DNA of 64,000 nucleotides from Rhizophagus irregularis (lineage: Eukaryota; Glomeromycota; Glomeromycetes; Glomerales; Glomeraceae): contig NC_089436.1 of assembly GCF_026210795.1 (NCBI RefSeq), positions 4,588,001-4,652,000 on the forward strand, given 5' to 3'. Every line of letters starts with the position of its first letter. Within the stretch, counting starts at the first letter, position 1. This document shows positions 1 to 64,000 of the stretch, piece after piece. The translations under genes were made by a program, and so were the position numbers. The notes under the pieces were generated by a model. It worked only from the letters and a program-made list of their open reading frames with translations, made no database searches and had not been told where the DNA came from.

Positions 1-2
1 AA

Positions 3-602
3 AAGCTGGTTTCTGGCGGGGCAACAGGAACGGAGGATTATTCTGGAGAACTTTCAAGTCTGATAAAATTAAATGTTATATTACCGGATGATATTTTGGA
101 TTTACTAGTTGATTACTACAATCACGCTTATGAAGAATATAATTTTAGCTGACCACGGTTAGATTCTTCTTCATCAACCGAAAATTACATTGCTGTAACT
201 GGAAATATCACACAATGTGACAGATTGCGCATCAGTGCAGAATATTTTGGGTCAATATTATCCAAAAGGTATATTAGAAGCTCTTATATTTTAGCACGTT
301 TTATAGAACAACGTGGAAATGATATAGACATATATCCTGGCCAGGTACAATTCTATTTCAAACATACAGTTCATCTTCCGAATGGTCCGACGGAACATTA
401 TTTGGCTTTTGTGAATTGGTATAAACCCGCTGCGACCGCAAACATCAGATTTCTTTTTTCCAGCGAAGATTCTGATGATTTTACGAATGATCCGGAACTT
501 TGGAAAAAGGAGTTTTATAATTCTTCGGTTGATAGTATAATTCCGGTTCATCACATATTAGGTAGATTTGTTCCAGCAAAATTTAAATACAAAATGAACT
601 GA
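3..602 (+). pseudogene. C-terminal part of a multi-copy transposon-type protein, broken by a stop
   Basis: An open frame enters from the left edge, is interrupted by one TGA (about 150-152) and continues to a TGA at 600-602. The downstream part contains FGSILSKRYIRSSYILARFI, YPGQVQFYFKHTV and IIPVHHILGRFVPAKFKY. I associate this conserved block with the C-terminal region of large transposase-like proteins (possibly CACTA/Plavaka type) repeated in glomeromycotan genomes. No ATG precedes it in the window, so it is the tail of a gene that starts to the left. It is probably non-functional because of the stop. The family assignment is from memory and uncertain. Confidence 0.45.
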
Positions 603-879
603 ATACTTGGCCATTTTACCGTTAAATAGAAGATTTCACATTTAAATTTACCATAATAAATAATTTTTTTTTTTTTGCGAAATTATCCGATTATTATAAC
701 AAATTATTCAATATTCAGTAAATAATGTTGCATTTTTTTAGTAAATGATCTAATTTTTCGATAAAATGTTACATCTTTTTAGAAAATGTCAACAAATGTA
801 CATTTTGCAAAAAAAGTGTCAAAAAAAAATAACATTCTAACGAAAAATGTAACATTTGACCAAAAAAACATGAAATTTA

Positions 880-1640
880 CATGAAATTTGCTAAAAAATG
901 CGGAATTTTCATAAAAAATGCACCATTTGGCAGAAAATCGGAATATTTGACAAAATAAAGTAAAATTTGATTTTAATCGACGAAATGTTGTTACAATGAT
1001 ATTACATTGGTGGCAAAATGCGGAATTTTCATAAAAAATGCACCATTTGGCAGAAAATCGGAATATTTGACAAAAAAAAAGTAAATTTGATTTTTAATTG
1101 ACAATGCTATAACAATATTACGAAATGTTGTTACAATGATATTACATTGGTGGCAAATGTGGAATTTTCATAAAAATGCTCCGTTTGTGAATATTTGACA
1201 AAAAAAAAGTAAAATTTGATTTTAATCGACAATGTTATAACAATGTTACGAAATGTTGTTACAATGATATTACATTGGTGGCAAATGTGGAATTTTCATA
1301 AAAAATGCACCATTTGGGAATATTTGACAAAAAAAAAGTAAAATTTGATTTTTAATTGACAATGTTATAACAATGTTACAAAATGTTGTTACAATGATAT
1401 TACATTGGTGGTAAATGTGGAATTTTCATAAAAAATGCACCATTTGGGAATATTTGACAAAAAAAAAGCAAAATTTGATTTTAATTGACAATGTTATAAC
1501 AATGTTATGAAATGTTGTTACAATGATATTACATTGGTGGCAAAATGCGGAATTTTCATAAAAATGCACCATTTGACAAAAAAAAAAGCAAAATTTGATT
1601 TTAATTGACAATGTCGTGAAATGTTACGAAATGTTACATT
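880..1640. repeat. Tandem repeat, period about 130 bp, about five copies
   Basis: The segment AAATGTTGTTACAATGATAT recurs near 983, 1123, 1250, 1381 and 1510, each time followed by ATTACATTGG and a TTTGACAAAAAAAA tract. Spacing of 127-140 bp shows diverged tandem copies. Short reading frames here are repeat artefacts. No gene is seen between 603 and 1800. Confidence 0.85.
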
Positions 1641-1799
1641 TGAGGTGTAATGTAGCATTTTCCCAAAATTTCATAAAATTTGCTAAATCGGATAATGTTG
1701 TAACAATGCTATTCTAAAAAATTGCTCAGCGTAATGCAGCATTTTCCACAATTTCCCACCATTTTCCAGGAAAATGGGGAATTTGCATTTTTTGAATTT

Positions 1800-4700
1800 T
1801 GGACAATGGTGCCCCTTCGACCTGTGCTATATCCTCTCCATCACGAATATCATATCCAATCCGAATATATCGTTTAATTGAATGGGAAATCTAAAAAGAA
1901 AAGGTAATTTTAATATGAAATTTATTGCAATGACTATAACAATAATACTTACTGCAGCATGATGCGAATCAATAGTTGTTTTATCTTCGCCTGGTTCAAG
2001 AAATTGCCAATCACGAACCTCAATTTGATACCACTCATTCCAATGTGCAACTATAGCCATAAGTTCTGATGAATGGTAATGTGCCCCATTATCTGAAATT
2101 ACTCTAATCCACTTTGGTTTATGTTTTATTGTTTCAAAAACAGCTTCAAATGAGGAGGCTGTAAACCAAGCATCCTGTTTGGTATCAGTTGACCAGTGAT
2201 ACGATCGTAGGCCCTTACATCTAACTCTTTGCAATCTTTTTTTTTGTAAAAACCAGAATTGTATGAAGAGTCCATCCACGTTTTCCAAAAAATTCTGCTT
2301 TAGTTTCCTGAGCAGATCTTGGCAAAATTCTCATCTTATAATCAACAATAAATAATGCACCATTCTCATCAAGACTGGCCAACGTAGCTTTAAATTGAGC
2401 ATTCAAGTATATCTTTCGTGTTGTAATGGCTAAAAAATATTGCAAGTGTTCCTTTATTTCGTCTAAAGAAGCAACTTGATCCTCCATTATATGTAGGTGC
2501 ATAAATTCAAAAAATTCAAAAAATTTATCACATTCTGAGCACCGTGAAGTATGTTTTTCAGAACACTTTCCAAAAGCATATGGCAAACAATGGGAAATAC
2601 AGGGATTATGTATTGTTGTACCATCAGCATTAACCACTAATTCTCTTTCATAACCATGACGCAGATGACGCTTTAAATCATCAATTTTTTTGCAATACAT
2701 TATCCTAAAAATATTTAGAAAAGGTAAATTATAATATCCCTTAAACTGTAAGCAATTGCGGGCAAATTTGCCCGGAATTTTACCAAAATTTCAGCTCTCA
2801 TCTAATTTTATGAAAAATAAAGCAATTTTAATAAAATTTTTTTCCAAAATAGTTTAAATTATATATTGTGTAGCAATTATTATCATTTATTAATTATATA
2901 TTAGGAAATCAAAAATTACCTATTGGTCAAAAGTTGTATTTTAAGATAATCACAAAATTTTAAAAAACTTTGCACTTAACTTCGACGATTTCATTAATAA
3001 TTGATTGTAGCTATATAAAAGCTTAATAAAATATGTAGAATTTGGTATGAGAAACAACTTTCGTTAATATGATTTTTGATGTTTAAAAGTAGGATTTTGA
3101 CTTTATATAGAACCTTAGTGAAAATTTTATTATACATTTTAATTATATACTCATAAAAATTAATTTTTTTTTTCTCTATTTTGTTTATTATAATGCAAAA
3201 TTTTTATAATGAAAATAAAAAGTTATAATAAATATTCAAATAGAGAAAAAAATATGATAAGAAAAGTTAAGATTTTACTATATAAAAATTCCGATACTAT
3301 TTTTGTAGGTTAATTTCTCATCCAATTTTAATGATCAACCGCATATCTAACTCACATAATTTATGGCCAGAATGTAGATCAATTTGGCTGCAAAATTATG
3401 TGACGATCTGGCCAAAATTAAAGAATTTTTTATAGCGTAATTTATCCTAATTTAGAAATTGCGGGCAAATTTGCCCGCAATACAGTTTAAGGGATAATCA
3501 AACTAAATAATTTATTTATCAAAATAGATTCTACTTACTAATTGCTCCTTTTGCAAAAATGTATTGCGTGCAATAGCTGTTAAAGATTCAAATGGAGTAT
3601 AGCCATATTCATTACAAGTAAGACAAAGTCCACCCATATCATCCCGATATTTAATGTTACTACAGTTTGCTAATCGGCCCATAAATGATGTCTTTTTCAT
3701 ACCGTTAGGAAAGGTTTCTTCAAATTTTTTCCACAATTTGATTTTTTGATCACGCATATATAATATTGGGGATCCATTTTTATCCACCTGGTAGGAACTT
3801 TATGCAACTACACTTCGATCCTGAAAAAAAAATTAGAAATTGTCTTTCTTTAATTTCAGACATCCGTTTAACAATTCTTTTTGGCTTTATTAGGCTTGGT
3901 GCACCTGGTCCATTAAGTCTTGCATGTTTTTGTGCAGAATTAATTATATCACTTCCTATCTGTAATAATTTAGATTTTTTAAGATTTATTTTATAATGAA
4001 TTCAATATGAATTTTATCTTTACCTTAAACTTTTCTTTGAGTTTTTTGTATGTAAAATTTTCGGCAATTATTGAAAGAATCCTAACATTTCCATCAATTC
4101 CTCTTTTATTTGTTTCTAAAGCTTTTTGTAAACTTTTCCAAAATGTTTCACTTTCATTATCAGGTTGAGAAAAAGATTTATTTTCTATTACTAATAACAT
4201 TCCTGATTCAAAGAGTTTTGCTAGATTTTCCCTATCAGATGAAGGATCTGGTGCTTTTGTCCAAAATTCAATCAAATGCCGTTTTTTCATAAATGGTGTA
4301 ATATTTATACAACCAGAAGCGCAAAACATTGCTTGCCATGCACCTAATTCTTTTTCTTGAAATTGATAATTTTTTGGATAAATCTGATATAAAATTGTAG
4401 GAAATTGAATTATTGTATTAGTTTGATCGTACCAGTTTGTGAATAATTTTGACCAACTTGAAAATGTGTTGCCAATTTTACGTTTTTTTATATTTTGTTC
4501 GAATATAAGATTCAATATATCAATGTTTTTCCAATTATCACTCGTACAAGTAATTAAATTTTTACTCTTTTCTAATTTATTCAATTCTGTCAATATTTGT
4601 TGAATGTTATAATCAGTAATTCCAAATAAAGTCGCACCATCATATTTTTTAAGAATACCGATAGTTTCCCAAATTTTATTAGGTGTAGTATCCTTATTAT

Positions 4701-5298
4701 GATATAATTTTATACCTTTGTTATAAATATCTAAACTGCATTCATCTTTTATAGATTGTACAAAAAGTGAACGTTTGTCTGCATATTTTGTTATAAGTGT
4801 AGAAAGATATCCAGGACCAGCACCATAACATCCTTCATGAGACGAAACACCAATTTTACTAACTACAATTAATATCTGATCTAAGCGAATAAATATTGGA
4901 ATAAATGAAATATCAGCTACTAACTCATGAACAATTGCTTCATTATCAAATCCCATTACAGCTAATCCTGAATACTTTGTTTTATTACTAAAAATTTGGC
5001 TATACGTGTTATTAATAGCTGCAGTAGCTGATTGTTGAGTTCCGGAATCTTTACCATCACAAATACAATGAAAACATGGGTTATGTGTTTACTCATCATT
5101 AAGAACTGTTATTGCAAAGTTCTTACTGTTAAGACAACAATTAACAGACATAAATAGTCGATAAGGTATTGGATTTATGCAGTTTTCGTTAAATTTGCAC
5201 GGTTCCCACCAATTTCGTGCATATATTCCATAATGCAAGTCTTCTGAAATAATTCCTTTAGCTAAAAGAGTTACTATATACTGTTTTTTTTTGCTCAT
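1800..5298 (-). pseudogene. Multi-exon transposon-like gene with DDE-like C-terminal part, degraded
   Basis: Read on the minus strand, fragments join in order. An N-terminal piece (5298-5089) ends in an in-frame TAA and continues in the same frame as 5088-4021 (THNPCFHC, then GFDNEAIVHELVADISF). A short exon near 3965-3830 reads IGSDIINSAQKHARLNGPG. Next come 3787-3535 (PNGMKKTSFMGRL), 2700-2240 (DDLKRHLRHGYERELV, FIVDYKMRILP, FFGKRGWTLHTILVF) and 2210-1830 (HWSTDTKQDAWFTASS, VISDNGAHYHS, EPGEDKTTIDSHHA). The spaced acidic residues resemble an RNase-H-type DDE transposase, which is inference. Frame changes near 2240 and 2200, the stop at 5089 and a MITE inside one intron (2737-3494) indicate decay. 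The C-terminus runs out near 1800. Confidence 0.55.
2737..3494. mobile_element. Tc1/mariner-like MITE inside an intron
   Basis: Termini TCCCTTAAACTGTA (left) and the reverse complement at the right are followed inward by GCAATTGCGGGCAAATTTGC-type sequence on both sides. Both ends are flanked by TA (2735-2736, 3495-3496). The 758-bp element lies in an intron of the minus-strand gene around it and has no coding capacity. Confidence 0.75.
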
Positions 5299-5299
5299 T

Positions 5300-6060
5300 G
5301 TAAAAGTTTTTATAACAAAGAAACTGAAATTCCAAAAAAAGTTTTTTATTAATAACGAAACCCGTAAAATTAATTATAGATTGTCGATCATTTTATCCTA
5401 TCGAGTTCCGATCTGTCACTTAATTATAATTTTTTACTAATAAATATTTTTTTAATAAATAAATTTAATAAATTCGTATATATAATTTTTCTTAATAAAT
5501 CAATTCATGTAATATCTATTTTAATAATTAAATTTGTATAATGTTTTTTAATAATTACTAAATTTAATGCTTTTTTTAATAAATAAACTCGTATAATGTT
5601 TTTTAATGAATAAATTCAATAAATTCGGGTATATATATTAAAATTCAGATATATATATATTTTCGGATATATATATTTTTTATATAATTTGGATATATGT
5701 ATATTTTAATAAAATTCAGACATATTTTTTTTTATATTTGATCAGGTTCATTTAAGAATGTTATTCGCTTTATATATTTAATTTCCTTCAATTCCTATTA
5801 TAATTAATCCCAAAAATTAGCCTCCTGAACAATGTATACTGTACGAATAATAAATATTTCCTTGATGTTAATATGTAGTTAGCTCCCAGATTTTTGGCCA
5901 GCCAAATTGACAATTCGTAATTCCTTGATGTCAATATATGGTTAGCTCTTGATTTTTGATCAACCAATTTGGATCATGCTGCAGATCATGATTAATTTTT
6001 TTTTTTATATAAACGACCATTGTTCGTAATATTGAACTCAATATCAACTCAATATCAATA
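5300..6060. other. Non-coding AT-rich stretch with short repeats
   Basis: No supportable gene. It has AT microsatellite sequence (5620-5740) and a diverged direct repeat of about 65 bp (5865-5925 and 5928-5985, both with TTCCTTGATGT and GGTTAGCT-like sequence). Confidence 0.5.
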
Positions 6061-6865
6061 CACTCCCCTACAATAAATTACCGGATTTGGCAAAATTTAC
6101 ATAGCAATTTTCACGTTGCATATAAGTTTACGAATTTTTAATAAAATTCAGCCAGAATTTTTTTATTTGAAAGTTGATCGTAGATAGTTTTTATGTATCA
6201 AAATAAATAAATATGATTAATTATAAATATAAAAAAGTTTTCTCATTGCAAAATAATATAAAAAATTATGAAATTATCACTTTTTTTCAGCAATGGGTCA
6301 ACTCTTTAAAATTTTAGAAAATTTTCTTTATTTTTTAATACATGAAAGCTACAATTGATTGGCTTTCAAATAAAAAAAAATTTGACTGAATTTTATTGAG
6401 AATTCATAAAGTTTCATATAGCCCGAAAATCAACAATTTTACTAGTAAATCTTATAAAAATTTGTAATTACATAGTAAAATTAACAATAATTGACAAATT
6501 TTAGTCTATATGAAACTTAACGAATTCTCTACAAAATTCAGTCAAAATTTTTTTATTTGAAAGCCAATCAATTGTAGCTTTCATGTATTAAAAAATAAAG
6601 AAAATTTTCTAAAATTTTAAAAAGTTGACCCATTGCTGAAAAAAAGTGAGAATTTCATAATTTTTTATATTATTTTGCAATGAGAAAACTTTTTTATATT
6701 TATAATTAATCATATTTATTTATTTTGATACATAAAAACTATCTATGATCAGCTTTCAAATAAAAAAATTCTGGCTGAATTTTATTAAAAATTCGTAAAC
6801 TTATATGCAATGTAAAAATTGCTATGCTAATTTTGTCAAATCTGGTAATTTATTGTAGGGCAGTG
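6061..6865. mobile_element. Palindromic MITE with about 400-bp arms
   Basis: The left end CACTCCCCTACAATAAATTA is matched in inverse at the right end (GGTAATTTATTGTAGGGCAG). TA flanks both sides. The whole 805 bp folds as one near-perfect inverted repeat centred near 6463; for example GCAATGGGTCAACT on the left pairs with AGTTGACCCATTGC on the right. No ORF. A Tc1/mariner-type origin is inferred from the TA duplication. Confidence 0.85.
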
Positions 6866-6867
6866 TA

Positions 6868-6946
6868 TCAATATCAATATCAATATCAATTCAATATCAA
6901 TTCAATACAATATCAATATCAATATCAATATCAATATCAATATCAA
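6868..6946. repeat. AATATC simple repeat
   Basis: Runs of (AATATC)n with a few AATTC interruptions. The same repeat lies left of the palindromic MITE (6030-6060), so the MITE inserted inside it. Confidence 0.9.
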
Positions 6947-6949
6947 TAA

Positions 6950-7890
6950 TATAAAAACGTACCCTATACTTAGCGCATAAGAGCTAACCAAATTAGTAAA
7001 ATTTTCCTTCCTTTCCAGGATAGCACGATTAGCATAACAACCAACTACAAGGACTATCACTATTAAAATGAAGATCACCTGATATCGTTAACTATATAGT
7101 GTGATCTGTATATAGTGTCAAATAAATAAATTTACAAATTGAAAAATTGAAAGATGATCATCATTTACGTTACAATGAAAATAAACTAAAATTGAATTCA
7201 CAGGTTAGAAAATTTAAAGCCGCATATAGTAACTATAAACAAATTAGTTCTAATAAAATTACCCTTTTTTTTATCATTTATTTAATTAATAAAGTAATAT
7301 TTAACAGTTAATGAGATTATGTTATTTCAATCATAAACTATTATATAAATTAATAAATTAATTTTATTACATAAATTGTAATAAATTTTTGATAAAATCA
7401 ATTTTTTTTCAATGTAAATAAATAATAAATCGCAATTTTTCAATGAAAACTACTTTTTTTTAAATTTAAATAAATGTAATAAAATCATCATAATTTTGCA
7501 ATAAATTGTAATAAAATCGTAATTTTTTCAATAAAATTGCATTTTTTTTAATAAATTTGATAAAAATCAAAATTTTTCATATATTAATAAATAATAAAAT
7601 CGTAATTTTTTCAATGGAACCACTTTTTTAAGTTTTAAATAAAATGTATCATAATTTTGTAATAAATTGTAATAAAATCACATTTTTTTAATAATCATAA
7701 ATCATAAATAATTATAATAAATCATAAATTTTGCAATAAATAATTGTAATATTATTACTTTTTTTTAAAAAATAAAATATATTATAAATATATAAAAGTC
7801 ATAATTTTTTTTATAAATATAAGTAATTCATTTACTTTTTTTTTACTTTTATTCATTTTTCATTTTAATAATAATCAGATTCAAAAAAAA
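6950..7890. other. Non-coding AT-rich stretch
   Basis: Mostly A/T runs (TAATAAATTGTAATAAAATC-like motifs recur at 7370-7760). I see no gene, RNA gene or clear element. Confidence 0.5.
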
Positions 7891-8040
7891 TTTCGAAATA
7901 TGATTGCAAACATTACAACCATCGTGTATATACTCTCTGTGACTGATGAAACTATTAATAATAGTGTCTTGCAGAAAGGCATGGCTATTTCCTGAATTAA
8001 TAATGAAGATGCATTTCAAATATATAAATTTAACAATTAT

Positions 8041-8931
8041 ATGACTTTAATAAATAACACAGACCTTGATTCAGATGATGGATCTGAAGTAACTTCGCCA
8101 CTTAAGGCAGAAAATGTATACTTAATTACAGGAAAATTTTCAACAATTCAAGATGGTTCAATAAACATCTCTATTACAACTAATGTACAACTCCTTATCA
8201 ATAAGGAAGATATTACTATAATAAAATCAACTGTACATCTTCTTGGAAAGACTTTGTGGTATGCAGAGTTAACAGAAAGTGGATATACTTTACAAATACA
8301 AGTAAAGCCATATTTATCTAAGGATCAATTTACTCCATTTACTGTAAATTTAACTCACCCACCAAATGGGCGATTTAAGAACGTGTTAACAAAAGCCAGA
8401 AAAAATTCAACAGTTCATACAACAGGAGTATTTTTTTTTGCAAAAGATCAATTATACTGTGAAATTTTGGAATTTCAGTTTGTATTAGCAAAAATAGAAT
8501 CAGATAACAGTATTGTAGTTCCATGGAAATCAAAATCTGATTCACGTAATGAAGGATCTTCAAAATCTGTTATAGAACAAAGAATCTCTCTCATACAACA
8601 GAATTCAACAACACAACCATCATCATCAATAACACCAACCAAAAATAAACGTAAAACAAATATGACTAAAATAGCAGATATTTCAAGATCTTTGCTATTG
8701 CAAAATCAACAAAGTGATGAAATTCATGATAGTGAAACTTCTATTACAAATGAAGAAAATGAAGAAAGAATTAATGAAAATATTGAAGAAAACGAAGAAA
8801 GAAATGAAAATATTGAAGAAAATAAAGAGAGAAATGAAAATATTAAAAAAAAAATAATACGCCAAAAATTTCAAATTCAACAAGAGGTAGAAAAAAACAA
8901 AAAACTAAATAATGTTTATGAACTAACGTAA
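8041..8931 (+). CDS. Hypothetical protein with charged, repetitive C-terminus
   Basis: A 296-codon frame starts at ATG 8041. The same frame is open upstream from ATG 7900 except for a TGA at 7993-7995, so the true start may be 7900 with a premature stop, or 8041. Residues about 20-165 look globular and beta-rich (VYLITGKFSTI, NVQLLINKEDITIIK, CEILEFQFVLAKI). Residues about 180-220 are Ser/Thr-rich and basic (KNKRKTNMTK). Residues about 235-275 hold NIEENEERNE repeats, followed by a basic tail. An OB-fold is possible but unproven. I do not recognise a function. No clear introns. Confidence 0.5.
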   Translation: MTLINNTDLDSDDGSEVTSPLKAENVYLITGKFSTIQDGSINISITTNVQLLINKEDITIIKSTVHLLGKTLWYAELTESGYTLQIQVKPYLSKDQFTPFTVNLTHPPNGRFKNVLTKARKNSTVHTTGVFFFAKDQLYCEILEFQFVLAKIESDNSIVVPWKSKSDSRNEGSSKSVIEQRISLIQQNSTTQPSSSITPTKNKRKTNMTKIADISRSLLLQNQQSDEIHDSETSITNEENEERINENIEENEERNENIEENKERNENIKKKIIRQKFQIQQEVEKNKKLNNVYELT

Positions 8932-8944
8932 CCCAGTAATAATC

Positions 8945-9545
8945 TTTTCTTTAATTTTTTTTATTATCTGTTCTTTATATTTTATATGTAATAAGTGTTA
9001 TATTTATTTTTTTTAATGAAATAAAAAACGTATTTTATTTTTTATGTCAAAGAAAAGTGGTTTAAAAAAAAATTTGAAGTCAACGTAAAATTTAATTGCT
9101 GATCATGTTACACATGTCATAAATCACCTGACAAATACGAACTGTTTTTAAAATTCTTTTTTTATTATCTATTGTTTTTTATATTTTATATGTAATAAGT
9201 ACTTTATTTATTTTCAATGAAATAAATGAAATAAAAGAAGTTGCATTTATTTTATTTTTATATCAAAGTATAATTAGTTCAAAAAAAAAAAAAATTTGAA
9301 GTCAACGAAGTCTACGTAAAATTTAATTGCTGATCGTACTATTACGCATGTCATAGATCACCTGACAAATGCGAACTGTTTTTAAAATTCATTTTTATTA
9401 TCTGGTATTTTTTATATCTTATATGTAATAAACATTATATTTATTTATTTTTTATTAAAAAAAAAAATGAAGTTATTGTAAAATTTAATTGTTGATCCTT
9501 AATAATAATATTACAAATATATGTTATAGATCACTGATCATATAT
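8945..9545. repeat. Three diverged tandem copies of a ~215-bp unit
   Basis: Each copy contains TTTATTATCT, then TATTTTATATGTAATAA, an AATTTGAAGT-like run, and AATTTAATTGCTGATC followed by TCACCTGACAAATACGAACT or a variant. They lie immediately downstream of the hypothetical gene. No coding potential. Confidence 0.75.
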
Positions 9546-10480
9546 ATATGAACTATTAAAACTTTCATAATAATTTGATTACTAATAATTTTTTTAATAA
9601 TTTATTACTAACATTAAATCATAATTAATAATAAAACTGAATCAGATGTCCTAAATGGGATCAAATTCAAACAATGAATTTAAATAGAGATGCATTCAAA
9701 GTAGATCCAAATGTGATTAAAGAATATTCTTGCTTGGAACAAGTAGCATCACAACCGCTTCCTATTTCATAAACAAACCTAGATTATCATATTATCAGTT
9801 ATCATATAAGTATAATAAAGCAATTAGGGGTTCTTTAAAAAAAGTGTTTATTTGACTATGCATTTATGCTCATGTTTTATTTGAAGCCCGCCGCCAGGCG
9901 GCCATAGTGGTACAGTTCTAGTTGTTTAATTTAAAAACAAATAGTACAATTGAGATATTAAAAAAACAATCCATTCTGTATAGTGTAAGATAAAAATATA
10001 ATAAATAAATTATGTATCAAAAACTATAAAGTAATTATTATTTATAAACAAAATATTATAAAAAGTATATTAATAAACATTAAAAACTTTCCTTGTAAAG
10101 CAATAAATAAAAAATCATGGAAAAAGTTTAAGTTTGGCAAGTTTCAGACTTCTAAAAAATGTTTTTTTTAATTTATCACACAAAAAAATATTTAAATCTA
10201 ACGATAATTTATCTGCTATTACCCAGATAATTATCTGTTAATATTCAGATAATTATCTGTTAATGTATAGATAAATTATCTGTTGAAGTTCAAATAATAA
10301 AAAATGGGAAAATTCAGAAAAAATATCTGTAAAAATTTTTGGAAAGTTTTGCAGATAATAAATGCGAAACATCACAGTTCATCTGCGGAAAATTACCAAA
10401 AATAGAAAGAAATAACTGTGATAATTTATCTGTGCATTGACAGATTTTTGTTCGATTTGGCTTGCCATAATTATCCGGAT
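9546..10480. other. Non-coding stretch
   Basis: No supportable gene. A GC-rich island (GCCCGCCGCCAGGCGGCC, about 9887-9904) stands out in AT-rich DNA. GATAATTATCTGTTAAT repeats occur at 10220-10290. Confidence 0.4.
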
Positions 10481-10706
10481 TAGGGATTGGAATCGATTAA
10501 TCGAAAATCGACAAAACATAGTAAAATCGATTCTCGAGAATCGATTCTCAGCAATTTTTTACATATAAGTTAACCTGACTTCAAAGTAATTTTTCATGCC
10601 GGCCAAGTGCTGATTATTTTTGCTGAAATTAGAAACTGATTCAAAGTCAGGTTGGTTATCTATAAGAAAAATCTTGAAAAGATTCGATTTTCGATTCCAA
10701 TCCCTA
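10481..10706. mobile_element. Short hAT-type MITE
   Basis: The 226-bp element has ends TAGGGATTGGAATCGA and TCGATTCCAATCCCTA. Flanks ATCCGGAT (10473-10480) and ATCCAGAT (10707-10714) form a 7/8 matching 8-bp duplication, as expected for hAT. No coding capacity. Confidence 0.8.
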
Positions 10707-10879
10707 ATCCAGATATCTGTCGGATTGATCAGATATTCATCGGATATTCGATTAAATAATATATATGTGTGTGAATTTTTTCTTTAAAAATAAAAAGATT
10801 TTATCATATCCCTTTTAATAGGACATTAATGTAAGAGTTTGGAGTATTTGAAAGTAACTAGGTAAAGGTTTCACTAACA

Positions 10880-11725
10880 GTTTTTCTTCTTTTTTTCAAT
10901 AGGGATGGACAAATGGACTTTCTTTTTCTTTTTCACTGGAAATTGGAGCTTTAGTTTCATTCAGATTTTCTCGTAGGAGTTCTTTTCATGGATATTTTTT
11001 TTTTCTTTTTTACTATTTTAACACGTAATTAATCATTTCTTATTTTTTTTATAGTCTGACGGACAAACAGTTTGGGACTTTAGAAGACATTAAAAAATTG
11101 ATAGTTTATTTTGTTCATTTCATTTGACTTTTTGTTTCCTTGGCCTATTATTAACTGTTTTTTTATAGGAACAGACAAACAGATGAATGGTTTGAAACTT
11201 TAGAGAACATTAAGGGTAGAGTTTTGTTTTTATTTATTTCATTTTAACATTTTCTTTATATTAATTACTAATGTTTATTTTTTTCTCACCTTTATTTTAC
11301 AGGAATGGACTGATAGATACATTTTTCAGCCCATTTGATTTCTTCCTTCCTTTTTGCCTCTTGAACTTTATTATTCACGCTAACAGTGGGTAGACTTTTC
11401 TTTCTCCCATAAAACCCGTATCTCTTTCCACTTCTAATTTTTTATTCCTCTTTTAGATTAGCTGATAGCCAGGTGTGTTAGAGACGCTAATATTTAGAAG
11501 TCCCATTTGAGTATTTTGTTTCATTTTTTTGTTCGAGGGTTTCTTGTTCTTTTTGGCCATTACTAACAGTCTTTTTTGGATTGATAAACAAAAGATTAAA
11601 GAATTTAGGTCCATTTTGACGTTAAGGTTTGTATTTCATTTTTTTCAAAGAATTTTTTTTGCTCCTTCAACTATTACTAATCATTCTTCTTTTTATAGAG
11701 CGGTTTTATTTCCTGAGTGGGTTTA
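10880..11725 (+). other. Array of exon-like islands between T-rich intron-like spacers
   Basis: Repeated units have a T-rich tract ending in AG (TTTTTTTCAATAG, TTTTTTTTATAG, TTTTTATAG, TTATTTTACAG) followed by related 30-60-nt islands (GGATGGACAAATGGACTTTC; TCTGACGGACAAACAGTTTG; GAACAGACAAACAGATGAAT; GAATGGACTGATAGATACAT), then another T-rich stretch. It looks like a diverged tandem array of intron/exon units or a decayed multi-exon gene. No convincing protein was assembled. Confidence 0.4.
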
Positions 11726-11749
11726 CTTAAAAGCTGAATAAAAATAGAA

Positions 11750-12720
11750 AAAGAAATAAAAATTACGTTCCTAAAAGAAAGAAGAAAACTGGTTAATGAT
11801 GATCGAGCAAAAAAAAACTTTTTCAAATAAATGAAATACCTACTTCACTTCAAAGTCAAAAGTTCTGAAAGAAACATAATCTGAACTGTTTCTGCAAAAA
11901 AAAGAAAGCAACGGTTGGCAATAACAGAAAAAAAAGTCTTGAAACACAGACATACTCTTTATTCTATTCAAAGTCCCAATACATTGCTATGAGAAACAAA
12001 ATTGATAATAATCAAAAAACTCGACCTAAATAAAAAATAAAAAAGACCAAACTGTTCCTAAATACTATACAAAAGAAGAAAAAGGTTAGTAAGCAAAAAA
12101 TCTTTCAAACGAAATGAAATATCTACTTCAGTGAAGTTCAATTCAAACAGAAATTTGTGTTAATAAAGATCCTGGGCCTTTCTGTAAAAAAAAAAGCAAT
12201 CTCATTCACCTTTTACTAACCAAGTTGTTAAAGTTGTAAATGAATATAGGGATAATTGTGCAGCTAAGAAAAAGGTCCAATTTGTTCCATCGTGAGATCA
12301 GATACACAGGTTTAATAATTTGAACAATACTCTTAATGGTAGATTGCGTGATGAATCAAGTGACGCCTGAAAAAGTAATTTCTATTAACAACAAGCGCAC
12401 AGATACTGAAAGTACAAATAGTAGGGCAAGGAGATTTGTTAAAAGATAGATGTCTAGTTTAGGGTTTTTTTTTTGTTCCTCATGTAAGTAGATAGGTATC
12501 GCCTTTATCAGGCATTTTACTGTATACAAAAAAATGAGAAAAGTGATCACGTGACTAAAATGATCTACATCGCAAAAAAAAAACAATAAATCTTACATCT
12601 GTGACTACGTTTGACTGTCTTTGTGTCCATTAACGCCCTTTATTTTTGTGAGAAATTCCAAAACAATGACTTGCACAAAAAGAAAACCTATAATAAATTC
12701 TCATTAGACTAATGGTATAT
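11750..12720 (-). other. A-rich stretch resembling the preceding array in inverse orientation
   Basis: Two diverged copies (about 11775-11930 and 12075-12230) contain AAATGAAATA(C/T)CTACTTCA. On the minus strand they read as T-rich tracts before short islands, like the array at 10.9-11.7 kb. No gene called. Confidence 0.3.
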
Positions 12721-12726
12721 TAATAT

Positions 12727-12790
12727 ATTATTAGGCACATAGTATTCAATATGGTCAATGTTGAATAATGAAGTGCCTAATAATGGTTAT
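12727..12790. repeat. Short hairpin
   Basis: TATTATTAGGCAC pairs with GTGCCTAATAAT about 40 bp away, with more pairing inside (TATTCAA / TTGAATA). It is probably a tiny MITE relic. Confidence 0.55.
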
Positions 12791-13871
12791 ATCCTTGGTA
12801 GCCTTAATGATCATGATTTTTTCATATCCGTATGTTACACATAATGAGAACTTATTTGTTGGTTAAAATAGTTTAATAGTTAGTTTGTCCTTTTCTCATT
12901 TTCACGAAAAATTTTATATTACGCACTTAATAAATAATATCTGACATAACAATGCCAGATATGAGCAAAAAGATCGGCATCATGATCCTTTGGGATACCG
13001 CATATAACACAATAATTTAAGCGGTAACAGGAGTATAATTAAATTGAATACTAGTATAATTAAAATAAATTTTGTTTGAACTTTATTATAGCTTAAATGA
13101 TTATAAAATTTTTTATATATTTTACTATTGAAATTTCGGGTGTTCATATACGTATCACGTGACTTTATTAAAAAGTTATGTAAAAAAAATTTAATAAATA
13201 TAATTTTTTAAAAAAACATGTAATATGTGTATTTTTTTCTGTTCTGCAAGTTTATTTAAAGTGTCATTGGTTTATTTAACAAATTCTTTTGTTTTTCCTG
13301 ATTTTCGTTAAATTTTAATTCTGCCCAACATTAAATGATAAGTATAGAACATTTACTTTTTTGGAAACCTGCGTTTGAACATCCCATGTACAAATAGGAA
13401 ATCATCTTTATTATTAATTTAAAGTTAATAAATAAATTAATTAAATTAATATATATATATCATCACATTTTGATGTTGCCTCCTTGTCTTGCTGATTCTG
13501 GAAAATTATATATGTATTGGTGTTTCTTGCGCTCCTGGTTGGATATTTCGGCTAACTGAAATATTATTTAAAAAAAGTGTATTTATTCAGCCAAAAATAG
13601 TAGATATTGAACCAATAAAATATTCAAGATCAACATGAATTTTTTTGGCTGGGTATTATTAGCCGAAAATTCACTGCGCCTTCGGCTGAATTTTTTGGCC
13701 ATTATTGCAATACTTGTACTTGTGATCAACATTTAGTATACAATGCGTTTTGCATAAATATTATTACCATATTTATCTGTACTAATAAGGCGTTTAAGAT
13801 AAATAATAAAAAAAAAGAAAAAAGATAATTATTTTATTTATCTTTCCAATTAGGAAGAATTTGATATAGTA

Positions 13872-16800
13872 ATGGATCATAGAGGTAATTATATAGCATA
13901 AATATTTAATATAAAATTAGAATTATCCCTAAACAATTTTGCAAATATAAACTAACTATATTATATAAAAATTATATAGCTCGTAAGTTAATAGGTTATC
14001 TTATAATTAAATAAAATTAAATAATACCAGAAACTAATTATTATTTTCATTATATTCTATGTACTAAATAATTTATTTAATGATTAATAATATCATAGTT
14101 TGTAAGTTATCAGTTATTTAAATTTTTAGTTTTTACTATTTATTTTACATAATATTCAAATAACTAAATTCTTTGTTTAAATAACTAATTAATTATATTA
14201 CAGCTGGTAAGTTATAATACTTAAAAATGTTATATTTAATATTGTACTCATTTATTAATATTTTAATATAATTTAACTAATTATATTCTTAATTTAATAA
14301 ATAGATTGTAAGTAATATATTCAATTTATAGTGAATATCTTTCTATTATATTTATATTTAACTAATTAAAAATTAATAATAATTCAGGGTGTAAGTTATA
14401 CGATGTCTATATTTCTATTGTTTAATCCACAATTTAAGCTAACTAAATTTCTTTATTTGAAAAATTATTTAAATAATATAGTTCGTAAGTTATTTATTTA
14501 ATTCTATTATTACTTATTGTTGTAATATTTACATATAATTTAAACTAACTAAATTTCTTTATTTAAAAAATTATTTTATAGGTGGTACGTAATTTATTTA
14601 ATTCTATTATTACTTATTGTTATAATATTTACATATAATTTAAACTAACTAAATTTTTTTATTTAAAAAATTATTTTATAGTTGGTACGTTATTTATTTA
14701 ATTCCATTATTACTTAACGTTATAATATTTACATATAATTTAAACTAACTAAATTTCTTTATTTAACAGATTGTAAGTTATAAGTTATTTATTTAATTCT
14801 ATCATTACTTATTGTTATAATATTCACATATAATTTAAACTAACTAAATTTCTTTATTTAAAAAATTATTTTATAGGTGGTACGTTATTCGTTTAATTCT
14901 ATTATTACTTATTGTTATAATATTTACTACATATAATTTAAACTGACTAAATTTCTTTATTTAAAAAATTGTTTAAATAATATAGGGCGTAAGTTATTTA
15001 TTTAATTCCATTATTACTTATTGTTATAATATTATATATAATTTAAACTAACTAAATTTCTTATTTAAAAATAATATAGAGAGTAAGTTATTTATTTAAT
15101 TCTATTATCACTTATTGTTATAATATTTACATATAATTTAAACTAACTAAATTTCTTTATTTAAAAAATCATTTAAATAATATAGAGAGTAAGTTACTAT
15201 TTATTTAATTCTCGTTTAATTCTATTATTACTTATTGTTATAACATATAATTTAAACTAACTAAATTTCTTTATTTAATAGATTGTAAGTTATAAGTTAT
15301 TTATTTAATTCTATTATTACTTATTGTTATAATATTTACATGTATAAATTTTAAACTAATTAAATTTCTTTATTTAAAAAATTATTTAAATAATATAGGG
15401 AGTAAGTTATTTATTTAATTCTATTATTACTTATTGTTATAATATTTACATACTATATTTAAACTAACTAAATTTCTTTATTTAAAAAATTATTTAAATA
15501 ATATAGGGAGTAAGTTATTTATTTAATTCTATTATTACTTATTGTTATAATATTTACATATAATTTAAACTAACTAAATTTCTTTATTTAAAAATAATAT
15601 AGAAAGTAAGTTATTTATTATATTCTATTATTACTTATTGTTATAATATTTACATATAATTTAAACTAAATAAATTTCTTTATTTAAAAAACTATTTAAA
15701 TAATATAGATAGTAAGTTATTTATTTAATTCTATTATTGCTTATTGTTATAACATATAATTTAAACTAACTAATTTCTTTATTCAATAGATTGTAAGTTA
15801 TAAGTTATTTATTTAATTCTATTATTACTTATTGTTATAATATTTACATATTATTTTAAAAAATTATTTAAATAATATAGGGAGTAAGTTATTTATTTAA
15901 TTATTATTTCTTATTGTTATAATATTTACATATAATTTAAACTTAAATAAATTTCTTTATTTAAAAAAATATAGGGAGTAAGTTATTTATTTAGTTCTAT
16001 TATTACTTATTGTTATAATATTTACATATAATTTAAACTAACTAAATTACTTTATTTAAAAATTATTTAAATAATATAGAGCGTAAGTTATTTATTTAAT
16101 TCTATTATTACTTATTGTTATAATATTTACATATAATTTAAACTAACTAAATTAAAAAATTATTTAAATAATATAGTTTGTAAGTTATTTATTTAATTCT
16201 ATTATTACTTATTGTTATAATATATACATATAATTTAAACTAACTAAATTTCTTTATTTAAAAAATTATTTTATAGATGGTGCGTTATTTATTTAATTCT
16301 ATTATTACTTATTGTTATAATATTTACATATAATTTAAACTAACTAAATTCTTTATTTAAAAAATTATTTAAATAATATAGAGAGTAAGTTATTAAGTTA
16401 TTTATTTAATTCTATTATTACTTATTGTTATAATATATACATATAATTTAAACTAACTAAATTTCTTTATTTAAAATAATATAGGGCGTAAGTTATTTAT
16501 TTAATTCTATTATTACTTATTGTTATAATATTTACATATAATTTAAACTAATTAAATTTCTTTATTTAAAAAATTATTTAAATAATATAGTTCGTAAGTT
16601 ATTTATTTAATTTTATTATTACTTATTGTTATAATATTTAAATATAATTTAAACTAACTAAATTTCTTTATTTAAAAAATTATTTAAATAACATAGGGAG
16701 TAAGTTATTTATTTAATTCTATTATTACTTATTGTTATAATATTTACATATAATTTAAACTAACTAAATTTCTTTATTTAATAGATCGTAAGTTATAAGT

Positions 16801-17161
16801 TATTTATTTAATTCTATTATTACTTATTGTTATAATATTTATATATAATTTAAACTAACTAAATTCTTTATTTAAAAAATTTATTTAAATAATATAGCTT
16901 GTAAGTTATTTGTTATTTCTATTGTTATATATTTATATAATATTTATTTGCTAACTGTATTCTTTTATTTTAAAATTTCTATTACTTTAGTTGGTAAGTT
17001 ATAAAATATAGCTTATTATTATATATATTTATACAAAAACTAAGACATATATTATCTTAAATTCCTATTTAAATTTTAGAGTAAGTGTTAATTTTAATCT
17101 TAAATTTTAGTGTAAATTTTATTATAAACATTTATATAATTTTAATTATTTAAATTAATAG
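13872..17161 (+). repeat. Tandem intron repeats separated by 31 three-nucleotide micro-exon candidates (5' part of kinase gene)
   Basis: After a candidate first exon (13872-13884, ATGGATCATAGAG) come 31 places where an acceptor AG is followed by exactly 3 nt and then a donor (GTAAGT, less often GTACGT or GTGCGT). They start at 13980 (CTC), 14099 (TTT), 14204 (CTG), 14305 (ATT), 14388 (GGT), 14482 (TTC) and so on to 16898 (CTT) and 16991 (TTG). Spacers of about 78-116 nt carry a TTTAAACTAACTAAAT branch-like block in most copies. The first five spacers differ strongly in sequence from the later, homogeneous ones yet keep the 3-nt rule. A possible 1-nt exon (A, 17080) would bring the frame into register with the kinase exon at 17162. 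Splicing is inferred, not shown. Confidence 0.7.
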
Positions 17162-18453
17162 ATTTGGGCAAAGTAGAAACAAAATCATAGATGAATTTAT
17201 TCTTGAAAAAAAGTTAAGTTGGATTCCTTATAATAAATTTAAAAATGTTGAATATCTTAATGAAGGAGGATTTGGTACTATATATAAAGCTACTTGGTCA
17301 CATTATGATGGAGATAAAGAAGTAATTCTTAAATGTCATAATAATTTAAATGAAAATTTAAATGAATTTTTAAATGAAGTATGATAGTATATTATTATTT
17401 TTTAATTTAAATTATAATTTACTTATATTAATATATTATTATTTTTTATAGTGGAAATATCATAGAAGTTGTTTAAATTCATATGAAATTATTTATTTTT
17501 ATGGATTTACAAAAAATCCAGATACTTTGAAATATATGGCAATAATGGATTATGCAAACAAAGGTAATTTAAGAGGAAATTTAACAAGAATAATTGAAAG
17601 TGGTTGGGGTCATAAACTATGCATGTTGTATGAAATTATTTCTGGACTTAATTGGATACATAATCAAAATCTTATTCATCATGATTTTCATGATGGCAAT
17701 ATTTTAAATCATAATGAGAGTCAAATTTTTATTAGTGATTTAGGATTATGTCAACCTGTAAAATCATTATTGAAAAAACACAATATTTATGGTGTTGTAC
17801 CATTTATGGCACCTGAAGTATTAAGAGGCAAACCTTATACTCCAGCTAGTGATATATATAGTTTTTCTATGATTATGTGGGAATTTACATCTGGGATACC
17901 ACCATTTAATAATAGAGCACATGATATTCAACTTAGTTTAAGTATTTGTAAAGGTGAACGTCCTGAAATTATTGAAAATACTCCACAATGCTATGTTGAT
18001 TTGATGAAAAAATGTTGGGATGAAGATCCATTAAAAAGGCCATCTTCTAAGGAAGTTTCAAAAATTATTAATGAATGGATTTCTCTTCCTTATGATAAAA
18101 AAATTGAAGACATTAATGAAGAATTAAAATGTAATATTATGGAATTTATAAATGCACCAATTGGGCATAACAATCTTACTACCGAATCTCACTCACAGGC
18201 TTACTATAAAAGTCGCTTACTTAATTTTACTAGTAAACAATTGAATGAAATTCTTGAAAGTAAAAATTCACAAACTAGTATACAAGTGAGTGAAATGCTA
18301 GAAAGCAATGATTTGAATGAATGTATGTTTGATTTGAAGAAATTAGGTATGTAAAGTGTATATAATATAGCTGTTATAATATAAAATAAATTAATTTACA
18401 AATTAATTAATTTATTTATTTAATTTTTAGATATTAAAACAAATGAAAATTAA
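17162..18453 (+). CDS. Protein kinase of the tyrosine-kinase-like type, catalytic part
   Basis: Three exons follow the micro-exon array: 17162-17378, 17452-18346 and 18431-18453. The product carries NKIIDEFI, WIPYNKF, a glycine loop (GGFGTIYKATW), the ATP lysine in EVILKCH, the catalytic loop HHDFHDGNIL, a DLG version of DFG (SDLGLC), the APE motif (MAPEVLRG), DIYSF and the C-lobe motif WDEDPLKRPSS. All core catalytic residues are present, so an active Ser/Thr or dual-specificity kinase is likely. The C-terminal ~70 residues are non-catalytic. The frame of the 17162 exon requires two nucleotides from upstream, so the catalytic exon cannot be the first; the upstream micro-exon array is the candidate 5' end. 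The natural substrate is unknown. Confidence 0.85.
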
Positions 18454-18544
18454 TTAATTATTTGTGTTTTAAAAAAGATATAGCTTTTTTTTTGTAATAT
18501 TTGATATCATGAATTTAACAAAAAATTGTTCTTTATTTTATTTT

Positions 18545-18800
18545 TTTTAGATTTATTTAAACACTAAGGCTAGAGTAGTAAAATATTTTAAAGATTCTTA
18601 GTTTGTAATTTAAATAATTCCTTTTTTTTTTATTTTATCAAAATTAAATATATATATGTATTCTCTTCTTAGAATTATTTAAACACTAGGACTAGAGTAG
18701 CTAGTAAATATTTTACAAATTCTTAGTTTGCAATTTAAATAAATCTTTTTTTTTTTATAAATTATCAAATAATAAGTATATAAACCCATTTCTAATACAT
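18545..18800. repeat. Two-copy direct repeat downstream of the kinase
   Basis: TTATTTAAACACTA(A/G)G(G/A)CTAGAGTAG followed by an ATTCTTAGTTTG block occurs at about 18551 and 18672. Non-coding. Confidence 0.7.
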
Positions 18801-19420
18801 AAATTAAATTTATTTAGTTTGTATTGTGGGGGGCTTCCGAAGAATGGAAAACCAAGACTGTAATCTTATTTAAAATTTTGGTCAATATAGGAATTACACC
18901 TGTATCAGAGCCGGGTGATCATCGATCAAGAATGCAAACTGGACAATACATAATACTAGACAGTTTATTTTTTAAAATTTAAAATAAATTCAAAAAGATA
19001 CTTCCAGAAGCTAACCATCAACTGAGCCTTTTTCTTTTATTTTTTTTAAAGAGATTATGTTCTCTCTCACTTGTCATTGCAATTTTTATTTATACTTATA
19101 ATCAGTTTTCAAAATTTTCTATTTAGACTACTAAACCAAACCTAATTTTCAGTATAAAACATATAAATTACGGCAATATTGCTATCAGAATTTGTAGATA
19201 ATTCCTATAAATTGTAATTATTCTTCTAATACTTTGTCCGTTGATTATGTTGATTTTAATTCAAATCTTAATACACTAATCCTGAACCAAAGCAACTAAT
19301 GCGAAATAACTGGACCTATAATAAATCGTTAAGTTCCTCATAAATCGTTAAGTCCCTCATATTTGTAAAAATGGCGGTAAAAGTTATTACTATACTTTCG
19401 ATTATCTGATGGAGAATAGC
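18800..19420. other. Non-coding stretch
   Basis: Nothing supportable beyond a short direct repeat (ATCGTTAAGT(T/C)CCTCAT, about 19325 and 19344). Confidence 0.4.
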
Positions 19421-19427
19421 AGGCAAT

Positions 19428-19521
19428 AGTTATTTCACGGGGAGTCACTCATGAATATCAATGATTTTCACAGCGCAGCCGTGAAAATCATGATATTTAT
19501 GTGACACGTGAAATAACTCTT
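19428..19521. repeat. Imperfect hairpin of about 90 bp
   Basis: AGTTATTTCACG pairs with CGTGAAATAACT, and inside it ATATCAATGATTTTCAC pairs with GTGAAAATCATGATAT around a short GC-rich loop. Probably a small MITE; it could form a hairpin in DNA or RNA. Confidence 0.6.
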
Positions 19522-19675
19522 TTATCTCATGGACAGTGATGGGAAAGAGTGGGAGAGGTATAAATAAACTATAAAAATACGTGAGCATGAAAATATCATC
19601 AGAAAAATTACAGGTATGAATATATCATCAAAAAAATCACTGGCGACCAATTAGTAAACATGGGATAAAATAGTA

Positions 19676-20449
19676 ATAACTCCCAATATCACTGAAGCTT
19701 ATTTAGATGGATTTAAAATAGACAAAGTTTATCCATCTTCTGGCTTTAATTTGATTTCTATTATTCCTTTATTTATTGTGAATGAGCAAGCTACAATTGT
19801 ATATTATTCACCTATAATATTTAGCAAGTATGTTTACAGTCTTGTGGGCGAATTGGAAGAAGAATTCATTGACTTTAATGCACATACTGATCATATATTA
19901 ACAAATTTATCAACCCCAAATACAACAATGCTTATATTAAGACCAGTATCAAAGGATGTTTTTTAATTTTATTATGATCGTAACTATCTTGATTTTTTTT
20001 TAATTTTCAGGAAAATAAAAATTATAATATTTATTCCTATTTTCTCTTTAGTTGCCTCAATTTTATCAAGCATCAGTGGATTCTTTAGCTTTTTGTCAGG
20101 AGTTTTCATATTTTTATTTGGAGCAACTAAGTTAGCGCCATGGTAAGTTTACTATAATTACGAATGGTATAACATTATTATTTTTCATAATATTTTATTT
20201 CTTCTTACAGGGGATTTTTTGCAAACATGTGTTAATCATTTATGTACAGAATGTCAAAGAAACTTGTAAGGAAACTTAAAATAAATACGAACCAATTCCA
20301 TTCATTAGTGGGAGGACCGAAAATGTTACATTGGAAGAACGCATTCAAAATATTGAAAATATCTTAAAGAATATTATCTTGATACTAATTTTTGAATTTA
20401 TTAGTAGAAGATAATAATAAAGTCAATGATAAAGCTGACAATAAAGCTT
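19676..20449 (+). pseudogene. Broken hypothetical membrane-protein gene
   Basis: Pieces in order: ITEAYLDGFKIDKVYPSSGF to RPVSKDVF (to about 19963). An exon at about 20011-20140 reads GKIKIIIFIPIFSLVASILS and SGFFSFLSGVFIFLFGATKL, a hydrophobic membrane-like segment. After a candidate intron (20142-20210) a region follows with YEPIPFISGRTENVTLEERI and IENILK near 20285-20380. Frames shift between pieces and the last exon has early stops, so the copy is probably dead. I associate the VYPSSGF / PNTTMLILRPVSKDVF style with a repetitive glomeromycotan family of unknown function (recalled, not checked). Confidence 0.4.
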
Positions 20450-21508
20450 AGATAGTATAGGTTTCTTGATATTACCGTAGTATAACATTATTAAATGTAT
20501 TAAGTAAGTGTAGCAATTAATATATTTGTAGTTAAGCGTTATTTTATTTTGTTTGTTATTTGATATGTAAATTTCTATCTAGCAAACCAATAAATTTCTC
20601 TTTGTAATTACGATTGGTATTACTACTAAAAAAACTGGAAGTTTTCAGGAAGAGCTATTACCTCTTATTTACAATGAACACTGCTGATCCTCAAATTTAT
20701 ACAAGTGTATGGGAAACGCTTTTATGTTAACTATACTGTATGATTTATATATTGACCTTGTTAATTTGGTTTATTATAGACCTTTAGGAACTTTCATTCT
20801 CATAAATTTTATGTATAGAACGAAATATTGTTTAGAACTTGGAACCAGTTCAAAAAGTTTTAAACAGTTATTCAACCGGTAAAACTTGATTTCAATCTGA
20901 GTGTTAATCGCGGATAAACAGATAAGACGGAGACTATAATTATCTGATTATTTAATCGGATACCAAATAATCGATTCTGTGGCATCTAATATGATCTTGA
21001 TGGATCAATTTATATTTACTGTATCCGAAGCATAGGACACAGTCAAAACCATTCATGCACTGTCCGACTGTCCATCAATCTGATTCTTTTAACACTTTGG
21101 ACTCCGTTATCTAGTTTACAGATCACGTGGGATACATTAAAAACTAACTACCCCAAGAACACCACCAAAAAATTTTCTGTAACGTATTAGAAAGAGTCTT
21201 ATTTTCCCACTTAGAGCATTAAAAATTATTTAAATTGGATCATAGGAGACTTTGATAATAATTTTTGAACATATTATAAAATTTTCGTGATTTCTCAATC
21301 TTCTGTAATTCATTTTAAACAATTTTTTTACTTTGTAAAAATAGATACAATGTTTGTTTTCAAGTGGATGTAAAATAATTCCTATTTATTATGAAGTTGT
21401 GTAATTATTATGATTAAAATTTTTCTTTTTTGAATTCTTTTAACGTAATGAGATTTTTTGAATTTTCGCATTTGTTGATCGCCACGTGAAATTTGACCAA
21501 TAAACTGT
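20450..21508. other. Non-coding stretch
   Basis: No gene, RNA gene or element with recognisable ends was seen. Confidence 0.4.
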
Positions 21509-21516
21509 GGTGATAA

Positions 21517-22063
21517 TAGAGCTTAGATCCGGTGAATGATCCTAATGGGTTATTCAGTGAATATCCTAGGATTACGGATATATCCGTTCACTTTTAGATA
21601 GGATATCCGGATTTTGCTTAAGAAAATAGGATATTCACTGAATATAATCCGGATATCTCAGATACGATGTAAATATGATGTAAATATGATGTAAATATAA
21701 TGTAAACATGATGTAATAAAATTTTAACAATGGAATATTATAAGTAGTCTAGAGTTATTTCAAAAAAAAAATACTAGCTTAAAGAAACAGGATGTCTACT
21801 AGCCAAAAACATAATATAATAGAAGTACAGTAGATAGTAATATTGAGAATTACCTAGATTTTGATAAATGTCAAAATATAGATGACGAAACAACAACAAT
21901 AATTCAGCTTTTAAGATTCTTTTAGAATCTGGTGGCCATAATCAGGATACGAATAAAATTTAAAAATAACTCAATGAATATCCTATGAATATCCGGATTT
22001 TACCATCCGGATTAATATTTAGAATTGATATCCGGATATCCGATAATCCGGATCTAAGCTCTA
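21517..22063. mobile_element. hAT-type MITE with perfect 8-bp duplication
   Basis: Ends TAGAGCTTAGATCCGG and CCGGATCTAAGCTCTA are flanked by identical GGTGATAA (21509-21516 and 22064-22071). Subterminal regions are rich in ATCCGGATAT-like repeats. The 547-bp interior has no intact gene. Confidence 0.9.
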
Positions 22064-22160
22064 GGTGATAAATGTGACAATGATCGACAGCCCACCATAT
22101 GTGTAGTACAATATTTTGTTACAATGAACTTTTTAATAGGTGTCGATCTACTATTTTTTA

Positions 22161-22544
22161 TGGAAAGCCGTCCTTGACAAAAGGTTGATATCCAGACATC
22201 ATGTTGGATAATGTCTAGAAATCATGTTTGATATATGTAGAATAATGTTTGTACATCATTCAACATGATGCTCAAGCATCAACCGACATGATGTCTTAGA
22301 CATCATGTTACCAAATATAGTAAATTTTATTTTGTGTAACTCATAAATATACTATATTTAGTAATTTGATCAGCATGATGTCTAGACATCATGTCGGTTG
22401 ATGTCTTTCACATCATGTTAAATAATGTACAAACATCATCCTACATATATCAAACATGATGATGTCTAGACATACCATCATGATGTCTAAATATTATATT
22501 TCATGATGTTTGGACATCAACCTTTTGTCAAGGACGGCTTTCCA
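22161..22544. mobile_element. TA-flanked MITE filled with palindromic CATGATGTCTAGACATCATG units
   Basis: Ends TGGAAAGCCGTCCTTGACAA and the reverse complement are flanked by TA (22159-22160, 22545-22546). The interior holds many copies and variants of GATGTCTAGACATC, each itself palindromic, arranged roughly symmetrically. No ORF. Confidence 0.85.
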
Positions 22545-22549
22545 TAATT

Positions 22550-23040
22550 TTTTAATGAAATTACTATATTTGGTGTTCATTGTGAGGTTTAGAATGATTA
22601 TACTACAAAAGTAATTATACATCTCAATTTGTTGATTTGTTGTACACGGTTAATTTTTTGACTTTATTTTATGCAAAGAAAATATATATTTTTTTTATTT
22701 CCGGTTTTATACAAATTGTTACTTCACTTTTTTTCCTTTCCTTTCTTGTTAATTTGTACTTTCCATCATTATCTTCTATGCTGAAAGGTTTATTTAATTA
22801 CGCCAAATACTTAGATATTTCCACTAGTTGATCATATGAATTACAACTAAATAAGTAAACGGACTTTTCCGTAGTACTATGGTAAATTCTTAAGATTCCA
22901 TGAGAAAATCTAGAAATACTTTCCGTATTACCAATGAAGCTCAAACTCCTGATAATTCAGATATAAATAAAATACGTATTTCAAATTTCCCAAATTCACT
23001 TGACTTATTGATACTTGTTTATAACATTTATTAATTAACT
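22550..23040. other. Non-coding upstream region of the split kinase gene
   Basis: A 64-codon frame (22637-22831) has no support. Nothing else recognised. Confidence 0.4.
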
Positions 23041-23047
23041 TAATAAA

Positions 23048-23611
23048 ATGGAAATTGTAAATACAAATGATGAAAATTCTTTTGATCCAACACCAAGATT
23101 AAAATCTAGTCCTATACCAATTAAATTCATTTCTTTTAGATTATTAGATGAAAATTGTATTTATTGTGAAGAAAAATATATTAAAGCACTTTTTACTTCG
23201 CAAAAATATTGCAAAAAATGTTTATCACGTTATATTAATGATATAACTGAAAATGATATTTATTTGGATGTACACTATACAATGGACTTGGAATGTAGTG
23301 AACATGAAATATGTAGGACAAAAATACCATAAAGTATTCAAGAATTCTGTGGAAATTGTGTGAGAATTTTATGTTATAAACAAACAAATGGATATATTAG
23401 CGGATTTAACCTTGATGAAAATGATCGCACTCTATACAATAAGGTGATTGAAAGTGAACAAAATTGTAAATTATGTGGAAGGTTAATATATCGAGGAATA
23501 AATGAATGGTGTGTTGACGTTAAATTATGCTCAGATTGTTATTTAATTTCTTCTGGATTGATAGAATCAACCTTGTATAAAAAGCAAATTTCAATTCTTT
23601 ACTTACCATGG
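23048..23611 (+). pseudogene. 5' part of a kinase gene: cysteine-rich N-terminal region, split by a transposon
   Basis: Starts at ATG 23048 and reads in one frame to the transposon at 23612, apart from a TAA at 23330-23332. The protein has repeated CxxC-type pairs: CIYCEEKY..YCKKC, FCGNCVRILC, NCKLCGRLIY and LCSDCYLISSG, suggesting several zinc ribbons. It ends in LYLPW at the target site CCATGG (23606-23611). The remainder continues in the same reading register after the element, at 33294. This Cys-rich front end is known to me from glomeromycotan kinases (recalled). The gene is inactive through the stop and the insertion. Confidence 0.75.
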
Positions 23612-24056
23612 TATGGCAAGCCGTACTGGTCAAAAGTGTGCCGCATTTTGCGGCAGGTGCGCCTGTTTTTAGGCGCCTGATGCGCTAAGTGCGGCAGGTG
23701 CGCCTGTTTTTAGGCGCCTGAGTGCGGCAGGTGCACATAGTTTTTAGGCGCCTGATGCGCAGGATGCGCCTGGTTTTAGGCGCCTGAGGCGCCTAAGTGC
23801 GGCAGGTGCTCCTGACTGCGGCAGGTGCGCCTGTTTTTAGGCGCCTAATTGCGGCAGGTGCAGCAGATTGCGGCAGGTGCGCCTGTTTTTTGTTCCTTTT
23901 CGATCATAGGCTTTTTTTGGAAATAAGCGTCTTCTGAGCTTTTAGCATAGATCTACATACATTGCCAAAATTAATTTAATAATCTGATAAAAATAGTAAA
24001 GTTAAGATTTTTTTTGGTTCCAATGGATCGGATGTTGTTTTATCCTTGAATTATCA
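23612..24056 (+). repeat. Left terminal inverted repeat with GC-rich subrepeats
   Basis: About 445 bp matching 32846-33287 in inverse. The outer ~280 bp repeat GTGCGGCAGGTGCGCC and TGTTTTTAGGCGCCTGA about seven times. GGCGCC palindromes dominate, a strong base-composition contrast with the flanks. The inner part (CTGAGCTTTTAGCATAGATC) is AT-rich. Confidence 0.85.
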
Positions 24057-24997
24057 CTTTTTTTTCAACCAACTGAATTTTATTAAATTAAATGTTCAAA
24101 ATAATTATGAATATAAACATATAAAAAAATTTTTATCTTAATGGATTATCCATTGTATCATTTATTTTTTTATTTTTTTTATTTTTTTAAATTTTTTTTT
24201 TGCTTATAATCTTCAAAGTGCAATAAAATGAATAATTTCAATGTCTTTCTTTTATAATTGGTATTTTTAGTATCCTTTTTAAATATATTTATATAGCGAA
24301 ACAAGTAAAATTTATTTTTAACTTCATATGCAGTTTTACAATAAGAATTCTATTACCTTTTGATTACATAGTTGAATAAAAGATTTTGACTTTTTTTGAA
24401 ATTCAGTCTCAACATTCCACCTTTCAATGTGAAATAAGTACATAACAAACAAAGAAATTGAAAAACTAACAACTGAACACAATAATCATAAAAAGTTCTT
24501 TCATGTTTGTCATTATTATTAATCATATTAATACAAGATTTTATAATTATTAAATTATTATTAAGAGTTTACAAATTATAAAAAAAAATTTTGAAATTAT
24601 ATACATTGGTTAATCAAATCAACTGAACATAGAATTTGCCAATCAAAATTTTTAAGATCAGCCGCAGATGTATAAAAAAAACATTAGCCATATAAGAAAA
24701 AAAAAATGTACTGTAATTAGCAGACAATTTATTAAACATATCTGGCGTCAAAATTAAGCTATGCAAAAAAATGGTCAATTGTAATACCTCTTATAGAAAT
24801 TTTGATATCTCATTATTTTTTTCTTTTTACATTAGTTACTTTTTAAATATTGGCCTTGTATTGACCTTTATCTTTATATTAATGTAATATTAACATTACA
24901 TTAACTGTTAATGTTTTTTTTTACTAATGATTTTATTTGATTTATTGACAATAAAATTTTTAACATGCCATTAATACATGTGTACATAATTAAATCT
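24057..24997. other. AT-rich non-coding region inside the transposon
   Basis: Lies between the left inverted repeat and the stop of the HECT-like gene; probably its 3' untranslated region and spacer. No ORF of note. Confidence 0.5.
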
Positions 24998-27900
24998 TTA
25001 TCTCCTCCCCTTACTTCGTGTTATTCGTATTTGGTCTTCTATATGTTCTGGTAAAAGAACGTTCCAATTATCATTATCAAAACTTGTATTATCCTGCTGC
25101 TGATCTTGACTTCTTAACCTTCTCCTGCTAACTACATTACCACCACTCGTACCACCTCTCGTACCATGATTTCTACCACCTCTTCTACCTCTCCTGCTGC
25201 CTCTTCTACTAGTACTACCTCTCCTGCTGTCTCTTCTACTAGTACTACCTCTCCTACTTTCACTGCCATCAACATTTTCTTCTGTAAGATCATTTTCAAC
25301 TATAGTAAGATCATCTTCAACTATATTCTGAGGTGAAGTATTATTTAATTCAATTGTAGTTTGTGTTAAATCAATTACCTCAGCGTTACTAATAGTAGAA
25401 TTAAGGCGTGTATAATTATTCCGATAAGAACGTTCATCAAAACCTTCAGACTCAAAGAAACCTGTATCAAGATCAGCTTCAAAATTAATTTGTGATTCAC
25501 TGTTATTTTCATAAGTATCATGAAGTATTAAAACTGAAGCACAAGTGCTTGATATTGGAAGTTTTCTTAACCTAGAGCCTGTTGATCCTGCTGTATCTCT
25601 TAACCATTCAACCTATTTAACAACAAATGAAATTATTTAAGCAAATTTCCAGCAGGTAATCTCTACTATAAGCTTGAACCAACTAAAAATGAATTTTCAA
25701 TAAACTTACTTTTATTTTCAATGATACAGGTATCCTTGAAGATCCGGTTATAAACTTCATTATGAGCTCAAGGTTCTTTTTAGGCTGCTTGAATATGTAA
25801 TTTTGAAACCATCGGAATATTCTTTTTCTTGTTTCTGTTATCATATTTAATTCATTTATAGATGAGTCAAATTGATCAAAAAATTCTTCATAATTTAACT
25901 CTTTGTAGAGTTGCCTTTCGATTTTCTCCCATCCATAGTCTTGAAATAGCTATTATTTAAAAATTTATTTTTTAATAATGCAATTTTCTTTCTTTTTTTT
26001 TAAAAAAAAAAATACATACTCCAATTACATTGAGAATATTAAAACCTCTTTTAAGCATTTTAAGGCTTTCCAACCGTTTAATTACAACTTCATATTTGGA
26101 AATATATGAAGATAGCTCATGATTAGTCATAGATGAAAATTGCTCAATCTAAATAAATTACACAAAAGTCATTTTAAGTAAATCAATTCAATATTTTTTT
26201 TATAAACTACATTTTGAAAATCATACATTCTTATTTCTAGTGATCGCCCATAAGGATAATTTATCGTTACTTCTTAAACCTGATTGTAAATCAATGACGA
26301 ATTCATGAAGATATGGTATATATTCACCAAGTATATTAACAGCATTTATATTTTCTTCCCCATAAATTACATATACTAAATGCATTTTATGTAGCCATTT
26401 AGGCCATGCACCTTGGTGTAGCCAACACCAAAATAAAGCTTTTCCAATGATTTCAGGATACTTCCACTCGGTAGACTCATTATTATATTTAATAAAAAAC
26501 GTATTTTCTCCATCATCAAACAATCGGCCACCATTAACATTTTCAGTTTTAATCTTCTCCCAAAAGAATTCAGTTGTATCTCGAAATCCACCACCTGTAT
26601 CAGTCAAGCTAAATTTTAAAAAAAAATAAAAAAAATATATATTATTTATTACATTATTAATAAAATTTTTTTAAAAAATATATGATCTTACTCTTCATCA
26701 TTAATTCTGATAGCTGGTTTTTTAAGGATGTCCAATACATTGGCATTATGTAACCAATTTAATAATGAAGCAATTATATCATTTCGGGTACCAATAATAA
26801 TGTCGCTTATAAGATTGTCATCATCATAGAGGTAATTATCCAACCTAAATTTGTCTAATATTTGAATTCTAAACTCATCTGTATCTGGTAAGTTGTCTGA
26901 ATTTATAATTAATTTGTTGTTGGTAAAAAAATAAAAATAAAAATAAAATAATTAATGGTTGTTAAATAGTAACAGCATTTGTTTATTATGAGTAATATAT
27001 TACCTAATGATTGTTGAGCAAAATTAATAGCAGTCGTGCTTGTTTGAGTATTAGATCTTTGAATAACCCTATTATCACCAAAACCTGAATTTGCTCTTCT
27101 ACTATTGTATTAAGCAAAAAAGTGTGAAACATTAATTTTATAAAATTTTCTTTTTTGAATTACAATAAAACAAACCTTTCATTATTATGTTCTGTACCCG
27201 AGTCATGACTTGATGATTGTTCTGATTCACTATCTGAATTATCCTTTCCATCATTAAGTACGATACTTTTTTTTAGAGGAGCAATATATAACCTCTTTCT
27301 ATATGTAGCAGCACTAGTAATATATAATGTTATATATGTTATATATAATTAAGGATTTAAAAATTGATTGCTTATATTTACCTTTTTAATAATTCACGAT
27401 CTATTACTTGGCCCTCTCCAAAAGGTATTAATTGATTACTTTGAGTTGGCTTTAAACATGTCCAACCATAATCCTTTAATATCGGAAAATTTTTTAATAT
27501 CCTTTTGTTCACATAGTTAGCATCAGAACGTGTAAATTTTATAGTTTTCATCCATTGATTTTCTTCAAGCCATTTAAAACTAGATTTTTTAAATTTTAAA
27601 ATTAAATTAAACTAAATTAAATCAAAATGCTTGTTTTTACTTACATTGAAGTGCCTTCTTTTGGAACCATGTTTTTACTTCCTTTATATCTTAATAATAC
27701 CACTAGGGGCTCAAATGACTTAGTTTTTTTTCTTGTTTTATCATATAATTGTGAAGTTTCACGTATATTGATGTTATCCCTTATATTTAATAGCCTACTT
27801 CGCACTTCTTCATCATTTAAGAACCTATTAACATCATCATTTGATGAATAAGGGCCTGAAACAATTCTGTTTCTTGGAACTTGTATAGATGCGTCTCCTA

Positions 27901-28557
27901 TCTGTCTTGAATCTGAATTTGCTGATCCAGTAATATTTTGTGTAGACAATGTATTTGCGTTAAAATTAGAATTTGCTGATGTACTATGGATCTGTGCAGT
28001 ATTTGTATTTGATACATTTGAACTTTGGGCCATATTGGAATTTTGATTAGATGGTTTTTGAGATATAGTAGCCACTTCCCACTTTAATAAATTAATTTGG
28101 TATGTTAATAATAATTATCCATTCACTAAAAAATTGAATTTATAATATAGTAACTTCTTACTTGGTGATGCTCTCCTTCGTCATCATTGCACACTGCACA
28201 AATTTCTTCATTATCATTTGATTGGTCAAATTTTTGGCATTTACATTTATAACATTTCCTAGGTAGCATATCTAAATTTGGCAGATCACCAGCAAGCATT
28301 TTCTGATTGAAAACTAACTCTGCGTACTTAAAAGTTAATACAAAATAATGATTATTAAATATTATTATAATTATAATATACTAAAGAATAAAAAATGTTT
28401 CTTTATAAAACTAAAATTTATTTACTTGCTCATGGTAGTTAAAATGATGATTGCATAATCTACAAATACTTGGATTGTCAATATTTGCCTTGAATTTTTT
28501 ACATGTAGAACAGGCGTAACATTTCTTTGGTAAAGCATTTATATTATCTAAATCCAT
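24998..28557 (-). CDS. HECT-type E3 ubiquitin-ligase-like protein carried by the transposon (11 exons)
   Basis: Minus-strand exons with GT-AG borders, approximately: 28557-28426, 28326-28162, 28081-27645, 27579-27382, 27313-27176, 27101-27004, 26896-26692, 26608-26227, 26148-26020, 25949-25710, 25612-24998; about 710 residues. Phases agree across all junctions. The first two exons carry paired cysteines (CYACSTCKKF..CRLCNHH; CYKCKCQKF..CAVCND), likely zinc-binding. The middle is Ser/Asn-rich. From exon 8 the HECT pattern appears: DTGGGFRDTTEFFWEKI, then FITGSSRIPVS in exon 10 and RKLPISSTCASVLIL in exon 11, where the Cys matches the catalytic thioester position. The tail is RGS/RGG-rich. HECT-like genes in DNA transposons are known to me from animals only by recollection. 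Confidence 0.75.
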
Positions 28558-30926
28558 CCTAAGACAATATTAGTTCAAAACCATTCAGATTTCTTTTAAG
28601 AGTAAGGAGAGTAAAAATAAGCTTAAAACAGATAACGTGTATATTACTAGACAAGAAATGGTATAACAAAAAGAAATCAGACACGTCAAATAACATGTAA
28701 AAATACAAATGTTTATAGAGTGCAGCAACAAAGTATGCTTATGAATATGTGAACACCAGTTGGTGAAGAACAGGGAAATATTACGAACAATTATATTTAT
28801 ACATATTTCCCATCTCTTTTTTCTATTTATATTTTGCGATGAATTACATTTGAAATACTATTGTACAATTAAAATTTCAAGCCACAAAAAAAAAGTGTAC
28901 GCTTAATGATAAATCAGAAATTCGTATACTATATATTGTGCTGATTGTTACAATAAAGTTACAATAAAGATCAATAAATATACAATGTCTTTATAAACAA
29001 TACAAGTAAAAAAATGAATATAAAACTAATATTCTATCAATATGAAATAAATATAAATAAAAATATAAATTCAATGTTATCGCACTTTTGCACAATCAAC
29101 AGATGATCAGCATTTAGCAGATAATATTCGTTAATAATCATCTGTTGGAACCATCAGCATATATCAACGTGAATCAAGAAGCGTCAAATTATAGTATAAC
29201 ACATATAAATATTATCTGTTTTATTTCTTCACATGTAAAATTATGCAATCATGCAATTAAAAAAATACAATTTTTACCTTTAATTTAATATTTACAAATA
29301 AAGCTAGTGGTTCTAATATTGAAAAGATATGATTGTTTTGTAATGTGTATCTAATATCGCTTATTATATAAATATTCAAATAAATAAAAATATAGGATCC
29401 TGACAAATCCTGAAATCCATAATAGGGAATTATTGTATTTAATAAAATCAAAATTATTAATAAACAGAACAATATTTATATTGCGCCACAAATGGTAGCA
29501 TATATACTACTGTATAATATAATCCATGGTTTCAAAGTCATGTACTGTAAATATTTATACTAAAATAACCCTGCTCATTAGTTGTATATAACATTTATTT
29601 TTTTAAAAAAAAAGTCAAAGGTACATCAGTATCTTTATTAATTAATTATATAAATTATTTTTCTTTATTTTTTTAATAAAAGTATTTGCAAAAAAAATAT
29701 TAATTTTTGTTAAAACATAATAATTTAATAGTAATTCAATATATTATAAATGTTTTTGTTAAATAAGATTTTAAAGACAGAAATTTTATTTTACAAGAAA
29801 AAACGCGATTAACATTGATAACATAATTATTAAAATGAAATAAAAATAAAATATTAATTTTAAGGTAATGCTAAAATTCGGAAAAAATTGGGTCATATTT
29901 AGATTATCCTGTATAAATAATTTGAATTGTGTAACATTAAAAAGTGTGATATTCTTACGTCCGATCTATTTCGTATTTATCATATCATCATAATTACAAA
30001 AAAAATCTTTAAACTAATACATTTCCAGTTAATTAAAATTTCAACTGGATTTTTTTTATTCTAATGGATTAATACTAACAAAAAAAATATAATTTTTTTT
30101 ACCACAACTAACCATTTCTATTAGATAGACAATAATAATTTTTTTCCGAAAAATAATTTAAATTGAATAACTTGAAATCTCATGCCATATAATTATTCGA
30201 TCCGTGTACATTTTGATCAACTAATACAATTTCAGTTAATGAAATTTTTATTTTTTTTAAAAAAACTTTTCTCCCTTTCTTCTTTTGGTTTAGTTTTTTT
30301 TTTCAAACTGAAAAATTTTTTTTTCTCGTTCTCTTTTGTTTTTTTTATACTTAAAATATAAAATTTTTACACATAAACCTTATTTCTTTACTTAATGTAC
30401 TTGTAATTAAGTAAAAAGATGTGAAAAAAGTTTAAGTTTAAATACTGTTTGAATGTAAAAAACCAAGTTCGAACTTCAAATGTTTTGTCACACAAAAAAT
30501 ATGTAGTACAGCTCAATTTTGAAAAATAATAAACTATTTTTATCACGGTTCAGGGTTACGTACCCAATTTCATAAGACCTGGGTATTTTACTAGAAATAA
30601 AAAATAATTCCTATCTTAGAACCTGGGTAAGTTCTGGGTAATTAATAAATACTAATAAGGTGTAATTATTTTTTGTAACAATAATTTAGCGTAACACTTT
30701 TTTTTTAAAAATTTTTTAACTCACATGCAAAAAAAATTTTTCTAATTAGTCATAAGTACTATATATATTACGTATTGAAACAAATTTTGATGTGGCTTGG
30801 AACAGGTAGTAAATCTATGTTTAGATAATCTTTTTTTCCAGATATTAAAAAGAAAAATCTTAAAAAGAAAAATCAAAAAAAGAGAATAACAGAACATTTA
30901 ATTACTTTGTTGAGTTAAATATAATC
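28558..30926. other. Spacer between the two divergent transposon genes
   Basis: About 2.4 kb of AT-rich DNA between the divergent starts of the HECT-like and transposase genes; it should contain both promoters. No further gene. Long poly-T and poly-A runs at 30060-30370. Confidence 0.5.
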
Positions 30927-32372
30927 ATGTCACAGGAAAATTTCGAAAGTTATGCTGGAGAGTGTTTATTCAATGCTATCAATATTCTAGAAAAAGGTGA
31001 TGATATAAATGCAATGGAATTACAAGTAGAACGTCTTGCAACATTAGTTTCAATGTATTTAGGAGTTCAGAATTTTTATAGTGATGAGACTTTTCAAACA
31101 AAGTTAGATGATATAAATTTTGTTATAAACAGACTAAATCAAAGAATTGAGTTCTTAAATAATGACACTAGTTTTGCTGTTAGAAATTTTGTTCAAAAAG
31201 AAAAAACAGGTGGAAGACCAAAATCTTTGATCAATGAAGACGTTGTTAAATTATTAAGACAACAAGGATATAATTGGACGGATATAGCAAATACATTTAA
31301 TATATCTGTTAAAACTTTAAGCAGACGGAGAGAGGAAAGTAATCTTCAAGATACAATTCAGCCATATACTGATCTTACAGACGATGAACTTGATGAGATT
31401 GTTAAGCAGTTGAAGTCAGAAAATCCATTTTTTGGACAAAGTATGATGATGGGTGCTGTATGTTCAAGAGGAATCAGAATTACTAGGCAACAGTTACGTG
31501 ATTCTATTCAGCGTGTAGATGCTTTGGGTACTGTTACACGCAGGATTAATATCATTCCACGTCGTGTATATCATGTTGCTGGTCCAAACGCATTATGGCA
31601 TATAGATGGTCACCATAAGCTTATTCGGTGGAAATTAGTAGTTCATGCTGGTATTGATGGATTTTCAAGGGTAATAACATATTTGCACTGTAGTAATAAC
31701 AATACATCTGACACTGTATTTGTATATTTCAAAGAAGGTTGCGATCACTTTGGTACACCAAGTCGCGTCCAAGCAGACTGTGGTGGAGAGAATGTTAAAG
31801 TGCAAAGATATATGAATTCTTATCGTGGTGAAAATCGTGGAAGTTTTATTGCAGGGCGCTCTGTTCACAACCAAAGAATCGAAAGACTTTGGGTAGATTT
31901 AGCGCGTAATATAGTAAAGACTTATTTTACAATTTTTATGTATTTAGAGGATAGATGTGGATTAGATATTAATAATCCCATATACATTTTTTGCTTGCAC
32001 TATGTATTTATACCTCGAATAAATCAAAGTTTATCCCAATGGAAAGCTTCCTGGAATAACCACAAAATTCGTACGGAGAATCACCAAACTCCAATGCAAT
32101 TATACAGTAAAGGTATGATTGAATTAGGTTTTAGAGGAATGGAGGATGATTTAGTTGATCCAAATGAATACGGAATTGATTGGGAGGGTCCAACTCCTGC
32201 TGAAGAAGACAATACTGTGACTGTTGATGAACCAAGAAATGTATTGACAGACGAACAGTATCAATCTTTGCGATCAACGGTTAATCCATTAGAAGAGGAT
32301 GAAGAAGGTTTTGGAATAAATATTTATAAAAAAACAGTTAGTGTAGTAGCTAGAATTTTAAGAAATAATTAG
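30927..32372 (+). CDS. DDE integrase-type transposase
   Basis: Single-exon gene of 481 residues from ATG 30927. Residues about 90-130 form a helix-turn-helix-like region (LINEDVVKLLRQQGYNWTDI, then VKTLSRR). The integrase-core region follows: WHIDGHHKLIRW (first Asp), GIDGFSRVITYL, PSRVQADCGGENVKV (second Asp) and GRSVHNQRIERLWVDL (Glu), then HYVFIPRINQSLSQW. The complete DDE triad suggests an active enzyme, and no stop or frameshift is seen. It is the only transposase in the 9.7-kb element, so it should act on the long inverted repeats. Assignment to IS3EU rather than another integrase-like superfamily is tentative. Confidence 0.85.
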   Translation: MSQENFESYAGECLFNAINILEKGDDINAMELQVERLATLVSMYLGVQNFYSDETFQTKLDDINFVINRLNQRIEFLNNDTSFAVRNFVQKEKTGGRPKSLINEDVVKLLRQQGYNWTDIANTFNISVKTLSRRREESNLQDTIQPYTDLTDDELDEIVKQLKSENPFFGQSMMMGAVCSRGIRITRQQLRDSIQRVDALGTVTRRINIIPRRVYHVAGPNALWHIDGHHKLIRWKLVVHAGIDGFSRVITYLHCSNNNTSDTVFVYFKEGCDHFGTPSRVQADCGGENVKVQRYMNSYRGENRGSFIAGRSVHNQRIERLWVDLARNIVKTYFTIFMYLEDRCGLDINNPIYIFCLHYVFIPRINQSLSQWKASWNNHKIRTENHQTPMQLYSKGMIELGFRGMEDDLVDPNEYGIDWEGPTPAEEDNTVTVDEPRNVLTDEQYQSLRSTVNPLEEDEEGFGINIYKKTVSVVARILRNN

Positions 32373-32845
32373 TGATTTATAAAAATTTTATGCAATTATT
32401 TCTATTTTTGTTTAATAAACTGAGATTAATATTAATTAGGAAAGACTACTTCTTTATGCTCATATATAAATCATGAAAATTTAAACAGTACATAAAAATT
32501 TGTAATAAATTTTTAATTTTTTGAAATAAACTAAAATTGTTCACATTTAAAAATAGTATTATAATAACTATGACAGGATAAAAAGGGATCATGTAAAAAG
32601 GGTAGTAAATCGAGGAAAAAGAACAAGAAAGGATGGTAAGTTGGGTAGTAAAGTATCTGGATAGTTTATTTCGTTTATATGTACAATTTGTTTTTTTAGA
32701 AGTAGATACTTTATTAATATTAAGATAATTGTATAAACACCTATCATAATTTAGACGTAATTCATCTGCTGCTAATAAAGTTTTTAGAATAAAAAAAAAT
32801 AAAAATAAAAATAAAAAGAGATCATCACAAACCACAAGTCTGGTG

Positions 32846-33287
32846 ATAATTTCAAGGATAGAACAACATCCGATCCATTGGAACGAGTTTGAACCAAAAA
32901 AAAACTTAACTTACTATTTTTATCAAATTATTAAATTAATTTGGCAATGTACGTAGATCTATGCTAAAAGCTCAGAAGTTGCTTATTTCCAAAAAAAGCC
33001 TATGAACAAAAAACAGGCGCACCTGCCGCAATCTGCTGCACCTGCCGCAATTAGGCGCCTAAAAACAGGCGCACCTGCCGCAGTCAGGAGCACCTGCCGC
33101 ACTTAGGCGCCTCAGGCGCCTAAAACCAGGCGCATCCTGCGCATCAGGCGCCTAAAAACTATGTGCACCTGCCGCACTCAGGCGCCTAAAAACAGGCGCA
33201 CCTGCCGCACTTAGCGCATCAGGCGCCTAAAAACAGGCGCACCTGCCGCAAAATGCGGCACACTTTTGACTAGAGCGGCTTGCCATA
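32846..33287 (-). repeat. Right terminal inverted repeat
   Basis: Inverse of 23612-24056 with a few substitutions and indels (for example TAAGCAACTTCTGAG against TAAGCGTCTTCTGAG). It contains the same AGGCGCCTAAAAACAGGCGC subrepeats. The 32373-32845 region before it is non-coding. Confidence 0.85.
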
Positions 33288-33293
33288 CCATGG

Positions 33294-35632
33294 TGGTATA
33301 ATAATTCTATGTGCAATATTTGTAATTCAGAGTTAACATTTACATCAGACTGTCAAAAGTATTGTGAAAATTGTTTTATATTTTATGTTGGATGCAGATA
33401 TTGTTTAACAACAAACATTCTTTTTGGACCTACGGATCAATCTCAATGTAAAAAATGCAAAAGAATATCGTCCATAAATAGTGATTTTGATGGGTTTCTT
33501 TTTAATAATAATCTTATAACATGCGATAGTTTAGATTATTTGAAGTCAGTTGAATTTGAAAATATTGTAAAAAACATTAATAAATATTTTGTACCAGATA
33601 ATATATTACGGTCTATATTTAAAGAAAAAAAACAAGCAAAACAAAATGATAAGTGGATACCATATCGATATTCTCAATTTAAAGATATAAAAGAAATGAC
33701 AAAGGGAGGATATGGTATTATATATACAGCAACTTGGTCAAAAAAAAATAATAAAAATGAAATTGTCATTTTAAAAAGATTTGAAAATTCTAAAAATAAT
33801 GGCAAATATTTCTTAAATGAGGTAAAATATTTTAAATATTTCTTATATAATTTATATTAAACTAACTAAATTTTTAATTTAATTTAATCTTTAAATTTAA
33901 ATAGTTAAAATCATATTATCATTGTTTTAAAGACGAAAAGGGTCATATCATTGAAACTTATGGCTTTACAAAAGATCCTGAATTAGAGGATTACATAATA
34001 GTTATGGAATATGCATCAGGAGGGGATTTACATAAGCATTTGCAGAAGGGTTTTGTACGTATTACATGGGAATAGAGAAAAATTACGTATTTTACATCAA
34101 ATTTCAATGGGGTATTTATATTTTATATATGTACAGTATTTATTAATTTTTTAAATTTAAGTCATTAATTTTTTTTATATTTTTTAGACTTGAAACTATT
34201 CATAATAAAGAATTTATGCATCGAGATTTCCATAGTGGAAACATATTATTTGATCCAAATTTTAGAGTGTTAAATGATGATTGGAAAATTGGAGATCTAG
34301 GATTATCACAAGCTGTGAATAGTGAATCATCAAATAATGAAGTATATGGAGTAATACCTTACATTGCACCGGAAATATTTAGGGGGTCTATATTTTCTAA
34401 AGAAGCTGATATTTATAGTTTTGGTATGATTATGTGGGAACTTACAACAGGTTGTAAACCTTTTGACATGATCATCATCTTATTTATAAAATTCTTGATG
34501 GAGAACGACCTAAAATTACGGAAGATACACCAGAATGTTATGCTGAATTAATGAAAAGTTGTTGGAACCCTGATCCTAAAAAAAGACCTTCTATAAAAGA
34601 CATTCGTTTGGCTTTTGGTAGATGGATATATAAAAAAGTAAATAGGGAAGAATTTAGCCAAGGTGAAGCAAAAAGAGCGAAATTAATAGAATCAAAGAAG
34701 ATTGGACCGGAATTTGTTGAAAAATGTCATTTAGGAGCTATTTATACAAGCAGACCATTAAGTGCTTTAATTTCTAAATGTTCATCCATATATTCATTTT
34801 CAACAATTTCATTTGGTAAGCGAGGTATTACAAAAAAAAAAAATTAATCGTAATTTAAAAATATTATAATTTATTAAGAAATATGTTATTATATTCTTTA
34901 GATTCCAATTATATCTCAGAATTAGAGAATAGTAAAGACACTGAAAGGTATTTAAAATAAAAAAAATTATTTTAAATTATGTAATTAATTATTAATATTC
35001 AAATTTATTAATTTCCGATTAGTTTATCGCTACAAAATTTAAATTCTAATTACATCTCAGAAGAATTAGAGCTTGATATAGACATTGAAAGGTATTTCAA
35101 ATAACAAAAAAAAAAATATTTTTAAATAATACAACTAATTATTTGAATTTATTAATTTATTAATTAGTTTATCATCTCAAAATTTAAGTTCTACAATTCA
35201 AAATTTAGATTCTAGATATGTCTCAGCAGAATTAGAGCTTGATATAAACACTGAAAGGTATTTAAAATAATGATAAAAAAATGCTTTTAAATGACACAAC
35301 TAATTAGTATTTAATTTATCATGTAATAAGTTCTGCAATTCAAAATTTTTCAACCTCTTTAAAAAAAAGAAGAAATGAAGAATTTTTAAACGTAGAATCT
35401 CATGATAATAGTGGTAAATATTCATTTGGCTCGATGTTATTTTATTTTACTTTCATTTTAATCAATTACATTAATATTTAATTTTTTCATTTAAATCAAA
35501 TATAAAATATTATTTATAGGAAAACGTAATTATCCATAGAACTATAGAAGTAAAATATTTCATTATCCTGCAGATAAAGAGTATATAGAAATATTTAATA
35601 ATTTTTTATTGGACTTTCTCACTATAATAATT
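33294..35632 (+). pseudogene. 3' part of the split kinase gene
   Basis: Continues the gene begun at 23048 (WWYNNSMCNICNSELTF joins LYLPW). More Cys pairs follow (CRYCLTTNI, CKKCKRIS), then WIPYRYSQFKDI, glycine loop GGYGIIYTATW and EIVILKRF; the exon ends near 33819. The next exon (33905-34110) reads SYYHCFKDEKGHIIETYGF and VMEYASGGDLHKHLQ, with a frame change near a TAG at about 34073. Then FMHRDFHSGNILF, GDLGLSQAV, YIAPEIFRG and IYSFGMIMWELTTG, a one-base frame change near 34470, and CWNPDPKKRPS. Three similar tail exons follow (34902-34947, 35022-35091, 35167-35257). Catalytic motifs remain but the frame breaks make it a pseudogene. Confidence 0.8.
34902..35257 (+). repeat. Triplicated kinase tail exon
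   Basis: Three successive exon candidates share the coding pattern SNYISEELELDIDIE or variants, and each ends in GAAAG followed by GTATTT. The intervening introns are also similar, so exon plus intron was duplicated as a unit. Confidence 0.65.
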
Positions 35633-35639
35633 TAAAAAA

Positions 35640-36955
35640 TTATTGATTTATTTATTTTTTTTTTGGCTGTATTATTTTTATTATAAAATATATTTAAATA
35701 AAAAAAAGGAATATTTATTTTTATTACATCGCAGACTGGCCTGATCCAAATCTAAAAGGCAAAAGAACAAAAAAAATTAGGAAAAAGAGAATATTAATAA
35801 AAAAAATAACTAAGAAAAAAATCGGGAAAATCGGAAAAAAGATGCTTATCGTAGATCACTGATCGAAAAAAATAATTAGGAAAGAATATTACTATATAGG
35901 TTATAGAGGGAAAAAAATCAAAACCGAAAAAAAAAATTAAAAAAAATCCGGTTAAAGAAAAAAATCAGTTAGTCAGTTCAAAGAAAAAATTTCATGTTTT
36001 AAAAAAAAATATATATATATATTGAAAAATAATTTTTCGGTTTATGCTGCGGCTAATCGCATCTCAAGAGATTATATTCCGGATAGGCGTTAATATTATC
36101 CGAATATGGAATCATAAGGAACATCTGAATTTTGGTCTCAATGTTAAAAAAAGAAATACTCTGGGAAAATATTAGTTATCGTACGGGCTTTTAATTTATC
36201 CGCATACGCGTAAATTGCTGCGTAATATTCACGTGATTTTTTTTGGAAAGAGCACGGATTTATATCATATAATAAATAAATTAATTAAGAACTAACACAA
36301 CAATTGTTAAAAAAAAAATATTACAAATATGACTTTGAAAAGTGTACATACTGTAAATTTATTGAAGTTTGTTATCATTTCTTTATTATGCTATCATATA
36401 ACTTGTAAAATAAAATTTCGAAAACACTAAAATGGATAAATAGTATACTAAATAATAAAAATAAAATAATTTTTAAAAAAGAAACTTTTGAATAATATCC
36501 TCTGCATAGTGTTTGAAACACCAAAAAGGATAAGAAAACTACGAAGAAGATAGGTTACTATGGTTATTATGCTGAAAATGATAAGAATGAGCCAATGAGG
36601 GGAAGAGAAGGATGGAATTTTTTTTAAAAAAATTTTGGAGAGGTATTTTATATAAAAAAATTGCTATACAAAAGTTTTTTTCCCACGGAGTTAGAGTATA
36701 GAAAAATAAAAAATCGCAAACAAATCTTTGACTCATGATTATTAATCATGCGATCATGTGATCATGCATAACATTTTGCATAATAACTGTCTAACGAAAT
36801 TGAATTTGATCAACTGGATATAAAATAAAATTGGATGACGTAAAGCATTTAGGTCTGCAGCGCAACGTTACAAATGATTTTACTATCAATAATAAATATA
36901 AAATATAATAAATTTATAATTTATTTACATTATGACTTTATTTACATGTAAATTG
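35640..36955. other. Non-coding stretch
   Basis: No gene supported. Poly-A-rich DNA at 35740-36010. Confidence 0.4.
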
Positions 36956-37215
36956 AATTGGTGGAGTAATTTGGGAACATGCTATTAAAAGAGGATATTT
37001 AGGATCACAAAATCTCTATATTTTTTTTTAAAAAAAAAAAATTTATAATAGAAAAACAAGATTCAATGGGATTAAAATCAGGGAAATAGAAAGGTAGGAA
37101 TTCAACACGACCACCAAATGCTTCAATATAATTTATAAGGTCTTAGTGAATTCGTACATTATCAAGAACAAGACCACCTTGTCCAGCAGGATACGAATTC
37201 ATTTGAGGTACCTAA
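36956..37215 (-). pseudogene. Relic of a Tc1/mariner-type DDE transposase
   Basis: The minus-strand translation of about 37215-37060 gives GGLVLDNVRIH, then LINYIEAFGGRVEFLPFYF and PDFNPIES. This matches the Tc1/mariner/DDE_3 pattern of a second catalytic Asp in LDN followed by the PDxNPIE block. An in-frame stop lies after the VRIH motif and upstream exons are missing. The plus-strand frame over it (37146-37481) is an antisense and repeat artefact. Confidence 0.6.
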
Positions 37216-37249
37216 ATGTAAACAATAAAATTATAGATACTTTATTATC

Positions 37250-37480
37250 AATGTATACTCCTCTTCATCTTTCCATCATTCCTTTTCGTCTCCTATTACT
37301 CCTCTTTATCTTCCCATCAACGTCTCTTCATCTTCTCATCACTCCTTTTCGTCTCCCATCACTCCTCTTCATCTACCATCATACCATATTTCTCCTTTTT
37401 GTTTCCTATCACTTCTCACTACTCTTTTTTACTCCATTACTTCATTGTTATTTCATTTTTTATTATTATCTTTATTCTTG
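37250..37480 (+). repeat. Pyrimidine-rich minisatellite
   Basis: About 220 bp almost free of G on this strand, built from CATCACTCCTCTTCATCTTC-like units with TTCGTCTCC variants. The strand asymmetry could allow a triplex structure. Confidence 0.8.
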
Positions 37481-37484
37481 ATCA

Positions 37485-39240
37485 TTGTAATTTACTTATC
37501 TTTTTATTTATTGCTATTGTTTCTTTTATTTGTATCACTTCATTAAAAATATGGTGATTTTTTTCTTTAATATTGTGAATATTTAACTTAAATTTTAATA
37601 TTTGCAAATAAAATTTCATTAAATAAGATTATTTTGAACAAATATATATGTTTGCAAAAAAATTTTTTAAATATCTTTTTAAGTTTAGCCGATCAAAAAT
37701 TAGCTAAGTTAAAAAAATCAGCCGTCAGCCATTAATAAATTTACTCTATATATTGTACATCATGTGACATATTTGGAAAAAACCCGGTTAGTTTAGGGTT
37801 AGGTGGTTAGGATCTATAGTAATTTAATATATAACCAGGTGACAATTGCCCAGGCCACGTTTTGCAATTCCCTTAAATTTTTACTATTTTACTATTTTAA
37901 CTTATAATAACCGAAATCTGCCATTTCTCTATACTTAATTTACTCATTATAAATAGAAAAAATCATTTGTTATCGTAGGATAGAAAACAAGTCCTCCATT
38001 TTCCCTATTTTATTATTTGTACCTTGTAACGCAAAGGTTATTTAAGTAAATAAAATATTTTATTTTTATATAGGTACTCCGTGAAGTTCCCATCCAAAGA
38101 TCTTCAAAACACTTGCAACAAATACTCTTTTGTGGTAACGATCTGATCTGCTCATACGTTTAAGGAAATACTTTGGGTGAAATTTTAAATAATCATTAAT
38201 CATTAATCATTAATCATTATTGAGTAGAGTAGCGTCCACCCTCCCACCTGGCGAACTTTGGGGTTATTTATAGATAATTTAAATGTAAAAAAAAAAAATT
38301 TGTGTAATCTTGTGTAAAAGACAAATAAATTTAAGACATGTAACATTTAACAAATGAAATTAAGACATGTAACGTAAAAAATGTAAAAAAAAAATTTAAT
38401 TAAATCCGAAAAAGATAATCAATAAGCCCCTAAGACTAATATAAAAAAAAATCTCAGCCACATCAAATACTGAGGCTTAATAATATACGATTAAGGAATA
38501 ATTTGCGAAGATCATAAACAAAGAAAAAAAAATTTTTTTTTTTTTACGAAAATTAATTTATTTAGGTGTTCAAAAATAATTGATTGAACATACATAATTT
38601 AATAATCGATAAGCCTGCAATGACTAATTTTAGCAAACAAAGTATAATTGTTTATTAAATATTGAGGCTTAATGAACTGCATGATCAAGATATGTTTTTA
38701 AGATCATTAAAAAAAAAAAAAATTTTTATGATCTACTAATACGTTTAAGGATTAATTTGGTAGAAATCTTAATCAAAAAATATATATATATATATTTATA
38801 AATAATAAATAAAAAAATAATTGTTAAAATGAATGAAAAAAAAGTTTTTTTTAACGCAAATGATTTTATTTAATCTATAAGCCCCATTAACTAATTTATC
38901 AATGACATTATGATGTTTAATTACCTTCTTAGGAAATATTCAGGTTTAATCTTCTCCTTAAACTGCAGTTATTACAATATCGTTTAGTAATTGTAATGAC
39001 ACAATGTATATAAATATGGATGAGGTAATTATTTATTTCGAAAAAATTATACCCATGTTCTAAATATGGAAATACAAAAAATAATTCCCACATGAAGTGA
39101 AACAAAAAATATTTTTTTGAAAGTTACAAATTACATTATGGAGCCTCCCCCTTTTTAAATACAGTATATATATGTATGACATGAGTATGTTAGTGAGAGA
39201 AAAAAAAATTTTACTCTTAATTATTTACTCTTAATTACTC
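37485..39240. other. Non-coding stretch
   Basis: Short repeats only, for example TAATCATTAATCATTAATCA at about 38191 and recurring AGGCTTAAT blocks at 38470 and 38660. No convincing coding exon. Confidence 0.4.
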
Positions 39241-39255
39241 TTAAACAAAAAGAAT

Positions 39256-39907
39256 ATGCCCGCAAAAATCTCCACAATGTGTTACATTCATGAATTCACT
39301 GAACGACTTACTCTGGAGTTTACGGTAAATGAAATTATGGCTGTTGCAAGATTGAATGATGATGATCCGACAAAAATTTTATATTTGAGAGTAAAGGTCT
39401 TATGATTTTAATAAAGGCCAGGTGATTTTCTTGAAAGGAAAGTTCGTTGCTTGCGCCAGTTGGTATAGTGTATGTATTGTTTTGCGCGTGTCCTTTTGAA
39501 ATCAACCAAAAATTTGTTAATTTTTTTTTATTTTATAAATCATAAACATATCAAAGGTTAATGCAATGTCCGTTAAGTTGATTGATAATATGGAATTCGA
39601 TGATATACCTGCGATTGGGTTAAATGTCATGATTATGGGAATAACCACCAAGACGGTCAGAAATATTGATAATCAATCAATTATTGATTTCTATATAGAG
39701 GAAAACTTAGGAAATTGAGAACCGAGAGAATTTTGGGTTGAGGTTCGTCATAATGTGAACCTCAGATATCTCACTAACAAGACTAATTCTATAAATCAAA
39801 GCATGCGATCTACTACTGCTTTGATTATGGGTACGCTAACCTATCAGATGCCGGTGCTCACCTTTTTTCTTGAATGTTCTGATTTTAACTTATACACACC
39901 TGTTTAG
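39256..39907 (+). pseudogene. Small hypothetical gene with broken frame
   Basis: Starts at ATG 39256 (MPAKISTMCYIHEFTERLTL, then LNDDDPTKILYLRVK). It continues after a frame change as DFNKGQVIFLKGKFVACASW (to about 39465). After a candidate intron (39466-39560) it reads SVKLIDNMEFDDIPAIGLNV, then IDFYIEENLGN, a TGA (about 39717), EPREFWVEVRHNVNLRYLTN and a stop at 39905-39907. The GKF motif and beta-rich pattern recall the 8041 gene; whether they are related is unproven. Function unknown. Confidence 0.4.
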
Positions 39908-39909
39908 TA

Positions 39910-40765
39910 TATTTTTGATTTTCAATTAATACATTATTTAATTTTTTTTTTAATTGTATTTTTTTATTTCATTAATTTTAATTATTAAATCTATTAAAAT
40001 ATTAATTTAAAATTTTTCATATTGATTTTATTAGTTTAATGTAATTTTTTAATAAAAAGTAAATAAAATTTAAAACAATACATCGAGTGAAAAGATTTAT
40101 TTTCCTTCATTAATCTAATAATAATTTATACCATTTATGATAATCACGATTAAAAATAAGCTTCCTAACATTTCGCACATTTACGAACTTTAATTTTATT
40201 ATTAAAATTGAATTATAAAAAAATAATATGCTCCGACCCCCGATCATTGATCCCATGACGCTATTAATTAATACTCCCACATTTGCTCCCGTCAGTCCCG
40301 TATTCTCTGGTGGGTACTGGAACAAAAAAAATACTGGCTAGTTTATTCATTAAATCTAATCTAATCTAATCTATATCTATAAAAAAAAGCATTGTGCGAC
40401 CGTGACGTTAAGACTACCCTAGCATAAAAAAGTGGATTTAAATTGGATCGTCCATCATCATGTGTCTGCGCCCTGTGCTACAGATTTTATATAGGGATTC
40501 GGAGTGGCGCATCATTTGACATTGATTAGCACAATACAATTTTGAATTAGGCTGCATAAATGATTGGCGTAAAAACAAATTATAGCAACTAATCCATTAG
40601 TACTAATTGTAATATAAAATATAAAAAATTTATTGAGCTATAAAAATTGTATAAGACTAGTTTTCTTTCCATGTGATTTAACCCAGGTGACATCACCTAT
40701 GTAAAATTAAATCATGTGAATCTGGTAAATTTGCTAACGTATATTACATCACTCGATTTAGATTA
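39910..40765. other. Non-coding stretch
   Basis: AT-rich, with a TAATC microsatellite at 40350-40378. No gene supported. Confidence 0.4.
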
Positions 40766-40769
40766 GTTA

Positions 40770-40882
40770 AGGTTAGGGTTAGGGTTAGGGTTAGGGTTAG
40801 TATTAGGATTAGGGTTAGGGATTAGGATTAGGCTATTAGGATTAGGGGATTAGGATTAGGGTTAGGGGATTAGGGTTAGTAA
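40770..40882 (+). repeat. Interstitial telomere-type TTAGGG tract
   Basis: Four perfect GGTTAG units followed by degenerate GGATTAG and GGGATTAG units over about 110 bp. TTAGGG is the usual filamentous-fungal telomere repeat. Here it lies inside the sequence. Confidence 0.85.
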
Positions 40883-42490
40883 GGTTTGGGTTCGTTGGAG
40901 TTGTTAAATTTGATGATGTCATTTTCTGATTATAAATCAGATCAATTTGTAATAAGCTCAATAAACTAAACTCTCTCTTATTTTCCCACATATTTTTCTT
41001 TTTTTTAAACGCGTTATTTGTTATTGTTTGCTATACTAAACCACAAATTTTTATTAATTTTCTTTGAAGGTTATTTGAACCTTGTTTATCTTTGATATCG
41101 TGTGATTGTTATCATCATTTAAAAAAAATTATTATTTTCGTGCTGCTTGTGTCTTGACTTTAAAAGCTGATTTATCTGCTCTAAATCTCTAATATGGAAT
41201 TCTGTTTTGATTATAATTATTGTGAAAATAATTGTTCTGATTTTTCTATTACTTCTGTACGCCACTCTTCTGATCTTCGTGAAAGTGGAACAGATTGTGA
41301 TGTGGAAACCTATGAGGAAGTTGATACTACTTCTAATAATAATGTTTGTGTTTGTGATGACCTAATTGAAATTGAACAGAGTGATAGTGATAATGACATT
41401 ATGGAGTAAGGAGATGGATTAGAATTGAAAGCAGGAATGATATTTGAGACCTGGGCAAAAGCTGAATCTTACCTTGATGATTATGCGAAACAACAAGGCT
41501 TCTGTCTTCGCAAAAAGAGACGTATACCTGATCCACATGATAATAATATTACAAGAAGGAGAACATTTGAATGTTCCCATGCTAATGTACATGAATCTGA
41601 AAAGGTTGTTTTAGCTGAGAATAGGCGAGATAGAGATTCAGAAATGATTGGTTGTACCTGGCATACAAATTTAGCATTTCCTAAAAAAGAAAAAGGTGTT
41701 CGTATTAACAGTGTTATTGGAGAACACAATCATTCAATGAATCCTCTTGTTGGTGAAATAGCTCCAAAATTTTGAAAACTTTACAGAAGAGATGCTTGAA
41801 AAGATTAAATTTTGGACGATTCATGGTAAAATGGGTATACCAAGCCAATATAACCTGCTTGTTGCTTCTTTTCCAAACAAAACTATTAATAAAAAAGATC
41901 TAAGCAACGCTATTCAAAAATTTAAATTGCAAATGACACCTTCTAGAAATGATGCATGTCAGGTCCTTAATAATCTGTATTTAGAAAAAGAAAAAAATCC
42001 ATTATGGTTAGTAAAGCCACGCTTTGATACAGATGAAAGAAGACTTAATTCTCTCTTTTGGATGTCACCTGAACAGATCCGCTTCTATGAAAGATATCAT
42101 GATGTTGTTATCATTGATTCAACATCACAAACCAACCAATTTGATATGATATTGTTGTTAATTACTGTTGTTGACAATAATTTTAGGAATTTGATAGTAG
42201 GTGCTGCAATTATAGAGGATGAAATAGAAGCAACATTTTCTTGGATTTTGCAAGAGTTGTGAGATGCTTGCAGTGTTACACCAATAGTGTTGTACTTAGT
42301 GCTCTGCACGAGCCAGTCCAGCTCGAGCTGGCTCGTGAGCTAGGTATATTGGGCTGAGCTGAGCCGTGGCTTGTAATAAATTTGGCTTGGCTCATTCGAG
42401 CCGAGCTTTGATACAGCTCATTCGAGCTGGCTCGCGAGTTATAAGTTGGCTCGCGAGCTCCAGAACTTTTTTTCTTTATTATTGCCGGCA

Positions 42491-42689
42491 TCACGTGATT
42501 TTTAATTTTGGCCGGAATTAAGTGATCGATATGGAAATTTCCTTTTTTGAAATCCTGTACAATGCATTTCCCATTTTTGATAAGAAATAAAATTGCCTTT
42601 TTCAAATTGTGTAATGTTACTCAGGTATTCAAAAAGGAAATTTCCATGTTGATTACTTAATTCTGGCCAAAATTAAAAAAATCACGAGA
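42491..42689. repeat. Inverted repeat inside the MITE
   Basis: Left arm TCACGTGATTTTTAATTTTG (42491 on) pairs with CAAAATTAAAAAAATCACGA (to about 42689); inner arms ATGGAAATTTCC / GGAAATTTCCAT also pair. It may be another small nested MITE. Confidence 0.65.
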
Positions 42690-42718
42690 AATATGCAGAA
42701 TTTGATAAAAGCTCAGCT

Positions 42719-43158
42719 AGTAGTATGAAAACCCCAATTCTGGCTCACCCCCACCATATAATCTAAAATACTACCACTTTATATAATCTAATTACCACCA
42801 TCATATAACTTAATTACCATCATATAATCCACCTACCACTTTTACTATAATTTAACTACCACTTTCATATAATCTAGTTACCACCATCATATAATTTTAA
42901 TTACCACCATATAATCCACCTACCACTTTTCATATAATCTAGTTACCATCATATAGTTTTATTACCACCATACAACTCTATTACCACATTACAATCTGAA
43001 AAAATTAACCGAACAAGAAATAGGATTTCAAAGCCAACGGAGCCAAAAAAGGTAAGGAAATATTAACCCATCCAGGAAACCAGCCATGGAGTCAATAGAG
43101 CGGAATAGCAAGGCAAGCAATTACCCTTATACCGAGAAAAAATGTAATTGAATAAAAG
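42719..43158 (+). repeat. Left 440-bp terminal inverted repeat
   Basis: Matches 54277-54716 in inverse, both 440 bp. The outer half repeats TATAATC(T/C)A(A/C)(T)TACCAC motifs. The inner 100 bp are unique, and the inner edge is the promoter-like motif. Confidence 0.95.
43136..43158 (+). promoter_or_regulatory. Shared promoter-like motif, copy 1
   Basis: GAAAAAATGTAATTGAATAA plus AAG, ending 39 bp before the ATG of the first F-box-like gene. Identical 23-bp copies precede the polymerase and the rightmost gene. Confidence 0.7.
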
Positions 43159-43197
43159 GTAGGTACCAAGTAACTATACAGATAAATAGTACATAAC

Positions 43198-43545
43198 ATG
43201 GTATATACCGCAGTATCAGCAATCCCTGAACTTGTAGGCCATATCCTGGAATACATTCCAAATAGAAATTTTGGGACACATCTTCTAGAAGTCAGCCCAA
43301 TCTGGAGAGTTGAAGCTGAACGAGTACTCTGGAAGCGGTATAAAAAAGCCGAGGAGGCATACGACAGGGCAGTAAAAAAGAAGGAAAAAGCAAATGATGC
43401 TCTTGGCCAATCATTGGAGGAGGAGGGTATCCTCCATGAACTTGAATGGGAGGCATATCAAAAGGCTTGTAAAGAGAGAACAAATGCCGCAGTAGAGCAT
43501 ATTATAGTAAAAGAAGCTATTCGCCGTTGTAACTTACAACTATAA
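43198..43545 (+). CDS. Small F-box-like protein with coiled coil
   Basis: 115 residues from ATG 43198. The N-terminus (IPELVGHILEYI, then LLEVSPIWRVEAERVLWKRY) follows the F-box pattern: a hydrophobic helix, then a conserved Val/Trp-rich segment. Residues about 50-85 are highly charged (AYDRAVKKKEKANDALGQSL) and probably helical. F-boxes bind Skp1 in SCF ubiquitin ligases; that this one does is inference. It is the first gene inside the left inverted repeat, with the shared motif just upstream. Not a standard Polinton gene. Confidence 0.6.
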   Translation: MVYTAVSAIPELVGHILEYIPNRNFGTHLLEVSPIWRVEAERVLWKRYKKAEEAYDRAVKKKEKANDALGQSLEEEGILHELEWEAYQKACKERTNAAVEHIIVKEAIRRCNLQL

Positions 43546-43702
43546 GTTACTTAAGGATAGAGAATACATCGGGACGAGGATGTGTTCGGTGACTCGGATG
43601 ACGATGACTCAGATGGTGAGGAATAGTTTAGGAAGACAGTACTAATCTGTCTCCCTCTTTTTTTACCCTCATAGGGTAGGCGAACAATTAATTTTATTTT
43701 CA

Positions 43703-43725
43703 GAAAAAATGTAATTGAATAAAAG
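43703..43725 (+). promoter_or_regulatory. Shared promoter-like motif, copy 2
   Basis: Identical to the 43136 copy, followed by TATAAAAAG and then ACAAGATG at the polymerase start (ATG 43748). Confidence 0.75.
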
Positions 43726-43747
43726 AGGAGTATAAAAAGTTTACAAG

Positions 43748-46700
43748 ATGTCAACACATCAAGCAAGAAGTGCCCAACACAGACAAGTCACCCGATCAGT
43801 TCTAGCTGAACTCAAGCAGGTACCTGTCAAGTCCATCCCATATCCCCGCTCAAATGCAAAATTGCAGGAATATGAGGATGAGATCCGCCAAATTCGTGAA
43901 GCACAAGCGGCGGTAACCAATGAAGAGATAACCCGCATGATGCAAATTGACCCAGACCCACATTATGAGGTAGTCTTTGAACGTCGTGATCAGGTACGTA
44001 TAGGAAAGGAGTTAACAGACTCAAACTTTACGGCTGATATTGCTATAGGAACACCTGGAGAGCATGACTATACTTCATTTCTTACAGCACACAGTCAAAC
44101 AATCCAGAATATTCTTCAGGATGAAAGAAATCGATTGGGATCAATAAAAGTAAGAATTGGAATATTTGCCACAATAAGACGTTTAGATTCTTACCTTGAG
44201 GGATTATTTGGAGATGGTAACTTTAGTGAAGATGATGGAGTAGAGTATATCTACAGATATAACATACCATTTAAAACTCGCAATATGCCAATCCTACCAT
44301 CAACAGTTATTAATGGTACATTTAACTTTGCATTAGCAAGAATCATGCAGAAAGTAGAAGACTATGTAAATTACGGATCAGGTTGGGAATTCTATCGTGT
44401 AGAAAAAATATTTATAGAAATCTCGCAATTCCAACCACCCACAGGAGCAGGACATATATCACTCCCAAAAGATCTTGCCACGAAAAAGGGAGTAGTAAAT
44501 CCAGCTAATGATGATGACAAATGCTTCCAGTGGGCAATCCTAGCAGCATTACATCCAGTAGAAAAGAACGCAGAAAGAATTTCCAAGTATAAGGAGTATA
44601 TAAATGAGTTAAACTTTGAAGGTATCGAATTTCCAGTACAAGCTGATGAGGTAATTCTAAGAAGATTTGAGCGACAGAACCCAACTATTGCCCTCTGCAT
44701 CTGTGAATGGCGTGACCACCGCCTATGTCCAATATATGTTACCGATAGGGATGATGCAGAGGGCCGTAAAATAATAGATTTAGTACTTATCAGTAACGGG
44801 GAAAAGCAGCACTATTACTGGATTAAGAATATGAGCCGTTTAGTAAATAAACGTACAAAAGATGGACATGCAACATTTGTCTGCCGATGGTGTATCTCCC
44901 ACTTCACACATCAACAAGAAATCCATGACAAACATGTAGCAATATGTCGAGGATTAAAGAAAACCCCACAAGCAGACCGAATGCCATCAGTAAAGAAAGG
45001 AAATGATATATATGAATTCAAGAACTGGAAACGCCGCATGCAAGTCCCATATTACTTTGTTGCAGACTTTGAAGCCCTAGTAATGGACATACCACCCACA
45101 GATGAAGACAAAGATAAGAAAACCAAGAAAGTACAAGAGCAAATCCCCTGCTCATACTCGTATATTAAGGTAAGATATGATGGTGTAAGTGAATCACAGA
45201 AGATATTTACAGGAGAAAATGCAGCACAAAAATTTGTAATCGAAATGCTAAATGAGGCTGAAGCAATTCGCAATGAATTCAGAAACCCAATGGAAATGAT
45301 GCCATTAACAACCCAAGAGCAAGTAAGTTATGATAATGCAATAAACTGCTGGATATGTCGCAACCCCTTAGATGGAAATAAAGTAAGAGACCACTGCCAT
45401 ATTACAGGAAGGTATCGAGGTGCAGCACATAGAGGATGTAATCTTGACTTATCCATAAAACCTCGTGAAATGCATATCCCAGTAATCTTTCACAATTTAT
45501 CAGGATATGATGGACACATAATTATGCAAGGAATTGGTGCAATGGAATGTGAAGATGATATTGATCCTATCCCTTATAACATGGAAAAGTATATGGCATT
45601 CAAGTTAGGTTCCCTCCGATTTATAGACAGCCTACAATTCATGAAATCAAGTCTCGACAAATTAGCATCCAACCTAGGCGCAGAAAAATGTAGAGCACAA
45701 AAATGTAGTAATCCACAACACTTATGGCGAATTGATGCAGGTAGATGCTTTGCACATCCCAAAAACTTTAAAATAACACCAAGTCAAATACCATCTGAAT
45801 TACTCGAGATTTATCTTAAGAAAGGTGTCTACCCGTATGAATACATGGATGACTGGAAAAAGTTCGAGAAAACTAGTTTACCACCTAAAGGAGCATTCTA
45901 TAGCAAACTTAATGAAACCCACATTAGTGATAAAGAATATGAATATGCACAGTATGTATGGGAAAAAGCAGGATGTAAAACAATGCAAGATTATCATGAC
46001 ATTTATCTCAAAACTGACGTCCTCCTACTAGCCGATATATTTCAGAATTTCCGAGAAATGGCCTTGAAAAAATATGGGTTAGATCCTCTCTGGTACTATT
46101 CAACACCAGGCTTCGCATGGGATGCACTATTCTTAATGACAGGACAAAGATTGGATCTTATAACTGACCAGGACATGTACATGATGGTAGAACAAGGATT
46201 ACGTGGTGGAATCTCTATAGTAAGTAAACGATATGCTCGTGCAAATAATCCAGGTATGGAGAAGGTAAATGGACCACAGATAAGCCCAAGTCATCTATTC
46301 TATACTTAGACGCAAATAACCTATATGGATGGGCCATGTTGCAATACTTACCTACAGGTAACTTCCACTGGATAAAGGAGGAAAACGAGTTATCTAACAT
46401 TCAAAGGCAAATAGAAAGTAATGAAATACCAGATGATTCTTCTGAGGGATATATCCTTAAAGTCAAACTGGAGTACCCTCAAGCCCTCCATTCACAACAC
46501 ACAGATTACCCCCTTGCACCAGAACGAATGAAGGTTAAGAAGGAATGGCTTAGTAAAAAGCAGCAGGAAATAATAGCACGTTCAGGACAACGATATACAC
46601 CCACGGATAAGCTCATCCCTAACCTATTTGATAAGGATGAATATGTAGTTCATTATAGAAATCTCCAGTATTATGTTAGCCAGGGCTTAGTAATCAAGAA

Positions 46701-47643
46701 GGTCTATGAAGCTATAAAATTCGAGCAGGCTCCATGGATGAAACCATATATAGAATTTAACCCCGCCGAATGTGCTAAGGCTAAGAATGATTTTGAGAAG
46801 GACTTCTATAAACTCATGAATAATAGTGTATTTGGTAAAACTATGGAAAATCTCAGGAAACGTGTACGTGTCTCAGTAGTACAACCCCAAACCCATCCCA
46901 AGAAATATAAAAAGCTTACCTCAGATCCTGCATTCAAGGGTCGTAAAATATTCTCAGAAAATCTTGTTGCAATCCACCGACGAAAAGTGGAGGTAATGCT
47001 TAACCGTCCAACATATGTGGGTATGAGTGTGCTTGACCTCTCGAAGCTCTGTATGTATCAATTCTACTATGATACTCTTAAAGTACGATATGGTGAAAAA
47101 ATCCAGTTATGTTATACAGACACAGACTCACTTCTTGTACAAATCCAAACTGAGAATATTAATGCAGACCTCATAGATATGGCAGACCAATTTGACTTTA
47201 GTGATTATCCTAAAGATCATCCTGTACGAAAAGCATTAGGTGATAAGACTGACATAAATATGAAAATCCCAGGGAAATTTAAGGATGAATGTAATGGAGC
47301 AGTTATAGCAGAATTTATTGGCCTCCGTCCCAAAATGTACTCCATTCTCAAGGTAGGGGATGAGACCACCAATCCAAAACATGGTATCCGTAAGGCTAAA
47401 GGTGTCCCCTCAAAGGTAGTTAAAAAAGAGTTCCACCATGAGCGGTATAATAAGGCACTCTTTGATCCTAAACATAATGATACAGTCACCTTTAGAGCAA
47501 TCCGATCTGATAGACATGCTATAAATGTTATAGAAATGTCGAAGGTAGGGTTATCCCCTATGGATGATAAAAAATGGATTGCACAAGATAATATCACAAT
47601 GTATGCACATGGAGATTATAGGATACCACAACTTGAAAATTAA
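43748..47643 (+). CDS. Protein-primed-type family B DNA polymerase, one frame change
   Basis: About 1,300 residues. An N-terminal part contains DDDKCFQWAILAALHP (Polinton-like N-terminal region), then a C2H2-like finger (CRWCISHFTH..HDKHVAIC, ~residue 380). Exo I is VADFEALV (~437), followed by an endonuclease-VII-like Cys/His block (CWICRNPLDG, RDHCHITGRYRGAAH, ~534-565). Exo II is FHNLSGYDGH (~580) and Exo III YLKTDVLLLAD (~752). Polymerase motif A is ILYLDANNLYGW, motif B KLMNNSVFGKTMENL, and motif C YTDTDSLLV near 47115. The first frame ends in TAG at 46307; the rest (motifs A-C) is in the -1 frame, with the change between about 46256 and 46306 and no obvious slippery heptamer. All catalytic residues survive, so it is a recent mutation, a sequence error or recoding. 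The stop shares bases with the integrase stop. Confidence 0.9.
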
Positions 47644-48698
47644 TATAATATATGAGTAGGAGGCAGCATAGTATCAGATGGCACAACTAATAATTCTTCC
47701 CGAGTAAATATTTTTTTAGGTCCATCAGATAACCTATATATAACCGGCTGCCCATCAACAACTGTGGAAGATTCAATTGTATAAACTTTAGTAGACCATA
47801 TTGGATCAGTTGCACGTCTCCTACCTTGGTAATCTGAGTTATCAAGTAAGTATCTCACAAGAGAACCAGCTGGTAAACGTATTTCTTCTGCACCTACAGG
47901 TCTATCCTTCCGAATTTTTGAAGGTAGTGCATACACTTGATCTTTCTGGATTGCCTCAACTGGAGACATACCTAGCAGACGAGTATTAGAATTATTTAGC
48001 TCATTCACAATATCAGAAAGGTTCTTAACCCAGGCAGTATTCACACCTTCTGTAAGGAGTTCCTTTGCATCCTGTATTTTAAATAGCCTCTCTGCTAAAG
48101 TTCGATTATACCGTTCAACAATAGCCTGACTCTTATGAGTAGTACCCACCCGAATACGCACACCTTTTTCATCCATTAATCGGATAACTTCATCCTTAAA
48201 TTCTGATCCCCCATCTACTTGTAAAACTCTTGGCCAAATAAGCGGGCAGTCTGCTTTACCATAGATCTTTTTAAATGCCTTAGCAACACGTGCAGAGCTG
48301 CGATCTTCTAGAGGTACTGAAGCTTTATATCGGCTAGCAACATCTACAATATTCAGACAGTATTTATACAGCTTTCTATCTACAGTATCATAGGGCATAT
48401 ATAAGATATTTGCTTGATGATACATATTTGGTCGAGTAATCTTATTAAAAGAAACCTGTGGAACATACTTGGGTATAGGTGAGTGTATTTGCCATATAGC
48501 CTGTTTATGCAACCACTCTGTAATATCAGATATGTTAAAATCATGGCCTTCAGCTTGCACTTTAGCCCAAAGTTTTTCAGGAGTACGATAATATCCACAT
48601 GGATGGTAATAGATTTGTTGAAGGATATAATTTTGTTCGATTTGTTTATTAAATGTAGGGTCTATAAAAATCTGTGGAACTGGCAATGGAAGATACAT
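47640..48698 (-). CDS. Polinton-type retroviral-like integrase
   Basis: About 352 residues if it starts at ATG 48698; the frame extends further only with a GTG. YYHPCGYYRTPEKLW opens the N-terminal region. WLHKQAIWQIHSPIPKYVPQ and HQANILYMPYD lead into the core: NIVDVASRYKASVPL (Asp), LQVDGGSEFKDEV (Asp) and QAIVERYNRTLAERLF (Glu). A C-terminal chromo-like segment follows (WSTKVYTIESSTVVDGQPVI). The DDE triad is complete and no frameshift is seen, so it is probably active. It should insert the element with its short target duplication. Its start overlaps the Gag gene start by 13 bp head-to-head, and its stop overlaps the polymerase stop by 4 bp. Confidence 0.92.
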   Translation of the reverse strand: MYLPLPVPQIFIDPTFNKQIEQNYILQQIYYHPCGYYRTPEKLWAKVQAEGHDFNISDITEWLHKQAIWQIHSPIPKYVPQVSFNKITRPNMYHQANILYMPYDTVDRKLYKYCLNIVDVASRYKASVPLEDRSSARVAKAFKKIYGKADCPLIWPRVLQVDGGSEFKDEVIRLMDEKGVRIRVGTTHKSQAIVERYNRTLAERLFKIQDAKELLTEGVNTAWVKNLSDIVNELNNSNTRLLGMSPVEAIQKDQVYALPSKIRKDRPVGAEEIRLPAGSLVRYLLDNSDYQGRRRATDPIWSTKVYTIESSTVVDGQPVIYRLSDGPKKIFTREELLVVPSDTMLPPTHILY

Positions 48699-51600
48699 CG
48701 TTAAAGACACAGATTACAAAGCTTGCACATACATTGCAATCACAAGAGCAATATATAAAATACCTGTATGGTGTAATCGAAGGTCATGAATCTGAGATAG
48801 AAGAACTTAGGCAAAAAAATGCTGAGTTGCGTGCAAAGCTTAAGAAAGCATTAGAAACGGCATCACTAAAGGAGGAAGGGCTTCAAGCATTAGAACGTCA
48901 GCTGATTGAAGTTGATACTCTAAATATTCAACTCAAAGATCGAATAAAAGAACTTGCTAATAGACAACGGAAAAACATGGCAGCAATTCCTCCTGACCCT
49001 ATTACAGAAATCTTAAATAATCGGACAACTATAGCAAATAGTGTAGCTGGTATTCGTATTCACCTTGATCGTACAACTATAGCAGCACACCCTCATATAA
49101 ATCATTTATTTAACACTGCAAATGATAGTCTTGATGCCATTATCCGATATGCTAATGAGTTGCGAAATATTATAGAAGATCAAGATAATATGGAGGATAG
49201 ACTTGAAGGTTTGTTAGATGATGCATATAACCGTGAAGAATATCTTAGACAAGAACTTAATAATACACGTGCTACTATACTAAGAACAAGACGTACCTAT
49301 GAGGATGCATATGCAAATGAAGTGCGTCATCGCCAACATTGGGAAGGCCTTGCACAAAATACTCAGATCCAATTGGCTAACATCCAGGCTCAATTTGCTA
49401 ACAGTCAAATCCAACTAGCTAATGTCCAGAGAGAACGTGATGAGAGTAGAATAAATGCTCATAGATTATTACAGCGCTATAATACTGAAACAGAGCGAAG
49501 TAGAAGGCGGGCTAATGGTATCATTCAGCAAGCTCGAGCATGGAGAGGGCAATTTTTAAACTGTCGCAATCATGGTCAAAATTTGCAAAATCAGGTCAAT
49601 AATTTGAATCAACAGATTCTAGCATTACAAAATAACCCTCCGGTAATACAACAACCGATAATGGCAGGATATGCACCTAAAAAATTTAGAGGAGCATCTG
49701 GTGAAGATCCAGAACTTTGGCTTCAACAATTCAGGCAATGGTGTGAGTCTGCTGGACTTGATCCTGCTGCTAATGCTAGGACTCGTGTTAGGATTCATGG
49801 GATCTTTGAAACTTTACTTGAAGATGATGCTAGAGATTGGTATGAAACACATATCAAAGGAAAAAATTGGGAATGTGTAAATCTTCTGGATAATACTGGT
49901 GTGGCCAATCTTGCTGCTTTTAATGCTTTGAATAATGGCGCTATACAGGCTGTAGTGGCGAATCAATTTCGTGGAGGGGCTGGTGTATTACATGGACAAG
50001 CAGCTGCAGTTAATACTATTACTGGTGCTAATTTTATACCTGATCATACTGTATGGGATGAAGATTGGTCAATAGTCGAGGGTCGTCCTACTGATATAGC
50101 TGTTAATAATCCTAATGCTAATAATGGAGGTACAATTGTGGCTCCTGGAATACGTATTGGACAATTAATATATCGTTTTAAGCATTACTTCCCTACTATA
50201 ACATCTGAAAAGTCTAAGCTTGCATTTAATGCTATTGTTCAGGGTAGTGATACTGTAAGCCGATTCTATTCTAAATTACGAAGAATGGTTAGACTTGCAT
50301 ATCCAACTCTTCCAGAGGTAAATCAGAATGAATTAGTACGGCAACAGTTCTTAAATGGTCTTTCTAGTGAAAATAAGTTGGATGCACGACGTATTGGTTT
50401 AGAAAATTCAGTTGCATCTATTCTGAATAAATTGGAAGAAGTTGAGAAATACAGGACAGATATGCCATCTACTCCTATAGTTACATATCAGGGTCCAACT
50501 TTAGCGGATATTGAGAATCTTATAAATTCTAAAATTCCTATGACTACGGCTAAATCATCTGCAGTACCAGTACCATCTTCTAGCCCATTTTCAAGTCCTC
50601 AAAATGATACATCATTTCAGAGATTACTCGCTTTAGCATATAAATTAGGTCTTCCAAGAGATATTGATATAAGCAAAGTAACTCTTAGTGATCTTGAAAT
50701 ATTCATTGATACAGAACTTAATAAAAAATTACCACCTGACCATATTTACCATGGTAATCAGGTATTTGGTATGAGCTCAGGTACACGCAAACCAAAGAAA
50801 TCAAAGAAATGCTCAAGTTGTGGAAAATCTGGTCATACTAAGAGTTCCTGTCCAAAATCTAAGAAGGGGAAGAGGAAAACAAATTATGCACATGACTCCT
50901 CTGATTCCTCTAACTCTTCTGATGCCTCTGACTCCTCTGACTCCTCTGATAGTGATTCAGACTCTGGACATGCCTGCTATGGATTAAAAAAAAAGCCTAC
51001 AGAAAGGAAACGTGTAGATAAAAAGCCTACTGATAAGAAAAAATCACAACTTGAAAGGCAACGTATTATCTTTGAAGTTTTTATACAACTCTTAAAGCTT
51101 CTGGTTCAATCCTTCGTTAATGCTGTACCAAAAGAGACTGTTATATCTGCTTACAATGCTCTGAATGCTGAATTCATTAATTATAAAGAACCAGTACTCA
51201 GTCAGCTTAAAGGAGAACCCTCAATAAAAACACGTGAAAAAGTTTGGGATAATGTTAAGGACCTTTTCACATCTATCCTTCATCCTATGATTTCAGTTGT
51301 AACTAATAGTATGGCTGCAAATTTAATCCGTAAAAATGATGATGTTATATGTAATAATGACTTATGGTCTTCTATAGCAGGTATTGGAATTGTTAACCGC
51401 AAGTCTGCTAGTGATGTAGTCACTATTAAGACCAAAGTAGTCGCACCTGAGAGTGAAAAATCTTTAGTTATTCCTATGACAATTTTCGATACTGGTTCTG
51501 ATAGTTCTCTGATATCTAACAATATCGTGAAGCGCCTAAATCTTGACGTTGATAGAAGTAATGCTCCTGACCTTAGTGGTGTTGCAACAAAATCTGATAC

Positions 51601-51709
51601 TATTGGGACAGTATATGGTCTTGGTATTCTTGTATATGATGGGAGAACTCTAAAAAAATTGAAGATGACTTCATGGTTGTTAAGAGGGATAAGGACTTTT
51701 TATTGCTAG
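48686..51709 (+). CDS. Ty3-like Gag polyprotein with zinc knuckle and start of retropepsin
   Basis: About 1,007 residues from ATG 48686 (an earlier GTG is unlikely in a eukaryote). Residues ~1-300 are mostly coiled coil. Residues ~330-600 resemble a Ty3/retroviral capsid: KFRGASGEDPELWLQQFRQW, ARDWYETHI, an inserted Gly/Asn/Ala-rich segment, then FYSKLRRMVRLAYPTLPE and RQQFLNGLS. A CCHC knuckle follows (CSSCGKSGHTKSSC, residue ~709), then a Ser/Asp-rich stretch and a helical region. A retropepsin active site (IFDTGSDSSLIS, ~933) starts near the end. The frame stops before the protease is complete; the missing half is in the -1 frame at 51653-51894. No reverse transcriptase is present. Its role as the element's particle protein is inference. 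Confidence 0.85.
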   Translation: MEDTSLKTQITKLAHTLQSQEQYIKYLYGVIEGHESEIEELRQKNAELRAKLKKALETASLKEEGLQALERQLIEVDTLNIQLKDRIKELANRQRKNMAAIPPDPITEILNNRTTIANSVAGIRIHLDRTTIAAHPHINHLFNTANDSLDAIIRYANELRNIIEDQDNMEDRLEGLLDDAYNREEYLRQELNNTRATILRTRRTYEDAYANEVRHRQHWEGLAQNTQIQLANIQAQFANSQIQLANVQRERDESRINAHRLLQRYNTETERSRRRANGIIQQARAWRGQFLNCRNHGQNLQNQVNNLNQQILALQNNPPVIQQPIMAGYAPKKFRGASGEDPELWLQQFRQWCESAGLDPAANARTRVRIHGIFETLLEDDARDWYETHIKGKNWECVNLLDNTGVANLAAFNALNNGAIQAVVANQFRGGAGVLHGQAAAVNTITGANFIPDHTVWDEDWSIVEGRPTDIAVNNPNANNGGTIVAPGIRIGQLIYRFKHYFPTITSEKSKLAFNAIVQGSDTVSRFYSKLRRMVRLAYPTLPEVNQNELVRQQFLNGLSSENKLDARRIGLENSVASILNKLEEVEKYRTDMPSTPIVTYQGPTLADIENLINSKIPMTTAKSSAVPVPSSSPFSSPQNDTSFQRLLALAYKLGLPRDIDISKVTLSDLEIFIDTELNKKLPPDHIYHGNQVFGMSSGTRKPKKSKKCSSCGKSGHTKSSCPKSKKGKRKTNYAHDSSDSSNSSDASDSSDSSDSDSDSGHACYGLKKKPTERKRVDKKPTDKKKSQLERQRIIFEVFIQLLKLLVQSFVNAVPKETVISAYNALNAEFINYKEPVLSQLKGEPSIKTREKVWDNVKDLFTSILHPMISVVTNSMAANLIRKNDDVICNNDLWSSIAGIGIVNRKSASDVVTIKTKVVAPESEKSLVIPMTIFDTGSDSSLISNNIVKRLNLDVDRSNAPDLSGVATKSDTIGTVYGLGILVYDGRTLKKLKMTSWLLRGIRTFYC
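51652..51658 (+). promoter_or_regulatory. Candidate -1 frameshift site A_AAA_AAA in the protease region
   Basis: In the Gag frame the codons read CTA AAA AAA TTG, which forms the classic slippery heptamer. A -1 slip leads directly into DDFMVVKRDKDFLLLGVPWI, the missing retropepsin half. A one-base loss from the A-run would look the same. Confidence 0.5.
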
Positions 51710-51894
51710 GTGTACCTTGGATTGATCGTGCTAATGTCATTCTAGATTTCCAAAATCGGCAACTGACCATCCCTCTATCATCACGTAAAAAAATTACCAT
51801 TCCAATTTCTCTACATAAACGGAAAACTAACGTGACTTCCTTGCAGATGGATACTATCGACTTAAAAAAAATTCACACTCTCGAGGAAGATTAA
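51653..51894 (+). CDS. Retropepsin C-terminal half in the -1 frame
   Basis: About 80 codons. LLLGVPWIDRANVILDF is the conserved second half of a retroviral/Ty3-type aspartic protease; the catalytic DTGS lies upstream in the Gag frame. Only frame change joins them, because no ATG in this frame would give a complete protease. The segment ends in TAA 51892-51894 after a second A-run. Confidence 0.65.
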
Positions 51895-52013
51895 CCTGTC
51901 ATCTATGTGGAGCAAGTTTTGACTTTCCCTCTAAGTTAAAGCGTCATCTTGCTAGGAAAAATCCATGTGTTTCCCAAACTTCTGCGGCAATGATGGGCAG
52001 TGGCGGGCAGTGA
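51831..52013 (+). CDS. C2H2-type zinc finger in a further -1 frame
   Basis: The frame is open from 51831 to TGA 52011-52013, without an ATG before the finger. CHLCGASFDFPSKLKRHLAR plus KNPC forms a finger of the kind seen in Polintons and large DNA viruses. The protease frame meets another A_AAA_AAA heptamer (TTA AAA AAA ATT, 51864-51870); a -1 slip there continues into this finger. A DNA- or RNA-binding role is inferred. Confidence 0.5.
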   Translation, partial: RDFLADGYYRLKKNSHSRGRLTCHLCGASFDFPSKLKRHLARKNPCVSQTSAAMMGSGGQ

Positions 52014-52128
52014 CAGGGCAGTGCCTAAATTTTTTCGGCAGTGACGGGTAGTAACAAAGCAGTGCCCAAATTTTTTCGGCAGTGACGGGCAGTAACAGGG
52101 CAGTGCCCAAATTTTTTGGCAGTGATTA
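51983..52128. repeat. Three-copy tandem repeat of ~47 bp
   Basis: Units contain GGCAGTGACGGGCAGTAACA, then GGGCAGTGCCCAAATTTTTT, between the zinc finger and the second F-box-like gene. Non-coding in the frames considered real. Confidence 0.8.
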
Positions 52129-52141
52129 GCCTTTACAAATA

Positions 52142-52654
52142 TTACATTTGCCATGTTACTCTGATTTCTAGGTCTTTACGGGTTTCTATGAGTTTTTCAA
52201 TGGCATTTCTATTTTTAAAATATTGACTATATCTGATATCTATCATTTGAAGGTTTGGTAATATATGCAGAATTTCACTTAGCAAATCTCTAACGTCACC
52301 TTTTCCACCATAGTATTGATAATCTATTATGCTAAGTTCCTGGATATTGGGGCAAGCTTGTAGCATTTTTACAATACAGATAGGCCATAATAATACTCCA
52401 TCCATATTAAGCTTTCTGATATATTTTCCACATACTGTCCCTGGTTTTGTGAGATGTTTGTACATTTGGAACTCCTTAATATTATAGCGGTTATAAAGGT
52501 CTGTTTCACCCCATAGGAGAGAGTTTGCTACTACAGCCCATTTTCGACACACTAATGCATAATTGCAAAGATAATGCCAACGGGAGTAAGTACCTTCATA
52601 TGAAGTTTTGAATATCTTTTCTAAAAGTTCGAAAGGTAAGCTATTGTTTGTCAT
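52142..52654 (-). CDS. F-box-like protein
   Basis: 170 residues from ATG 52654. LPFELLEKIFKTSYEG and LCNYALVCRKWAVVANSLLW form a clear F-box signature. The rest has leucine-rich-repeat-like segments (CPNIQELSIIDYQYYG, LPNLQMIDIRYSQYF). F-box plus leucine-rich repeats is the usual SCF substrate-receptor layout, but here only short repeats remain. It diverges from the TBP-like gene, and a variant of the shared motif (52684-52705) lies upstream. Confidence 0.8.
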   Translation of the reverse strand: MTNNSLPFELLEKIFKTSYEGTYSRWHYLCNYALVCRKWAVVANSLLWGETDLYNRYNIKEFQMYKHLTKPGTVCGKYIRKLNMDGVLLWPICIVKMLQACPNIQELSIIDYQYYGGKGDVRDLLSEILHILPNLQMIDIRYSQYFKNRNAIEKLIETRKDLEIRVTWQM

Positions 52655-52683
52655 GGTATCTCATATGAGATATCGATGAAGAA

Positions 52684-52705
52684 GTTTATTTAATTAGATT
52701 TTTTC
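52684..52705 (-). promoter_or_regulatory. Variant of the shared promoter-like motif
   Basis: On the minus strand GAAAAAATCTAATTAAATAA, differing by two bases from the GAAAAAATGTAATTGAATAA copies. It ends about 30 bp upstream of the F-box gene ATG. Confidence 0.6.
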
Positions 52706-52757
52706 TTAGGATAAAATAATTTGAACATTTCTTTTCTATCAATAAAAAAAACCAGAC

Positions 52758-53549
52758 ATGCTTACTTTTAGTGAACTTACTCCATCTCTTACTGTTACTG
52801 AATTTAAGATCAATGTTGAAGGGCTTGATTACACCGTACTTGGTCATAAGCTTGAACCTACTAAGGATGTTATTGCCATTAATAGCAACTTTATTCATAA
52901 AGCTTTTGAGGGTTATGAACAGTACTTGTCTAAACCAAAAGGTGAGAGGCGATGCAGACGAAGTACACCTGACAATCCATTAAATAGACGGCGACGTACA
53001 GGGGATGGTAGCACTTTTAATGCATGCATTGAGTTTGTTATCATCTTAGCTGATACTGTACATACTATTCGTTATTTTCCTAAATCTGGTAATATACAAG
53101 TTTTCAGGTCTTTTGATCCTGTTGCTATCTTCTTACGTTACCTTTCTGAATGTTCCCTACCTGAATTTTCTTCTGTAGAACTTGTGGGTGAAAATAAGGC
53201 TCTCCTGCGCAATTATAAATTTGTGATTAATATTGGGGGTGATAAGTTTATTAATCTTTCTACCTTAGCATATGCTTTAGAATCTATAGATGGTATTCGT
53301 GAGATTCTTCCCTTTCCGATAAAGTATATTAAGAATGATGCAGGTGATATTCATTCTAAAATTGCTATAATCTTTACTTCAAAGATTCGGGTACATATCT
53401 GGCCTAAATCTGGTAAGGTTAATATATTTGGCACTAAGACTGAATTGGATGCTGATATGGTTTATAAGTTCTTACAGAAGTTGTTTTCTAATCTGAATGA
53501 TTTTGGGGATTTTATTTGTGATATACCTATTCCAGATTGTGAGAGGTAA
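52758..53549 (+). CDS. Protein with TBP-like twofold repeat
   Basis: 263 residues. Two similar halves each place a strand-turn-strand motif before a helix: IRYFPKSGNIQVFRSFDPVA (~97-116) and VHIWPKSGKVNIFGTKTELD (~209-228), the latter followed by a helix (MVYKFLQKLFSNL). The spacing of about 112 residues and the xxFxSGKxxxxGxK-like pattern recall the two repeats of TATA-binding protein and its giant-virus relatives. A basic segment (KGERRCRRST, RRRRTGDGS) lies at ~60-85. This is a structural guess from pattern only. A promoter-recognition factor would fit the repeated upstream motif in the element. Confidence 0.45.
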   Translation: MLTFSELTPSLTVTEFKINVEGLDYTVLGHKLEPTKDVIAINSNFIHKAFEGYEQYLSKPKGERRCRRSTPDNPLNRRRRTGDGSTFNACIEFVIILADTVHTIRYFPKSGNIQVFRSFDPVAIFLRYLSECSLPEFSSVELVGENKALLRNYKFVINIGGDKFINLSTLAYALESIDGIREILPFPIKYIKNDAGDIHSKIAIIFTSKIRVHIWPKSGKVNIFGTKTELDADMVYKFLQKLFSNLNDFGDFICDIPIPDCER

Positions 53550-53568
53550 AAAATGGTTTCACTGGGAA

Positions 53569-54252
53569 CTAGAAACCCTCTATTTGTAAAATCCAGCAAT
53601 CGCATTCATGACTTCTTGTTGGCATAAGACATTCGTCACATAGAGTTATAGCCAACTCATTTTTTAGCCTATCCAGCTGACTCTCGGTGGTTGGTGCAAG
53701 ATTTTGGTAGTATTCATTGAATTCATTCTGCTCTTCTTCATTTATGTCTTCATCTATATCTTCATCTGTATCTTCATCCATATCTTCATCTCCTTTTATA
53801 TGATAGATGCTGAATTCATTTCTATATTCATCATTAGGATTTGTGAATATTCTTTGTATATTGTAATCTATAATGTTGAATGTTGTAGGTTTCTTTTTTG
53901 ATAATATTTCTACTAAGTCTAATAATGCATATGCTAATTCTTTATCCTCTGAGAAGTTCTTAATGATATCTGAAAATCTTTCATATATTGCCATCTCATC
54001 TGGTAGAATAGAATATCTTATTCGTGATAAAAGTGATGGATGTATCCATATATCATCACCTTCTAACATCTCATCAAATATTTCTACTAGCTCTTCTAAT
54101 CCAGATACTAACATACTTTCTTTGCTAAATTCGGAATCTAAAGCTTTTAAATATGCTATATCTAAATACCACATTATTTCCTTTACCCATTCTTCTATGT
54201 TGAGTTCAAACTGGCCTAGTATACGTCTTAGTGATGGTCTGTATTGTGACAT
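53569..54252 (-). CDS. Acidic protein of unknown function
   Basis: 227 residues from ATG 54252. The N-terminal two thirds look helical (NIEEWVKEIMWYLDIAYLKA, LVEIFDEMLEGDDIWI). An acidic run (DEDMDEDTDEDIDEDINEEE) covers ~160-180. The C-terminus has four Cys and a His (LCDECLMPTRSHECDCW), possibly metal-binding. The exact shared motif (54277-54299) and ATATAAAAG precede the ATG. I do not recognise the family. It may be the minor structural or regulatory gene of the element. Confidence 0.7.
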   Translation of the reverse strand: MSQYRPSLRRILGQFELNIEEWVKEIMWYLDIAYLKALDSEFSKESMLVSGLEELVEIFDEMLEGDDIWIHPSLLSRIRYSILPDEMAIYERFSDIIKNFSEDKELAYALLDLVEILSKKKPTTFNIIDYNIQRIFTNPNDEYRNEFSIYHIKGDEDMDEDTDEDIDEDINEEEQNEFNEYYQNLAPTTESQLDRLKNELAITLCDECLMPTRSHECDCWILQIEGF

Positions 54253-54276
54253 CTTGTAAGTCTTTTATATGTGAAT

Positions 54277-54299
54277 CTTTTATTCAATTACATTTTTTC
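54277..54299 (-). promoter_or_regulatory. Shared promoter-like motif, copy 3
   Basis: Minus-strand copy identical over 23 bp to the copies at 43136 and 43703. It lies at the inner edge of the right inverted repeat and drives toward the 54252 gene. Confidence 0.7.
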
Positions 54300-54716
54300 T
54301 CGGTATAAGGGTAATTGCTTGCCTTGCTATTCCGCTCTATTGACTCCATGGCTGGTTTCCTGGATGGGTTAATATTTCCTTACCTTTTTTGGCTCCGTTG
54401 GCTTTGAAATCCTATTTCTTGTTCGGTTGATATTTTTCAGATTATATGGTGGTAATAGAGTTGTATGGTGGTAATAAAACTATATGATGGTAACTAGATT
54501 ATATGAAAAGTGGTAGGTGGATTATATGGTGGTAATTATATTATATGATGGTGGTAACTAGATTATATGAAAGTGGTAGTTGAATTATAGTAAAAGTGGT
54601 AGGTGGATTATGTGGTGGTAATTAGGTTATATGATGGTGGTAATTAGATTATATAAAGTGGTAGTATTTTAGATTATATGGTGGGGGTGAGCCAGAATTG
54701 GGGTTTTCATACTACT
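54277..54716 (-). repeat. Right 440-bp terminal inverted repeat
   Basis: Inverse of 42719-43158, with the same TATATGGTGGTAA subrepeats outward and the promoter-like motif at its inner edge. Confidence 0.95.
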
Positions 54717-56264
54717 CAGCTTGGCTCTAGCCAAGCCACCTTAAAACTCGATTCGGCTTAGCTTGAGGTTGGTACGACACGAGCCAAGCTCGAAAATTCT
54801 AATCGAGCTGAGCCGGCTCGAATTTTGGCTCAGCTCAGTTCGAGCCAGCTCGTGCGAAGCTTTAGTTGTACTCTGATGCTGATCCAGCTTTAATATCTGC
54901 TGTTAGAAGTAATTATCAGGATACATGTCACCTACTTTGTATTTTTCATATTGACTTGAATTTAAGAAAAAAGCTTAAAGAAAAATTAAGAGATAGTTTT
55001 GAATTCTTTCGCTCTGAATTTTTGACTGTTCGAAATTCCTTATATCATAGACAGTTTGAGATTAAATGGAATGAACTTCTTAACAAATATCCTATTTGTC
55101 AACCATATCTCACTCGTGTTTTATATTCTTGCAAAACTAGTTGGGCATGTTATGCTATTAATTGAAACTTTACTGCAGGTGTTCAAAGTTCTCAACATGC
55201 TGAAGTTTCTAATAAGATAATTAAGGAAAAACTTTCTAGTGCTTCCCATTTAAGTGATGTTGTTAAAGAAGTTCAAGCTGCATTTGATAATCAATCAAAA
55301 AGAGCAATAACTGAATTTAAAAATGAAATCCCAACAAAAGGCTTACCAACTATATTAAATGAATATTTTCCAAACCTAAATGAGTTGTTACAAGACTTTC
55401 TTACGCCACAAATTCTTCAAAAGCAACGAGACCAGATATTTCAATCACTCTGCTATAATGTGACGTTAGTTACTGATTGGCTACCATTATTAGAGGTAAA
55501 AACAATCAACTTTAAGAAAGTAAATGAAATTGTTAATTAAAACTTGCATTTTTATTTCATTTTATAGGTGAGAGATGATTTTTATCATGAAAGATTAGGT
55601 AGAGAAAATGAGTACGATCAGCCACAATCTTTATTTGCTTCTTTGCTAGAAAATATACCTCAAAGTAGCATTATGGAAGTTTGGAAGGTAATAAGACATC
55701 GTGGTAAACAATTATCCTCACAATATGTAATTCTACTTGACGATGGTTCTCATTTATGTACTTGCTTATGGCTTATTAATCGTGGAATTGTATGCAGACA
55801 TTTTTTCGCGTAATGTCTTATTCAGCCCATGCTCATTTTCATATTACACTAATTCTACAACGCTGGTATAATGATAAGAAGTTTATTCTTAATCAAGATC
55901 ATGCTTAATACTTCGCAAAATTCGGGTCTAACCCAGATAATTCAACCTGAGTGAATTTTAAATCGGGTTGATACTAACAATTTTAATAACCCGTGACCCG
56001 CATGACCTGACCCATCGGGTCAGGTTATTCATTTCCTTGACTCAGGTTTTGACCCGAATTAGACCCGAATGATCATTAAAATCACTGATCACATATTGAT
56101 TACGCGTTAATATTGATTAATTTTATATAATTTTGTTAGATGAATGAGGTAGTATAGCGAAAATTGCTAGAGACACCTTGCAATTACAGATATGTGTATG
56201 AATTATTATTATTAATTATTAATATTACATTAACTAATAAGTTGATTTTGATAATTAATAAAGC

Positions 56265-56385
56265 AACCAGCGTTCCAGTAGAAAGAGTATTTTCCGGTGG
56301 AACCGATTTGATAGCTGCAAAAAGATGTAGTCTTAAAGCAGATACAATTAGAGCATGCATGTGTTTAGAGTCCTGGCAGACATAA
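56265..56385 (+). pseudogene. hAT transposase C-terminal dimerisation remnant
   Basis: ATSVPVERVFSGGTDLIAAK followed by RCSLKADTIRACMCLESW is the hAT dimerisation motif. A possible preceding exon ends near 56187 (ARDTLQLQ) with a damaged donor. The catalytic region is absent. Confidence 0.8.
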
Positions 56386-57214
56386 AATATAGTCAAATTT
56401 CTGTTAAAGCAAGTGATACAATTTCCATTTTATAGTTCAAATATAAAGCAATAAATAAACAGGAATTGAAGATATCTTTAAATTCGTGCTTAGCTTTAGT
56501 TTAATAATAAAAAGTTATATGATCATCTTTTAGATCAATTACCTTGCATTATTGAAAAAATTATGTTTGAAAAAATATTTTTGACATATTACTAAGCATA
56601 CAGCAATGAAAATTACTAAAATTTCGGGTTTAACTCAGGTTATTCGAATTAAATATACTCGGCCCTATGAAAACACAATTTCCATAAAATGTATGTAAAA
56701 AAATGTTATTTGACCATATATTATTCGAAAAATCATTATTTGTCTATAATTTAAACATAATTGTATTTGATATAATATTAAATATTCGTAAGTTGTATTG
56801 TAAACATAAACAAGCATTAACTTAACGTACAAATGATGTTCAAATAACATGTTTAAACATGCAATCATTACATAATAAGGTCAATTTTGTATAGTAAATT
56901 CCTATTGTAAAATTTATGACTTTTATTATTTCCTTTTATATTGTCATTTTTTGACAGGTTTGATTGAATTATTATCTTTTCCAACATTTGTCTTTTTACA
57001 AGATGATCTACGAAGTACAAAAATTTCGGTCATGTGACTTTGGCTTCGAAGTATAGCCGGCAATGATTATCACGTGTATTTGTGATCTTTTTTAAACTTT
57101 TTTTTATTAGATAAAGTTTTTCGCTTCGAAACTTTAAAAAAATGTTTTTAAAGCTTTCGCTTTGAAACTTCTATATTAAAAAAGAAATATTTTTTATTTT
57201 TTATTTTTTTTCCT

Positions 57215-58262
57215 TTTATTTGTTTCAGCTTCAGTTCTTGGTGTTAGATAGGTGAGTTTCGAATAACACTTAATTGGAAACTTTGTAATTTTTTTTAAAA
57301 AAAATAATTTGTTTTTTTTCTATTTCGTAAGTCGTAAGTTTCAGCTTTGGTTCTTAGACTTTGGATAGGTGAGTTTCGAAGATTTTGCTCAAAACTTTTT
57401 TATTAAAAAAAAATTTATTTTTTTTTCTTTTTTTATTTTGTAGGTTTTAGCGGTTCTTGGGTGTTGGATAGGTGAATTTCATTTCGAATAACACTTCGAA
57501 ACATTTTTTTTTTTAAAAAAAATAATTTAATTAATTAATTTTTTTTTCTTTTTTGTAGGTTTCATCTCTGTTTCTTGGACATTGGATAGGTGAGTTTCAT
57601 TTTGAATAACACTCAAAACTATTTTTTTTAAAAAAAATAATTTAATTAATCTTTTTTTCTATTTTTGTAGGTTTGGCTCCAGTTTTTGGCGTTAGATAGG
57701 TGAGTTTCGAATGATTTTTTTTTATTTTGTAGGTTTTCGCTTCGGTTCTTGGGTATTGGATAGGTGAATTTCATTTTGAACAACACTTTGAAACTTTATT
57801 TTTTTTTTAAAAAAAAATAATTTAATTTATCAATTTTTTTCTATTTTGTAGGTTTTAGCTCTGGTTCTCGGGCATTAGATAGGTGAGTTTTGTTTCAAAT
57901 AACACTCGAAACTATTTTTTTTAAAAAAAATAATTTAATTAATTAATCTTTTTTTCTATTTTGTAGGCTTTGGCTCCAGTTCTTGGTGTTAGATAGGTGA
58001 GTTTTGAATAACACTTTGAAACTTTATTGTTTTTAAAAAAAAAAATTTAATAAAATTTTTTTTTCTATTTTGCTTCAGTTCTTGGGTGTTGGATAGGTGA
58101 GTTTCGTTTTGAACAACTCTTCGAAACTATTTTTTTTAAAAAAAATTTAATTTATTTATTTTTTTATGGACAGGTTGAATATCATCTTGCTTACGAACTT
58201 GATAAAGTAACTTATATGTTGGGAGTGCATGAATTCATTGATGCATTTGCTATAGACCATTG
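57215..58262 (+). other. Array of nine exon-like islands plus a longer last exon candidate
   Basis: Each unit has a T-rich tract ending in TTTGTAG or TTTCAG, then an 18-31-nt island ending GTT(A/G)GATAG, then a GTGAGTTTC or GTGAATTTC donor. Islands read like TTTTCGCTTCGGTTCTTGGG. A final acceptor at about 58174 leads into 87 nt of open frame (EYHLAYELDKVTYMLGVHEF) ending in TAA. This looks like a micro-exon gene inside the hAT element, or a satellite mimicking one. Confidence 0.45.
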
Positions 58263-59159
58263 TGTAGATTAAAGCGTGCTAGATAAGGATGTAGATTATA
58301 CAGATGATGAATAATAGAATGGGTTATATATATACTACTAGTGAATAGTACATTTAATAAGCAAATAATTTACATTTAGATTACAAACATAAAACGGATG
58401 GGCTCATTTTTCCGTATATTTAACATTTAAAAATACATATATAAAATGGTTAATTACTAGACATCTATATAACTGTTATTTATCAATTATTTACTATTAC
58501 ATTTTATGGACAATTAATTTTTATAGGGCGGGTCAGGTTAAAATCGGATCATTTCTATTTTTGCCGGATCGAGCCGGATATATTCTCCAAACCCGACTGA
58601 ATCTGACCCGGTAGGAGCACTAATCATGCTTCAATACCATCATATCAAATTGGAAAAGATGAATCAGATATATCAGAACAGATTCCATTACAGTCAATAT
58701 CATTCTCACATCTTGAAAGAATTAGGAAAATGCCTGATATTATGCAATTGCAAGGTCCGAAACAAAAATATGGATTTGGCATGGGTTATGCTAAAAAGGC
58801 ACTTGATTATGCAGTTCGTGCAGATAAAGTAGAAGAATTTGTCACTCAATTGAAAGTTTTTATTGAAGAAACAAAAGAGGATCTTTCTGATCAATAAGAT
58901 AGCGTTGAAAATATGGTAATTGGTGATCCGTTACGCATACAACATAAAGGACGTCAGCCAAATCATTATAAATCAGGTGGTGAAGTTACAAAAAAATCAC
59001 AAAAAAGGAAATTGCAAGCAATACAAGATGTTACAAATACTATAGAACAAGGCTCAAGTGTTCAAAAACGTTCAAGGCTTTGTCAAAAATGTAAACAACC
59101 CGGTCATTATGCACCTCAATGTCCTAACTTATCTAAAATTTATTACAAATCTTTTTAAA

Positions 59160-59655
59160 GAAATAAAACTTACTCAAATATATAACGGAAACTTTGAAAA
59201 ATAAATTCTTTATTTGTAATTTACATGAAATAAAAATTGCTTGCAAAATTCAAAAATTAAAAAGTGAAATTTACAGTTATAAATTTTAATTTTTAGTACA
59301 GGTGACATCATCTAGGTGACATCTCCCGGAGAGAAAGTTAGCAAAATTCATAAAAATTATCGTCTGTTTTTTAAAAAAAAAAATGTTTTTTGAATTTTCC
59401 CATATGACACATTTTCCTTTTTTTTTTAAAAAAAAAGATATTTTTCAGTTTCTGAATTTTCCCATATGACGAAAAAAAATCCCTTTCTTTCAAAAAAAAA
59501 ATACACCTTTTTTTTTACATTTAATTTTTAATTTCTAATGCCTGCACAGCTCTCAAAGTAGGATTTTACCAGGGGAATTGAACATTTCTAATAACAGCAA
59601 TTACAGGTATTTAATAACTATGCAAAAAACCAAAAAAAAACCAAAAAAATAAAGC
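59160..59655. other. Non-coding downstream of the MULE gene
   Basis: Poly-A/T-rich. A duplicated GGTGACATC motif occurs at 59302-59325. No clear MULE terminal repeat was found. Confidence 0.4.
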
Positions 59656-59659
59656 TTTC

Positions 59660-60310
59660 TTTTTTTAGGTATTAGTGGTTTTCTTGGTTTGTCTTCAGAC
59701 ACGTGGAAATTTGGTAAGGAAGGATTTAATACATTTCTTTTAATCAAACATTTTTAACAGTTTGATTTTTCATTTTTTTAGATAACTGAATAAGGAATAA
59801 TAACAGAATTGTGGCAAGTATTTTTTCTTTGAAAAATTTTTTAACAAAACATTTACTAACATCATGTTTCTTCCTTTTTTATATGGTTTGTTTATGATTC
59901 TGGACGTGTGAAATTTTAGTATGTTCTTTTAAAATAAGCATTCTGTAGGGTGGTTCTTTGGCTCTTTCCAGACATGGAATTTGTAAGTGTTTTTCATTAA
60001 TTTTTTTTATTTCTTAATGAAATGAAACATTAAAAGTTTAAAACTAACATTTTGTGTTCTATATTTTGTAGTTTAGACAGTACTGCAACACCTTGGATAG
60101 ATGTAAATTTTGGTAAATAATATTTTCCTAACATTATTTCTTTAACGAAACATTATTGATGTTTCATTCTTTTCTTTTTTTTTAGATGATCAATTTTTGA
60201 GAACTTTGGGTAAGTTCTGAAAATGAATTTTAAACTTTAAAAAATGTCACTAATTTAACTTTTTTTTTGTAGGGAACAACCCTTTTCTCTTTTTTAGGTT
60301 TTGGTGGTAC
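59660..60310 (+). other. Exon-island array
   Basis: Islands between T-rich acceptors and GTAAG-type donors: about 59669-59713, 59782-59813 (GC donor), 59951-59985, 60073-60113 and 60186-60209. Several share CTTTGG, (A)GACRYGTG and AAATTTGGTA elements, linking them to the array at 63.5 kb. No ATG-to-stop protein was assembled. Confidence 0.4.
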
Positions 60311-60479
60311 CTTTCAGAGTGAAGGTTATTTTGAATTGAATTATATTTTTAATTTTTTTAAAAAAATTCTTTTTCATAATTACTAATCATTTTTTCTTTT
60401 CTTTTTTTAAATTTTGGTACCTTTTTTTAGGTCTAATGATTCTTTGGATGTTTTTTAGGTTTGCCCAGCTTCCTAATGA

Positions 60480-61835
60480 ACCACTATAACTATTATAATA
60501 ACTATTATAATAAAAAATGTATTGCATATTATTTATACTGACACTCTTTGCTGAAACCTCGGATTTAGCAACTATAACACTTCTGGCATGTGACTATCAT
60601 GTGACTATAGAGTCGATCACTAGTGGCATTTTTTTCGTTTCGACTGTCCAGTTTCTACCTCACTACTTTACATTTTCCACATGGAGTTAATATGAAACTT
60701 TATTTGTTTTTTAATTTTGAAAATATGTTAAAAAATACAATTATTTTTTTTTAAAAAAAATAATGGAATTATAGATTCTAGCTTTTTACTTCATATCTTC
60801 TATATAGCGATGTCAATATAACAATTTATTAATTTTAAAAGTACCATTAATGAATATATTTGAAAATAAAACTGCGTAAATTATTAAAATGTATAGTAAT
60901 ATTAAATGTATAATATTATTAAATGTATAATATTATTAAATGTATAATGTATTATTATTAAATGTATAGTATTAAGTATAGTACGAATCATTGTAAAATT
61001 TTGTGTAATTTATTATCAAAGACATTGTATATAATATATATTACTGAAATGCATTATAATAATATAAAAGAAGATGCCAATTGATATATAGCAAAGATTT
61101 ATAATAAAAATTCTATGGTTTTTGTACATGCATTTAAATTTAAATCGTAAATAAATTGTGTAATTAATAGTTGGGCTTCATAAACTTCGTAGCCGTGCTT
61201 AATTAAGGCAATGTATTACTAGACCTATGCTAAAGATGACTTTAGCAAGGCTTTCTTTGTGAATTAAAAGAAATTTCATACACCTTGCCAGCTGGTGAGC
61301 AAGCCTATGAAGTAACTCACATTAACACTAATAAAATATTAAAAACAAAACTTCATATAAATATTCAATGAAAGGAGAATTGTGGTTTCCTAACTCTAAA
61401 TAAATTGTAAGGATTCTAAAAAGAAAAAAATAAAGAACAATTAGTAAACATTCGTTAAAGGAAACAAATTAAAATAAAAAAAATAAATACTTTTGTTCAT
61501 AATCACATGATATCAATCTGATTTGCATCTCTGGCTCGTACAGACAATCCCAGAAAAATTACAGCCGAATATAAGGAATAAGTCCAAAGAATTAGCCCAA
61601 AAAAAAATAATTCAACTAAATTTTACGTATCTAGATCCATCTAAAGAGTAAATATTCACCGGAAATCACCCAGAAATTTTTAAGTTACTAACTCTCGTCA
61701 TTAGTTTTTTAAAAAGAGACGAAAAGAATGATAAAATATAATTGTTTCAATTAAGAATGTAAAAGATATAATTGTAAAGGATATATAAAAAAAATTTTTA
61801 AAATGTTGGTTAAATAGATGCAAATGAGAAAAAAC
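60480..61835. other. Non-coding stretch
   Basis: AT-rich, with TAAATGTATAATATTATTAA repeats at 60890-60975. No gene recognised. Confidence 0.4.
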
Positions 61836-61837
61836 CG

Positions 61838-62085
61838 CTAAAATAAGAAAAATACTGCTGATTTCTTCAAAACAATTCTAAAATCGTTATCTGCATTGGT
61901 TTTTAGAACTTTGCTAGCACGACCACGTCCACGACCACGTCCTTGTCCATCGCCAGGACCTCCTGATTAAATTAAAAATAAATAAAAATTATAATAATAT
62001 TTATTATAAGATATATAAAATACTTACTCGTAAATTCTGTTTCATTTTACACAGTATTATTTTGAGAATTTCGCAATTTCGTCAT
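61838..62085 (-). pseudogene. Tiny two-exon RG-rich protein gene with one stop
   Basis: Exon 1 62085-62028 (MTKLRNSQNNTV, TAA, NETEFT) and exon 2 61962-61838 (GGPGDGQGRGRGRGRASKVL) join through a 65-nt GT-AG intron. An RGRGRG tract suggests nucleic-acid binding. The in-frame TAA in exon 1 makes it questionable. Function unknown. Confidence 0.35.
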
Positions 62086-62730
62086 TTTAAATGATTATTT
62101 AATTTTAAATTTAGTAAATATTCGAAAAAAATCTTAAAATGAAAAGTACAAAATATTGAAATAATTTTTTTTATCGATAAATAAAAAATAATAATAAAGT
62201 TTATATATTGAGAAAAAGTATAAAAGTCTATTTGAGTTATAAGAAAGATCAAAAAGTTTATTTAAACGAATAATTTAAATTATATTTAAGCTTACTATAT
62301 AAAGAAAAGTCTAAAGTTCTACTGTTCCATATATCAATAAATAAGCTTTAACGTGCATATGTTATACATATAAATCTAACAATAAACCTCGATAATAGAA
62401 CAAAAAAAAATCCAAGAGAATTTTTTCATAAATTAATAAAAAGCCTTCGCCTTTTTCTGATTGATTAATAAAAACCTTTGCCCTTGGCACTCCTATTGTA
62501 ACACTGATTTATTACTTCGCCTTGATTGATCCTCTGTCTTTATTCCTTTATTCTGTGAACATTTTCTTATATTATAAAATAGCTAAAAAATAAAGTGAAA
62601 TTTCGTATTTAAATTTTATTAGTTATATATATCAAACATTTATAAATACATTCTCTTTTAAAATTTGTGAACCTGAAAAAATGCGTAAAGTCATCTTTCA
62701 TCAACTAAACCTTTCTCTTTGCGCGAAGGT

Positions 62731-63262
62731 AGGACCCAGAAATATATATACAGGGGTAGGGTACACAGATGCGTCGCCATCATAGTGGAATTAGACGGAG
62801 TAAAGTTTTGATTTGTGTACAACTTTAGAATTTTTCATCTATAGTTAGGTCATCAAGATTGCGTATTTTTTATCAAAATTTTTATATGTAAAAAATTAGT
62901 TTGCGTATTTTTGACCTAAATTTGGCTAATCTTATATATATAATATATTTACTGTACGTACTTATTTAATTAACCGAATTGTAAGAAATTTCTAAGGGTT
63001 AAAAAGTGAAATTTTAGAAAAATATTATTAAAAAAATGGTAAATTCTATTTTTTCACATTAGTATTTTGTTTTATAAATAATATAGAAGCCATGATAAAA
63101 TAATTAATAACTTAATGTCTGAAATTTTATTTGCGTATTTTTGCAGGATTTTCAATATCAGGTGTCAATTATGCGTACTACTCATATAAAAAGTCTCTGC
63201 GTACAGCTCATAGTAAAAAAATTTTTCGCCACCTGACCCCTATATATATATTTCTGGGTCCT
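62731..63262. mobile_element. hAT-type MITE
   Basis: Ends AGGACCCAGAAATATATATA and its near inverse are flanked by perfect GCGAAGGT (62723-62730 and 63263-63270). 532 bp, no ORF. Confidence 0.9.
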
Positions 63263-63464
63263 GCGAAGGTACAAATTTTCTAGACGCAATATTCTTTCAA
63301 GAAATAAAAAGTTTAGTTCAAGTAAGTAAAAGTATATTAGACTGGAGCTTCGATATTATCCTTTCTCTTTCTCCTTTCCTTTGTTCTTCCTTTCCCTTTC
63401 TTTTACTCTCTTTTTTTTCAAATCTTCTTGGAAATGGATCTTAATAAAGGTTACTAATGCTTGT

Positions 63465-63975
63465 TTCTTTTTTAGGCTTTTTTTTATTGTTGGGCGCAAA
63501 ATTTGGTGGGTAAAACACTTCTTAGTTTATTTGTTAATTAGAAAAAAATCTTTTTAACGCTTTTTTTTTTTTACTTTTTTAACGAAACAATTACTAAAGT
63601 TTTATTTTTTTTCCTTTTGTAGACGATATACATATTTAGACGCGTGAAAAATTTGGTAGGTAAGATTTTCTTACCATTTATTATTTCTTTTGACGAAATG
63701 GTCACTAATGTTTCATTTATTCTTTCTGTATCTTCGAATATTTGGATGTATGGGAAGTATTGTTCTTTAACGAAACATTTACTGAATACTAATGTTTCAA
63801 TTTTTCTGACTTCATTAGGGTCTTTGGACGCATAAATTACGGTATGTTTTATTTTTATATTCTTAAACTTCTTTATTTTAATGAAACGTTAACCTAATGA
63901 TTTTATTTTTCGTTATTTTAGATGAGTCTTTGGCTCTTTGGATGTGAGTGGTATTCTCTTAAGTAAGTTTTTTTT
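63465..63975 (+). other. Exon-island array at the window edge
   Basis: Islands follow TTTTTTAG, TTTTGTAG, TTCATTAG and TTATTTTAG and end in (T)GGT(A/G)GGTAA- or GGTATG-like donors. Shared elements are GACGCGTGAAAAATTTGGTA (63640s), TTTGGACGCATAAATTACGG and CTCTTTGGATG. Continues past the right edge. Confidence 0.4.
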
Positions 63976-64000
63976 TTATTTTTATCGATTTTAGCTTTTT

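What the first reader, a model, noticed from the sequence alone, without database searches (positions are those of the whole stretch)
13872..17161. Thirty-one consecutive 3-nt micro-exon candidates in one kinase gene
Every acceptor-to-donor distance in the array is exactly 3 nt, although the intron-like units vary in length (about 78-116 nt) and the first five are almost unrelated in sequence to the rest. Read in the phase set by the first exon (13 nt), the codons contain no stop and give ALSDWFRVDCGQKNWRKNNW followed by further basic and aromatic residues; another phase would hit TGA. A 1-nt exon at 17080 would bring the frame into register with the kinase exon. A protein segment assembled almost one codon per exon from tandem, introner-like introns is not something I know described. 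It suggests growth by intron-plus-codon duplication.
Basis: partly seen in the sequence, partly recalled or inferred. Interest (0 to 1): 0.93.

Follow-up and report, generated by a model that had tools for sequence, protein, structure and literature searches.

The report
Kinase genes built from single-codon exons
In a soil fungus that lives with plant roots, a family of kinase genes appears to spell a variable stretch of each protein with dozens of separate exons of only three bases each, an arrangement I found no description of.

Summary
Window 13872-17161 carries a 13-nt first exon, 31 AG|NNN|GT sites all spaced exactly 3 nt, a 1-nt exon (17080) and then a kinase exon in frame. The genome fits Rhizophagus irregularis DAOM197198. 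The architecture recurs: one intron variant gives 1323 sites genome-wide against 1 in the control, and all 100 listed are spaced exactly 3; 84 of these 100 lie upstream of listed kinase exons, same strand.

The main evidence for splicing and translation is internal. Across 692 adjacent triplet pairs in 21 arrays, the junction codon in the phase set by exon 1 is never a stop (mean 23.7 in shuffles). Pairs two to five triplets apart show no clear avoidance. So neighbouring triplets behave as joined and translated in one phase, each normally included. No RNA was available.

Triplets are hypervariable while flanking introns are near-identical. Linkage runs across the exon, not within the intron, so the inherited unit is an exon-centred codon cassette that recombines inside introns. 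That supports intron-plus-codon duplication and argues against mobile introners. What the variable segment does is inferred only.

The parts
13872..13884 (+). exon 1, ATGGATCATAGAG, 13 nt, ends in phase 1
   Evidence: ATGGATCATAAAG|GTAA starts two other arrays read here (L050, L051) and lies about 1 kb upstream of a third listed kinase exon, C8:4790599, array not read
13980..14390 (+). triplet exons 1-5 (CTC TTT CTG ATT GGT; codons giving ALSDW), introns outside the homogeneous repeat; ATT GGT recurs near the start of 12 of 21 arrays
   Evidence: TRF array begins at 14431
14431..16886 (+). homogeneous tandem array, unit about 100 nt, carrying triplet exons 6-29
16898..16993 (+). last two triplet exons CTT (16898-16900) and TTG (16991-16993); CTT recurs in 14 and TTG in 16 of 19 arrays modelled to the end
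17080..17080 (+). 1-nt exon (A) flanked by TTTTAG and GTAAGT; restores the kinase frame
17162..17378 (+). first kinase exon (FGQSRNKIIDEF...)
   Evidence: relatives
17452..18346 (+). second kinase exon, with most of the catalytic domain
18431..18453 (+). last coding exon (IKTNEN, stop TAA); splice sites chosen by eye

Best explanation
The array is a set of constitutive 3-nt exons in a Rhizophagus irregularis protein-kinase gene, one of a family that probably has more than a hundred members (inferred; 22 arrays read). Each intron of roughly 100 nt has a near-perfect donor (GTAAGT), a CTAAC-type branch site (by eye) and a TAG acceptor. The 31 triplets plus a 1-nt exon are joined between exon 1 and the kinase exons. 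Each residue is encoded by the last base of one triplet and the first two of the next. Because the exons are too short for both ends to be recognised at once, splicing is probably sequential, each removed intron handing the growing exon to the next donor (inferred). Every unit adds exactly 3 nt of mRNA, so units can be gained, lost or exchanged without frameshift. Recombination takes place in the near-identical intron bodies and shuffles exon-centred cassettes (acceptor, codon triplet, donor). Under diversifying selection this yields a hypervariable segment of roughly 10-65 residues ahead of a conserved kinase domain. The segment may serve as a recognition or partner-binding region (inferred). 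Shown: the architecture, its recurrence, stop avoidance in one phase at neighbouring junctions only, cross-exon linkage, triplet hypervariability. Inferred: the spliced mRNA itself, sequential splicing, selection as the cause of the diversity, and the function.
For: Exact spacing 3 in 31 of 31 window sites. Free-length splice chains in 18 anchored arrays: 651 of 686 internal exons are 3 nt, 19 are 1 nt. Genome-wide pattern with a 0-30 nt gap: 661+662 matches, control 0+1; 100 of 100 listed have spacing 3. Phase-1 junction stops 0 of 666 pairs by the chain model and 0 of 692 by plain pattern (2000 shuffles, mean 23.7, minimum 11); 0 of 542 pairs unique per array and 0 of 256 globally unique pairs, so repeats do not explain it; phase 2 has 97. 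Lags 2-5: 19/603, 18/546, 16/493, 8/448 against expected 18.0, 15.4, 14.0, 13.2. Phase 1 from the ATG exon to the array in 14 loci where it could be picked out. The 1-nt A kept. Kinase side: 84 of 100 sites, 0 on the wrong side or strand. A kinase picked because it lacked the window's intron variant still has 18 triplet sites. Linkage 0.780 bits across exons (407 cases) versus 0.063 within introns (381 cases). Near-identical introns with different triplets. Donor GTAAGT at 713 of 792 plain-pattern sites.
Against: No RNA or peptide evidence was available. None of the 56 database proteins found holds the strings LSDW or ALDDW, or DWY in its first 60 residues. Existing annotations read the triplets in phase 0: P0030 checked at the DNA, and by eye P0005, P0013, P0016, P0024; they appear to use a 5-nt exon AGTAA in place of the 1-nt A. 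Phase 0 is itself nearly free of stops (1 among 666 second triplets), so its openness alone is no argument either way. 16 of 686 modelled exons are neither 3 nor 1 nt, and 6 of 21 model products (L042, L046, L049, L054, L056, C11) hold stops at or after such exons: missed sites, insertions or decayed genes. L061 has a broken fifth position. A weak protein match at C4:772369 (E 0.12) runs from residue 23 of the peptide and was not examined. The unit and linkage classes were defined by me, partly by acceptor ends. Diversity could reflect a mutational process or history rather than selection.
Confidence: 0.85

Rival explanations
1. The array is a non-coding minisatellite or one long 5' intron; the real protein starts near the kinase exon, and splice-like motifs are simply part of the repeat unit.
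For: Several of the 16 database models shown start at or within a few residues of FGKS/FGQS (for example P0003, P0004, P0019). The unit is a tandem repeat.
Against: A non-coding repeat gives no reason for zero phase-1 stops at neighbouring junctions across about 100-nt introns while phase 2 and lags 2-5 show nothing like it, nor for a fixed 3-nt spacing with hypervariable content, an open phase 1 from the ATG exon to the array and a conserved 1-nt exon.
Confidence: 0.06
2. The triplets are spliced and translated, but in phase 0, with a 5-nt exon AGTAA in place of the 1-nt A, as existing annotations have it.
For: 29 residues of the P0030 N-terminus are an ordered subset of the 33 phase-0 residues of its triplets from GGA on, followed by SK as AGTAA would give; four other annotated N-termini look the same by eye.
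Against: Neighbour-specific stop avoidance exists only in phase 1. The exons before the array end in phase 1. P0030 reaches phase 0 only through an extended exon at the GGT triplet that skips the first triplets (by eye). In the window the donor after AGTAA is GTGTTA, while the 1-nt exon has GTAAGT. TGA triplets occur in L040, L047 and L048. Gene finders may set a minimum exon length above 1 nt (recalled), which would force the 5-nt choice.
Confidence: 0.05
3. Mobile introner-like introns invaded an ordinary coding exon every 3 nt, so introns are young copies and the triplets are the old exon.
For: Introns are far more alike than triplets; introner-like elements are known in other fungi (PMC4457414, start of abstract in a listing).
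Against: The two ends of an intron are nearly unlinked (0.063 bits; shuffle mean 0.025, maximum 0.060) while the two sides of an exon are strongly linked (0.780). Triplet blocks are themselves repeated within arrays, for example TTA ATG ATC ATC GGT twice in L043. A search of the genome with the peptide found 13 places, 12 of them matching only from residue 32 on, the kinase side; one weak match from residue 23 was not examined. Array length differs greatly between paralogues.
Confidence: 0.06
4. Triplets are optional cassettes: alternative skipping of any 3-nt exon makes many isoforms per gene, as in schistosome micro-exon genes.
For: The triplet exons are each 3 nt, so skipping keeps the kinase frame.
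Against: Skipping one triplet would create stops at the random rate (19 of 603 lag-2 pairs, expected 18.0), so there is no sign that skipped forms are kept open by selection.
Confidence: 0.1

Closest known systems
Schistosome micro-exon genes (MEG), PMC10526429 (passages read)
   Same: Runs of consecutive very short exons, mostly multiples of three; variable protein; hard to annotate; a gene family.
   Different: MEG exons are given as 6-81 bp in the text (3-81 in the abstract), mostly 15 bp, 10-20 per gene, with introns of 0.1-5 kbp, secreted products and alternative splicing of central exons. Here the exons are 3 nt, up to about 60 per gene, with introns near 100 nt that are copies of one another, attached to a kinase, and showing no sign of skipping.
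Single-nucleotide exon of Arabidopsis APC11, PMC4674806 (abstract and opening paragraph read)
   Same: A constitutive 1-nt exon between introns, like the A at 17080.
   Different: There one case in a single-gene study; here the last member of a chain of 3-nt exons, repeated across a gene family, without RNA proof.
Fusarium CYP621A 1-nt exon, PMC12940212, and Drosophila homothorax 3-bp micro-exon, PMC7392893 (abstract starts in a search listing)
   Same: Exons of 1 and 3 nt are reported in a fungus and an animal.
   Different: Single exons as far as the listing shows, not arrays.
Fungal introner-like elements, PMC4457414 (abstract start in a search listing)
   Same: Many similar introns in one fungal genome.
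   Different: Here the inherited unit spans the exon, not the intron, and 84 of 100 listed sites lie before one kinase family.
Coding minisatellites (recalled)
   Same: Tandem units change in number by unequal recombination without frameshift.
   Different: Here nearly the whole unit of about 100 bases would be removed by splicing and only one codon's worth remains.

Membership tests
Protein kinase, Pfam PF07714 | kinase domain profile above cut-off | tested here: met
   144.2 bits, cut-off 23.1, residues 65-312
Micro-exon genes (MEG) | run of consecutive very short exons, multiples of three | tested here: met
   by splice-signal model, no RNA
Micro-exon genes (MEG) | exons of 6-81 bp, mostly 15 bp | tested here: not met
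   651 of 686 exons are 3 nt; definition from PMC10526429 passages, whose abstract gives 3-81
Micro-exon genes (MEG) | alternative splicing of the central exons | tested here: inconclusive
   lag-2 stops at the random rate, 19 of 603, so no sign of selected skipping; RNA needed
Micro-exon genes (MEG) | secreted protein with signal peptide | not tested
   no signal-peptide program run
Introner-like elements | intron moves as one unit, both ends inherited together | tested here: not met
   within-intron linkage 0.063 bits, shuffle maximum 0.060; cross-exon 0.780
Introner-like elements | copies inserted in many unrelated genes | tested here: inconclusive
   84 of 100 listed sites lie within 12 kb upstream of a listed kinase exon on the same strand; the other 16 have no listed kinase and were not read; 100 of 1323 sites were seen
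Constitutive 1-nt exon | single base between acceptor and donor, needed for frame | tested here: met
   sequence only
Constitutive 1-nt exon | present in cDNA | not testable with these tools
   no RNA data held

The most novel reading that the evidence does not exclude
A codon-by-codon diversification system: a large kinase family in arbuscular mycorrhizal fungi keeps a hypervariable recognition segment whose residues are stored one per exon in recombining intron satellites. Recombination inside the near-identical introns cuts and pastes single codons between positions and between chromosomes without breaking the frame, and each new junction makes a new residue because codons straddle the exons. 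This would be exon shuffling at its smallest possible scale, working as a generator of protein diversity.
Probability: 0.5. Interest if true: 0.97.

Novelty: categorically new. Interest (0 to 1): 0.94.

Why it matters
Minimal exon size and splice fidelity are usually discussed with single tiny exons. Here dozens of 3-nt exons in a row would have to be joined without error, in gene after gene, by ordinary GT-AG signals. That makes the question of how short a chain of exons a spliceosome can handle directly testable. It also offers a case of exon shuffling acting on single codons, and a hypervariable protein region that the database models I saw miss or read in another phase. If the segment is a recognition surface, it could be a diversity system in a widespread group of plant symbionts.

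Tried and rejected
Chance: rejected by spacing and stop statistics. Non-coding satellite: rejected by neighbour-only stop avoidance. Phase 0 as annotated: considered because of P0030, put low by junction statistics and the phase of the exons before the array. Mobile introner: put low by linkage. Ancestral unbroken exon: a protein search of the genome found 13 places, 12 of them only on the kinase side; the weak thirteenth, C4:772369, was not examined. Skipping isoforms: no selection signal. The first splice-chain model, trained on the window alone, broke at other acceptor types and was replaced by models trained across arrays. Model exons of 4-23 nt are probably missed or decayed sites and were kept in the counts; of the 19 1-nt exons there, 17 are the terminal A, one is a T in L051 (where an A with an AAG acceptor lies nearby) and one a T inside L054 that modelled as AGT.

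Rows left out of counts: in the pair tests, pairs with introns above 135 nt or an exon other than 3 nt, or outside 60-135 nt. L048, L055 and L057 had no anchor and entered with the chain. Partly seen lists: 100 of 1323 places; about 150 of 345; one search lists 151 scored matches out of 3848 candidates and says that more exist, and only those on C1, C2 and C3 below 1.1 Mb entered. Of the 56 proteins, 16 were read in full and all 56 were searched for strings. No structure prediction was tried, because the spliced protein is not a letter-for-letter reading of the DNA.
Full report
WHAT IS THERE. The window is G000:C8:4588001-4652000; G000 has 146,748,485 bases in 32 contigs. All 56 proteins found with the N-terminal part of the kinase bear a Rhizophagus name. 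A 2023 assembly of R. irregularis DAOM197198 has 32 scaffolds, 146,773,001 bp and a scaffold N50 of 5,085,394 (PMC10234402, passages); contig C13 of G000 is exactly 5,085,394 long, so I take G000 to be that assembly or a near copy. In the window, 31 sites of the form AG|NNN|GT(A/G)NGT follow one another from 13978 to 16989, all with spacing 3; 27 of the 31 donors are GTAAGT. They follow a 13-nt exon 1 and precede a 1-nt exon at 17080 and a kinase exon at 17162. Joined, they give MDHRALSDWFRVDCGQKNWRKNNWRKLYERLRNPFEFGQSRNKIIDEF..., open through the kinase to a stop, and the frame needs the single A. The kinase domain scores 144.2 bits with PF07714, cut-off 23.1.

IT IS A FAMILY. Two units of the window used as a DNA query match 345 places, a lower bound, in clusters on many contigs. 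I read 21 arrays with their surroundings (window, L039-L057, and the P0030 gene on C11 from L058 and L060), later a 22nd (L061). In 11 of 11 loci one strand holds 14-62 spacing-3 sites and the other strand none. A splice-chain search with exon length free from 0 to 24 nt gives 651 of 686 internal exons of 3 nt and 19 of 1 nt in 18 anchored arrays; the remaining 16 have 4, 6, 7, 12, 14, 15, 20, 22 or 23 nt and look like missed sites, insertions or decay. The longest chain has 65 exons, 61 of them 3 nt (L046). A genome-wide pattern, TATAG, a gap of 0-30, GTAAGTTATTTATTT, finds 661 and 662 matches on the two strands against 0 and 1 for the reversed control; all 100 listed matches have spacing exactly 3. 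Of these 100, 84 lie within 12 kb upstream, same strand, of a kinase exon listed, and none lies on the wrong side or strand; 12 of 14 listed kinases on that part of the genome have such a site. One of the other two, C1:2435838, was then read: it too carries 18 triplet sites, though its fifth position and its kinase acceptor region look decayed. The second, C3:122213, was not read. The kinase list itself is capped.

THE TRIPLETS ARE JOINED AND TRANSLATED. Exon 1 ends in phase 1, so each codon is the last base of one triplet plus the first two of the next. A stop appears only if a triplet ending in T is followed by one starting AA, AG or GA. With plain pattern matching and no model, 692 neighbouring pairs in 21 arrays contain 0 such stops; shuffling the partners within arrays gives a mean of 23.7 and a minimum of 11 in 2000 shuffles. 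Counting each pair once per array leaves 0 of 542 (Fisher 5.9e-12), once overall 0 of 256 (Fisher 5e-6), and without the window 0 of 662. With L061, 0 of 705. Phase 2 has 97 stops. With the chain model, 0 of 666 at lag 1, but 19 of 603, 18 of 546, 16 of 493 and 8 of 448 at lags 2 to 5, against expected 18.0, 15.4, 14.0 and 13.2. The two triplets of a pair are separated by about 100 nt of intron (median 100). I know of no DNA-level process that would forbid a combination only between direct neighbours and only in one phase. Translation of the joined triplets does, and it also implies that each triplet is normally included.

FRAME AT BOTH ENDS. In 14 of the 21 arrays I could pick out, by eye, an ATG exon ending in phase 1. 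In six of these one or two further exons lie before the array, eight... counted as the rows of that output: two each in L042, L054 and C11 and one each in L043, L046 and L049, nine in all. Each of the nine has a CTAG acceptor that gives a multiple of three and an open phase-1 frame, with similar products such as VSSNIEEFE...ESK. At the other end, the 1-nt A between acceptor and GTRAGT is found in the 20 arrays whose 3' end I held: 17, L048, L055 and, with an AAG acceptor, L051. It is also in L061. Amino-acid content shifts modestly against shuffles (Asp, Trp, Phe, Glu up; Val, His down); the stop deficit is the largest effect, z -6.2.

HOW THE ARRAYS EVOLVE. Intron flanks can be near-identical between units on different chromosomes while the triplets differ. 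Between arrays, 118 pairs have 0-1 substitutions over at least 150 intron bases. The 109 pairs with one substitution differ at 0.69, 0.44-0.51 and 0.74-0.75 of the three triplet bases; the four pairs with no difference or indel at all differ at all three bases. In the commonest unit class (315 units, defined by its last ten intron bases, which are therefore near-uniform by construction) diversity at the three triplet bases is 0.66, 0.45 and 0.61, while 36 of the 50 neighbouring intron positions shown lie under 0.2 and the highest is 0.46. The middle triplet base, the third codon position in phase 1, is the least variable in 4 of 5 classes; this fits selection for amino-acid change but could also reflect mutation or history. 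Linkage shows the inherited unit: the 3' end of one intron and the 5' start of the next, on either side of a triplet, share 0.780 bits (407 cases; shuffle mean 0.023), while the two ends of one intron share 0.063 bits (381 cases; shuffle mean 0.025, maximum 0.060). Exchange therefore seems to happen inside introns and to carry exon-centred cassettes. Blocks of cassettes are also tandemly duplicated, for example TTA ATG ATC ATC GGT twice in L043. Within one array, units with identical flanks mostly keep the triplet: 20 of 26 pairs without indels, as expected of recent duplicates. ATT GGT (giving D-W) recurs near the start of 12 of 21 arrays, CTT in 14 and TTG in 16 of 19 just before the 1-nt exon, so the ends look old and the middle young.

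WHAT ANNOTATION MADE OF IT. None of the 56 proteins found holds LSDW or ALDDW, or DWY in its first 60 residues. The annotated protein P0030 has the N-terminal string GEEGILELVIELLLGIGLLLELGILGIEL; these 29 residues are an ordered subset of the 33 phase-0 residues of the triplets at its locus. By eye it is entered through an extended exon and left through a 5-nt exon AGTAA. P0005 (R. diaphanus), P0013, P0016 and P0024 look similar, not checked at the DNA. So at least one gene model with a long chain of 3-nt exons already sits in databases, in the other phase; I cannot say whether transcripts or prediction made it.

HOW IT MAY WORK. An exon of 3 nt can hardly hold acceptor and donor complexes at the same time (general knowledge), so introns are probably removed one after the other, each time rebuilding a donor next to a growing 5' exon; 713 of 792 plain-pattern donors are GTAAGT, which fits recognition from the intron side. 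This order is inferred. The variable segment in front of a conserved kinase suggests a recognition or docking surface; that is a guess from architecture.

AGAINST. No RNA, no peptide, no second isolate's DNA. Phase 0 is nearly stop-free as well: 1 of 666 by the model, TGA triplets in three loci by pattern. Six of 21 model products contain stops, at or after exons that are neither 3 nor 1 nt. One weak protein match that reaches into the triplet-coded part was not examined. The classes in the diversity and linkage tests were mine. The loci were chosen by DNA similarity to the window, except the P0030 gene, L059 and L061, chosen by protein; all three have triplet sites.

COMPARISON AND NOVELTY. 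The nearest known kind is the schistosome micro-exon gene, whose exons are 6-81 bp, mostly 15, with introns of 0.1-5 kbp and alternative splicing (PMC10526429, passages). Isolated 1-nt and 3-nt exons are known (PMC4674806, abstract and opening paragraph; others from the listing). The ten text searches listed no paper that by title or abstract start treats arrays of 3-nt exons or micro-exons in Rhizophagus; subscription papers and bioRxiv preprints are largely outside that library.

Noticed in passing
window 23605-33294: Element with 291-nt terminal inverted repeats (99% complementary, partly made of tandem repeats) and a 481-aa ORF at 30927-32372 with an integrase core domain (PF24764): probably a large DNA transposon.
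   Followed up: partly
window 42719-54716: About 12-kb element of higher G+C with terminal inverted repeats of about 440 nt; its 853-aa ORF (43748-46309) matches DNA polymerase type B, organellar and viral (PF03175), and another ORF weakly, below cut-off, a gag profile (5 of the 7 ORFs listed for both elements were searched). Resembles self-synthesising DNA elements.
   Followed up: partly
   Followed up: no
L058 and L060 (gene of P0030): An annotated database protein already contains 29 residues that match 3-nt exons read in phase 0; other annotated relatives look alike by eye.
   Followed up: partly
L042, L043, L046, L049, L054 and the C11 gene, upstream of the arrays: Between the ATG exon and the array lie one or two exons, some with degenerate repeats such as EEFERSS and GTKESK, of varying length, open in phase 1: possibly a second variable segment.
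   Followed up: partly
L056, L045, L047: GC donors occur inside some arrays (8 in L056, one each in L045 and L047 by the model; GCAAGT at 12 of 792 plain-pattern sites).
   Followed up: no
L039, L049, L051, L053: Some modelled introns are 199-477 nt long; in L049 and L053 unrelated sequence is visible inside, with splice signals kept. Others may hide missed exons.
   Followed up: no
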